Part shown: one piece after another, positions 1-64,000 of the stretch
Position numbering within the stretch: the first letter of the stretch is position 1
How the letters are laid out: each line of letters starts with the position of its first letter
Source of the DNA: Aristolochia californica
Lineage: Eukaryota > Streptophyta > Magnoliopsida > Piperales > Aristolochiaceae
Direction: 5' to 3'
Length of the DNA: 64,000 nucleotides
Assembly (NCBI GenBank): GCA_029961685.1
Contig: JARWKL010000008.1
Location: 15,533,981-15,597,980, forward strand
The notes under the pieces: model-generated
What the model saw: the letters and a program-made list of their open reading frames with translations, nothing else
What the model was told of the DNA's origin: nothing
Databases searched by the model: none
Made by a program: the position numbers and the translations under genes

Positions 1-3000
1 GAAAAAAGTATACATCTAAAAAGGAAATGCATAATGCAAAAATGTAGAGAGAGATAATTTCTAAAAGTGTATGTAATTTTTAGGGATTGTAAACTTTTTT
101 TAGTTTTTATATATCAGGTTCTGCAATCGTCAGGAATAGGGCGAAGCAGGGGATTTTTAAATGAAGTGTTGACTCATAATCCATAAGTCATTCCTTTAAA
201 AAATAAAGCCCGTTACACATGATAAATCATTTTACAATCATCTTTGATTGTTAGGTCAGCTTTTTGTAAATGGGAAAAATAATGGCTTGTTTGACTAGGT
301 AAATATCCCAACGCATGTTCACTTAAGAATTTAATGTTATTTTCTTTAAAAGGTTTGGATCTATATGTCATTTGCATCTTTCAAATGTTTCAAGAATGCA
401 TATCCATTTTTTAAAACATGTGTAGAAAAATCTGTTTATTTTAAAATTCCAAGCTATTGGGTTGAACTAGTGGAATTTTCCAAACTTGGATAACAAAAAT
501 TTTGTCTTCATTTGTGTTGTGTGAATAATTTTTCTTTACATACATTTTTTTATTGTTTTAAATTCTTTCCATACATAAACCCTAAAAATTTCATTTTGTT
601 GTGATCTATTTGCCTTTTATCGCTTTTTTTGTTTACGAGATGAAGGGAAAGTGAAAACTCAAGGTTTGATTTAAGGAAAAAGTATAGATCCAAAATGGAA
701 ATGCTGAATTCAAAAATGTAGAGAGAGATAATTCCCAAAAGTGTCAGTAATTTTTAGGAATTGTAAACTTTTTAGTTTTTATATATCAGGTTCTGCAGTT
801 GTCGGGAAAAGAGGGAGGCGGGGGATTTTTAACTGAGTGTTGACTCTCGATCCATAAGTCTTTCCATACAAAAATATAGCCCATTATGCATGATAAATCA
901 CTTTACAATCACCTATGATCGTTAGGTCAGCTTTTTGTAAATGAGCAAAATAATGGCTTGTTTGACTCGGGTAAATATCCCACCGCACGTTCACTTGAGA
1001 ATTTAATGTTATTCTATTTAAAAGGTTTGGATCCATAGGTCATTTGCTTCTTTAACTTGTTTCAAGCATGCATATCCATTTTTTAAAACAGGTGTAGAAA
1101 AATCTTTTTCTTTCAAAATTTCGAGCTATTAGAGTCGAACTAGTGGAATTTCCCAAACTTGGATAACAAAACTTTTGTGTTCATTTTTTGTGTGTGAATA
1201 AATTTTCTTTACTTACATTTGTTTATTGCTTTAAATTCTTTCGGTACATAGACTTTAAAATTTTCTCTTTGTTGTGATCTATTTTCCTTTTATCTCTTTT
1301 TTTGTTTATGAGATGAAGGGAAAGTGAAAACTCATGATTTCACTTAAGAAAAAAGTATACATCTTAAATGGAAATGCACAATGGCAAATGTAGAGAGAGA
1401 TAATTCATAAAAGTGTCTGTAATTTTGTAGGACTTGTAAAGTCTTTTTAGTTTTTATATATCAAGTTCTGCAATCGTCGGGAAATGGGGGAGGCGGGGGA
1501 TTTTTCTCTGAGTGTTGACTCCTAATCCATAAGTTATTCCTAACAAAAGTATAGCCCGTTACGCATGATAAATCACTTTACAATCATCTATGATCGTTAC
1601 GTTAGCTTTTTGTAGATGTGCAAAAGAATGGCTTGTTTGACTCGGGTAAATATCCCATCGCACATTCACTTGAACGTTATTCTCTTGAAAGGTTTGGATC
1701 CATAGGTCATTCGCATCTTTACCATGTGTCAAGCAAGCATATCCATCTTTTAAAACATGTGTAGAAAAATCTCTTTCTTATAAAATTCTGAGCTATTAGG
1801 GTTGAACTAGTGGAATTTCCAAAACTTGGATAACAAAAATTTTGTGTTCATTTGCGGTGTGTGAATAAATTTTCATTACTTACAGTTTTTTTATTTCTTT
1901 AAATTTCTTCCATTCATAAACACTGAAATTTTCATTTTGTTGTGATCTATTTTCCTTTTATGTCTTTTATTTGTTTACGAGATGAAGGGAAAGTGAAAAC
2001 TCAAGTTTTTTATTTAAGAAAAAAGAATACATCTAAGTTGGAAATGCACAATGTACAAATGTAGAGAGGGATATTTCCAAAAAGTATCTGTAATTTTTAG
2101 GGATTGTAAACTCTTTTTAGTCTTTATATATCAGGTTCTGCAATCGTCAGGAAAAGGGGGAGGCGGGGGATTTTTAACTACGTGTTGACTCCTAATCCAT
2201 AAGTCTTTCCATCCAAAAATATAACCCATTACTCACACTAAATCACTTTACATTCACCTATGATCGTTAAGTGAGCTTTTTGTAAATGGGCAAAATAATG
2301 GCTTGTTTGACTCGGGTAAATATCCCACCCCACGTTCACTTGAGAATTTAATGTTATTCTCTTTAAAAGGTTTGGATCCATAGGTCATTTGCTTCTTTAA
2401 CTTGTTTCAAGCATGCATATCCATTTTTTAAAACAGGTGTGAAAAAATCTCTTTCTTATAAAATTCCAAGCAATTAGAGACGAATTAGTGGAATTTCCCA
2501 AACTTGGATAACAAAACTTTTGTGTTCATTTGTTGTGGGTGAATAAATTTTCTTTACTTACATTTGTTTATTGCTTTAAATTCTTTCCATACATCGACTT
2601 TATAATTTTCATTTTCTTGTGATCTATTTTCCTTTTATCTCTTTTTTTGTTTATGAGATGAAGGGAAAGTGAAAATCATGTTTTCACTTAGGAAAAAAGT
2701 TTACATCTTAAATGGAAATGCACAATGACAAATGTAGAGAGAGATAATTCATAAAAGTGTCTGTAATTTTGTAGGAATTGTCAACTCTTTTTAGTTTTTA
2801 TATATCAAGTTCTGCAATAGTGGGGAAATGGGCGAGGCGGGGGATTTTTCACTGCGTTTTGACTCCTAATCCATAAGTTATTCCTAAGAAAAGTATAGCC
2901 CGTTACGCATGATAAATAACTTTACAATCATCTATGATCGTTAGGTCAGCTTTTTGTAAATGTGCAAAAGAATGGCTTGTTTGACTCGGGTAAATATTCC

Positions 3001-6000
3001 ACCGCACGTTCACTTGAAAATTTAATGTTATTCTCTTTAAAGGTTTGGATCCATAGGTCATTCACATCTTTACCATGTGTCAAGCATGCATATCCATTTT
3101 TTAAAACATGTGTAAAAAAATCTCTTTCTTATAAAATTCAAATCTATTAGGATTGAACTAGTGGAATTTCCCAAACTTGGATAACAAAACTTTTGTGTTC
3201 ATTTGTGGTGTGTGAATATATTTTTATTACTTAATTTTTTTTATTTTTTTAAATTCTTTCCATTCATAAACACTAAAATTTTCATTTTGTTGTGATCTAT
3301 TTTCCTTTTATCTCTCTTTTTTGTTTACGAGATGAAGGGAAAGTGAAAACTCACGTTTTGATTTAATAACAAGTGTACATATAAAAAGGAAATGCACACT
3401 GCACAAATGTAGAGAGAGATAATTCCAAAAAGTGTCTATAATTTTTTTGGATTGTAAACTCTTTTTAGTTTTTATATATCAAGTTCTGCAATCATTGGGA
3501 AAAGAGGGAGGCAGGGTATTTTTAACTGAGTGTTGACTCCCAATCCATAAGTCTTTCCTTTCAAAAAATAGCCCGTTATGCATGATAAATCACTTTACAA
3601 TCATCTATGATCGATAGGTCAGCTTTTGAAAAATGGGAAAAATAATGGATTGTTTGATTCGGGTAAATATCCCACCACACATTCACTGGAGAATTTAATG
3701 TTATTCTCTTTAATAGGTGTGGATCCATAGGTCATTTGGATCTTTAACTTGTTTCAAGCATGCCTATCCATTTTTTAAAACATGTGTAGAAAAATCTTTC
3801 TTATAAAATTTTGAGCTATTAGGATGGAACTAGTGGAATTTCCAAAACTTGGATAACCAAACTTTTGTGTTAATTTGTCGTGTATGAAAAAAAATTATTT
3901 TCTTTCATTTTTTTATTAATTTATATTCTTTCCATACATAAACCCAAAAATTTTCATTTTGTTGTGATCTTTTTGGATTTTATCTCTTTATTTATTTAGG
4001 AGATGAAGGGAAAGTGAAAACTCAAGTTTTTTATTTAAGAAAAAGGTATACACCTAAAATGGAAATGCACAATGTACAAATGTAGAGAGAGATATTTCCA
4101 AAAAGTTTTTATAATTTTTAGGGATTGTAAACACTTTTTAGTTTTTAAATATCAGGTTCTGCTGTCGCCAGGAAGAGGCGGAGGCGGGGGATTTTTAACT
4201 AAGTGTTGACTCCCAATCCATAAGTCCTTCTATACAAAAATATAGCCCGTTACCCAGGATAAATCACTTTACAATCACCTATGATCGTTAGGTTAGCTTT
4301 TTGAAAATGGGAAAAATAATGGCTTGTCTGACTCGGGTAAATATCCCACCTCACGTTCACTTGAGAATTTAATGTTATTCTCTTTAAAAGGTTTGGATCT
4401 GTAGCACATTTGCATCTTTAACTTGTTTCAAGCATGCATATCCATTTTTTAAAACATGTGTAGAAAAATCTCTTTCTTATAAAATTCTGAGCTATTAGAG
4501 TTGAACTAGTGGAATTTCCCAAACTTGGATTACAAAGCTTTTGTGTTCATTTGTGGTGTGTGAATAAATTTTCTTTACTTACATTTTTTATTGCTTTAAA
4601 TTCTTTCCATACATAAACTCTAAAATTTTCATTTTGTTGTGGTCTATTTGCCTTTTATCTCTTTTTTTGTTTATGAGATGAAGGGAAAGTGAAAACTCAA
4701 GTTTTGATTTAAGAAAAAAGTATACATCTAAAATGGAAAAGCACAATGCACAAATGTAGAGAGAGATAATTCATAAAAGTGTCTGTAATTTTGTAGGGAT
4801 TGTAAACTCTTTTTAGTTTTTATATATCAAATTCGACAATGGTTGGGAAAAGGGGGAGGCGGGGGATTTTTCACTGAGTGTTGACTCCCAATCCATAAGT
4901 CATTCCTCACAAAAATATAGCCTGTTAGGCATGATAAATCACTTTACAATCATCTATGATCGTTAAGTCAGCTTTTTATAAATGGGCAAAATAATATCTT
5001 GTTTGACTCGGGTAAATATCCCACCGTACGTTCACTTGAGAATTTAGTGTTATTCTCTTTAAATGGTTTGGATCCATTTGTCATTTAAATCTTTAACATG
5101 TTTCAAGCATGCATATCCTTTTTTTAAAACATGTGTACAAAAATCTCTTTCTTATAAAATTCCGAGCTATTAGGGTTGGACCAGTGGAATTTTCGAAACT
5201 TGGATAACAAAAATTGTCTTCACTTGTGGTGTGTGAATAAATTTTCTTTACTTACATTTGTTTATTTCTTTAAATTATTTCCATACACAAACTCAAAAAT
5301 TTTCCTTTTCTTGTGATCTATTTGCCTTTCATTTTTTTTTCTTGTTAACGAGATGAAGGGAAAGTGAAAACTCATGTTTTGATTTAAGAAAAAGGTATAC
5401 ATCTAAAATAGAAATGCACAATGCACAAATGTAGAAAGAGATAATTCAAAAATGTCTCTGTAATTTTAAGGGATTGTAAACTCTTTTTAGTTTTTAAATA
5501 TCAGATTCTGCAATTGTCGAGAGGAGGGGGAGGCGGGGTATTTTTAATTGAGTGTTGATTCCCAATCAATAATTCATTATTCCATACAAAAATATAGCCT
5601 GTTACGCATGATAAATCACTTTATAATCATCTATGATCATTAGGTCAGCTTTTTGTAAGTGGACAAAATAATGGCTTGATTGACTCGGGTAAATATCCCA
5701 CCGCACGTTCACTTGAGAATTTAATGTTATTCTATTTAAAAGGTTTGGATCCATAGGTCATTTTCATCTTTAACTTGTTTCAAGCATGCATATCCATTTT
5801 TTAAAACATGTGTAGAAAAATCTATTTCTCATAAAATTCCAAGCTATTAGAGTTGAACTAGTGGAATTTCCCAAACTTGGAAAACAAAAATTTTGTGTTC
5901 ATTTGTACTGTGAGAATTAATTTTATTTACTTATATTTGTTTATTTCATTAAATTATATCCAAACATAAACTCTAAAATTGTCATTTCGTTGTGATCTAT

Positions 6001-7149
6001 TTGCTTTTTACCTCTTTTTTTGTTTACGGGATGAAAGGAAAGTGAAAACTCAAGTTTCTATTTAAAAAAGTATACATCTAAAATGGAAATGAACAATGCA
6101 GAATTATAGAGAGAGATAATTCCAAAAAGTGTCTGTAATTTTTAAGGATTGAAAACTCTTTTTAGTTTTTAAATATCAGGTTCTGCAATCGTCGGGAAAA
6201 GGGGGAGGCTGGGGATTTTTAACTCAGTGTTGACTAGCAATCCATAAGTCATTCCTTACAAAAATATAACCCGTTACGCATGATAACTCACTTTACAATC
6301 ATCTATGATCGTTAGGTCAACTTTTTGTAAATGGGCAAAATAAAGGCTTCTTTGACTCGGATAAATATCCCACCGTACGTTCACTTGAGAATTTGATTTT
6401 ATTCTCTTTAAAAAGTTTGGATCCATAGGTCATTTACATCTTTAACATGTTTCAAGCCTGCATATCCATTTTTCAAAACATGTGTAGAAAAATCTCTTTC
6501 TTATAAAATTCCGTGCAAATTGAGTTGAACTAGTGGAATTTCCCAAACCTGGTTAACAAAACTTTTGTGTTCATTTGTGGTGTGTGAATAAATTTTATTT
6601 ACATAAATTTGTTCGTTGCTTTAAATTCTTTCCATACATAAACTCATAGAAGTTTCATTTTTTTGTGATGTATTTGCCTTTTATTTCTTTTTTTTTGTTT
6701 GCGAGATGAAGGGAAAGTGAAAACTGAAGTTTTTATTGAAGAAAAAAGTATACATCTAAAATGGAAATTCACATTGCACACATGTAGAGAGAAAAAATTC
6801 CAAAAAAGTGTTTTAAATTTTTAGGGATTGTAAACTCTTTTTAGTTTTTATATATCAGGTTCTGTAATCTTCGGGAAAAGGGGGAGGTGAGGGATTTTTA
6901 ACTGAGTGTTGACTCCCAATCTAGAAGTCATCATTACAAAAATATAGCCCGTTATGCATGATAAATCACTTTTCAATCATATATGATTGTTAGGTCAGCT
7001 TTAGGTAAATGGGCAAAATAATGGCTTGTTGCCTCGGGTAAATATCCCACTGCAAGTTGACTAGAGAATTTAACATTATTCTCTTTAAAAGGTTTGGATC
7101 CATATGTCATTTGCATCTTTAACATGTTACAAGCATGCATATCCAATTT

Positions 7150-7166
7150 TTAAAACGTGTAAAAAA
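7150..7166 (+). repeat. Internal deletion scar in a monomer (~72 bp lost)
   Basis: The monomer 6,705-7,306 is only 602 bp long. It jumps from the taaaacatgtgtag box directly to ttttgtgttcatttg, across an A-run shared by both sides. The corresponding monomer of the second higher-order copy (around 19,110-19,205) retains the missing stretch, so the loss is private to this copy. Confidence 0.75.
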
Positions 7167-7980
7167 AATTTTGTGTTCATTTGTGGTGTGTCAATAAATT
7201 TTCTTTATCTACATTTTTTATTGCTTTAAATTCTTTCCATACATAAACCTTAAAATTTTCATTTTGTTGTGACCTATTTGCCCTTTATCTCTTTTTTTGT
7301 TTACGAGATGAAGGGAAAGTGAAAACTCAGGTTCTAATTTAAGAAAAAAGTATACATCTAAAATGGAAATTCACATTGCACAAATGTAGAGAGAGATAAT
7401 TCCAAAAAGTGTCTGTAATTTTTACGGATTGAAAACTCTTTTTAGTTTTTAAATATCAGGTACTGCAATTGTCAGGAAAAGGGAGAGGGGGGATTTCTAA
7501 CTGAGTGTTGACTCCCAATCAATTAGTCATTCCATAAAAAACTATAGCCCGTTACGCACGATAAATCACTTTACAATCATCTATGATAATTAGGTCAGCT
7601 TTTTGTAAATGAGCAAAAGAATGGCTTGTTTAACTCGGGTAAATATCCCAATGCGCGTTCACTTGAGAATTTAATGTTATAATCTTTAAAAGGTTTGGAT
7701 ACATAGGTCATTTGAATCTTTACCATGTGTCCAACATGCATATCCCTTTTTTAAAACATGAGTAGAAAAATCTCTTTCTTATAAAATTCCGAGAAATTAG
7801 GGTTGAACTAATGGAATTTCCCAAACTTGGATAAAAAAACTTTTGTGTTCATTTGTGGTGTCTGAATAAAATTTTATTACTTACATTTGTTTATTTCTTT
7901 ATATTGTTTCCATTCATAAACTCTAAAATTTTCATTTTGTTGTGATCTATTTGCCTTTTATCTCTTTTTTTTGTTTACGT

Positions 7981-8654
7981 GATGAAGGAAAAGTGAAAAC
8001 CCAAGTTTTGATTTACGAAGAATGTATACATCTAAAAAGGAAATCCACATTGCAAAAACGTAGAGAGAGATAATTCCAAAAAGTGTCTGTAATTTTTAAG
8101 GATTGTAAATTCTTTTTAGTTTTTATATATCGGGTTCTACAATTGTCGGGAAAAGGGGGAGGGAGGGGAATTTTAACTGAGGGTTGACTCCCAATCCATA
8201 TGTAATTCCTTAAAAAAATATAGCCTGTTACGCATGATAAATCACTTTACAATCATCTATGATCGATAGGTCAGCTTTTGGTTAATGGGCAAAATAATGG
8301 ATTGTTTGACTCGGGTAAATATCCCACTGCACGTTCACTTGAGAATTTAATGTTATTCTCTTTAAAAGGTTTGGATCCATAGGTCATTTGGATCTTTAAC
8401 ATGTTTCAAGCATGCCAATCCATTTTTTAAAACATGTGTAGAAAATCTCTTTCATATAAAATTCCAAGCTATTAGGGTTGAACCAGTGGAATTTCCCAAA
8501 CTTGGATAACAAAACTTTTGTGTTCATTTGTGGTGTGTGAAAAAATTTTCTCTACTGACATTTGTTTATTGCTTTAAATTCTTTCCATTCATAAACCCTA
8601 AAATTTTCATTTTGTTGTCAGCTATTTGCCTTTTATCTCTTTTTATGTGTAGGG
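7981..8654 (+). repeat. Representative satellite monomer (674 bp)
   Basis: One complete unit, taken from gatgaagg to the next gatgaagg. In order it holds: an A-rich stretch; a gagagagataattcc box; a conserved tatatatc stretch; a G-rich box (runs of G separated by 1-4 bases, about 8,148-8,170); the tgactcccaatccat box; the imperfect dyad around caatcatctatgatcg; the strongly conserved tttgactcgggtaaatatcc; a GGATCC site at 8,373-8,378; and a terminal pyrimidine-rich part. The next GGATCC is at 9,048, 675 bp on. The unit has no long open frame. Start and end are arbitrary because the array is circularly permutable. Confidence 0.9.
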
Positions 8655-11019
8655 GATGAAGGGAAAGTGAAAACTCAAGTTTTTTATTTAAGAAAAAAGT
8701 ATACATCTAAAATGGAAATGCACAATGTACAAATGCAGAGAGGGATATTTCCAAAAAGTGTCTGTAATTTTTAGGGATTGTAAACTCTTTTTAATTTTTA
8801 TATATCAGGTTTTGCAATCATTAGGAAAAAGGGGAGGCGGGGGATTTTTAACTAAGTGTTGACACCTAATCCATAAATCTTTCCATACAAAAATATAGCC
8901 CGTTACTCATACTAAATCACTTTACAATCACCTATGATCGTTAGGTCAGCTTTTTGTAAATGGGCCAAATAAGGGCTTGTTTGACTCGGGTAAATATCCG
9001 AACGCACGTTCACTTGAGAATTTAATATTATTCTCTTTAAAAGTTTTGGATCCATAGGTCATTTGCATCTTTAACTTGTTTCAAGCATGCATATTCATTT
9101 TTTTAAATGTGTATAGAAAAATCTATTTCTTATAAAATTTCGTGCTATTAGAGTTTAACTAGTGGAATTTCCCAAACCTGGATTGCAAAACTTTTGTGTT
9201 CATTTGTGGTGTGTGAATCAATTTTCTTTACTTACATTTGTTTATTACTTTAAATTCTTTCCACACATAAACTCTAAAATTTTCATTTTGTTGTGATCTA
9301 TTTGCCTTTTATCTCGTTTTTTGTTTACGAGATGAAGGGAAAGAGAAAACTCAAGTTTTGAATTTAGAAAAAAGTATACATCTTAAATGGAAATTCATAT
9401 GCACAAATGTAGAGAGAGATAATTCATAAAAGTGTCAGTAATTTTGTAGAGATTGTAAACTCTTTTTAGTTTTTATATATCAAATTCTACAATCATTGGG
9501 AAAAGGGGAAGGCGGGCGATTTTTCATTAAGTGTTGACCTCCAATCCATAAGTCATTCCTTACAGAAATATAGCCTGTTACGCATGATAAATCACTTTAC
9601 AATCATGTATGATCGTTAAGTTAGCTTTTTGTAAAAGGGCAAAATAATGGCTTGTTTGACTCTGGTAAATTTTCCACCGCATGTTCACTTGAGAATTTAA
9701 TGTTAGTCTCTTTAAAAAGTTCGGATCCATAGGTCATTTGCATCTTTGACATTTTTCAAGCATGCATATCCATTTTTTAAAACATATGTAGAAAAATCTC
9801 TTACTTATAAAATTCCATGCTATTAGGGTTGAACTAGTGGTATTTCCCAAACGTGGATAAAAAAAATTTTGTGTTCATTTGTGGTGTGTGAATAAATTTT
9901 CTTTACTTACATTTGTTTATTTCTTTAAATTATTTCCATACAAAAACTCTAAAATTTTCATTTTCTTGTGATCTATTTTCCTTTCATCTTTTTTTTTTTT
10001 TGTTTACGAGATGAAGGGAAAGTGAAAACTCAAGTTTAGAATTAAGAAAAAGGTATACATCTAAAATGGAAATGCACAATGCATAAATGTAGAGAGAGAT
10101 AATTCCAAAAAGTGTCTGTAATTTTTAGGGATTGTAAACTCTTTTTAGTTTTTATTTATCAGCTTCTGCAATCATCGGGAAAAAGGGGAGACGGGTGATT
10201 TTTAACAGAGTGTTGAGTCCCAATCCATAAGTCATTCCTTAAAAAAATACAGCTCTTTATGCATGATAAATAACTTTACAATCATGAATGATCGTTAGGT
10301 TAGCTTTTTGTAAATGGGCAAACAAATGGCTTGTTTGACTCGGGCAAATATCCCACAGCACGTTCACTTGAGAATTTAATTTTATTCTCTTTGAAAGGTT
10401 TGGATCCATGGGTCATTTGCCTCTTTAACATGTTTCAAGCATGCAAATCTATTTTTTAAATCATGTGTATTAAAATCTCTTTCTAACAAAATTCCGAGCT
10501 ATTATGGTTGAACAAGTGGAATTTCCCAAACTTGGATAACAAAACTTTTGTGTTCATTTGGTGTGTGTGAATAAATTTTCTTTACTTACATTTGTTTATT
10601 TCTTTAAATTATATCTATACATAAACTCTAAAATTTTTTTTTTTTTCAGATCTATTTGCCTTTAATCTCTTTTTTTTTGTTTACGAGATGAACGAAAAGT
10701 GAAAACTCAAATTTGTATTTAAGAAAAAAGAGTACATCTAAAATGGAAATGCAAAATTCACAAATATAGAGAGAGATAATTCCAAAAAGTGTCAGTAATT
10801 TTTAGGGATTGTAAACTCTTGATAGTTTTTATATATCAGGTTTAGCAAACGTCTGAAAAAGGGAGGCTGGGGATTTTTACCTGAGGTTTGAATCCTAATC
10901 CATAAGTCATTCCTTAAAAAAATAGAGCCTGTTACACATGATAAATCACTTGAAAATAATCTATGATCGTTAGGTCAGCTTTTTATAAATGGGCAAAACA
11001 ATATCTAGTTTGACTCTTG

Positions 11020-11036
11020 TAAATATCCATTTTTTA
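11020..11036 (+). repeat. Internal deletion scar in a monomer (~110 bp lost)
   Basis: The monomer 10,687-11,249 is 563 bp. The text runs from gtaaatatcc straight into the ccattttttaaaac box, which normally lies more than 100 bp further on. The six bases atatcc occur at both original sites, so this looks like a microhomology or slippage deletion. Confidence 0.75.
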
Positions 11037-14000
11037 AAACATGTGTAGAAAAATCGCTTTCTTATAAAATTCTGAGCTATTCGGGTTGAACTAGTGTTGG
11101 ATAAAAAAAAAATTGTGTTCATTTCTGTTCTGTGAATAAATTTTCTTTACTTATATTTTTTTATTGCTTTAAATTCTTTCCATACATCAACTATAAAATT
11201 TTCATTATGTTGTGATCTATTTGCCTTTTATCTCTATTTTTGTTTACGAGATGAAGGGAAAGTGAAAACTCATGTTCTGATTTAAGAAAAAAGTATACGC
11301 CTAAAATGGAAATGCACAATGCACAAATGTAGAGAGAGATAATTCCAAAAAGTGTTTGTAATTTTTAGGGATTGTAAACACTTTTTAATTTTTATATATC
11401 AGGTTCTACAATCGTCAAGAAAAGGGAGAGTCGGGGGATTTTTAACTGAGTGTTGACTCCCAATTCATTAGTCATTCATTAAAAAACTATAGCCCGTTAC
11501 GCTTGATAAATCACTTTACAATCATCTATGATCGTTAGGTCAGCTTTTTGTAAATGTGCAAAAGAATGGCTTGTTGACTCTGGTAAATATCCCACCGCAC
11601 GTTCACTTGAGAATTTAATGTTATTCTCTTTAAAAGGTTTGCATACATAGGTCATTTGCATCTTTACCATGTGTCAAACATGCATATCCATTTTTTAAAA
11701 CATGTGTAGAAAATCTGTTTATTGTAAAATTTCGAGCTAGTAGGGTTGAACTAGTGGAATTTCCCAAACTTGGATAACAAAACTTTCGTGTTCATTTGTG
11801 TTGTGTGAATTAATTTGGTTTACTTATATTTTTTTAATGCTATAAATTCTATCCATACATAAACTCTAAAATTTTCATTTTGCTGTGATCTATTTGTGTT
11901 TAATCTCTTTTTTTGTTTACGAGATGAAGCGAAAGTGAAAAGTCAAGTTTCTATTTAAGAAAAAGGTATATATCTAAAATGGAAATGCACAATGGACAAA
12001 TGTAAAGAGAGATAATTCCAAAAAGTGTTTGTAATTTTTAGGGATTGTAAACTCTTTTTAGTTTTTATATATCAGGTTCTGCAATCATTAGGAAAAGGGA
12101 GAGGCGGGGGATTTTTAACTGAGTGTTGATTCCCAATCCATTAGTCATTCCATAAAAAAATATATCCTGTTATGCATGTTAAATCACTTTACAATCATCA
12201 ATGTTAGCTAAGCTTTTTATAAATGTGCAAAAGAATGGCTTGTTTGACTCGGGCAAATATCCCACCCCTTGTTCACTTGAGAATTTAATGTTATTCTCTT
12301 TAAAAGGTTTGGATCCATAGGTCATTTGCATGTTTAACAAGAGTCAAGCATGCATATCCATTTTTTAAAACATGTGTAGAAAAATCTCTTTCTTATAAAA
12401 TTTCGAGCTATTAGGATTGAACTAGTGGAATTTCCCAAACTTGGACAACAAAAATTTTGTGTTCATTTGTGTTGTGTGAATAATTTTTCTTTACTTAAAT
12501 TTGTTTATTTTTTTAAATTCTTTCCATGCATAAACCCTAAAAATTTCATTTTGTTGTGATCTATTTGCCTTTTATCGCTTTTTTTGTTTGCGAGATGAAG
12601 GTAAAGTGCAAACCCAAGGTTTGATTTAAGGAAAAAGTATAGATCTAAAATGGAAATGTTGAATTCACAAATGTAGAGAGAGATAATTCCCAAAAGTGTC
12701 TGTAATTTTTAGGAATTGTAAACTTTTTAGTTTTTATATATCAGGTTTTGTAGTCATCGGGAAAAGGGGGAGGCGGGGGATTTTTAACTAAGTCTTGACT
12801 CCCGATCCATAAGTCTTTCCATTCAAAAATATAGCCCGTTACGCATGATAAATCACTTTACAATCACCTATGATTGTTAGGTCAGCCTTTTGTTAATGGG
12901 CAAAATAATGGCTTGTTTGACTCGGGTAAATATCTCACCGCACGTTCACTTGAGAATTTAATTTTATTCTCTTTAAAAGGTTTGGATCTATAGGTCATTT
13001 GCTTCTTTAACTTGTTTCAAGCATGCATATCCATTTTTTAAAACAGGTGTAGAAAAATCTCTTTCTTATAAAATTCGGAGCTATTAGAGTCAAACTAGTG
13101 GAATTTCCCAAACTTGGATAACAAAACTTTTGTGTTCATTTGTTGTGTGTGAATAAATTTTCTTTACTTACATTTGTTTATTGCTTTAAATTATTTCCAT
13201 ACATAGACTTTAAAATTTTCATTTTGTTGTGATATATTTTCCTTTTATCTCTTTTTTTGTTTATGAGATGAAGGGCAAGTGAAAACTCATGTTTTCACTT
13301 AAGAAAAAGTATACATCTTAAATGGAAATGCACAATGAGAAATGTAGAGAGAGATAATTCATAAAAGTGTCTGTAATTTTTTAGGAATTTTAAACTCTTT
13401 TTAGTTTTATATATCAAGTTCTGCAATCATCGAGAAATGGGGGAGGCGGGGGATTTTTCTCGGAGTGTTGACTCCTAATCCATAAGTCATTCCTAACAAA
13501 AGTATAGCCCGTTACGCATGATAAATCACTTTACAATCATCTATGATCGTTAGGTCAGCTTTTTTTAAATGTGCAAAAGAATGTCTTGTTTGACTCGGGT
13601 AAATATCCCACCGCACGTTCACTTGAAAATTTAATGTTATTCTCTTGAAAGGTTTGGATCCATAGATCATACGCATCTTTACCATGTGTCAAGCATGCAT
13701 ATTCATTTTTTAAAACATGTGTAGAAAAATCTCTTTCTTATAAAATTTCGAGCTATTAGGATTGAACTAGTGGAATTTCCCAAACTTGGATAACAAAACT
13801 TTTGGGTTCATTTGTGGTGTGTGAATAACTTTTCATTACTTACATTTTTTTATTTCTTTAAATTTTTTCCATTCATAAACACTAAAATTTTCATTTTGTT
13901 GTGATCTATTTTCCTTTTATCTCTTTTATTTGTTTACGAGATGAAGGGAAAGTAAAAACTCAAATTTTTTATTTAAGAAAAAAGTATACCTCTAAAATGG

Positions 14001-14884
14001 AAATGCACATTGTACAAATGCAGAGAGGGATATTTCCAAAAAGTGTCTGTAATTTTTAGGGGTTGTAAACTCTTTTTAGTTTTTATATATCAGGTTTTGC
14101 AATCGTTAGGAAAAGGAGGAGGCGGGGGATTTTTAACTGAGTGTTGATTCCTAATCCATAAGTCTTTCCATCAAAAAATATAGCCCTTTACTCATACTAA
14201 ATCACTTGACATTCAATTAGGATCATTAGGTCATCTTTTTGTAAATGGGCAAAATAATGGCTTGTTTGACTTGGGTAAATATCCCACCGCACGTTCACTT
14301 GAGAATTTAATGTTATTCTCTTTAAAAGGTTTGGATCCATAGGTCATTTGCTTCATTAACTTGTTTCAAACATGCATATCCATTTTTTAAAATAGGTGTA
14401 GAAAAATCACTTTCTTATAAAATTCCGAGCTATTAGAGTCGAACTAGTGGAATTTCCAAAACTTGGATAACAAAACTTTTATGTTCATTTTTTGTGTGTG
14501 AATAAATTTTCTTTACTTACATTTGTTTATTACTTTAAATTATTTCCATACATAGACTTTAAAAATTTCATTTTCTTGTGATCTATTTTCCTTTTATCTC
14601 TTTTTTTGTTTATGAGATGAAGGGAAAGTGAAAACTCATGTTTTCACTTAAGAAAAAAGTATACATCTTAAATGGAAATGCACAATGACAAATGTAGAGA
14701 GAGATAATTCATAAAAGTGTCAATAATTTTGTAGAAATTGTACACTCTTTTTAGTTTTTATATATCAAGTTCTGCAATCGTCGGGAAATGGGGGAGGCGG
14801 GGGATTTTTCACTGAGTGTTGACTTCTAATCCATATGTCATTCATAAAAAAAGTATAGCCCATTACGCATGATAAATCACTTTA

Positions 14885-14900
14885 CAATCATCTATGATTG
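14885..14900 (+). repeat. Perfect dyad form of a box present in most monomers
   Basis: caatcat and atgattg are exact reverse complements separated by ct. In most monomers the right arm is atgatcg, making the dyad imperfect. The box lies next to ttaggtcagc, one of the best conserved parts of the monomer. Function is unknown; a protein-binding site is only a possibility. Confidence 0.5.
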
Positions 14901-17900
14901 TTAGGTCAGCTTTTTGTAAATGTGCAAAAGAATGGCTAGTTTGACTCAAGTAAATATCCCACCGCACGTTCACTTGAAAATTTAATGTTATACTCTTTAA
15001 AGGTTTGGATCCATAGGTCATTCACATCTTTACCATATGTCAAACATGCATATCCATTTTTTTAAAACATGTGTAAAAAAATTTCTTTCTTATAAATTCA
15101 AATCTATTAGGGTTGAACTAGTGGAATTTTCCAAACTTGGATAACAAAACTTTTGTGTTCATTTGTGGTGTGTGAATAAATTTTCATTACTTTCATTTGT
15201 TTATTTCTTTAAATTCATTCCATTCATAAACACTAAAATTTTCATTTTGTTGAGATCTATTTTCCTTTTATCTCTTTTATTTGTTTACGTGATGAAGGGA
15301 AAGTAAAAACTCACTTTTTGATTTAAGAAAAAAATGTACATTTAAAAAGGAAATGCACAATGCACAAATGCAGAGACAGATAATTCCAAAAAGTGTCTAT
15401 AATTTTTTAGGATTGTAAACAATTTTTAGTTTTTATATATCAGGTTCTGCAATCGTTGGGAAAAGAGGGAGGCGGAGGATTTTTAACTGAGTGTTGACTC
15501 CCACTCCATAAGTCATTCCTTACAAAAAAATAGCCAGTTACGCATGATGAATCACTTTACAATCATCTATGATCGATAGGTCAGCTTTTGGTAAATGGGC
15601 AAAATAATGGATTGTTTGACTTGGATAAATATCCCACCGCACATTCACTTGAGAGTTTAATGTTATTCACTTTAATAGGTTTGGTTCCATAAGTCATTTG
15701 GATCTTTAACATGTTTCAAGCATGCCTATCCATTTTTTAAAACATGTGTAGAAAAATCTCTTTCTTATAAAATTCCGAGCTATTAGGATGGTACGAGTGG
15801 AATTTCCAAAACTTGGATAACCAAACTTCTGTGTTCATTTGTGGTGTATGAAAAGATTTTTTTTTTTCTTACATTTGTTTATTACTTTATATTCTCTCCA
15901 TACATAAACCCTAAAATTTTCATTTTGTTGTGATCTTTTTGCCTTTTATCTCTTTATTTATTTAGGAGATGAAAGAAAAGTGAAAACTCAAGTGTTTTAT
16001 TTAAGAAAAAAGTATACACCTAAAATGGAAATGCACAATGTACAAATGTAGAGAGAGATATGTCCAAAAAGAGTTTATAATTTTTAGGGATTGCCAACTT
16101 TTTTTAGTTTTTAAATATCAGGTTCTACTGTCGTCGGGAAGAGGTGAAGGCGGGAGATTTTTAACTGAGTGTTGATAAGTCATTCTATACAAAAATATAG
16201 CCTGTTATGCATGATAAATCATTTTACAATCACCTATGATCGTTAGGTCAACTTTTTGTAAATGGGCAAAATAATGGCTTGTTTGACTCGGGTAAATATC
16301 CCACCTCACATTCAATTGAGAATTTAATGTTATTCTCTTTAAAAGGATTGGATTCGTAGCTCATTTGCATCTTTAACTTGTTTCAAGCATGCATATCCAT
16401 TTTTTAAAACATGTGTAGAAAAATCTCTTTCTTATAAAATTCCGAGCTAGTGGAATTTCCCAAACTTGGATTACAAAACTTTTGTGTTTATTTGTGGTGT
16501 GTGAATAAATTTTCTTTACTTACATTTTTTTATTGCTTTAAATTCTTTCCAAACATAAAGTCTAAAATTTTCATTTTTGTTGTGATCTATTTGCCTTTTA
16601 TCTCTTTTTTTTGTCTACGAGATGAAGGGAAAGTAAAAACTCAAGTTTTGATTTAAGAAAAAAGTATACATCTCAAATGGACAACCACAATGCACAAATG
16701 TAGAGAGAGATCATTCATAAAAATGTCAGTAACTTTGTAGGGATTTTAAACTCTTTTTAGTTTTTATATATCAAGTTCGACAATGGTTGGGAAAAGGGGG
16801 AGGTGGGGGATTTTTCACTGAGTGTTGACTCCCAATCCATAAGTCATTCCTTACAAAAATATAGCCCGTTAGGCAAGATAAATCACTTTACAATCATCTA
16901 TGATCGTTAAGTTAGTTTTTTGTAAATGGGCAAAATAATATCTTGTTTGGCTTGGGTAAATATCCCACCGCACGTTCACTTGAGAATCTAATGTTATTCT
17001 CTTTAAATGGTTTGGATCCTTTGGTCATTTGAATCTTTAACATGTTTCAAGCATGCTTATCCATTTTTTAAAACATGTGTACACAAATCTCTTTCTTATA
17101 AAATTCTGAGCTATTAGGGTTGAACCAGTGGAATTTCCCAAACTTGGATGACAAAAATTTAATGTTCACTTGTGGTGTGTGAATAAATTTTCTTTACTTA
17201 CATTTGTTTATTTCTTTAAATTATTTCCATACAAAAACTTTAAAATTTTCATTTTCTTGTGATCTATTTTCCTTTCCTCTTTTTTTTTTTTGTTTACGAG
17301 ATGAAGGGAAAGTGAAAACTCAAATTTTGATTTAAGAAAAAAGTATACATCTAAAGTGGAAATGCACAATGCACAAATGTAGAAAGAGATAATTCCAAAA
17401 TGTGTCTGTATTTTTAAGAGATTGTAAACTCTTTTTAGTTTTCATATATCAGATTCTGCAATCGTTGGGAAAAGGGGGATGCGGGGGATTTTTAACTGAG
17501 TGTTGACTCCCAATCCATAATTCATTATTCCTTACAAAAATATAGCCCGTTACGCATGATAAATCACTTTACAATCATCTATGATCATTAGGTCTGCTTT
17601 TTGTAAATGGACAAAATAATGGCTTGATTGACTCAGGTAAATATCCCACCGCACGTTCACTTGAGAATTTAATGTTATTCTCTTTAAAAGGTTTGGATCC
17701 ATAGGTCATTTGCATCTTAAACTTGTTTCAAGCATGCATATCCATTTTTTTAAACATGTGTAGAAAAATCTATTTCTCATAAAATTCCAAGCTATTAGAG
17801 TTGAACTAGTGGAATTTTCCCAACTTGGAAAACAAAACTTTTGTGTTCATTTGTGCTGCGAGAATTAATTTTATATACTTACATTTGTTTATTGCATTAA

Positions 17901-19427
17901 ATTCTATCCAAAAATAAACTCTAAAATTTTCATTTTGTTGTGATCTATTTGCCTTTTATCTCTTTTTTTGTTTTCGAGATGAAAGGAAAGTGAAAACTCA
18001 AGTTTCTATTTAATAAAAAAGTATACATCTAAAATGGAAATGCACAATGCAGAAATATAGAGAGAGATAATTCCAAAAAATGTCTGTAATTTTTAAGGAT
18101 TGTAAACTCTTTTTAGTTTTTAAATATCAGGTTCTGCAATCGTCGGAAAAAGGGGGAGGCTGGGGATTTTTAACTCAGTGTTGACTACCAATCCATAAGT
18201 AATTCCTTACAAAAAAATAACCCATTACGCATGATAACTCACTTTACAATCATCTATGATCTTTAGGTCAGCTTTTTCTAAATGGGCAAAATAATGGCTT
18301 CTTTGACTCGGGTAAATTTCCCATCGTACGTTCACTTGAGAATTTAATTTTATTCTCTTTCAAAAGTTTGGATCCATAGGTCATTTGCATCTTTAAAATG
18401 TTTCAAGCATGCATATCCATTTCTTAAAACATGTGTGGAAAAATCTCTTTCTTATAAAATTTCGTGCAATTTGAGTTGAACTAGTGGAATTTCCCAAACT
18501 TTGTTAACAAAACTTTTGTGTTCATTTGTGATGTGTGAATAAATTTTATTTACATACATTTGTTCATTGCTTTAAATTCTTTCCATACATAAACTCAAAA
18601 CAATTTCATTTTGTTGTGCTATATTTGCCTTTTAACTCTTTTTTTTGTTTGCGAGATGAAGGGAAAGTGAAAACTCAAGTTTTGATTTAAGAAAAAAGTA
18701 TACATCTAAAATGGAAATGCACATTGCACACATGTAATGTAGAGAGAAAAAATTCCAAAAAGTGTTTTTAATTTTAAGGGATTGTAAACTCTTTTTAGTT
18801 TTTATATATCAGGTTCTGTAATCTTTGGGGAAAAGGGGGAGGTGAAGGATTTTTAACTGAGTGTTGACTCCCAATCCAGGAGTCATTCATTACAAAAATA
18901 TAGCCCGTTACGCATGATAAATCATTTTACAATCATATATGATCGTTAGGTCAGCTTTAGGTAAATGGGTAAAATAATGGCTTGTTTGCCTCGGGTAAAT
19001 ATCCCATTGCACGTTGACTAGAGAATTTAACATTATTCTCTTTAAAAGGTTTGGATCCATATGTCATTTGCATCTTTAACATGTTTCAAGCATGCATATC
19101 CATTTTTTAAAACATATGTAGAAAAATCTCTTTCTTATAAAATTCCGAGCTATTAGGGTTGAACTATTGGAATTTCCCAAAAATTGGATAACAAAAATTT
19201 TGTGTTCATGTGTGGTGTGTCAATAAATTTTCTTTACCTACATTTGTTTATTCCTTTAAATTCTTTCCATACATAAACCCTAAAATTTTCATTTTGTTGT
19301 GATCTATTTGCCTTTTATCTCTTTTTTTGTTTACGAGATGAAGGGGAAGTGAAAACTCAAGTTCTGATTTAAGAAAAAAGTCTGCTAGAGACTCGTTTTG
19401 TTGTTCCCCCCGTAACCCCCCTAAAAA

Positions 19428-19440
19428 TGGTATCAGAGCT
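19428..19440 (+). promoter_or_regulatory. Primer-binding site, initiator tRNA-Met type
   Basis: TGGTATCAGAGCT is complementary to the 3' end of plant initiator tRNA-Met, the minus-strand primer of caulimovirids (and also of many Ty1/copia elements). It lies 48 bp inside the left boundary and is followed by the first ORF. The downstream bases (gagtagtaga) no longer match the tRNA. Confidence 0.85.
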
Positions 19441-19506
19441 GAGTAGTAGACTTGGTTTAATATGTGTCGAAGAAGTCAAAGCTTAACTTTGATTCTTTCT
19501 GTTTAG

Positions 19507-20148
19507 GAATACGTACTCCCAAAACAGTTACGACCCATACCGGTCACATCCCATGTAACATTTGTAAGGAACAAATGTACTAATGAACCAAAGACCCCAA
19601 CTAGTAGGTTAGAAGGAACTCAAGGTCCTTCTTACTACACTGTGTTGAAAACTGGACACACAAATGTTTGTCCAACAATAGGCTATCCACATGGATGGCA
19701 TGACAAGAATAATCCAATATTAAATAATATAATGGATTTAGTTGGTGATATGCATCACAGCTTCTTTATGAAAAGATGCTGGGAAAAATACACCCCAGAA
19801 AGCGTTGCTTTCCTATGCTTAGGAATAGAGAGTGACGTTAATGAACAGGTACAGAAACTCAAGAGAAGAATTAATGCCCATCTTGAGGTACTTAAAACAG
19901 GAAATACTGAAGAAACAATACGTTTTCTTACAGATCTACAAAGCTATGTGGATCAAGGAATAAATCCTTCTAGGATCTTAGAACCTATCCGAGAAGCAAA
20001 AATAAAAATGGTTAACAACAAACCATGTAAAAAGGAGTTACAAGAAGTAATTTGCAAAATATCTTCTGTAAAAACTCATCAAAGAACAAATAGAGATCGT
20101 CTTATACGAGACATCTGCGCCTTAACTCAAAATGAGGAATTGAGATAA
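19507..20148 (+). pseudogene. ORF1 of the pararetrovirus, unknown function, no early ATG
   Basis: The frame is open for 213 codons from just after a TAG at 19,504 to the TGA-type stop of its last codon at 20,148. There is no in-frame ATG until 19,732, which would give a 138-residue protein. Readable, protein-like sequence (for example TQGPSYYTV) lies upstream of that ATG, so translation may start at a non-ATG codon or the frame may be entered by splicing: a pyrimidine-rich tract ending in tttag sits exactly before the open frame. The product is hydrophilic and lysine-rich toward the C-terminus with helix-forming stretches; I see no known domain. Its place between primer-binding site and movement protein matches ORF VII of caulimoviruses or ORF1 of badna/tungroviruses, but I cannot assign homology. 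No internal stop is present. Confidence 0.55.
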
Positions 20149-20257
20149 CTAGTTATACAACACATCTCTCCTTTCATCACCTTGTATCAATTGGAACGAT
20201 TGATTGAAATCCTGTTCCAAAAATTAGAAGAAACCTCAACTCATCTAAAATTCCTAA

Positions 20258-21214
20258 ATGTCTGAACAAATAGGAATAGAATGTACTTCTCTCCAAAACA
20301 ATGTTCATATACATCATGAAACACAGGGAGAATACGATGAACATCCTAATCTAATGCAGGATGGACAAAAGTGGACAATAAGTATCCCTCGGATAACTGA
20401 AGTCTACAACAAAGATTGGACTGAATTCTAAAAGAAATCCTTCGTCTTCCAGAAGGAACTATCTGTAGAAATACAGGATACCAACTCAGGTACTTTCTGC
20501 TACAGATTATTAAGTGAATCTGACTTAGTGAAGCTAAAAAGATTCAAATATGTCCATTATGGACTAGTTCGTATAGGATTAGGCCCCTTAATACGAATCA
20601 ATCAGAATTTACCCTTCATAGCAGCTATAGTAGATAACTCTATGAAGAATAATTTTGAAAAAGCCCTACTTGGAGGAGTTAGAGCAAACTTAGGATTAGG
20701 CCCAGTATCCTTTACAACATGGCTCAATCTACAAATAGATTTAGAAGACAAGCACATCCAAGATACCTTGTCCCTAAAAATCTATACAGACAACTGGTCG
20801 AAAAATGGAATTCAACCAGGAAGAAGAATTATGCGCATACTTGTATGCATAGTAGCCCAAGGAATCAACACTGGAAAGGTTCCAGTTAAAGATTCAAAGA
20901 AACTCACAGAATTAGCCAAAAACATTGGTTATTCTAAAAACTTGACTATAGAAGAACTTGACCCTAGAGAGTTAACATGGCCAATAGAATGAGTAGTCCA
21001 ACCTTTGGCACCCAGACACTTTCCCCTCTCTCGAAAAACCATAAAAGAGATAGAAGGAAAACTAGTGATGACAAACACTAGATCTAGCTTTTCCATCGAA
21101 TAGGACAGACCCTCTACCTCAACAAGTAGAGCCTCAAACAGTTCCCGTTTTGAAGGAATAGGAAATCCAAGGCCCAATGCTTATGTTCCTCTTCACATAG
21201 ATGATGTCACATAA
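20258..21214 (+). pseudogene. Movement protein (30K superfamily), broken
   Basis: The frame starts at ATG 20,258 and would run 318 codons, about the size of caulimovirid movement proteins, which form or modify plasmodesmata for cell-to-cell spread. The core around residues 105-200 has the 30K pattern: a hydrophobic strand, the aspartate in IVDNSM (about residue 126), ALLGG, then GLGPVSFTTW and alternating strand-like segments. It is broken by TAA at 20,429 (codon 58), TGA at 20,990 (codon 245) and TAG at 21,101 (codon 282). The final TAA at 21,212 overlaps the start of the next frame. The longest surviving open piece is 20,432-20,989. Assignment rests on motif pattern and gene order rather than a database match. 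Confidence 0.72.
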
Positions 21215-21620
21215 CCCATACAAAGCCTTAGGTCCACCTATAGGAAATAGTGACATCGTCATCAATTCCAATCAAACCTGAGAGTCTTTTGGTAAGACCC
21301 TTAATAGGTTAGAAAAAATTGTTGAAAACCTTCAACAGAAAATAGATTTCCTCTACGATGAACATAAACATAGAGAACTAATAAAGTGACAAAACATCCT
21401 AGAAAATATTCTAGAAAAGATTGACCATGGAAATAGTCCTGTTTTCTTCAAAGAGTTAACAGAACTTAAACTAAGTTTAGATAATCTAAAAAAAGATAAA
21501 ATGCAAGAACTTTTAACAGAAGTCTTAGCATTAAAAGAACATCTAGGTTCAAAAGAACGCCTAGGTTCTCCCGGTCCATCGAGGTATAAAACACCTTTTA
21601 CACCTTGGACACCAGAATGA
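21201..21620 (+). pseudogene. Coiled-coil protein in virion-associated-protein position, broken
   Basis: The frame begins with two adjacent ATGs (21,201 and 21,204) overlapping the end of the movement protein frame and stops at TGA 21,618, about 139 codons. Residues about 30-60 and 65-115 are rich in Leu/Ile at heptad spacing (for example LNRLEKIVENLQQKIDFL), so a coiled coil is likely. The C-terminus is proline- and aromatic-rich (RYKTPFTPWTP). Coiled coil plus a short Pro-rich or basic tail, placed between movement protein and capsid, is the plan of caulimovirus ORF III and badnavirus P2 proteins, which bind the capsid; that homology is inferred. TGA stops at 21,279 and 21,387 break the frame. 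The final TGA overlaps the ATG of the next ORF as ATGA. Confidence 0.6.
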
Positions 21621-21826
21621 TCTATAAAAAGAAATTTTTAGATCGTATAAAATTAAAAAGAGAAATCGTTGACCTCGCTTTACTCCAAAGAAATACTCTT
21701 CAGCCAGAAGGTAATACAATCCCAACAATGGTATGGTATTACTATTTTTGGGAAAGATATTCTGATCGCATCTACAACCTTAGATGCAAGATGAAGAAAA
21801 GAAAGATAAACCTTTTAGCTTTGTAA
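21617..21826 (+). CDS. Small ORF A (69 aa), intact, resembles the next ORF
   Basis: The ATG overlaps the preceding stop (ATGA), an arrangement typical of caulimovirid reinitiation. The product is basic, begins MIYKKKFLDRIKLKREI and ends in a Lys/Arg-rich stretch finishing LLAL. It has a Tyr/Trp-rich middle (WYYYFWERY). No known domain is recognised. It shares length, start, the FLD/LLD..L.R opening, TL.P, a central W followed by R, and the L-A-L end with the neighbouring small ORF B, so the two look like a tandem duplication. The frame has no stop although larger genes around it are broken; short length makes that unremarkable. Expression in the present integrated state is doubtful. Confidence 0.5.
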   Translation: MIYKKKFLDRIKLKREIVDLALLQRNTLQPEGNTIPTMVWYYYFWERYSDRIYNLRCKMKKRKINLLAL

Positions 21827-21827
21827 A

Positions 21828-22043
21828 ATGATCTGTAGAGCAAGACTACTAGATCAACTTCGTCTGGTACGGTCAATGCAAGCCCAAAATTGGCAAGCCA
21901 AAGAAACTCTCACACCAGTAAATGAAACCGATATAGCTTATCAAGCATATCTGAATGAATGGTGGAGATTAACCCGTAGAGAAGTTCTACTACGGTATCT
22001 GATCAAAAAGGTTCAACGGAAGCTTCAAGAATTAGCTCTATGA
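21828..22043 (+). CDS. Small ORF B (71 aa), intact, paralogue of ORF A
   Basis: It starts one base after the TAA of ORF A and ends 17 bp before the capsid frame, so it belongs to the same polycistronic transcript. It begins MICRARLLDQLRLVRSM and ends KLQELAL; the middle has AYLNEWWRLTRRE. It is basic and predicted mainly helical by eye. Its similarity to ORF A covers the whole length at low identity, strongest at the two ends. Caulimoviruses and soymoviruses have one or two small genes in this interval, so these may be a duplicated accessory gene; no function can be assigned from sequence. Confidence 0.5.
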   Translation: MICRARLLDQLRLVRSMQAQNWQAKETLTPVNETDIAYQAYLNEWWRLTRREVLLRYLIKKVQRKLQELAL

Positions 22044-22060
22044 CATAGTTTTTCTATTTA

Positions 22061-23795
22061 ATGGATATGGAAGCCCCATTACCATTAGGCCTTCTTGACA
22101 TCACCGGATGGCTTAAAAACCTAGTGTACCTTGCAACACCTTGCATAACACCTAGAAGAAAAAAGGATCCAGCACCACTTGCTTTTAGGATCGCTTCAAA
22201 AGCATCATCCTCCACCGATGATGAAGTTTACGCAAAATATAATACCTTCGGTCACCAACCGATTTATTATGTTCAAGAGGAAAAACCTTCCTCTAGTAAA
22301 CAACAAGAGCAACACGACAGTGAACCAGAAGCCATGGAACCTGATGAAGTTGCAGAAGAAAATACCAGGAAAATAGACTACTTTGCTAAAGACAAAAAGG
22401 CAGATGATCTTGGTAAAAGATTTCGAATGCTTCATGGTAGCGACCATTTTGAAGCAGAAACTTCAAGGGTACGAGACACCCACATGGAAGATAGCTTTCA
22501 AGATAACTTCCGAAATCGTACTGCGGTTCACCCACAAGAACGAGAAAGTTTCTCCCACTCCAAAATATCCCTGGGAGGACAAAGGTATGTGACAAAATAC
22601 ACAAATGTTGATCCTTCAAATGCTACTAAGGAACACCAAACCATAGATAGCATAAACCCTTTTGGATTTTACCTCAACTTGGATTGCCCCAAGGATGGAG
22701 AAAATGTCCTTAAAGATTGGGAAAGAAGCATGAGCAATGCTGCAAATATGCATGAATCTTGGAACCAAGAATCAGCATTTAATTTCTTTACCCATGCTTT
22801 ACAGGGTAATGTAGCTCATTGGTGGGACAACCTTCCCAAAGACCAAAAATGAGCTAATACCTCAATATTGATAGCCAATATCTTGAAAGGATTAGTGGCT
22901 AAGATATCAAAGGAATTTCTAGGAATACATCCAACCCTAGAAGCCTATAATGAGAGTACTAAACAAAGAACACGTTTAGAAACTCTTTAGAAATTAAACA
23001 AGTTACAAATCTGTAACATTTGTTTTTATGAGAAGTATTACTGTGAGTTTGCAAGTTACTTCTATAAACTGCAAAAAGAAAACCAGAAACCTTATCTATC
23101 TATCTTTTATTCAAAATTTCCAGAACCTTTTGCACATGTAGCTGAAAAAGACTACATTATAAAATTTTGACAAAACAATCCAGAACATGGTACTTTAACC
23201 ATGGATAATTTCCTAAACATTGATACTTTAGGAAGAAGATATCGATTTGTACAAGACATGTTGGCAAATCTTTGTGAAGCCCAAAAACTACAAAAGAAAA
23301 GTAGTAAGGCAAATAAACAAACATTATGTTGTTCAAACCAGAACAAAAATGTAGGAGCTTATGGTTGTAAAACCACCTCCCATAAGCAATGAAAATATCC
23401 TAAGAAATATCAATAGAAAAAATTTCGGATACAAAAAAAGTTCTACAACCAGGTATACTTCTAAAAAGAAATACTTTAAGAAAAGAACAAATTCTGGCCC
23501 TCCCACATCCAGTCAAGGGTCAAATGCATACTGCCCCAAGGGGAAAACCCTAAGCAAATGCAAATGCTGGATATGCCAGAAAGAAGGACATTTTGCAAAA
23601 GATTGTCCAAATGATAAACAACAATGGCGGTACAGTACTTACATGTTACTAGCCGAAGAAAAAGGATTGGAAATCATCCATTATGATGACATCCAGTCAA
23701 GAGATGAGGTCTATGAACTTCATCTAGAAACTGAGTCTTCCTCCTCAAAAAACTCAGAAAATATGAGTGACTCTTCAGGCACAACCTTTGCCTAA
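22061..23795 (+). pseudogene. Capsid protein with CCHC zinc knuckle, broken
   Basis: The frame starts at ATG 22,061 and ends at TAA 23,793, about 577 codon equivalents. The N-terminal third is acidic and Ser/Glu-rich. The central part holds a conserved-looking core with FTHALQGNVAHWWDNLP near codon 255. The C-terminal part has a Lys/Arg cluster, the knuckle CWICQKEGHFAKDC, then a Ser/Glu-rich acidic tail. An acidic N-terminus, basic region, CCHC and acidic C-terminus is the caulimovirid capsid plan; the protein packages the viral genome. Breaks are TGA at 22,850, TAG at 22,988 and TGA at 23,168, followed by a frameshift somewhere in 23,355-23,389. The first frame ends at TGA 23,390; the second carries the zinc knuckle. 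A retrotransposon gag also has CCHC, but the neighbours favour a virus. Confidence 0.78.
23565..23606 (+). other. CCHC zinc knuckle coding segment
   Basis: It encodes C-X2-C-X4-H-X4-C (CWICQKEGHFAKDC) with all four zinc ligands preserved. It lies in the frame downstream of the capsid frameshift, between a Lys/Arg-rich segment and an acidic tail. Confidence 0.9.
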
Positions 23796-23973
23796 TATTC
23801 GGTTATGCTTTGGCCTTCCCGATATACCAATGGCAGCCAGTGTGGTGATTTATATCCCACTATTGTCATAAACTTTCTCTGCTACTGCATCCTGCATTTA
23901 TAGAGAACTTTATAATTAACCTGATACTCTTACCACTCGAAGAATTTTCTTTCTTGTGTTATAGACAGGTAAA
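23796..23973 (+). promoter_or_regulatory. Short intergenic region where the polymerase gene should be; acceptor-like site
   Basis: Only 178 bp separate the capsid stop from the next ATG, whereas caulimovirids normally have about 2 kb of protease-reverse transcriptase-RNase H here. No remnant of that gene is visible. The last 35 bp are pyrimidine-rich and end in ttatagacag, then gtaaaatgg at the ATG, which resembles a plant 3' splice site. An AT-rich tttatagag near 23,899 could alternatively be a TATA element for a separate transcript, as in the CaMV 19S unit. Confidence 0.5.
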
Positions 23974-25086
23974 ATGGAACCTCTCAGCAGCACCCTGATG
24001 GACCTAGTAGCAACAATTGCCACACTCATGGTATTGCTCTCAACCCTACAGTCCCTATTCGACAGTCTTTTAGTTCTTTCAAAATGAGGAGACATACATG
24101 AGAATTGTGCCCGTTACGGGTTAAGTGGAGAAATCTTACAACTCAAGGTTAACGAATTAACCGAAGAGTTAAAAGAACTCACTCAATGGCATAAAAGGCC
24201 AAGCTCCTCTGGGACTTCTACCGGGTATCCATCGTGAGAAAAGGAAACCACAACGTCAGCTAATCAACAGACAGATGACTTTAGTGTTTTGATCAACACA
24301 GGTCGACCCGGGATTTCTATCGATCATGCTAGGCATGAGAAGGAAATCACAACCCAATCTTCTCTAAAGATAGGGGAATCAGGGATTTCTACCTGCCAGT
24401 TTAGAGCTGCAAAGGAAACCTTAATGATTTCTTTGAAATCGGAATCAGGGACTTCTACCTCTCAGTCTCGAGCTGAAAAGGAAGTCTTAACAGATCCATC
24501 TCTGATGGAAACAGACTTGTCTAGTAATGAGAAATCATTCAAGACAAAATTGGTTACCCCGTCTGGGTTTACAAGGTTTAAAAGCCTAAATAAACTAGAT
24601 AAAACTAGTTTTAATGAGTTTGAGTTTTTAAAGAAATTTAAACCTTTAAAACTTTCAGACATTATGTCTGAGGAACCCTCGCTACGCCCTCAAAAGGTGG
24701 ACAACATTCGTTCAAAGATCGAATCCGATCATACTGTCCAAGGTGGACAAGGGATGAACACTCCCTTCTTCACCACTGAGCCCAACAACAGTTGGAATCA
24801 AGTGAAGCTGAGTCATGAAATAGACTCAAAATATGCATCCATGCTTTATGCATATGGATTCATAAAACATATCGTACTTCACTCCACCGACTTATCAGTG
24901 TTGGAGAAAATGCCAAAGGAAATTATGGAGGCTTGTAAAAGTTTCATCTCCATAACAAAGAGTAAAGGAATTCGACTTCATTTCGTTTCCTGTATTGCTG
25001 AAATTGTTACTGACACAAAGATGTTTCTGAGCATTTCTGTCGTGACACTTGAAGGCATCAAAGAAGGTGACGCAAATATGGAATAA
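23974..25086 (+). pseudogene. ORF in the position of caulimovirus gene VI, broken
   Basis: The frame runs from ATG 23,974 to TAA 25,084, 370 codons. Near the N-terminus is a hydrophobic Leu-rich segment (LMVLLSTLQSLFDSLLVL), then a heptad-like stretch (LQLKVNELTEELKELTQW) likely to form a coiled coil. Next come four Ser/Thr-rich internal repeats, and a C-terminal half with a possible folded domain (DSKYASMLYAYGFIKHIV and following). Gene VI in caulimoviruses encodes the inclusion-body and translation transactivator protein; here only position, size and downstream promoter support that role. I do not recognise its signature motifs, and a tungrovirus P4-like protein is an alternative. TGA stops at 24,085 and 24,235 break the frame; 24,238-25,083 remains open. 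Confidence 0.5.
24208..24510 (+). repeat. Four-copy internal repeat in the gene-VI-position ORF
   Basis: Copies start near 24,208, 24,305, 24,379 and 24,445. Each opens with a version of tcagggacttctacc and continues to a gaaaaggaaacc-like box. In protein terms the unit is about 22-32 residues with G-[IT]-S-[IT], then R or E, A or H, and KE. The first copy contains the TGA at 24,235. The last two copies are the most alike, which suggests stepwise tandem growth. Confidence 0.7.
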
Positions 25087-25206
25087 TGTCCCAGACATGT
25101 TCCAAAAGCCAAGCCTTGCCCAGAAACAGTCTGGCCAACTAGGCGTATCCGCGGGCTCAAGAACCTAATACAACTCATACAACAGTTGCTTCAGAAAAAG
25201 AAAAGT

Positions 25207-25277
25207 TTTGTCTACAAGACCTCCGTCCCACTGACGATTGTCTCAAAAAGATTTGTCTACAAGACCTCCGTCCCACT
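25207..25277 (+). repeat. 26-bp direct repeat upstream of the promoter
   Basis: The 26 bases beginning tttgtctacaagacc and ending gtcccact occur at 25,207-25,232 and identically at 25,252-25,277, 45 bp apart. They lie after the last viral stop codon and upstream of the 35S-like TATA box, so they may be enhancer repeats or a replication slip. Confidence 0.85.
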
Positions 25278-25439
25278 TCCGTCTAGACCAGTCTCGAAGT
25301 TACGCTGAAGAAACTCCTCAGAGGAAATATCCCCTTCAGCAAAACAACAAAGGAAAGCTTCTGCCAGATGGCCCAGAAGACTTTTCCGAAGGAGCACACC
25401 TGTCAATTGTGCACAGAAAGGCAGTTGTCCGAATGAGCA

Positions 25440-25743
25440 GTCAACAGCTACGTCAGCAGCCGTTAAGGCCCACGACAAAATCAAAGTCAGCAAAGGCGGC
25501 TACAAATGTCATCAATGATGGCTACACCAAGTCAACAATGATGGCTAAAGAAGATTCCTGCACGTCATCATCATGATGTTACAAGCAGAAAAGACATTTC
25601 TACCCCTGCTTTCGGTGCCGAAAGGTAATAATGCAAGGGCAAAAATGACATGCCGAAAAGACAAAAGTTACCCTTTGTCTTTAAACACACACCTTTCAAT
25701 AAAGGGTAAAAGCGGAAGACATGAAAGATCTTCAGCTATAAAT
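25440..25743 (+). promoter_or_regulatory. Putative 35S-like pregenomic promoter
   Basis: A TATAAAT box lies at 25,737-25,743. Upstream are two ACGTCA motifs (25,450 and 25,562), the TGACG-type core bound by TGA bZIP factors in the CaMV as-1 element. The position, downstream of the last ORF and before the leader, is where caulimovirids start the pregenomic RNA. Two further TATA-like boxes, TATAAATA at 26,093 and TATAAAA at 26,533, make the exact start uncertain. An AATAAA lies at 25,698-25,703, upstream of the TATA box. Activity within satellite heterochromatin is unlikely but not testable here. Confidence 0.5.
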
Positions 25744-26060
25744 TCAACACTCCTCCAGAGGTTGGGACATTCAAAAATTGGAGAGACTCGAAACATGAAG
25801 AAGCATTAGCATTCGAAGAAGAAGGTGATTTCCGGCGATCTTTCTCCAACAAGTTCCTCAAGCACGGTATGTGCTTAAACAGCCGTAATGGCGGAGTAGA
25901 AAAGAGGGAACCAACCGGTGCCACGGTCGGTAACTTCGGGAGTTATGTAGCTAAGTAGTTTTTTCTTTTCCCTTTTTATGGGTATGTATTTAGTTATTTT
26001 TATCTTATCTTGAACAATGTTTTAATATTTTCCGCATGTTTGTAATATTGTGATTCGTAC

Positions 26061-26158
26061 AGTAGTTGTTATTACTGTTCATGTTCCGCATATATAAATA
26101 TGATCTCCACAGTTGTTGTTATCACTGTTCATGTTCCGCATATATATATGATCTCCAC
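26061..26158 (+). repeat. Tandem ~49-bp repeat in the leader
   Basis: Two near-identical copies (26,061-26,110 and 26,111-26,158) each contain actgttcatgttccgc followed by an AT stretch and gatctccac. A degenerate series of ttactgttc motifs continues to about 26,250. The AT stretch of the first copy is TATA-like. Confidence 0.85.
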
Positions 26159-26312
26159 AGTATTTGTTTTTACTGTTCCAAAGTTATTGTTCAAAAGTAT
26201 TGTTCATTTTTACTATTGCATGGTTACTATTCATGTTTACTGTTCACTCGTCAAAAAGAAATAGTATCGAAATAGTGCCAAATAGGACAGAAGCTAGAGA
26301 CTTGGAATTATT

Positions 26313-26380
26313 CGGCTATGCTCCGAGGTAGAAAATGAAACGGAGCTGTGCTCTACCCTGCTGAAGTAGCCATGGAGCCG
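26313..26380 (+). other. Stem-rich leader element, possible pseudoknot
   Basis: GCTCCG (26,320-26,325) pairs with CGGAGC (26,341-26,346), and GGTAGA (26,327-26,332) pairs with TCTACC (26,352-26,357). The two stems interleave, the topology of an H-type pseudoknot. GGCTA (26,314) with TAGCC (26,367), or CGGCT (26,313) with AGCCG (26,376), could close an outer stem. Pairings were found by eye; no energy calculation was made. Confidence 0.45.
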
Positions 26381-26763
26381 CAACGGTTAATAGGAACGGC
26401 TTGGGGCCCTCTGGAGACCGTGAGGACTGCATTGATGGAATTGACCACGTGGTGGTAATCCGGCAGGAATAGGGTCAAACCCCGAAGAAGTTCCAAGTAG
26501 CAGTAGAAGTCATGTTGGGCCTATTAGATAGCTATAAAATAGATACAAATGAGTACAGAGCAGTGACATGTGGTAGGAAGCAGGAGTGATATGATAGTGA
26601 AATGATAGGACTGTCGAAATGTAACTGTAGGAATAGTATTGTGTGAGTCATCGATGTTTTCCGCTGCTCGTAGCCAGTGTGTAAGTAGAAATCCCTAGGA
26701 TTCTAGTTCCGCTGCCATCATCCCTAGGTTCTCTTCCACTGTGTGCGCAAGTTTATCAGAGAC

Positions 26764-29700
26764 TTTTAAAACATATGTAGAAACGTCTCTTTCTTATAAA
26801 ATTTTGAGCTATTAGGGTTGAACTAGTGGAATTTAAAAAAACTTTTGTGTTCATTTGTGCTGTGTGAATAAATTTTCTTTACTTACATTTTTCTATTGTT
26901 TTAATTATTTCCATACAAAATCCTTAAATTTTTCATTTTGTTGTGATCTATTTGCCATTTATCTCTTTTTTTGTTTACGAGATGATGGGAAAGTCAAAAC
27001 ACAAGTTTTGATTTAAGAAAAAAGTATATATCTAAAATGGAAATGCACACTGCACAAATGTAGAGAGAGAGAATTCCAAAAAGTGTCTGTAACTTTTACG
27101 GATTGTAAACACTTTTTAGTTTTAATATATCAGGTTCTGCAATCGTTGGGAAAAGGAGGAGGCGGGGGATTTTTAATGGAGCGTTGGCTCCCAATATATA
27201 AGTCATTCCTTAAAAAAATATAACCCATTACGCATTAAAAATCACTTTACAATCATCTATGATCGATAGGTGAGCTTTTTGTAAAAGGGCAAAATAATGG
27301 CTTGTTTGACTCGAGTAAATATCCCAACGCTCGTTCACTTGAGAATTTAATGTTATTCTCTTTTAAAGGTTTGGATCCATATGTCATTTGCATCTTTAAC
27401 ATGCTTCAATCATGCCTATCCATTCTTTAAAACACGTGTAGAAACGTCTCTTTCTCATAAAATTCCGAGCTTTTAGGGTTGAACTAGTGGAATATCCAAA
27501 ACAAGGATAACAAAACTTTTTTGTTCATTTGTGATGTGTGAATAAATTTTATTTACTTACATATGTTTATTGCTTTCAATTATTTCCACACATAAACCCT
27601 AAAATTTTCATTTTTTTCTGATCTATTTGCGTTTTATCTCTTTTTTTTGTTTACGAGATGAACGGAAAGTGAAGACTCAAGTTTTGATTTAAGAAAAAAG
27701 TATACATCTAAAATGGAAATGCACAATGCACAAATGTAGAAAGAGATAATTCAAAAAAAATGTATGTAATTTTTAGGGATTGTAAACTCTTTTTAGTTTT
27801 CATATATCTGGTTCTGCAATAGCCGGGAAAATGGGGATGCAGGGGATTTTTAACTTAGTGTTGACTCCCAATCTATAAGTCATTCCTTAAAAAAATATAG
27901 CCCGTTACACATGATGATTACTTTACAATCATCTATGATCGTTAGGTCAGCTTTTTGTAAATGTGCAAAATAATGGCTTATTTGACTCGGGTAAATATCC
28001 CACCGCACGTTCATTTGAGAATTTAATGTTATTCCATTTAAAAGGTTTGGATCCATAGGTGATTTGTGTCTTTAACATGTTTCAAGCATGCATATCCATT
28101 TTGTAAAACATGTCTAGAAAAGTTTCTTTCTATAAAATTCCCAGCTATTAGGGTAGAACTAGTGGAATTTCAAAAAATTGGATAACAAAACTTTTGTGTT
28201 CAATTGTGGTGTATGAATAAATTTTGTTTACTTATATTTTTTTATTGCTTTAAATTATTTCCATACAAAAACCCTAAAAGGTTCATTTTCTTCTGATCTG
28301 TTTGCCTTTTATCTCTTTTTTTATTGACGAGAGGGAAAGTGTAAACTCAAGTTTTGATTTAAGAAAAAACTATACATCTAAAATGGAAATGCACAATGCA
28401 CAAATGTACAGAGAGATAATTCTAAAAATTGTCTGAAATTTTTAGGGATTGTAAACTCTTTTTAGCTTTTATATATCTGGTTCTGCCATCGTCGAGAAAT
28501 GGGGGATGCGGGTGATTTTTAATGGAGTGTTGACTCCCAATAAAAAAGTCATTCCTTACAAAAAAATACCCATTTCGCATGTAAACTCACTTTACAATCA
28601 TCTATGATCGATAGGTCAGCTTTTTGTAAATTGGCAAAATAATGGCTTCTTTGACTCGGGTAAATATCCAAACTCACGTTCACTTGAGAATTTAATGTTA
28701 TTCTCTTTAAAAGGTTTGGATCCATAGGTCATTTGAATCTTTAACATGTTTCAAGCATGCCTATCCATTTTTTAAAACATGTGTAGAAAAATCTCTTCCT
28801 TATAAAATTCAAAGCTATTAGGATTGAACTAGTGGAATTTCCATAACTTGGATAACAAAACTTTTGTGTTCATTTGTGGTGTGTGACTAAATTTTATTTA
28901 CTTACATTTTTTCATTGCTTTAAATTCTTTCCATATATAAACCCTAAAATTTTCATTTTGTTGTGGTCTATTTGCCTTTTATCTCTTTTTTTGTTTATGA
29001 GATGAAGGCAAAGTGAAAACTCAAGTTTTGATTTAAGAAATAAGTAAACATCTAAAATAGAAAAGCACAATGCAAAAATGTAGAGAGAGATAATTCAAAA
29101 AAGTGTTAGTAATTTTTAGCGACTGTAAACTCTTTTTAGTTTTTATATATCAGGTTCTACAGTCTTCGGGAATAGGGGGAGGTGAGGTTTTTTTAACTGA
29201 TTGTTGACTCCCAAAACATAAGTCTTTCCATAAAAAATTATAGCCCATTACGAATGATAAATCACTTTACAATCATCTATGATCATTAGGTCAACTTTTT
29301 GTAAATGTGCAAAATAATGGCTTGTTTGACTCGGGTAAATATCCCACCGCACGTTCACTTGAGAATTTAATGTTATTCTCTTTAAAAGGTTTGGATCCAT
29401 AGGTCATTTTCATCTTTAACTTGTTCCAAGCATGGATATCCATTTTTTAAAACATGTGTAGAAAAATCTCTTTCTTATAAAATTTCGAGCTATTAGGGTT
29501 GAACTAGTGGAATTTCCCATACTTGGATAACAAAACTTTTGTGTTCATTTGTGGCATGTGAATAAATTTTTTTTGCTTACATTTTTTTATTTCTTTAAAT
29601 TCTTTCCATACATAAACCCTAAAATTTTTATTTTGTTGTGATTTGCCTTTTATCTCTTTTTATGCTTACGAGATGAAAGGCAAGTGAAAACTCAAGTTTT

Positions 29701-32700
29701 AATTTAACAAAAAACTATACATCTAAAATCGAAATGCACAATGCACAAATGTAGAGAGGGATAATTCCAAAAAGTGTATGTAATTTTTAGGGATTGTAAA
29801 CTCTTTTTAGTAATTATATACCAGGTTCTGCAATCGTCGGGAAAAGGGGGAGGCTGAGAATTTTTAACTAAGTTTTGACTCCCAATCCATAAGTCATTCC
29901 TTACAAAAATATTGCCCGTTACACATGATAAATCACTTTACAATCCCCTATGATCATTAGGTCAGCTTTTTGAAAATGGACAAAATAATGGCTTGTTTGA
30001 CTCGGGTAAATATCCCACTGCACGTTCACTTGAGAATTTAATGTTATTCTCTTTAAAAGGTTTGGATCCATAGGTCATTTGTTTCTTTAACATGTTTCAA
30101 GCATGCATATCCATTTTTTAAAACATGTGTAGAAAAATCTCTCTCTTAAAAAATTCCAAGCTATTAAGGTTGAACTAGTGGAATTACCCAAACTTGGATT
30201 ACAAAACTTTTGTGTTCATTTGTGATGTGTGAAAAAAAATATCTTTACTTACCTTTGTTTATTTCTCTAAATTCTTCCATACATAAACTCTAAAATTTTC
30301 TTTTTGTTGTGAACTATTTGCTTGTTAACTCTTTTTTTTTTTTTTTGCGAGATGAAGGGAAAGTAAAAACTCAAGTTTTGATTTAATAAAAAAGAATACA
30401 AATATAATGGAAATTCACAATACAAAAATAAAGAGAGAGATAATTTTAAAAAGAGTCTGTAATTTTTAAAGATTGTAAACTCTTTTTAGTTTTTATATAT
30501 CAGGTTCTGCAATCATCAGGGAAAGGGGGAGGCTGGGGATTTTTAACTGAGTGTTGACTCCCAATCCATAAGTCATTCCTTATAAAAATATAGCCTGTTA
30601 CGCATGATAAATCACTTTACAATCATCTGTGATTTTTAGGTCAGCTATTTGTAAATGGAAAAAATAGTGGCTTGTTTGACTCGGGTAAATATCCCACCGC
30701 AAGTTTTCTTGAGAATTTAATGTTATTCTCTTTAAAAGTTTTGGATTCATTTCTCATTTGCATCTTCAACATGTTTCAAGCATTTATATCCATTTTTTAA
30801 AACATGTGTAGAAAAATCTCTTTCTTATAAAATTTTGAGCTATTAGGGTTTAACTAGTTACCCAAACTTGCATAACAAAACTTTTGTGTTCATTTGTATT
30901 GTGTGAAAAAAATTTCCTTACTTACATTTGTTTATTGCTTTAAATTATTTGCATACTTAAACTCTAAAATTTTCATTTTGTTGTGATCTATTTGCCTTTT
31001 ATCTCTTTTTTCTTTTACGATATGAACGGAAAGTGAAAAATAATCTCTTTGATTTAAGAAAAAAGTATACATCTAAAATGGATATGCACATTGCACAAAT
31101 GTAGAGGGAGAAAATTTGAAAAAGTTTCATTAATATTTAGGGAGTGTAAACTCCGTTTAGTTTTTATATATCAGGTTCTGCAACCGTCAGGAAAAGGGGA
31201 AGGCGGGGGATTTTTTACTGTGTGTTGACTCCCAATCCATAAGTCATTCTTTACACAAATATAGCCAGTTATGTATGATAAATCACTTTACAATCAACTA
31301 TGAACGTTAGCTCAGCTTTTTGTAAATGGGCAAAATAATGGCTTGTTTGACTCGGGTAAATATCCCACTGCACGCTCACTTGAGAATTTAATGTAATTCT
31401 CTTTAAAAGGTTTGGACCCATAAGTCATTTGCATCTGTAACATGTTCCAAACATGCATATCCATTTTCTAAAACATGTGTAGAAAAAACTCTTTTTGATA
31501 AAATTCCGAACTATTAGGGTTGAACTAGTTGAATTTCCCAAACTTGGATAACAAAACTTTTGTGTTCATTTGTGGTGTGTGACTAAATTTTCTTTACTTA
31601 CATTTGTTCATTACTTTAAATTCTTTCCATATATAAACCCTAAATTTTTCATTTTTTTGTGGTCTATTTGTCTTTTATCTCTTTTTTTGTTTACGAGATG
31701 AAGGCAAAGTGAAAACTCAAGTTTTGATTTAAGAAATAAGTAAACATCTAAAATGGAAAAGCACAATGCAAAAATGTAAAGAGAGATAATTCAAAAAAGT
31801 GTTAGTAATTTTTAGCGATTGTAAAATCCTTTTAGTTTTTATATAGCAGGTTCTACAGTCGTCGGGAAAAGGGGGAGGTGAGGTTTTTTAACTGAGTGTT
31901 GACTCCCAAAACATAAGTCTTTCCATACAAAAATATAGCCCATTATGAATGATAAATCACTTTACAATCATCTATGATCATTAGGTCAACTTTTTGTAAA
32001 TGTGCAAAATAATGGCTTGTTTGACTCGGGTAAATGTCCCACTGCATGTTCACTTGAGAATTTAATGTTATTTTCTTTAAAAGGTTTGGATCCATAGGTC
32101 ATTTGCATCTTTAACTTGTTCCAAGCATGGATATTCATTTTTTAAAACATGTGTAGAAAAATCTCTTTCTTATAAAATTTTGAGCTATTAGAGTTGAACT
32201 AGTGGAATTTCCCATACATGGATAACAAAACTTTTGCGTTCATTTGTGGCATGTGAATAAATTTTTTTTGCTTACATTTGTTTATTTCTTTAAATTCTCT
32301 CCAAACATAAATCCTAAAATTTTTATTTTGTTGTGATTTGCCTTTTATCTCTTTTTATGCTTACGAGATGAAAGGTAAGTGAAAACTCAAGTTTTAATTT
32401 AACAAAAAACTATACATCTAAAATGGAAATGCACAATGCACAAATGTAGAGAGGGATAATTCCAAAAAGTGTATGTAATTTTTAGGGAGTGTAAACTTCG
32501 TTTAGGTTTTATATATCAGGTTCTGCAATCATCAGGAAAAGGGGGAGGCGGGGGATTTTTTACTGTGTGTTGACTCCCAATCCATAAGTCATTCTTTACA
32601 CAAATATAGCCAGTTATGTATGATAAATCACTTTACAATCAACTATGAACGTTAGCTCAGCTTTTTGTAAATGGGCAAAATAATGGCTTGTTTGACTCGG

Positions 32701-33055
32701 GCAAATATCCCACTGCATGCTCACTTGAAAATTTAATGTAATTCTCTTTAAAAGGTTTCGATCCATAGGTCATTTGCATCTGTAACATGTTCCAAACATG
32801 CATATCCATTTTTTAAAACATGTGTAGAAAAATCTCTTTTTGATAAAATTCCGAACTATTAGGGTTGAACTAGCTGAATTTTCCAAACTTGGATAACAAA
32901 ACTTTTGTGTTCATTTGTGGGGTGTGAATAAATTTTCTTTACTTACATTTTTTATTGCTTTAAATTCTTTCCATACATAAAATCTAAAATTTTCATTTTT
33001 TTGTGATCTATTTGCATTTTATCTCTTTTTATTTGTTTTCGAGATGAAGGGAAAG
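26764..33055 (+). repeat. Satellite block B with a 2.7 kb duplication
   Basis: The array resumes at the ttttaaaacatatgtag box, a different phase from where it stopped at 19,380. Monomers remain about 672 bp. A four-monomer segment recurs at about 2,695 bp: gtgtgactaaatttt (28,883 and 31,580), agtgttagtaatttttagcg (about 29,102 and 31,797) and ggcatgtgaataaattttttttgc (about 29,553 and 32,247). After about 32,480 the text instead matches the monomer 1,340 bp upstream, marking a repeat-repeat recombination point. No gene is seen. Confidence 0.9.
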
Positions 33056-33490
33056 TGACAAAAATATAGCCCATTATGCATGACAAATCACTTTACAATC
33101 ATCTATGATTGTTTCGTAAATGGGCAAAATAATGGCTTGTTTGACTCGGGTAAATATTCCACCGCGCGTTCACTTGAGAATTTATTGTTATTTACTTTAA
33201 AAGGTTTTAATCCATAGGTCATTTGAATGTTTAACTTGTTTCAAGCATTCATTTCCATTTTTTAAAAAATGTGTAAAAAAATTTGTTTCTTATAAAATTC
33301 AAAGCTATTAGGTTGAACAAGTAGAAGTACAGAAACTTGGATGACAAAAGTTTTGTGTTCATTTGTTTTCTATGAATAAATTTTTGTTACTTACTTTTAT
33401 TTACTGCTTTAAAATCTTTCCATACATAAACTCTAAAATTTTCATTTTTTTGTGATCTATTTGCCTTTTATCTCCTTTTTTTATTTACGA
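33043..33490 (+). repeat. Truncated monomer (448 bp) at the block B/C boundary
   Basis: After gatgaagggaaagtga the sequence jumps to acaaaaatatagccc, skipping about 224 bp that include the G-rich box. The scar at about 33,058 coincides with the start of the regular three-monomer repeat. Confidence 0.75.
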
Positions 33491-36400
33491 GATGAAGGGA
33501 AAGTGAAAACTTAAGTTTTGATTTAAGAAAAAAGTATACATATTAAATGGAAATTGACTATACAAAAATGAAGAGAGAGATAATTTTAAAAAGTGTCTGT
33601 AATTTTTAGGGATTGTAAACTCTTTTTAGTTTTGATATATCAGGTTCTGCAATCGTCGGGGAAAGGGGGAGGCTGGGGATTTTTAACTGAGTGTTGACTC
33701 CCAATCCATAAGTCATTCCTTACAAAAATATAGCCCGTTATGCATGATAAATCACTTTACAATCATCTGTGATTGTTAGGTCAGCTTTTTGTAAATGGGA
33801 AAAATAATAGCTTGTTTGACTCAGGTAAATATCCCACCGCAAGTTCTCTTGAGAATTTAATGTTATTCTCTTTAAAAGTTTTGGATTCATCGGTCATTTG
33901 CATCTTTAACATGTTTCAAGCATTTGTATCCATTTCTTAAAACATGTGTAGAAAAATCTCTTTCTTATAAAATTCCAAGCTATTAGGGTTGAACTAGTGG
34001 AATTACCCTAACATGCATAACTAAACTTTTGTGTTCATTTGTGTTGTGTGAATAAATTTTCCTTAGTTACATTTGTTTATTGCTTTAAATACTTTGCATA
34101 CATAAACTCTAAAATTTTCATTTTGTTGTGATCTATTTGCCTCTTATCTCTTTTTTCTTTTACGATATGAAGGGAAAGTGAAAACTCAAGTTTTCATTTA
34201 AGAAAAAAGTAAACATCTAAATTAGATATGCACAATGCACAAATTTAGAGAGAGATAATTTGAAAAGGATTCTGTAATTTTTATGGTTTGAAAACTCCGT
34301 TTAGATTTTATATATCAGGTTCTACAATCATTAGGAAAAGGGGGAGGTGGGGGATTTTTTACTAAGTGTTGACTCCCAATCCAAATGTCATTCTTTCCAA
34401 AAATAAAACCCGTTATGTATGATAAATCACTTTACAATCATCTATGACCGTTAGCTCAGCTTTTTATAAATGGGCAAAATAATGGTTTGTTTCACTCGGG
34501 TAAATATCCCACCGCACGCTCACTTGAGAATATAAAGTAATTCTCTTTAAAAGGTTTTGATCCATAGGTCATTTGCATCTGAAACATGTTTTAAGCATGC
34601 ATATCCATTTTTTAAAACATGTGTAGAAAATCTCTTTCTTATAAAATTCCGAACTTTTAGGGTTGAACGAGTGGAATTTCCCCAACTTGGATAACATAAC
34701 TTTTGTGTTCATTTGTGATGTGTGAATAAATTTTCTTTACTTAAATTTTTTTATTGCTTTAAATTTATTCCACACATAAACTCCAAAATTTTTATTTTTT
34801 TGTGATCTATTTGCTTTTTATCTCTGTTTTAGTTTTCGAGATGAAGGGAAAGTGAAAACTCATGTTTTGATTTAAGAAAAAAGTACACATCTAAAATTGA
34901 AATGCACAATGCACAAATGTTGAGAGGGATAATTCCAAAAGAGTGTATGTAATTTTTAGAGATTGTAAACAATTTTTAGTATTTATATATCAGGTTCTGT
35001 AATCCTCGGGAAAATGGGGTGGCTGGGAATTTTTAACTGTGTTTTGACTCCATATCCATTAGTCATTTTTTAAAATAATATAGCCCGTTACGCATGACAA
35101 ATCATTTTACAATCATTTATGATCGTTAGGTCAGCTTTTTGTAAATGGGCAAAATAATGGCTTGTTTGACTCGGGTAAATATTCCACCGCACGTTCACTT
35201 GAGAATTTAATGTTAGTCTCTTTAAAAGGTTTGGATCCATAGGTCATTTGAATGTTTAACATGTTTCAAGCATTCATATCCATTTTTTAAAACTTGTGTA
35301 AAAAAATCTGTTTCTTATAAAATTCAAAGCTATTAGGTTTGAACAAGTGGAAGTACAGAAACTTCGATGAGAAAACTTTTGTGTTCATTTGTTTTCTATG
35401 AAAAAATTTTCATCACTTACTTTTATTTAATGCTTTAAAATTTTTCCATACATAAAGTCGAAAATTTTCATTTTTTTGTGATCTATTTGCCTTTTATCTC
35501 TTTTTTTTGTTAACGAGATGAAGGGAAAGTGAAAACTCAAGTTTTGATTTAAGAAAAAAGTATACAAATTAAATGAAAATTCACAATAAAAAAATGAAGA
35601 GAGATAATTTTAAAAAGTGTCTGCAATTTTTAGGGATTGTAAACTCTTTTTAGTTTTGATATATCAGGTTCTACAATCGTCAGGGAAAGGGGGAGGCTGG
35701 GGATTTTTAATTGAGTGTTGACTCCCAATCCATAAGTCATTCCTTACAAAAAGGTAGCCTGTTACGCATGATAAATCACTTTGCAATCATCTATGATTGT
35801 TAGGTCAGCTTTTTGTAAATGGGAAAATAATGGCTTGTTTGACTCGGGTAAATATCCCATCGCAAGTTCTCTTGAGAAATTAATGTTATTCTCTTTAAAA
35901 GTTTTGGATTCATTGGTCATTTGCATCTTTAACATGTTTCAAACATTTTTATCCATTTTTTAAAACATGTGTAGAAAAATCTCTTTCTTATAAAATTCCG
36001 AGTTGTTAGGGTTGAACTAGTGGAATTACCCAAACATGCATAACAAAACTTTTGTGTTCATTTGTCTTGTGTGAATAAATTTTCCTTAGTTACATTTGTT
36101 TATTGCTTTAAATTCTTTGCATACATAAACTCTAAAATTTTTATTTTGTTGTGATCTATTTGCCTTTTATCTCTTTTTTCTTTTACGATATGAAGGGAAA
36201 GTGAAAATTCAAGTTTTGGTTTAATAAAAAAGTATACATCTAAAATGGATATGCACAATACACAAATGTAGAGAGAGAGATAATTTGAAAAGGATTCTGT
36301 AATTTTGAGGGATTGTAAACTCCGTTTAGATTTTCTATATCAGGTTCTACAATCATCAGGAAAAGGGGGAGGTGGGGCATTTTTTACTAAGTGTTGACTC

Positions 36401-39400
36401 CCAATCCATAAGTCATTCTTTCCAAAAATATAGCCCATTATGTATGATAAATCACTTTACAATCATCTATGACCGTTAGCTCACCTTTTTTGAAATTGGC
36501 AAAATAATGGCTTGTTTGACTCGGGTAAATATCCCACCGCACGCTCACTGGAGAATTTAATGTAATTGTCTTTAAAAGGTTTGGATCCATAGGTCATTTG
36601 CATCTGAAACATGTTTTAAGCAAGCATATCCATTTTTTAAAACATGTGTCGAAAAATCTCTTTCTTATAAAATTCCGAACTTTTAGGGTTGAACGAGTGG
36701 AATTTCCAAAACTTGGATAACTTAACTTTTGTGTTCATTTGTGGTGTGTGAATAAATTTTCTTTACTTAAATTTATTTATTACTTTAAATTTATTCCACA
36801 CATAAACTCTAAAATTTTTATTTTTTTGTGATCTATTTGCCTTTTATCTCTTTTTTAGTTTTCGAGATGAAGGGAAAGTGAAAACTCAAGTTTTGATTTA
36901 AGAAAAGAGTACACATCTAAAATGGAAATGCACAATGCACAAATGTCGAGAGGGATAATTCCAAAAAGTTTATGTAATTTTTAGAGATTGTAAACAATTT
37001 TTAGTATTTATATATCAGGTTCTACAATTGTCGGGAAAAGGGGGAGGCTGGGAATTTTTCACTGAGTTTTAACTCCCAATCCATAAGTCATTCCTTACAA
37101 AAATATAGCCCGTTACGCATGACAAATCACTTTACAATCATCTATGATGGTTAGGTCAGCTTTTTGTAAATAGGCAAAATAATGGCTTGTTTGACTCGGG
37201 TAAATATTCCACCGCACGTTCACTTGAGAATTTAATGTTATTCTCTTTAAAAGGTTTGGATGCATAGGTCATTTGAATATTTAACATGCTTCAAACGTTC
37301 ATATCCATTTTTTAAAACTTGTGTAAAAAAAATCTATTTCTTATAAAATTCAGAGCTATTAGGTTTGAACAAGTAGAAGTACAGCAACTTCGATGACAAA
37401 ACTTTTGTGTTCATCTGTTTTCTATGAAAAAAAATTTGTTACTTACTTTTATTTAATTCTTTAAAATCTTTCCATACATAAACACTAAAATTTTCATTTT
37501 GTTGTGATCTATTTGCCTTTTATCTCTTTTTTTTGTTTACGAGATGAAGGGAAAGTGAAAACTCAAGTTTTGATTTAAGAAAAAAGTATACATATTAAAT
37601 GAAAATTCACAATACAAAAATGAAGAGAGAGATAATTTTAAAAAGTGTCTATATTTTTTAGGGATTGTAAACTCTTTTTAGTTTTGATATATCAGGTTCT
37701 GCAATCGTCGGGGAAAGGGAGAGGCTGGGGATTTTTAACTGAGTGTTGACTCCCAATCCATTAGTCATTCCTTAAAAAAATGTAGCCTTTACGCATGATA
37801 AATCACTTTACAATCATCTGTGATTGTTAGGTCAGATTTTTTTAAATGGGAAATATAATGGTTTGTTTGACTTAGGTAAATATCCCACCGCAAGTTCTCT
37901 TGAGAATTTAATGTTATTCTCTTTAAAAGTTTTGGATTTATTGGTCATTTGCATCTTTAACATGTTTCAAACATTTGTATCCATTTTTTAAAACATGTGT
38001 AGAAAAATCTCTTTCTTTTAAAATTCCGAGCTGTTAGGGTTGAACTAGTGGAATTACCCAAACATGCATAACAAAACTTTTGTGTTCATTTGTGTTGTGT
38101 GAATAAATTTTCCTTAGTTATATTTGTTTATTGCTTTAAATTCTTTGCTTACGTAAACTCTAAAATTTTCATTTTGTTGTGATCTATTTGCCTTTTATCT
38201 CTTTTTTCTTTTACGATATGAAGGGAAAGTGAAAATTCAAGTTTTGATTTAAGAAAAAAGTATACATCTAAAATGGATATGCAAAATGCACAAATTTAGA
38301 GAGAGATAATTTGAAAAGGATTTTGTAATTTTGAAGGATTGTAAACTTTGTTTAGATTTTCTATATCAGGTTCTACAATCATCAGGAAAAGGGGGAGGTG
38401 GGGGATTTTTTACTAAGTGTTGACTCCCAATCCATAAGTCATTCTTTCAAAAATATAGCCCGTTATGTATGATAAATCACTTTACAATCATCTATGACCG
38501 TTAGCTTAGCTTTTTGTCAATGGGCAAAATAATGGCTTGTTTGACTCGGGTAAATATCCCACCGCACACTCACTTGAGAATTTAATGTAATTCACTTTAA
38601 AAGGTTTGCATCCATAGGTCATTTGCATCTGAAACATGTTTTAAGCATGCATATCCATTTTTTAAAACATGTGTAGAAAAATCTCTTTCTTATAAAATTC
38701 CGAACTTTTAGGGTTGAACGAGTGGAATTTCCCAAACTTGGATAACATAACTTTTGTGTTCATTTGTGGTGTGTGAATAAATTTTCTTGAATTAAATTTT
38801 TTTATTGCTTTAAATTTATTCCACACATAAACTCTAAATTTTTTATTTTTTTGTGATCTATTTGCCTTTTATCTCTTTTTTAGTTTTCGAGATGAAGGGA
38901 AAGGGAAAACTCAAGTTATGATTTAAGAAAAAATTACACATCTAAAATGGAAATGCACAATGCACAAATGTCGATAGGGATAATTCCAAAAAGTGTATGT
39001 AATTTTTAGAGATTGTAAATAATTTTTAGTATATATATATCAGGTTCTGCAATCGTCGGGAAGAGGGGGAGGCTGGGAATTTTTCACTGAGTTTTTACTC
39101 CCAATCCATTAGTCATTCCTTACAAAAATATAGCCCATTACGCATGACAAATCACTTTACAATCATCTATGATCGTTAGGTCAGCTTTTTGTAAATGGGC
39201 AAAATAATGGCTTGTTTGACTCGGGTAAATATTCCACCGCATGTTCACTTGAGAATTTAATGTTATTCTGTTTAAAAGGTTTGGATCCATAGGTCATTTG
39301 AATTTTTAACATGTTTCAAGCGTTCATATCCATTTTTTAAAACTTGTGTAAAAAAATCTGTTTCTTATAAAATTCAGAGCTATTAGGTTTGAACAAGTGG

Positions 39401-42400
39401 AAGTACAGAAACTTCGATGACAAAACTTTTGTGTTCATCTAATATCTATGAAAAAAATTTCGTTACTTACTTTTATTTAATGCTTTAAAATCTTTCCATA
39501 CAGAAACTCTAATATTTTCATTTTGTTGTGATCTATTATCCTTTTATCTCTTCTTTTTGTTTACGAGATGAAGGGAAAGTGAAAACTCAAGTTTTCATTT
39601 AAGAAAAAACTATACATATTAACTGAAAATTCACAATACAAAAATGAAGAGAGAGATAATTTTATAAGGTGTCTGTAATTTTAAGAGATTGTAAACTATT
39701 TTTAGTTTTGATATAACAGGTTCTGCAATCATCGGGGCAAGGGGGAGGCTAGGGATTTTTAATTGAGTATTGACTCCCAATCCATAAGTCATTCCTTACA
39801 AAAATATAGCCCATTACGCATGATAAATCACTTTACAATCATCTGTGATCGTTACATCAGCTTTTTGTAAATGGGAAAAATAATGGCTTGTTTGACTCGG
39901 GTAATTACCCCACCGCAAGTTCTCTTGAGAATTTAGTGTTATTCACTTTAAAAGTTTTGGATTCATTGGTCATTTGCATATTTAACATGTTTCAAACATT
40001 TGTATTCATTTTTTAAAACATTTGTAGAAAAATTTCTATCTTATAAAATTTCGAGCTGTTGGGGTTGAACGAGTAGAATTACGCAAACATGCATAACAAA
40101 ACTTTTGTGTTCATTTGTGTTGTGTGAATAAATTTTCCTTAGTTACATTTGTTTATTGCTTTAAATTCTTTGCATACATAAACTCTAAAATTTTCATTTT
40201 GTTGTGATCTATTTGCCTTTTATCTCTTTTTTCTTTTACGATATGAAGGGAAAGTGAAAATTCAAGTTTTGATTTAAGAAAAAAGTATACATCTAAATTG
40301 GATATTCACTATGCACAAATGTAGAGAGAGATAACTTGAAAAGGATTCTGTAATTTTTAGGGATTGTAAACTTCGTTTAGATTTTCTATATCAGGTTCTA
40401 CAATCATCAGGAAAAGGGGGAGGTGGGGGATTTTTTACTAAGTGTTGACTCCCAATCCATAAGTCATTCTTTTCAAAAATATAGCCCGTTATGTATGATA
40501 AAACACTTTACAATCATCTATGACCGTTAGCTCAGCTTTTTGTAAATGGGCAAAATAATGGCTTTTTTGACTCGGGTAAATATCCCATCGCACGCTCACT
40601 TGAGAATTTAATGTAATTCTCTTTCAAAGGTTTGGATCCATAGGTCATTTGCATCTGAACATGTTTTAAGCATGCATATCCATTTTTTAAAACATGTATA
40701 GAAAAATCTCTTTCTTATAAAATTCCAAACTTTTAGGGTTGAACGAGTGGAATTTCCCAAATTTGGATAACATAACTTTTGTGTTCATTTATGGAGTGTG
40801 AAAATTTTTCTTTACTTATATTTTTTTATTGCTTTAAATTTTTTCCACACATAAACTCTAAAATTTTTAGTTTTTTGCTATCTATTTGCCTTTTATCTCT
40901 TTTTTAGTTTTCGAGATGAAGGCAAAGTGAAAACTCAAGTTTTGATTTTATAAAAAGTACACATCTAAAATGGAAATTCACAATGCACAAATGTCGAGAG
41001 GGATAATTCCAAAAAGTGTATGTAATTTTTAGAGATTGTAAATAATTTTTAGTATATATATATCAGGTTCTGCAATCGTCGGGAAAAGGGGGAGGCTGGG
41101 AATTTTTCACTGAGTTTTTACTCCCAATCCATAAGTCATTCCTTACAAAAATATAGCCCGTTACGCATGACAAATCACTTTACAATCATCTATGATCATT
41201 AGGTCAGCTTTTTGTAAATGGGCAAAATAATGGCTTGTTTGACTCGGGTAAATATTCCACCGCACGTTCACTTGAGAATTTAATGTTATTCTCTTTAAAA
41301 GGTTTGGATCCATAGGTCATTTGAATGTTTAACATGTTTCAAGAGTTCATATCCATTTTTTAAAACTTGTGTAAAAAAATCTATTTCTTATAAATTTCAG
41401 AGCTGTTTGGTTTGAACAAGTGGGAGTACATAAACTTCGATGACAAAACTTTTGTGTTCATTTGTTTTCTATGAAAAAAATTTCTTTACTTACTTTTATT
41501 TAATGCTTTAAAATCTTTCCATACATAAACTCTAAAATTTTCATTTTGTTGTGATCTATTTGCCTTTTACCTCTTTTTTTTGTTTACGAGATGAAGGGAA
41601 AGTGAAAACTCAAGTTTTGATTTAAGAAAAAAGTATACATATTAAATGAAAATTCACAATGCAAAAATGAAGAGAGAGATAATTTTAAAAATTGACTGTA
41701 AATTTTAGGGATTGTAAACTCTTTTTAGTTTTGATATATCACGTTCTGCAATCGTCAGGGAAAGGGGGAGGCTGGGGATTTTTAACTGAGTGTTGACTCC
41801 CAATCCATAAGTCATTCCTTGCAAAAATGTAGTCCGTTAAGCATGATAAATCACTTTACAATCATCTGTGATTGTTAGGTCAACTTTTTGTAAATGGGAT
41901 AAATAATGGCTTGTTAGACTCGGGTAAATATCCCACCGCAAGTTCTCTTGAGAATTTAATGTTATTCTCTTTAAAAGTTTTGGATTCATTGGTCATTTGC
42001 ATCTTTAACAAGTGTCAAACATTTGTATCCATTTTTTAAAACATGTGAAGAAAAATCTCTTTCTTATAAAATTCCGAGCTGTTAGGGTTGAACTAGTAGA
42101 ATTACCCAAACATGCATAACAAAACTTTTGTGTTCATTTGTGTTGTGTGAATAAATTTTCCTTAGTTACATTTGTTTATTGCTTTAAATTCTTTGCATAC
42201 ATAAACTCTAAAATTTTTATTTTGTTGTGATCTATTTGCCTTTTATCTCTTTTTTCTTTTACGATATGAAGGGAAAGTGAAAACTCAAGTTTTGATTTAA
42301 GAAAAAAGTATACATCTAAAATGGATATGCACAATGCACGTATGTAGAGAGAGTTAATTTCAAAAAGATTCTACAATTTTTAGGGATTGTAAACTCCATT

Positions 42401-43050
42401 TAAATTTCCTATATCAGGTTCTACAATCATTCAGAAAAGCGGGAGGCGGGGGATTTTTTACTAAGTGTTGACTCCCAATCCATAAGTCATTCTTTCCAAA
42501 AATATAGCCCGTTATGTATGATAAATCACTTTACAATCATCTACGACCGTTAGCTCAGCTTTTTGTAAATGGGCAAAATAATAGCTTGTTTGACTCGGGT
42601 AAATATCCCACCGCATGCTCACTTGAGAATTTAATGTAATTTTCTTTAAAAGGTTTGGATCCATAGGTCATTTGCATCTGAAACATGTTTTAAGCATGCA
42701 TATCCATTTTTTAAAACGTGCAGAAAATTCTCTTTCTTATAAAATTCCGAACTTTTGGGGTTGAACAAATAGAATTTCCCAAACTTGGATTACATAACTT
42801 TTCTGTTCATTTTTGGTGTGTGAATAAATTTTCTTTACTTAAATATTTTTATTGCTTTTAATTTATTCCATACATAAACTCTAAATTTTTTTTTTTTATG
42901 TATTTTCCTTTTATCTCTTTTTTTAGTTTTCGAGATGAAGGGAAAGTGAAAAATCAAATTTTTTGATTTAAGAAAAATGTACACATCTAAAATGGAAATG
43001 CACAATTCACAAATGTCGAGGGGGATATTTCCAAAAAGTGTATGTAATTT
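33056..43050 (+). repeat. Satellite block C: three-monomer higher-order repeat, ~2,025 bp x 5
   Basis: Three monomer types alternate. Type 1 has gaagtacagaaacttcgatg (33,325; 35,347; 37,375; 39,408; about 41,425). Type 2 has acccaaacatgcataac. Type 3 has cgaacttttagggttgaacg and the acgctcacttgag variant. The anchor gagagggataattccaaaa recurs at about 34,921, 36,946, 38,969 and 40,994, giving spacings of 2,023-2,025 bp. Copies are very alike, so this is the most recently homogenised part of the window. No gene is seen. Confidence 0.92.
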
Positions 43051-45134
43051 TTAGAGATTGTAAACTATTTTTAGTAGTTATATATCAGGATCTGCAATCG
43101 TCGGGAAAAAAGGGTGGCTTGGAATTTTTAAATGAGTTTGGCTCCCAATCCATAAGTCATTCCTTAAAAAAATATAGCCCGTTACTCATGATATTTCGCT
43201 TTACAATCTATGATCGTTAGGCCAGCTTTTAGTAAATGGGCAAAATAATGGCTTGTTTGACTCGGGTAAATATTCCACCGCACGTCAACTTGAGAATTTA
43301 ATGTTATTCTCTTTAAAAGGTTTGGATCCATCGTTCATTTGAATCTTTAACATGTTTCAAGCATTCATATCCTTTTTTTCAAACATGTACAGAAAATTCT
43401 CTTTCTTATAAAATTCCAAGCTATTAGGGTTGAACAAGTGGAATAACCGAACTTGGATGACAAAACTTTTGTGTTCATTTGTTATCTGTGAATAAATTTT
43501 CATTACTTACATATATTTATTGCTTTAAATTCTCTCCTCACATAAACTCTAAAATTTTCATTTTGTTGTGATCTTTTTGCCTTGTATTTTTTTTTTTTTT
43601 TTTGTTTACGAGATGAAGGGAAAGTGAAAACTCAAGTTTTGATTTAAGAGAAAGGTACACATCTTAAATGGAAATGCACAATGCCCAAATGTCGATAGAG
43701 ATAATTAAAAAAATTGTCTATAATTTTTAGGGATTATAAATCTTTTTAGTTTTTATATATCAGGTTCTGCAATCGTCGGGAAAAGGGGAAGGCGGGGGAT
43801 TTTTAACTGAATCTTGACTCCCAATCCAAAAGTCATTCCTTAAAAAAATATAGCCCATTACGCATGATAAATCACTTTACAATCATCTATGATCATTAGG
43901 TCAGCTTTTTGTAAATTGGCAAAATAATGGCTTGTTTCACTCTGGTAAATATCCCACCGCACGTTCACTTGAGAATTTAATGTTATTCTCTTTAAAAGGT
44001 TTGGATCCATAGGTCATTTTCATCTTTAACATGTTTCAAGCATGCATATCCCTATTTTAAAACATGTGTAGAAAAAAAAATCTTATAAAATTCCGAGCAA
44101 CAAGGTATGAACTAGTGAAATTTTCCAAACTTGGATAACAAAATATTTGTGTTCATTTGTGGAGTGTGAATAAATTTTCTTTTCTCATGTTTGTTTATTG
44201 CTTTCATTCTTTTCGTAAATAATCTCTAAAATTTTCATTTTGTTATGATCTATTTGCTTTTTATATCTTTTTTTTTGTTGACGAGATGAAGGGAAAGTGA
44301 AAACTGAACTTTGTATTTATGAAAAAAGTATACATCTAAAATGTAAATGTACAATGCACAATTATAGAAAGTCATAATTCCAAAAAGTGTCAGTAATTTT
44401 TAGGGATTGTAAACTCTTTTTAGTTTTTATATATCAGGTTCTGCAATTGTCATGAAATGGGGGAGGCGGGGGATTTTTAACTGAATGTTTACTCCCAATC
44501 CATAACTCATTCCTTACAAAAATATTGCCCGTTACACATGATAAATCACTTTACAATCATCTATGATCGTTAGGTCAGCTTTTTGTCATTGGGCAAAATA
44601 ATGGCTTGTTTGACTCCGGTAAATATCCCACTGCACGTTCACTTGAGAATTTAATGTTATTCTCTTTAAAAGGTTTGGATCCTTAGGTCATTTGAATCTT
44701 TAACATGTTTCAAGCATTCAAGACAATATTTTAAAACATATGTAGAAAAAACACTTTCTTCTCAAATTTCAAGCTATTATGGTTGAACTAGTGCAACTAC
44801 CCAACATTGCATAACAAAAATTTTGTGTTCATTTCTGTTGTGTGAATAAATTTTCCTTACTTTCATTTGTTTATTGCTTTAAATTCTTTCCATACATAAA
44901 CTCTAAAATTTTCATTTTTTTGTGATCTATTTTCCTTTTATCTCTTTTTTTATTTTACGAGATGAAGGGAAAGTCAAAACTCAAGTTTTGATTTAAGAAA
45001 AAAGTATACATCTAAAATGGATATGCACAATGCACAAATGTAGAGAGAAATAATTCAAAAAATTTTCTGTAATTTTTAGGGATTGTAAAGTCCGTTTAGT
45101 TTTTATATATCATGTTCTGTAATCATCAGGAACA

Positions 45135-45156
45135 GGGGGGGGGGGGGGGGGGGGGG
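45135..45156 (+). repeat. Poly-G tract, 22 G
   Basis: An uninterrupted G run replaces the usual G-rich box of the monomer, exactly at its normal position before atttttt and tgttgactccc. It is an expansion of an existing G-rich element, or an assembly artefact. Confidence 0.85.
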
Positions 45157-48100
45157 ATTTTTTACTGAATGTTGACTCCCAATCCATAAGTCATTCTTTA
45201 CAAAATTATAGCCCGTTACATATGATAAATTACTTTACAATCATCTATGACCGTTAGCTCAACTTTTTTCTAAATGGGCAAAATAAAGGCGTGTTTGACT
45301 CAAGTAAATATCCCACCGCACGCTCACTTGATAATTTAATTTAATTCTCTTTAAAAGGTTTGGATCCACAGGTCATTTGCATCTGTAACATGATTCGAGC
45401 ATGCATATCCTTTTTTTTTAAAACATGTGTAGAAAAATCTCTTTCTTATAAAATTTTGTACTATTTGGGTTGAACTAGTGGAATTTCCCAAACTTGGATA
45501 ACATAACTTTTGTGTTCATTTTTGGTGTGTGAATAAATTTTCTTTACTTACATTTTTTTTATTTCTTTAAATTCTTTCCATACATAAACTCTAAAATTTT
45601 CATTTTTTGTGATCTATTTGGCTTTTATCTCTTTTTTTTGTTTCCGAGATGAAGGGAAACTGAAAACTCAAGTTTTGATTTAAGAAAAAATTACACATCT
45701 AAAATGCAAATGCACAATGCACAAATGTCGAGAGGGATAAATCCAAGAAGTGTATGTAATTTTTAAGGATTTTAAACTCTTTTTAGTATTTTATCAGATT
45801 CTGCAATCGTCTGGAAAAGGGGGCGGCTGGGAATTTTTAACTGAGTTTTGACTCCCAATCCATAAGTCATTCCTTACAAAAATATAGCCCGTTATGCATG
45901 ATAAATCACTTTACAATCATCTATGATCGTTAGGTCAGCTTTTTGTAAATGGGAAAAATAATGCTTTGTTTGACTCAAGTAAGTATCCCACCACACGTTC
46001 ACTTGAGAATTAAGTGTTATTCTCTTTAAAAGATTTGGATCCATAGGTCATTTGAATCTTTATCATGTTTCAAACATTCATATCCATTTTTTAAAACATG
46101 TTAAGAAAAATCTCTTTCTTATAAAATTCCGAGCTATTTGGGTTGAACTAGTGGAATTAGCGAAACTTAGATGTCAAAACTTTTGTGTTCATTTATGTTC
46201 TGTGAATAAATCTTCGTTACTTATATTTATTTATTTCTTTAAATTCTTTCCGTACATAAACTCTAAAATTTTCATTTTCTTGCGATCTATTTACCTTTTA
46301 TTTCTTTTTTTTGTTTACGAGATGAAGGGAAAGTGAAAACTCAAGTTTTGAATTAAGAAAAAAGTATACATCTAAAATGGAAATGCACAATCCACTAATG
46401 TAGATAGAGATAATTCAAAAAAGTGTCTGTAATTTTTAGGGATTGTAAACTCTTTTTAGTTTTTATATATCAGGTTTTGCAAATGTTGGGAAAAGGGGGA
46501 GGTGGGGGATTTTTAACTGAATCTTGACTCCCAATCCAAAAGTCATTCCTTAAAAAAATATAGCCTGTTACGCATGATAAATCACTTTACAATCATCTAT
46601 GATCGTTAGGTCAGCTTTTTTTAAATTGGCAAATTAATGCTTTGTTTCACTCGGGTAAATATCTAACCGTACGTTCACTTGAGAATTTAATGTTATTCTC
46701 TTTAAAAGGTTCGGATCCATAGGTAATTTGCATCTTTAACTTGTTTCAAGCATGCATGTCCCTATTTTAAAACATTTGTAGAAAAATTTCTTTCTTATAA
46801 AATTCCGAGCTACAAGGTATGGACTAGTGGAATTTCCCAAACTTGGATAACAAAACATTTTTGTTCATTTATGGTGTGTGAATAAATTTTCTTTTCTCAC
46901 ATTTATTTATTGCTTTCATTCTTTCCATACATAAACTCTAAACTTTCATTTCTTTGTGATCTATTTGCCTTTATTATCTTTTTTGTTTACGAGATGAAGG
47001 GAAAGTGAAAACTCAAGTTTGTGTTTAAGAAAAAAGTATACATCTAAAATGGAAATGCACAATGCACAATTGTAGAGAGAAATAATTCCAAAAAGTGTCA
47101 GTAATTGTTAGGGATTGTAAACTCTTTTTAGTTTTTATATATCAGGTTCTATAATCGTCGGGAAAAGGGGGAGGCGGGGGATTTTTAACTGAGTGTTGAC
47201 TCCCAATCCATAAGTCATTCCATACAAAAATAAAGCCCGTTACACATGATAAATCACATTACAATCATCTATGATTGTTAGGTCAGTTTTTTGTCATTGG
47301 GCAAAATAATGGCTTGTTTGACTCCGGTAAATATCCCACCGCACGTTCACGTGAGAATTTAATGTTATTCTCTTTAAAAGGTTTGGATCCATAGGTCATT
47401 TGAAACTTTAACATATTTCAATCATTCATATCCATTTTTTATAACATGTGTAGAAAAATCTTTTCTTCTAAAATTCCGAGCTATTAGGAATGAACTAGTG
47501 GAATTACCCAAACATGCATAAAAAAATTTTTGTGTTCATTTGTGTTGTGTGAATAAATTGTCCTTACTTACATTTGTTTATTGCTTTAAATTCTTTCCAT
47601 ACATAAACTCTAAAATTTTCATTTTGTTGTGATCTATTTGCCTTTTATCTCTTTTTTTTTTTACGAAATGAAGAGAAAATGAAAACTCAAGTTTTGATTT
47701 AAGAAAAAGATAGACATCTAAAAAGGATATGCACAATGCACAAATGTAGAGAGAGATACTTCCAAAAAGTTTCTGTAATTTTTAGGGATTGCAAACTCCT
47801 TTTAGTTTTTATATATCTGGTTCTACAATCATCAGGAAAAGGGGGAGGCGGGGGATTTTTTACTGAGTGTTGACTCCCAATCCATAAGTCATTCTTTACA
47901 AAAATATAGCCCGTTATGTATGATAAATCACTTTACAATCATCTATGGCCGTTAGCTCAGATTTTTGTAAATGGGCAAAATAATGGCTTGTTTGACTCGG
48001 GTAAATATCTCACCGCACTCTCACTTGAGCATTTAATATAATTCTCTTTAAAAGGTTTGGATCCATAGGTCCTTTGCATTTGTAACATGTTTCAAGCATG

Positions 48101-48335
48101 CATATCCATTTTTTAAAATATGTGTAGAAAAATCTCTTTCTTATAAAATTCCGAACTATCAGGGTTGAACTAATGAAATTTCCAAAACTTGGATAACATA
48201 ACATTTGTAGTCATTTGTGGTGTGTGAATAAATTTTCTTTACTTACATTTGTTTATAGCTTTAAATTCTTTCCATACATAAACTCTAAAATTTTCATTTT
48301 TTTGTAATCTATTTGCCTTTTATCTATCTTTTTTG

Positions 48336-48526
48336 TTTCCAAGATGAAGGGAAAGTGAAAACTGAAGTTTTTATTTAAGAAAAAAGTATACATCTAAAAT
48401 AGAAATGCACAAAGCCCAAATATCGAGAGGGTTTCGAGATGAAGGGGAAGTGAAAACTCAAGTTTTTAGTTAAGAAAAAAGTATACATCTAAAATAGAAA
48501 TGCACAAAGCCCAAATATCGAGAGGG
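48336..48526 (+). repeat. ~95-bp tandem duplication inside a monomer
   Basis: The stretch from tttccaagatgaagg to cgagaggg (48,336-48,431) is repeated at once (48,432-48,526) with a few differences, for example cgagatgaagggg in the second copy. Both share the rare gcacaaagcccaaatatcg, so the duplication happened after that variant arose. Confidence 0.9.
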
Positions 48527-51500
48527 ATAATTCTAAAAAGTGTATGTAATTTTTAGGAATTGTGAACTCTTTTTAGTATTTATATATCAGGTTCTGCAAT
48601 CGTTGGGAAAAGGGGAAGGCTCGGAATTTTGAACTGACTTTTGACTCCCAATCCATAAGTCATTCCTTACAAAAATATAACCCGTTACGCATGGTAAATC
48701 ACTTTACAATCATCTATGATCGTTAGGTGAGCTTTTTGTAAATGGGCAAAATAGTGGCTTGTTTGACTCGGGTAAATATCCCACTGCACGTTCACATGAG
48801 AATTTAATGTTATTCTCATTAAAATGTTAGGATCCATAGGTCATTTGAATCTTTAACATGTTTCAAGCATTCATATCCACTTTTTAAAACATGTGTAGAA
48901 AAATCTCTTTCTTATAAAATTCTAAGCTATTAGGGTTGAACTAGTGGAATTACCGGAACTTAGATGACAAAAGTTTTGTGTTCATTTGTATTCTGTTAAT
49001 AATTTTTTGTTACTTAAATTTATTTATTGCTTTAAATTCTTTCCATAAATAAACTCTAAAATTTTCATTTTCTTGTGATCTATTTGCCTTTTATCTCTTT
49101 TTTTCGTTTACGAGATGAAGGGAAAGTGAAAACTCATGTTTTGATTAAAGAAAAAAGTATACATCTAAAATGGAAATGCACAATGCACAAATATAGAGAG
49201 AAATAATTCAAAAAAGTTTCTATAATTTTTAGGGATTGTAAACTCTTTTTAGTTTTTATATTTCAGGTTCTGCAAATTATCAGGAAAAGGGGGAAGTGGG
49301 GGATTTTTAACTGAATCTTGACTCCCAATCTAAAAGTCATTCCTTAAAAAAATATAGCCCGTTACGCATGATAAATCACTTTACAAACATCTATAATCAT
49401 TCGGTTAGCTTTTTGTAAATTGGCCAAATAATGGCTTGTTTGACTCGGGTAAATATCCCACCGCACGTTCACTTGAGAATTTAATGTTATTCTCTTTAAA
49501 AGGTTCGGATCCATAGGTCATTTGCATCTTTAACATGTTTCAAGCATGCATATCCCTATTTTAAAACATGTGTAGAAAAATTTCTTTCTTTTAAAATTCT
49601 GAGCAACAAGGTATGAACTAGTGGAATTTCCCAAACTTGGATAAGAAAACATTTGTGTTCATTTGTGGTGTGTGAATAAATTTTCTTCTCTCACATTTTT
49701 TTATTGATTTCATTCTTTCCATACATAAACTCTAAAATTTTCATTTTGTTGTGATCTATTTGCCTTTTATATCTTTTTTTTGTTTACGAGATGAAGGGAA
49801 AGTGAAAACTCAAGTTTGTATTTAAGAAAAAAATATACATCTAAAATGGAATGCACAATGCAAAATTGTAGAGAGGGATAATTCCAAAAAGTGTCAGTAA
49901 TTTTTAGGGATTGTAAACGCTTTTTAGTTTTTTTATATTAGGTTCTGCAATCGTCGGGAAAAGGGGGAGGCAGGGGATTTTTAACTGAGTGTTGACTCCC
50001 AATCCATAAATATAGCCTGTTACACATGATAAATCACTTGACAATCATCTATGATCATAAGGTCAGCTTTTTGTCTTTGGGCAAAATAATGGCTTGTTTG
50101 ACTTCGGTTAATATCTCACCGCACGTTCACTTGAGAAGTTAATGTTATTCTCTTTAAAAGGTTTGGATCTATAGGTCATTTGAATTTTTAACATGTTTCA
50201 AGCATTCATATCCATTTTTTAAAACATGTGTGGAAAAATCTCTTTCTTCTAAAATTCTGAGCTATTAGGGTTGAACTAGAGGAATTACCCAAACTTGGAT
50301 TACAAAACTTTTGCTTTCATTTGTGGTGTGTGAATAAATTTTCTTTACTTATATTTGTTTATTGCTCTAAATTCTTCCATAACTGAAATTTTCATTTTGT
50401 TGTGATCTATTTGCCTGTTATCTCTTTTTTTTTTGTTTACGAGATGAAGGGAATGTAAACACTCAAGTTTTGATTTAAGAAAAAAGTATACAAATAAAAT
50501 GGAAATTCACAATACACAACTGTAGAGAGAGATAATTTTAAAAAGTGTCTGTAAGTTTTAGGGATTTTAAACTCTTTTTAGTTTTTATATATGAGGTTCT
50601 GCAATTGTCGGAGAAAGGGGGAGGCTTGGGATTTTTAACTGAGTCTTGACTCCCAATCCATAAGTCATTCCTGAAAAAAATTTAGCCCGTTACGCATGAT
50701 AAATCACTTTACAATCATCTGTGATTGTTAGGTAAGCTTTTTGTCAATGGGAAAAATAATGGCTTCTTTGACTCGGGTAATTATCCCACTGCAGGTTCCC
50801 TTGAGAATTTAATGTTATTCTCTTTAAAAGTTTTGGATCCATAGGTCATTTGAAACTTTAACATGTTTCAAACATTTATATCCATTTTTTAAAACATTTT
50901 AGAAAAATATCTTTCTTATAAAATTCCGAGCTATTAGGGTTGAACTAGTGGAATTACCCAAACATGCATAACAAAACTTTTGTGTTCATTTGTGTTGTGT
51001 GAATAAATTTTCCTTATTTACATTTGTTTATTGCATTAAATTCTTTCCATACATAAACTCTAAAATTTTCATTTTGTTGAGATCTATTTGCCTTTTATCT
51101 CTTTTTTCTTTTACGAGATGAAGGGAAAGAGAAAACTCAAGTTTTGATTTCAGAAAAAAGTATACATCTAAAATGGATATGCACAATGCACAAATGTAGA
51201 GAGAGATAATTCGAAAAAGTTTCTGTAATTTTTAGGGATTGTAAACTCCTTTTAGTTTTTATATATCAGGTTCTGCAATCATCAGGAAAAGGGGGAGGCG
51301 GGGGATTTTTTACTGAGTTTTGAATCCCAATCCATAAGTCATTCTTTATAAAAATATAGCCCGTTACATATGATAAATCACTTTACAATCTTCTATGACC
51401 GTTAGCTCCGCTTTTTTAAAATGGGCAAAATAATGACTTGTTGACTCGGGTAAATATCCAACCGCACGCTCACTTGAGAATTTAATATAATTCTCTTTAA

Positions 51501-54169
51501 AAGGTTTGGATCCATAGGTCATTTGCATCTGGAACATGTTTCAAGCATGCATATCCATTTTTAAAACATGTGCAGAAAAGTCTCTTTCTTATAAAATTCC
51601 GAACTATTAGGGTTGAACTAGTGGAATTTTCCAAACTTGGATAACATAACTTTTGTGTTCATTTGCAGTGTGTGAATAAATTTTATTTACTTACATTGGA
51701 TTATTGCTTTAAATTCTTTCCATACATAAACTCTAAAATTTTTCAGTTTCTTGTGATCTATATACCTTTTATCTCATTTTTTTGTTTCCGAGATGAAGGG
51801 AAAGTGAAAACTCAAATTTTGATTTAAGAAAAAAGTATACATCTAAAATGGAAATGCACAATGCACAAATGTTGAAAGGGATAATTCCAAAAGGTGTATG
51901 TAATTTTTAGGGATTGTAAACACTTTTTAGTATTTATATATAAAGTTTTGCAATCGTCGGGAACAGGGGGAGGCTGGGAATTTTTAACTGAGTTTTGACT
52001 CCCAATCCATAAGTCACTCCTGACAAAAATATAGCCCATTATGCATGATAAATCACATTAAAATCATCTACGATCGTTAGGTCAGCTTTTTGTAAATATG
52101 CGAAATAATTGCTTGTTTGACTCCGGTAAATATCCCATCACATGTTCTCTTGAGAATTTAATGTTATTCTGTTAAAAAGGTTTGGATCCATTGGTCATTT
52201 GAATCTTTAACATGTTTCAAGCATTCATATCCATTTTTTAAAACTTGTGTAGAATAATCTCTTTCTTATAAAATTCTGAGCTATTAGGGTTGAACTAGTG
52301 GAATTACTGAAACTTGGATGACAAAACTTTTGTGTTCATTTGTGTTTTGTGAATAAATTTTCTTTATTTATTGCTTTAAATTCTTTCCATGCATAAACTC
52401 TAAAATTTTCATTTTGTTGTGATCTATTTGCCTTTTATCTTTTTTTTTTTTTTTACGAGATGAAGGGAAAGTCAAAACTCAAGTTCTGATTTAAGAAAAA
52501 ATTATGCATCTAAAATGGAAATTCACAATGCACAAATTTAAAAAGAGATGATTCAAAAAAGTTTCTATAATTTTTAGGGATTGTAAACTCTTTTTAGTTT
52601 TTATATATTAGGTTCTGCAATCGTCGGGAAAAGGGGGAGGCAGGGGATTTTTAACTGAGTGTTGACTCCCAATCCATAAGTCATTCCTTACAAAAATATA
52701 GGCCGTTACACATGATAAATCAGTTTATAATCATCTATGATCGTTAGGACAACTTTTTGTCATTGGACAAAATAATGGCTCTTTTGATTTGGGTAAATAT
52801 CCCATCGCACGCTCGCTTGAGAATTTAATGTAATTCTCTTTAAAAGGTTTGGATCCCTAGTTCATTTGCATCTGTAACATGTTTCAAGCATGCATATCCA
52901 TTTTTTACTACATGTGAAGAAAAATCTTTTTCATATGAAATTCCGACTATTAGGGTTGTACTAGTGGAATTTCCCAAACTCTGATAACATAAATTTTGTG
53001 TTCATTTGTGGTGTGTGAATAAATTTTCTTTACTTATATTTGTTTATTTTTTTAAATTCTTACCTAACATAAACTCTTAAATTTTAATTTTTTTGTGATC
53101 TATTTGCCTTTTATCTCTTTTTTTTGTTTCTGAGATGAAGGGAAACTGAAAACTCAAGTTTTGATTTAAGAAAAAAGTATACATATGAAATGGAAATTCA
53201 CAATACAAAAATGTAGAGAGAGATAATTTTAAAAAGAGTCTGTAATTTTTAGGGATTGTAAACTCTTTTAGTTTTTATATCAGGTTCATGAAATTTTCGA
53301 GAAAAGGGGAAGGCTGGGGATTTTTAATTGAGTCTTGAATCCCAATCCATAAGTCATTCATTACAAAAATATAGCTCGTTACACATGATAAATCACTTTA
53401 CAAACATCTGTGAATTTTAGGTAAGCTTTTTGAAAATGGGAAAACTTATAGCTTGTTTGACTCGGGTAAATATCCCACCACAAATTCTCTTGAGAATTTA
53501 ATGATATTCTCTTTAAAAGTTTTGGATCCATATGTCATTTGCATCTTTAACATGTTTGAAGCATGCATATCACTTTTTAAAACATGTGTAAAAAAATCTT
53601 TCTTATAAAATTACGAACTATTAGGGTTGAACTAGTGGAATTTCCAAAACTTGGATAACAAAAATTTTGTGTTCATTTTTGGTGTGTGAATAAATTTTCT
53701 TTACTTACATTTGTTTATTGCTTTAAATTCTTTCCATACATAAACTCTAAAATTTTCATTTTGTTGTGATCTATTTGTCATTTATCTCTTATTTTTGTTT
53801 ACGAGATGAAGGGAAAGTGAAAACTCAAGTTTGTTTTTAAGAAAAAAGTATACATCTAAAATAGAAATGCACAAAGCACAAATGTAGAGAGAGATAATTC
53901 CTAAAAGTGTCAGTAATTTTTAGGGATTGTAAACTCTTTTCAGTTTTTATATATCAAGTTCTGTTGTTGTCAGGAAAAGGGGGAGGCGTGGGATTTTTAA
54001 CTGAGTGTTGAATCCTATTCCATAAATCATTCCTTACAAAAATATAGCCTGTTACGCATGATAAATCACTTTACAATCATCTATGATCGTTAGGTCAGCT
54101 TTTTGTATATGGGGAAAATATTGGCTTGTTTGGCTCGGGTAAATATCCCACCTCACGTTCACTTGAGAA

Positions 54170-54190
54170 TTTAATGAGCGTTTGTTATTC
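54170..54190 (+). repeat. Monomer with block-F-type insertion
   Basis: Here the usual aatttaatgttattctc reads aatttaatgagcgtttgttattctc, a gain of about 8 bp. The reversed monomers of block F have a closely similar insertion (gagcatttgttg read on their own strand), which I did not see in other forward monomers. Confidence 0.65.
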
Positions 54191-57100
54191 TCTTTAAAAG
54201 GTTTGGATCCATAGGACATTTGAATCTTTAACATGTTTCAAGCATGCATATCCATTTTTTAAAAATTGTGTAAAAAAATTCCTTTTATATAATATTCCGA
54301 GCTATTAGGGTTGACCAAGTGGAATTACCCAAACTTGGATAACAAAACTTTTGTGTTCATTTGTGTTGTGTGAATAAATTTTATTTTCTTACATTTTTTT
54401 ATTGCAGTAAATCTTTCCATACGTCAACTCTAAAATTTTCATATTGTTGTGATCTATTTGCCTTTTATCACTTTTTTTTATTACGAGATGAAGGGAAGTG
54501 AAAACTCAAGTTTTGATTTAAGAAAAAAGTCTACATCTAAAATAGAAATGCACAATGCACAAATGTAGAGAGAGATAATTCCAAAAAAAATTATAATTTT
54601 TAGGGTTTGTAAACTCTTTTTAGTTTTTATACATCAAGTTCTGCAATCGTCGGGAAAAGGGGAAGGCGGAGGATTTTTAACTGAGTGTTGCACCCAATCT
54701 ATAAGTCAATCCTTACAAAAATATAGCTCGTTTCGCTTGATAAATCACTTTACAATCATCTATGATCGTTAGGTCAGCTTTTTGTAAATGGGCAAAATAA
54801 TGGCTTGTTTGACTCGAGTAAATATCCCACCGCACGTTCACTTGAGAATTTAATGTCATTCTCTTTAAAAGGTTTGGATCCATTGGTCATTTGCATCTTT
54901 AACATGTTTCAAGCATGCATATCCACTTTTTAAAATATGTATAGAAAAATCTCTTTCTTATAATACTCCGAGCTATTAGGGTTGAATTAATGGAATTTCC
55001 CAAACTTGGAAAAATAACTTTTGTGTTCATTTGTGTTGTGTCAATAAATTTTCTTTACTTACATTTTTTTATTGCATTAAATTCTTTCCTTACTTAAACT
55101 CTAAAATTTTCATTTTGTTGTGATCTATTTCCCTTTTATCTCTTTTTTTTTGTTGACGAGATGAAAGGAAACTGAAAACTCAAGTTTGTATATAAGAAAA
55201 AAGTATACATTTAAAATGGAAATGCACAATCCACAAATGCAGAGAGAGATAATTCCAAAAAATTTCAGTAATTTTTAGGGAATGAAAAAACTTTTTTGTT
55301 TTTATATATCAGGTTCTACAATCGTCTGGAAAAGTCGGAGGCAGGGGATTTTTAACTGTGTGTTGACTCCCAATTCTTATGTCATTTCTTACAAAAATAT
55401 AGCTCGTTACACATAATAAATCACTTTACAATCATCTATGATCGTTAGGTCAGCTTTTTGTAAATGGGAAAAATAATGGCTTGTTTGACTCGGGTAAATA
55501 TCCCACATCACGTACACTTGCGAAGTTAATGTTATACTCTTTGAAAAGTTTGGATCCATAGGTCATTTGCATCTTTAACTTGATTCAAGCATGCTTATCC
55601 ATTTTCTAAAACATGTGTAGAAAAATCACTTTCTGATAAAATTTCGAGCTACTAGGGTTGAACTAGTTGAATTGTCCAAACTTGGATTACAAAAGTTTTG
55701 TATTGATTTGTGGTGTGTGAATAAATTTTCTTTAGTTACATTTTTTTATTGCTTTAAATTATTTCTATACATAAACTCTAAAATTTTCATTATGTTGTGA
55801 TCTATTTACCTTTAATCTCTTTTTTTTTGTTTATGAGATGAAGGGAAAGTGAAAACTCAAGTTTTGAATTAAGAAAAAAAGTATACATCTAAAATGGAAA
55901 CGCATAATTCACAAATGAAGAGAGAGATAATTCCCGAAATAGTTTGCAATTTTTAGGGATCGTAAACTATTTTTAATTTGTATATATCAGGTTCGGTAAT
56001 CGTTGGGAAAAGGGTGAGGCGGGGGATTTTTAACTGAGAGTTGACTCCCAATCCATAAGTCATTCCTTACAAAAATAAAGCACGTTACGCATGTTAAATC
56101 ACTTTAAAATCATCTATGATCGTTAGGTCAACTTTTTGTAAATGGGTAAAATAATGGCTTGTTTGACTCTGGTAAATATCCCACCGCACGTTCACTTGAG
56201 AATTTAATGTTATTCTCTTTAAAAGGTTTGGATCCATAGGTCATTTGCATCTTTAACATCTTTCAAGCATGCATATCCATTTATTAAAACATGTGTAGAA
56301 AAATCTCTTTCTTATAACATACCGAGCTATTAGGGTTGATCTAGTGGAATTTCCCGAACTTGGATAACAAAACATTTGGGTTCATTTGTGGTGCGTGAAT
56401 AAATTTTTTTTATTTAAATATGTTTATTGCTTTAAATTTTTTCCATACATAAACTCTAAATTTTTCTTTTTGTTGTGATCTATTTGCCTTTTATCTGTTT
56501 TTTTTTTTTTTACGAGGTGAACGGAAAGTGAAAGCTCAAGTTTTGATTTAAGAAAAAAGTATACATCTAAAATGGAAATGCACAATTCACAAATGTAGAG
56601 AGAGATAATTCAAAAAAGTATCTGCAATTTTTATGGATTGGAAAGTCTTTTTAGTTTTTTTATATTAGGTTTTGCAATCGTCGGGAAAAGGGGGAGGCGG
56701 GGGATTTTTAACTGAGTGTTGACTCCAAATACATAAGTCATTCCTTAAAAAAATATAGCCCGTTATGCATGATAAATCACTTTACAATCGTCTATGATCG
56801 TTAGGTCAGCCTTTTGGAAATGGGCAAAATAATAGCTTGTTTGACTCGGGTAAATATCCCACCGCACGTTCACTTGAGAATTTAATGTTATTCTCTTTAA
56901 AAGGTTTGGATCCATAGGTCATTTATATCTTTAACTTGTTTCAAGCATGCATCTCCATTTTTTAAAACATGTGTAGAAAAATCTCTTTGTTATAAAATTT
57001 TGAGCTATTATGGTTGAACTAGTGGAATTACCCAAACTTGGATAACAAAAATTTTGTGTTCATTTGTGGTGGGTGAATAAATTTTCTTTACTTACATTTG

Positions 57101-60100
57101 TTTATTTATTTACATTCTTTCCATTCATAAACTCTAAAATTTTCATTTTGTTGTGATCTATTTGCCTTTTATCACTTTTTTTGTTTACGATATGAAGGGA
57201 AAGTGGAAACTCAAGTTTTGATTTAAGAAAAAATTAAAGATCTAAAATGCAAATGCACCATGCACAAATGTAGACAGAGATAATTCCAAAAAGTGTCTGT
57301 AGTTTTTAGGGATTGAAAACTCTTTTTAGTTTTTTTATATCAAGTTCTGCCATCGTCGGGAAAAGGGGGATGCGGAGGATTTTTAACTGAGTGTTGACTC
57401 CGAATCCATAAGTCTTTCCTTACAAAAAGATAGCTCATTACGAATGATAAATCATTTTAAAATCATCTATGAATGTTAGGTCAGTTTTTTGTAAATGGGA
57501 AAAATAATGGCTTGTTTGACTCCGGTAAATATCCCACCGCACGTTCACTTGAGAATTTAATGTTATTCTCTTTAAAAGGTTTGGATGCAAATGTCATTTG
57601 AATCTTTTAGATGTTTCAAGCATGCATATCCATTTATTAAAATATGTGTAGAGAAATCTCTTTTTTATAAAATACCGAGCTATTAGGGTTGATCAAGTGG
57701 AATTTCCCAAACTTGGATAACAAAGCTTTTGTGTTCAATTGTGGTGTGTGAATAAATTTTCTTTACTTACTTTAGTTTATTGCTTTAAATTCTTTCCATA
57801 CATAAAATCTAAAATTTTCATTTTTTTGTGATCAATTTGCATATTATCTCTTTTTTTTGTTTACAAGAAGTAGGGAAAGTGAAAACTCAAGTTTTGATTA
57901 AAGAAAAAATTATGCATCTAAAATGGAAATGCACAATGTGAAAATGTAGAGAGAGATAATTCCAAAAAGTGACAGTCATTCTTAGGGATTGTAAACTCTT
58001 TTTAGCTTTATATATCCGGTTCGCCAATCATCGGGAAAAGAGGGAGGTGGGGGATTCTTAACTCAGTGTTGACTCCCAATCCATAAGTCATTCCTTTAAA
58101 AAATATAGCCCTTTACACATGATAAATCACATTACAATCATCTATGATCGTTTGGTCAACTTTTATTCAATGGGCAAAATAATGGCTTGTTTGGCTCGGG
58201 TAAATATCCCACCGCACGTTCACTTGAGAATTTAATGTTATTCTCTTTAAAAGGTTGGATCCATAGGTCATTTGCATCTTTAACATGTTTCAAGCATGCA
58301 TATCACTTTTTTAAAACATATGTAGATAAATCTCTTTCTTATAAAATTCCGAGCTATTAGGGTTCAACTAGTGGAATTTCCCAAACTTGGATAACAAAAC
58401 TATTGTGTTCATTTGTGGTGTGTGAATAAATTTTATTTACTTAAATTTTTTTATTGCTTTAAATTCTTTCCTTACATAAATTGTAAAATTTTCATTTTGT
58501 TGAGATCTATTTGCCTTTTATTTCTTTTTTTTGTTACTGAGTTGAAGGAAAAGTGAAAACTCAAGTTTTGATTAAAGAAAAAAGTATACATCTAAAATGG
58601 AAATGCACAATGCACAAATGTAGAGAGAGATAATTCCAATAAGTGTCAATAATTTTTAGGGATTGTAGACTCTTTTTAGCTTTTATATATACGGTTCGAC
58701 AATCGTCGGGAAAAGGGTGAGGCGGGGAAATTTTAACTGAGAGTTGACTCCCAATCCATAAGTCATTCCTTTAAAAAAATATAGCCCGTTAAGCATGTTA
58801 AATCACTTTAAAATCATCTATGATCGTTAGGTCAGCTTTGTGTAAATTTGTAAAATAATGGCTTGTTTGACTCGGGTTAATATCCCACCGCACGTTCACT
58901 TGAGAATTTCATGTTATTCTCTTTAAAAGGTTTGGATCCATAGGTCAATTGAATCTTTAACATGTTTCAAGCATGCATATCATTTATTAAAACGTGTGTA
59001 GAAAAATCTCTTTCTTATAAAATACAGAGCAATTAGGGTTGATCTAGTGGAATTTCCCAAACTTGCATAACCAAACTTTGGGTTCATTTGTGGTGTGTGA
59101 ATAAATTTTCTTTACTTAAATATTTTTATTTCTTTAAATTCTTTCCATACATAAACTCTAAAATTTTCATTTTGTTGTGAGCTATTTGCCTTTTATCTCT
59201 TTTTTCTGCTTACGAGGTCAAGGGAAAGTGCAAGCTCAAGTTTTGATTTAAGAAAAAAGTATACATCTAAAATGGAAATGGACAATTCACAAATGTAGAG
59301 AGAGATAATTCAAAAAAGAATTTTTAATTTTTAGGGATTGTAAACACTTTTTAGGTTTTATATATCAGGTTTTGCAACCGTCGAGAAAAGGGGGCGGCGG
59401 GGGATTTTTAACTGAATGTTGACTCCCAATCCATAATTCTTTCCTTAAAAAAATATTACCCGTTACACATGATAAACCACTTTAAAATCATCTATGATTG
59501 TTAGGTCAGCTTTTTGTAAATGGGAAAAATATTGGCTTGTTTGACTCGGGTAAATATCCCACCGCAAGTTCACTTGAGAATTTAATGTTATTTTCTTTAA
59601 AAGGTTTTGATCCGTAGGTCATTTGTAAATTTTATATGTTTCAAGCATGCATATCCATTTTTTAAAACATGTGTAGAAAAATCTCTTTCTAATAAAATTC
59701 TGAGCTATTAGCATTGATCTTGTGGAATTTCCCAAACTTGGATAGAAAAAGTATTGTGTTCATTTGTGGTGTGTGAATTAATTTTCTTTACTTACTCTTT
59801 TTTATTGCTTTAAATTCTATACATAAACTCTAAAATTTTCATTTTGTTGCGATCTATTTGCTTTTTAAGTCTTTTTTTAAGTGAAAACTCAAGTTTTGAT
59901 TTAAGAAAAAAGTATAAATCTAAAATGGAATTGCACAATGCACAAATGTAGAGAGAGATAACTCCCAAAAGTGTCAGTAATTTTTAGGGGTAGTAAACTC
60001 TATTTATTTTTTATATATCAGGTTCGGCAATCATCGTGAAAAGGGTGAGGCGGGAGATTTTTTACTGAGAGTTGACTCCCAATCCATAAGTCATTCCTTA

Positions 60101-61385
60101 CAAAAATATAGCCCGTTATGCATCTTAATTCACTTTAAAATAATCTATGATCTTTAGGTCAGCTTATTGTAAATGGGTAAAATAATGGCTTGTTTGACTC
60201 GGGTAAATATCCCACCGCACGTCCACTTGAGAATTTAATGTTATTCTCTTTAAAAGGTTTGGATCAATAGGTCAAATGCATCTTAAACATGTTTCAAGCA
60301 TGCATATCCATTTATTAAAACATGTGTAGAAAAATCTCTTTTTTATAAAATATGCTAATAGGGTTCATCTAGTGGAATTTCCCAAACTTGGATAACAAAA
60401 CTTTTGGGTTCATTTGTGGTGTGTGAATAAATTTCTTTTACTTAAATATGTTTATTGCTTTAAATTCTTTCCATACATAAACTCTAAAATTTTCATTTTG
60501 TTGTGATCTATTTCCCTTTTATCTCTTTTTTTTGTTTACGAGGTGAAGGGAAAGTGAAAGATCTAGTTTTGATTTAAGAAAAAATTATATAAAATGGAAA
60601 AGCACAATTAACAAATGTAGAGAGAGATAATTCAAAAAAGTATCTGTAATTTTTAGGGAATGTAAACTCTTTTTAGTTTTTATATATCAGATTCTACAAT
60701 CGTTGGGAAAAGGAGGAGACAGGATTTTTAACTGAGTGTTGACTAACAATCCATAAGTAATTCCTTACAAAAACATATCCCGTTATGCATGATAAATCAC
60801 TTTAGAATCATCTATGCTCTTTAGGTCAGCGTTTTTTAAATAGGCAAAATAATTGCATGTTTGACTCGGGTAAATTTCCCACCGCATGTTCACTTGAGAA
60901 TTTAATGTTATTATCATTTAAAGGTTTGGATTCATAGGTCATTTGTATCTTTTACATGTGTCAAGCATTCATATCCATTTTTTAAAACATGTGTAGAAAA
61001 ATCACTTTCCTATAAAATTCCGAGCTATTAGGTTGAACTAGTGGAATTTCACAAACTTGGATAACAAAAATTTTGTGTTCATTTGTAGTGTGTGAATAAA
61101 TTTTCTTTACTTACATTTGTTTATTTCTTGAAATTCTTTCCATACATAAACTCTAAAATTTTTATTTTGTTTTGATCTATTTGCCTTTTATCTCCTTTTT
61201 TTTTTTACGAGATGAAGGGAAAGTGGAAACTCAAGTTTTAATTTAAGAAAAAAGTATACATCTAAAATGGAAATTCACAATTCACAAATGTAGAGAGAGA
61301 TAATTCCAAAAGGTGTCTATAATTTTTAGGGATTTTAAACTCTTTTTAGTTTTTATATATCAAGTTCTGCAATCATCGGGAAAAT

Positions 61386-61416
<31 letters not shown>

Positions 61417-61423
61417 GGGGGGG
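61386..61423 (+). repeat. Poly-G tract, 30 G + A + 7 G
   Basis: Thirty consecutive G, one A and seven more G sit at the place of the monomer's G-rich box, followed by tttggattttt. This is the second, independent expansion of that box, and it lies about 260 bp before the orientation switch. Confidence 0.85.
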
Positions 61424-61673
61424 TTTGGATTTTTAACTGAGTGTTGACTCCCAATCTATAAGTCTTTCCTTACAAAAAGATAGCCGCTTGTTTGACTCGG
61501 GTAAATATCCCACCGCACGTTTACTTGAGAATTTAATATTATTCTCTATAAAAGGTTTGGATCCATAGGTCATTTAAATCTTTAAGATGTTTCAAGCATG
61601 CATATCCATTTATTAAAACATGTGTAGAGAAATCTCTTTCTTATTAAATACCAAGCTATTAGGGTTGATCTAG

Positions 61674-61690
61674 TGAAATGCAAAATGGCT
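61674..61690. other. Orientation switch of the satellite array
   Basis: The forward monomer breaks off after gttgatctagtg. About 15 bp later (aaatgcaaaatggcttg) the reverse complement of the phase marker begins (gagttttcactttcc). No spacer or mobile element separates the two orientations. Confidence 0.85.
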
Positions 61691-64000
61691 TGAGTTTTCA
61701 CTTTCCATTTATCTCGTAAACAAAAAGATAAGGCAAATAGAACACTACAAAATTAAAATTTCAGAGTTTATGTATGGAAAAAATTAAAAACAATAACAAA
61801 TGTAACAAAATAAAATTTATTCACACACCACAATTGAACCCTAATAGTTTGGAATTTTATAAGAAAGAGATTTCTAATTCTCAAGTGAACGTGTGGTGGG
61901 ATATTTACCCGAGTCAAACAAGCCATTTTTTAACCCATTTACATAAGGCTGACCTAACAATCATAGATGATTGTAAATTAATTTATTTGCAAATCATGCG
62001 TAAGGGACTATATTTTTTTAAGAAAAGACTTATGAATTGGAAGTCACCACTCAGTAAAAATCCCATGCCTCCCCCTTTTCCAGATGATTGCAAAATCTAA
62101 TATATAAAAACTAAAAGAGTTTAAAATTCCTAAAAGTTACATTGACTTTTTGGAATAATCTCTCTCAACAGTTGTGCATTTCAATTTAAGATGTATACTT
62201 TTCTCTTAAATCAAAATTTGAGTTCTCACTTTCCATTTCTCTCGTAAACAAAAAGATAAGGCGTTTAAATCACAACAAAATGAAAATTTTATTTATCTAA
62301 AGAAAAAATTTAAAACAATAACAAATGTAAGTAAGGAAAATTTATTCACTCACCACAAATGAACACAAAAGTTTTGTTATCCAAGTTTGGGAAATTCCAC
62401 TAGTTCAACCCCAATAGCTCTGAATTTTATAAGAAAAAGATTTCTAATTGATTGTAAAACGTTTTAAATATGTATATGCATACTCGAAACATGTTAAAGA
62501 TGTAAATGACCTATGGATCCAAACCATTTAATGGGAACAAAAAATTCTCATTAAATTTTCAAGTGAACGTGCGGTGGAATAAGTACCCGATTCAAACAAG
62601 CCATTATTTTGCCCATTAACAAGAAGTTGATCTAACAATCATAGCTGATTGTAGAGAGCTTTATCGGTCAATCATGAATAACGGGCTAGTTTTTTTGTAA
62701 GAAATGACTTAAGGATTTGGAGTTAATACTCTGTTAAAAATACCTTGCCTCCCCCTTTTCCCGATGATTGCAAAACCTAATATATAAAAACTTAAAGTTT
62801 TTACAATCACTAAAAGTTACAAAGACTTTATGGAGTTTTCTCTCTCTACATTTTTGCATTTCCACTTTAGATGTATTCGTTTTTATTAAATCAAAACTAG
62901 AGTTTTCGCTTTCCATTTATTTCATAAGCAAAAAGATAAGGCAAATAGGAAATGAAAATTTTAGAGTTTACATAGTGAAAAAGTTAAAAAAAATAAAAAA
63001 TGTAAGTAAAGAAAATTTATTAACACACCACATTGAAAAAAAAAATTTGTTATCCAAGTTTGGGAAATTCCACTAGTTCAATCCAAATAGCTTGAAATTC
63101 TATAAGAAAGATATTTCTAATTGTTCCTAACATAGTTCAAATATGGATATGCATGCTCGAAACATGTTAAATATGCAAATAATCTATGGATCCAAACCTT
63201 TTAAATCGAACAATAAATACTTATTAAATTCTCAAGTGAACGCCCAGTGGGATATTTACCTGAGTCAAACTAGCCCTTATTTTTCCCATTTTCAAAAGGT
63301 TGACCTTACAATCATAGACAATTGTAAAGTGATTTATCAGTCAATAAAGAGTAATGGGCTACATTTTTGTAAAAAATAACTTAAGGATTGAGAGTCAACA
63401 TTTTCCAGAGGATTGCAAAACCTAATATATAAAAAAAATGTTTACAATCCCTAAAAGTTACAGAGACTTTTTGGAATTATCTCTCTCTACATCTGTGCAT
63501 TTCCATTTTAAATGTGTACTTTTTTATTAAATTAAAACTTGTTGTTTCACTTTCCATTTATCTTGTAAACAAAATGGCAAATAAAAGTGAATTTATTAGA
63601 GTTTATGTAAGTAAAAAATTAAAAACAATAACAAATGTAAGTAAAGAAAATTTATTCACACACAACAAATGAACACTAAAGTTTTGTTTTCCAAGTTTGG
63701 GAAGTTCGACTAGATTAACCATAATAGCTTAGAATTTTATAAGAAAGAGATTTCTAATTGAGCCTAACATGTTTTAAATATGGATATGCATGCTTGAAAC
63801 ATGTTCAAGATGCAAATGACCTATGGATCCAAACCTTTTAAAGCAAACAACAAATGCTCATTAAATTCTCAAGTGAACGTGCGATGGGATATTTACTCGA
63901 GTCAAACAATCCATTATCTTCCCATTTAAAAAAAGTTGACCTAAAAATAATCGATGATTGGAAAGTGATTTATCAGCCAATCATGAGTAACGGGCAATAT
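61691..64000 (-). repeat. Satellite block F: inverted, diverged monomers
   Basis: The same satellite read on the minus strand. The reversed phase marker recurs at about 61,690, 62,225, 62,905 and 63,545. The first unit is short (about 535 bp) because roughly 135 bp are missing between ttctaatt and ctcaagtgaacg near 61,880. These monomers differ from forward ones by shared insertions (a gctcaatta-type box after the catgtt motif and the gagcatttgttg box), so they form a distinct subfamily. Short open frames here are chance products. The block runs off the window edge. Confidence 0.88.

What the first reader, a model, noticed from the sequence alone, without database searches (positions are those of the whole stretch)
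23796..23973. Pararetrovirus with a full structural gene set but no polymerase gene
Movement protein, coiled-coil protein, capsid and a gene-VI-position ORF are all present in caulimovirus order, yet only 178 bp lie where protease-RT-RNase H should be, and the element otherwise looks complete from primer-binding site to leader. Three explanations: a deletion in this copy; integration of a reverse-transcribed spliced RNA; or one component of a divided genome whose polymerase is carried elsewhere. Divided genomes have been proposed for some endogenous florendoviruses, so the third is not far-fetched.
Basis: partly seen in the sequence, partly recalled or inferred. Interest (0 to 1): 0.75.

Follow-up and report, generated by a model that had tools for sequence, protein, structure and literature searches.

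The report
Polymerase-less endogenous plant pararetrovirus lineage
A plant genome holds many copies of an ancient DNA virus that lost its copying enzyme just once, apparently spread by borrowing the enzyme of its complete sister virus, and left both kinds embedded side by side in the chromosomes.

Summary
Window 19389-26766 is a near unit-length caulimovirid element in a ~674-bp satellite array; only 178 bp lie between the capsid stop and the gene-VI start. The deletion is not private. All 40 scored copies run through the junction, and 104 places on 16 contigs carry at least 2 of 4 junction markers close together. Sister copies carry protease-RT-RNase H at exactly this position: 25 of 30 polymerase loci read capsid, about 1930 bp, gene VI. 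In capsid trees the RT-less copies are one clade (100/98), nested among full-length copies. Nine of nine representatives share the same breakpoints and a 132-bp filler unlike any viral sequence tested, so simple splicing fails. Five full-length leaders match the window's at 87-93% and interleave with RT-less ones (AU p 0.016-0.023). Both forms lie together far above a shifted control (18 of 70 against 0.9), as full-length copies do among themselves. Best reading: a derived non-autonomous pararetrovirus copied in trans by its full-length sister, like eRTBVL2 of rice, not an obligate divided genome. It is a new member of a known kind. Trans-replication is inferred.

The parts
19389..26766 (+). 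RT-less endogenous caulimovirid element, near unit length, inserted in a ~674-bp satellite array
   Evidence: Satellite on both sides; 9 of the 20 fetched copies align in one piece from 19424 (one from 19382) to 26766, besides the window's own place and its twin
19429..19440 (+). Primer-binding-site-like TGGTATCAGAGC
   Evidence: Sequence; 11 of 14 RT-less starts printed keep TGGTATCAGAG, three have base changes; tRNA-Met reading recalled
19507..20148 (+). Leading ORF, function unknown, helical prediction of low confidence
20258..20992 (+). Movement protein frame, one in-frame stop in this copy
   Evidence: PF01107 E 8.9e-10 on 20432-20989; frame
21390..21620 (+).
   Evidence: no Pfam match over cut-off
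22061..23795 (+). Capsid gene with CCHC zinc knuckle, broken by stops and a frame change in this copy; stop at 23793-23795
   Evidence: PF00098 4.7e-6; PF22909 0.005, below cut-off
23783..23914 (+). 132-bp filler at the site of the missing polymerase gene; boundaries good to a few bases
   Evidence: Comparison with full-length copies; no detected similarity to pol or the rest of the element
23915..23973 (+). Remnant of about the last 14 codons of the polymerase frame and the short gap before gene VI, shared with full-length copies
   Evidence: 80-92% match in 25 of 30 sister loci; in L009 the match starts at 23964
23974..25086 (+). Gene-VI-position frame, two in-frame stops in this copy
   Evidence: no family match
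25600..26766 (+). Leader / intergenic region shared with polymerase-bearing copies

Best explanation
The element belongs to a derived, non-autonomous lineage of an undescribed caulimovirid. Once, in a full-length ancestor of about 9 kb (size inferred), the polymerase gene was lost: everything from the capsid end to about the last 14 codons of the gene went, and 132 bases of unknown origin took its place. Capsid, gene VI, leader and primer-binding site were kept. The shortened genome then multiplied and entered the germline several times, most likely because the polymerase of the full-length sister virus, present in the same cells, reverse-transcribed its RNA from the shared leader and primer site. 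Shown here: single origin, exact site, many copies on 16 contigs, a polymerase-bearing sister in the same genome with a matching leader, interleaved leaders, and side-by-side insertions. Inferred: that the sister's polymerase acted in trans, and that both circulated as viruses at the same time.
For: All 40 scored junction copies are contiguous at 90-100% identity; 104 places on 16 contigs have at least 2 of 4 junction markers within 200 bp on one strand. Of 30 polymerase loci, 30 have the capsid 3' end directly upstream and 25 have the gene-VI start directly downstream after ~1930 bp. The inserted ORF of L010 is 655 aa with PR, RT and RNase H. Capsid tree: 18 RT-less rows one clade, 28 full-length rows outside, 100/98. 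Rooted on a diverged relative, one clade of full-length rows is rejected (AU p 0.041). Same breakpoints in 9 of 9 representatives. Leader: polymerase-bearing copies (assigned by distance) hold ranks 4, 11 and 13 among the 40 leaders nearest the window's. RT-less leaders are not one clade (AU p 0.016; 0.023 without the two full-length leaders picked by similarity). Co-location within 15 kb of a listed polymerase: 18 of 70 filler sites and 14 of 100 listed 3'-boundary sites, against 0.90 and 1.39 in shifted controls, 0 of 1000 each; for the 40 junction places 5 against 0.71, 3 of 2000.
Against: No direct evidence of replication. Polymerase places cluster with each other about as often (39 of 150 against 1.8), so co-location is a habit of the family, not a mark of partnership, and several of the pairs are copies of one event. 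Many RT-less copies are host duplications: nine of the 20 fetched share one junction with inverted satellite, and C24 carries a triplicate. The leader test uses only five full-length leaders with weak backbone support. Of the six leader pieces fetched from full-length copies, L062 matched nothing and L059 matched only ~300 bp at 83.5%. Purifying selection on the capsid during spread is clear in full-length copies (shared 76N:79S against private 233N:86S, p 4e-7) but not in RT-less ones (29:15 against 178:52, p 0.125). Some stops are shared between RT-less insertion classes, though full-length copies share stops as well. The primer-binding site of full-length copies was never read (searches did not complete).
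Confidence: 0.8

Rival explanations
1. One integrated, polymerase-deleted copy was multiplied by the host through satellite-array growth and segmental duplication; the deletion never existed as a replicating virus.
For: Nine of the 20 fetched copies share the C1 junction with inverted satellite; the window and a C329 copy are twins, and so are L041/L042 and L044/L052; C24 carries a triplicate.
Against: At least four sets of flanks or viral breakpoints among the 20 fetched: A (satellite at 19389), F (left flank without satellite match), G (right end to inverted satellite), H (cut at 22882). L043/L056 are head to tail through a leader-to-primer-site junction, as circular DNA gives. Leaders interleave with full-length ones. 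Copies lie on 16 contigs.
Confidence: 0.12
2. One component of an obligately divided genome whose partner carries only the polymerase side.
For: A polymerase-bearing element with a matching leader exists; precedent in florendoviruses (PMC4241990, passages) and ePVCVL/ePVCVL2 (PMC5491270 section 8).
Against: All 30 fetched polymerase loci carry the capsid end upstream, and 25 of 30 carry the gene-VI start downstream: the partner is not complementary. These are the 30 best of 150 scored and 508 candidates. The protease is lost too, unlike florendovirus component B.
Confidence: 0.07
3. Integration of a reverse-transcribed spliced viral RNA.
For: Caulimovirids splice their RNA (recalled); the loss starts almost at the capsid stop.
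Against: The 132 bases between the breakpoints match neither pol nor the element clearly better than shuffles do (498 of 1000 as good against the last 200 bases of pol, 40 of 300 against whole pol). The removed full-length segment has no GT...AG ends at the breakpoints.
Confidence: 0.01
4. A private deletion in this copy.
For: Sister copies carry the gene at this exact place.
Against: All 40 scored copies and 104 marker-confirmed places share the junction.
Confidence: 0

Closest known systems
eRTBVL2 with eRTBVL (non-autonomous and autonomous rice tungro-like endogenous pararetroviruses; PMC5491270, parts read)
   Same: Lacks RT/RNase H yet multicopy; an autonomous sister in the same genome; shared intergenic region that recombines between the two; a segment from elsewhere at the site of the loss
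   Different: There the segment is a coding SFKTE domain from another virus and the protease is kept; here it is 132 bp of unknown origin and the protease is lost too. Different virus lineage, and more places (104, host duplicates included, against 13 segments)
Florendovirus component B (PMC4241990, passages)
   Same: MP and capsid without RT; similar leader in the polymerase-bearing partner; compound insertions
   Different: There the partner lacks part or all of the capsid domain and the two are complementary, and the protease is kept; here the partner carries the capsid, and the whole polymerase ORF but about its last 14 codons is gone
Genus Caulimovirus and Rudbeckia flower distortion virus
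   Same: Separate ORFs in the order MP, small proteins, capsid, PR-RT-RH, gene VI (order of the genus recalled); best named matches to the full-length polymerase (45-46% identity)
   Different: The polymerase falls outside the Caulimovirus plus Rudbeckia virus clade (97/98) and outside that plus soymoviruses (99/96) in a tree of 30 chosen rows

Membership tests
Caulimoviridae | 30K-type movement protein | tested here: met
   PF01107 E 8.9e-10
Caulimoviridae | Capsid with CCHC zinc knuckle | tested here: met
   PF00098 E 4.7e-6; coat domain PF22909 only 0.005, below cut-off
Caulimoviridae | Protease-RT-RNase H, no integrase | tested here: not met
   Absent from the window; met by the full-length sister L010 (PF02160, PF00078, PF17917, no integrase family among its matches)
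Caulimoviridae | tRNA-Met primer-binding site | tested here: met
   TGGTATCAGAGC at 19429; TGGTATCAGAG in 11 of 14 RT-less starts printed; tRNA match recalled; full-length copies not read
Non-autonomous pararetrovirus (sense of Chen 2017) | RT/RH absent in many copies of one structure | tested here: met
   not all copies are independent
Non-autonomous pararetrovirus (sense of Chen 2017) | Intergenic region shared and recombining with an autonomous partner | tested here: met
   Identity 87-93% for five full-length leaders and AU p 0.016-0.023; L059 matched only ~300 bp and L062 not at all; no separate recombination test was run
Bipartite florendovirus, component B | Partner component lacks capsid and supplies RT | tested here: not met
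   30 of 30 polymerase loci keep the capsid end
Bipartite florendovirus, component B | Florendovirus RT clade | not tested
   No row named as a florendovirus was put in the tree
Genus Caulimovirus | Polymerase inside the genus clade | tested here: not met

The most novel reading that the evidence does not exclude
The polymerase-less form was a stable satellite-like virus that lived beside its helper through many infection cycles, with its own diversification and regular exchange of leaders, and it threw off a still smaller class: repeating ~3.0-kb units of filler end, gene VI and leader (seen only as spacing of pattern hits). Together these would be a nested set of dependants on one pararetrovirus.
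Probability: 0.15. Interest if true: 0.8.

Novelty: new member of a known kind. Interest (0 to 1): 0.55.

Why it matters
The papers seen report non-autonomous and divided pararetroviruses only as fossils, in grasses, grapevine and sugar beet. Here helper and dependant sit in one genome in the hundreds (375 polymerase-end and 114 RT-less 3'-boundary pattern hits), in a genome with separate genes, so the polymerase gene could be lost cleanly without breaking its neighbours. The set is large enough to ask whether dependants kept their own genes under selection and how often they swapped leaders with the helper.

Tried and rejected
Protein search with the movement-protein piece found nothing at E 0.001. 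Structure models of the gene-VI piece and the leading ORF were too poor for a fold search. The filler showed no clear similarity to pol or to the rest of the element; a weak tblastx hit (E 0.22 and 0.77) overlaps the shared 3' boundary. No host donor of the filler was found and none was searched for directly, since a DNA search scores only the best 40 copies. The first leader trees counted L051 and L055 as RT-less; one search showed that L051's leader belongs to an inverted polymerase-bearing copy and that L055's lies inverted and unassigned. The tree was redone with L051 relabelled and L055 dropped; p was 0.0156 before and 0.0161 after. In one search, with only two full-length leaders, RT-less leaders did form one side of a branch (99/98). 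The synonymous/non-synonymous counts are underpowered for RT-less copies; RT-less against full-length shared changes gave p 0.06, and near-fixed differences were 2N:2S. In one search the RT-less subset was picked by hand and is not relied on. Why 30 listed 5'-boundary places and 23 filler-end places carry no other listed marker stays open (three of the four lists are cut at 100). The full-length count (375) may include RT-less variants without the 3' indels.

Full report
What is there. It is a ~674-bp satellite array interrupted at 19389-26766 by a caulimovirid element. Pfam supports a movement protein (20432-20989, E 8.9e-10) and a capsid zinc knuckle (4.7e-6), with a weak capsid-domain match (0.005). 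Between the capsid stop (23795) and the next ATG (23974) lie 178 bp. No polymerase domain was found in the ten open pieces scanned, and tblastn of a sister polymerase against the whole window gave only a 23-residue stretch (E 0.013) in the satellite, while the control gave the full 655. The copy is decayed, with stops in several frames.

The junction is shared. A 305-bp query across it gave 748 first-look candidates, of which 40 were scored. All 40 match through the junction at 90-100% identity, 34 over all 305 bases and six over 300-303. The 748 may include polymerase-bearing copies, because the query's second part is shared with them. Four short markers were counted in the whole genome, each with 0 hits for the reversed control: capsid end plus filler start 203, filler interior 70, filler end 123, 3' boundary 114. 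Merged when on one strand and less than 200 bp apart, 104 of 203 merged places hold at least two markers, on 16 contigs; three of the four lists were cut at 100 rows, and order within a place was not enforced. The 5'-to-3' spacings listed run from 136 to 174, mostly 153-157. Nine of nine representatives aligned share the same breakpoints, with single-base changes and one 2-base indel inside.

The polymerase sits exactly here in sister copies. A genome search with Peptidase_A3 gave 508 candidates, of which 150 were scored and all 150 were over the cut-off. Of the 30 loci fetched (the best 30), 30 have the capsid 3' end directly upstream (29 at 91.9-94.8% identity, L025 at 82%). Twenty-five continue after ~1930 bp into the gene-VI start at 80-92%. 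The other five (L013, L025, L026, L027, L031) do not; four of those show a second capsid copy instead. In L010 the inserted ORF has 655 codons with protease, RT (6.1e-38) and RNase H. A pattern at the end of the gene has 375 hits, control 0.

How it was lost. Relative to full-length copies the RT-less form lacks everything from the capsid end to about the last 14 codons of the gene and has 132 bp instead (23783-23914). The filler is no better matched to the last 200 bases of pol than shuffles are (498 of 1000 as good), nor clearly to the whole of pol (40 of 300; reverse strand 183 of 300) or to the rest of the element (33 of 100 and 93 of 100). The removed stretch lacks GT...AG ends, so simple splicing does not explain it.

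One origin, nested in the full-length virus. In a 46-row capsid tree the 18 RT-less rows are one clade (100/98) and the 28 full-length rows lie outside (four of 50 loci lacked the piece). Rooted with the diverged L025, holding the full-length rows as one clade is rejected (AU p 0.041). Over 246 columns, the gene-VI start likewise needs one change (86/97). Mean capsid identity is 94.8% between RT-less insertion classes, 94.0% between RT-less and full-length, and 95.0% among full-length clusters.

Not all copies are independent. Of the 20 fetched RT-less copies, nine on C1 end in the same junction with inverted satellite, four belong to the window's insertion class, two (L044/L052) are twins and two (L043/L056) stand head to tail; L047, L051 and L055 stand alone. 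At least four sets of flanks or viral ends are distinct. The head-to-tail pair is joined through leader and primer site, as expected of circular viral DNA.

Shared leader. A 567-bp leader query gave 909 candidates, of which 40 were scored. Eleven of the 40 belong to listed RT-less copies and three lie within 62 bp of the distance expected from a listed polymerase; these are ranks 4, 11 and 13. A fourth lies 1.9 kb too far, and 25 could not be assigned. With 15 RT-less and 5 full-length leaders, RT-less leaders are not one clade (AU p 0.0161). Two of the full-length leaders had been chosen by similarity; without them p is 0.0233. Backbone support is weak, the full-length label rests on distance to the polymerase, and an earlier tree with only two full-length leaders did not split the RT-less rows. 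Of six full-length leader pieces fetched, L062 matched nothing and L059 matched for only ~300 bp at 83.5%.

Side-by-side insertions. Within 15 kb of a listed polymerase lie 18 of 70 filler sites (shifted control mean 0.90, 0 of 1000 as many), 14 of 100 listed 3'-boundary sites (1.39, 0 of 1000) and 5 of the 40 junction places (0.71, 3 of 2000). The three sets overlap, and several pairs are duplicates of one event (three on C24, three on C1). Polymerase places cluster with each other to a similar degree (39 of 150 with another 3-15 kb away, against 1.8). Co-location therefore shows that both forms were captured in the same way, not that they were partners.

Selection. In full-length copies, capsid changes shared between insertion clusters are poorer in amino-acid changes than private ones (76:79 against 233:86, p 4e-7). 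In RT-less copies the difference is not significant (29:15 against 178:52, p 0.125), nor is it in the movement protein (7:7 against 84:31, p 0.117), the leading ORF (p 1), the capsid's front part (p 1) or gene VI (p 0.37). Some stops are shared between RT-less classes (two in the capsid, one in the movement protein, four in the leading ORF, three in gene VI), but nine are shared among full-length capsids too, so recurrent mutation is likely. Whether the dependant used its own proteins is open.

Placement. The full-length polymerase is 45-46% identical to Rudbeckia flower distortion, dahlia mosaic and figwort mosaic viruses; unnamed entries reach 61% over part of its length. In a tree of 30 rows (29 chosen from the 120 listed of 758 hits) it falls outside the Caulimovirus plus Rudbeckia virus clade and outside that plus soymoviruses: an undescribed lineage by this sample.

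Known kind. Geering 2014 (PMC4241990, passages) described florendovirus components lacking RT with partners lacking part or all of the capsid domain. Chen 2017 (PMC5491270, outline and abstract, part 1 of the results, section 8 and passages) described RT-less eRTBVL2 sharing and exchanging its intergenic region with autonomous eRTBVL, which is the closest parallel. A 2023 review (PMC10377300, passages) lists further bipartite cases. The listings of searches showed no title or abstract opening on an RT-less form in a caulimovirus-type multi-gene lineage; only open-licence papers are held, and the listed papers other than these three were not opened.

Noticed in passing
G000:C478:23200589-23206452, C478:17281859-17284866, C478:22016227-22019231, C478:13036262-13039279, C35:17272155-17275156: The filler end recurs at ~2.9-3.0-kb spacing. 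In the four C478 runs no other junction marker is listed (on C35 one of the two places has the 5' marker), and three runs start 3.97 kb after a polymerase start, as if filler end, gene VI and leader formed a repeating unit.
   Followed up: partly
window 1-19388 and 26767-64000: Satellite array with a ~674-bp period (84 long matches to one query kb), turning to the opposite orientation near 61.5-62 kb beside a 38-base G run.
   Followed up: no
L025 (G000:C2:7769166): A diverged relative (81-82% identity in front genes and capsid end) with the middle genes missing but a polymerase start kept: perhaps a second virus species in the same genome.
   Followed up: partly
L013, L026, L027, L031: A second capsid end follows a shortened polymerase stretch, i.e. 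rearranged tandem copies.
   Followed up: no
G000:C24:9444058, 9514429, 9590834: A block with an RT-less junction and a polymerase in opposite orientation occurs three times, 70 and 76 kb apart.
   Followed up: no
G000:C329:18482033, C500:15250472, C500:21070650: RT-less junction markers lie 9.4-9.5 kb after a polymerase start on the same strand, near the ~9.2 kb I expect for a head-to-tail full-length/RT-less tandem, and the filler end is doubled there.
   Followed up: partly
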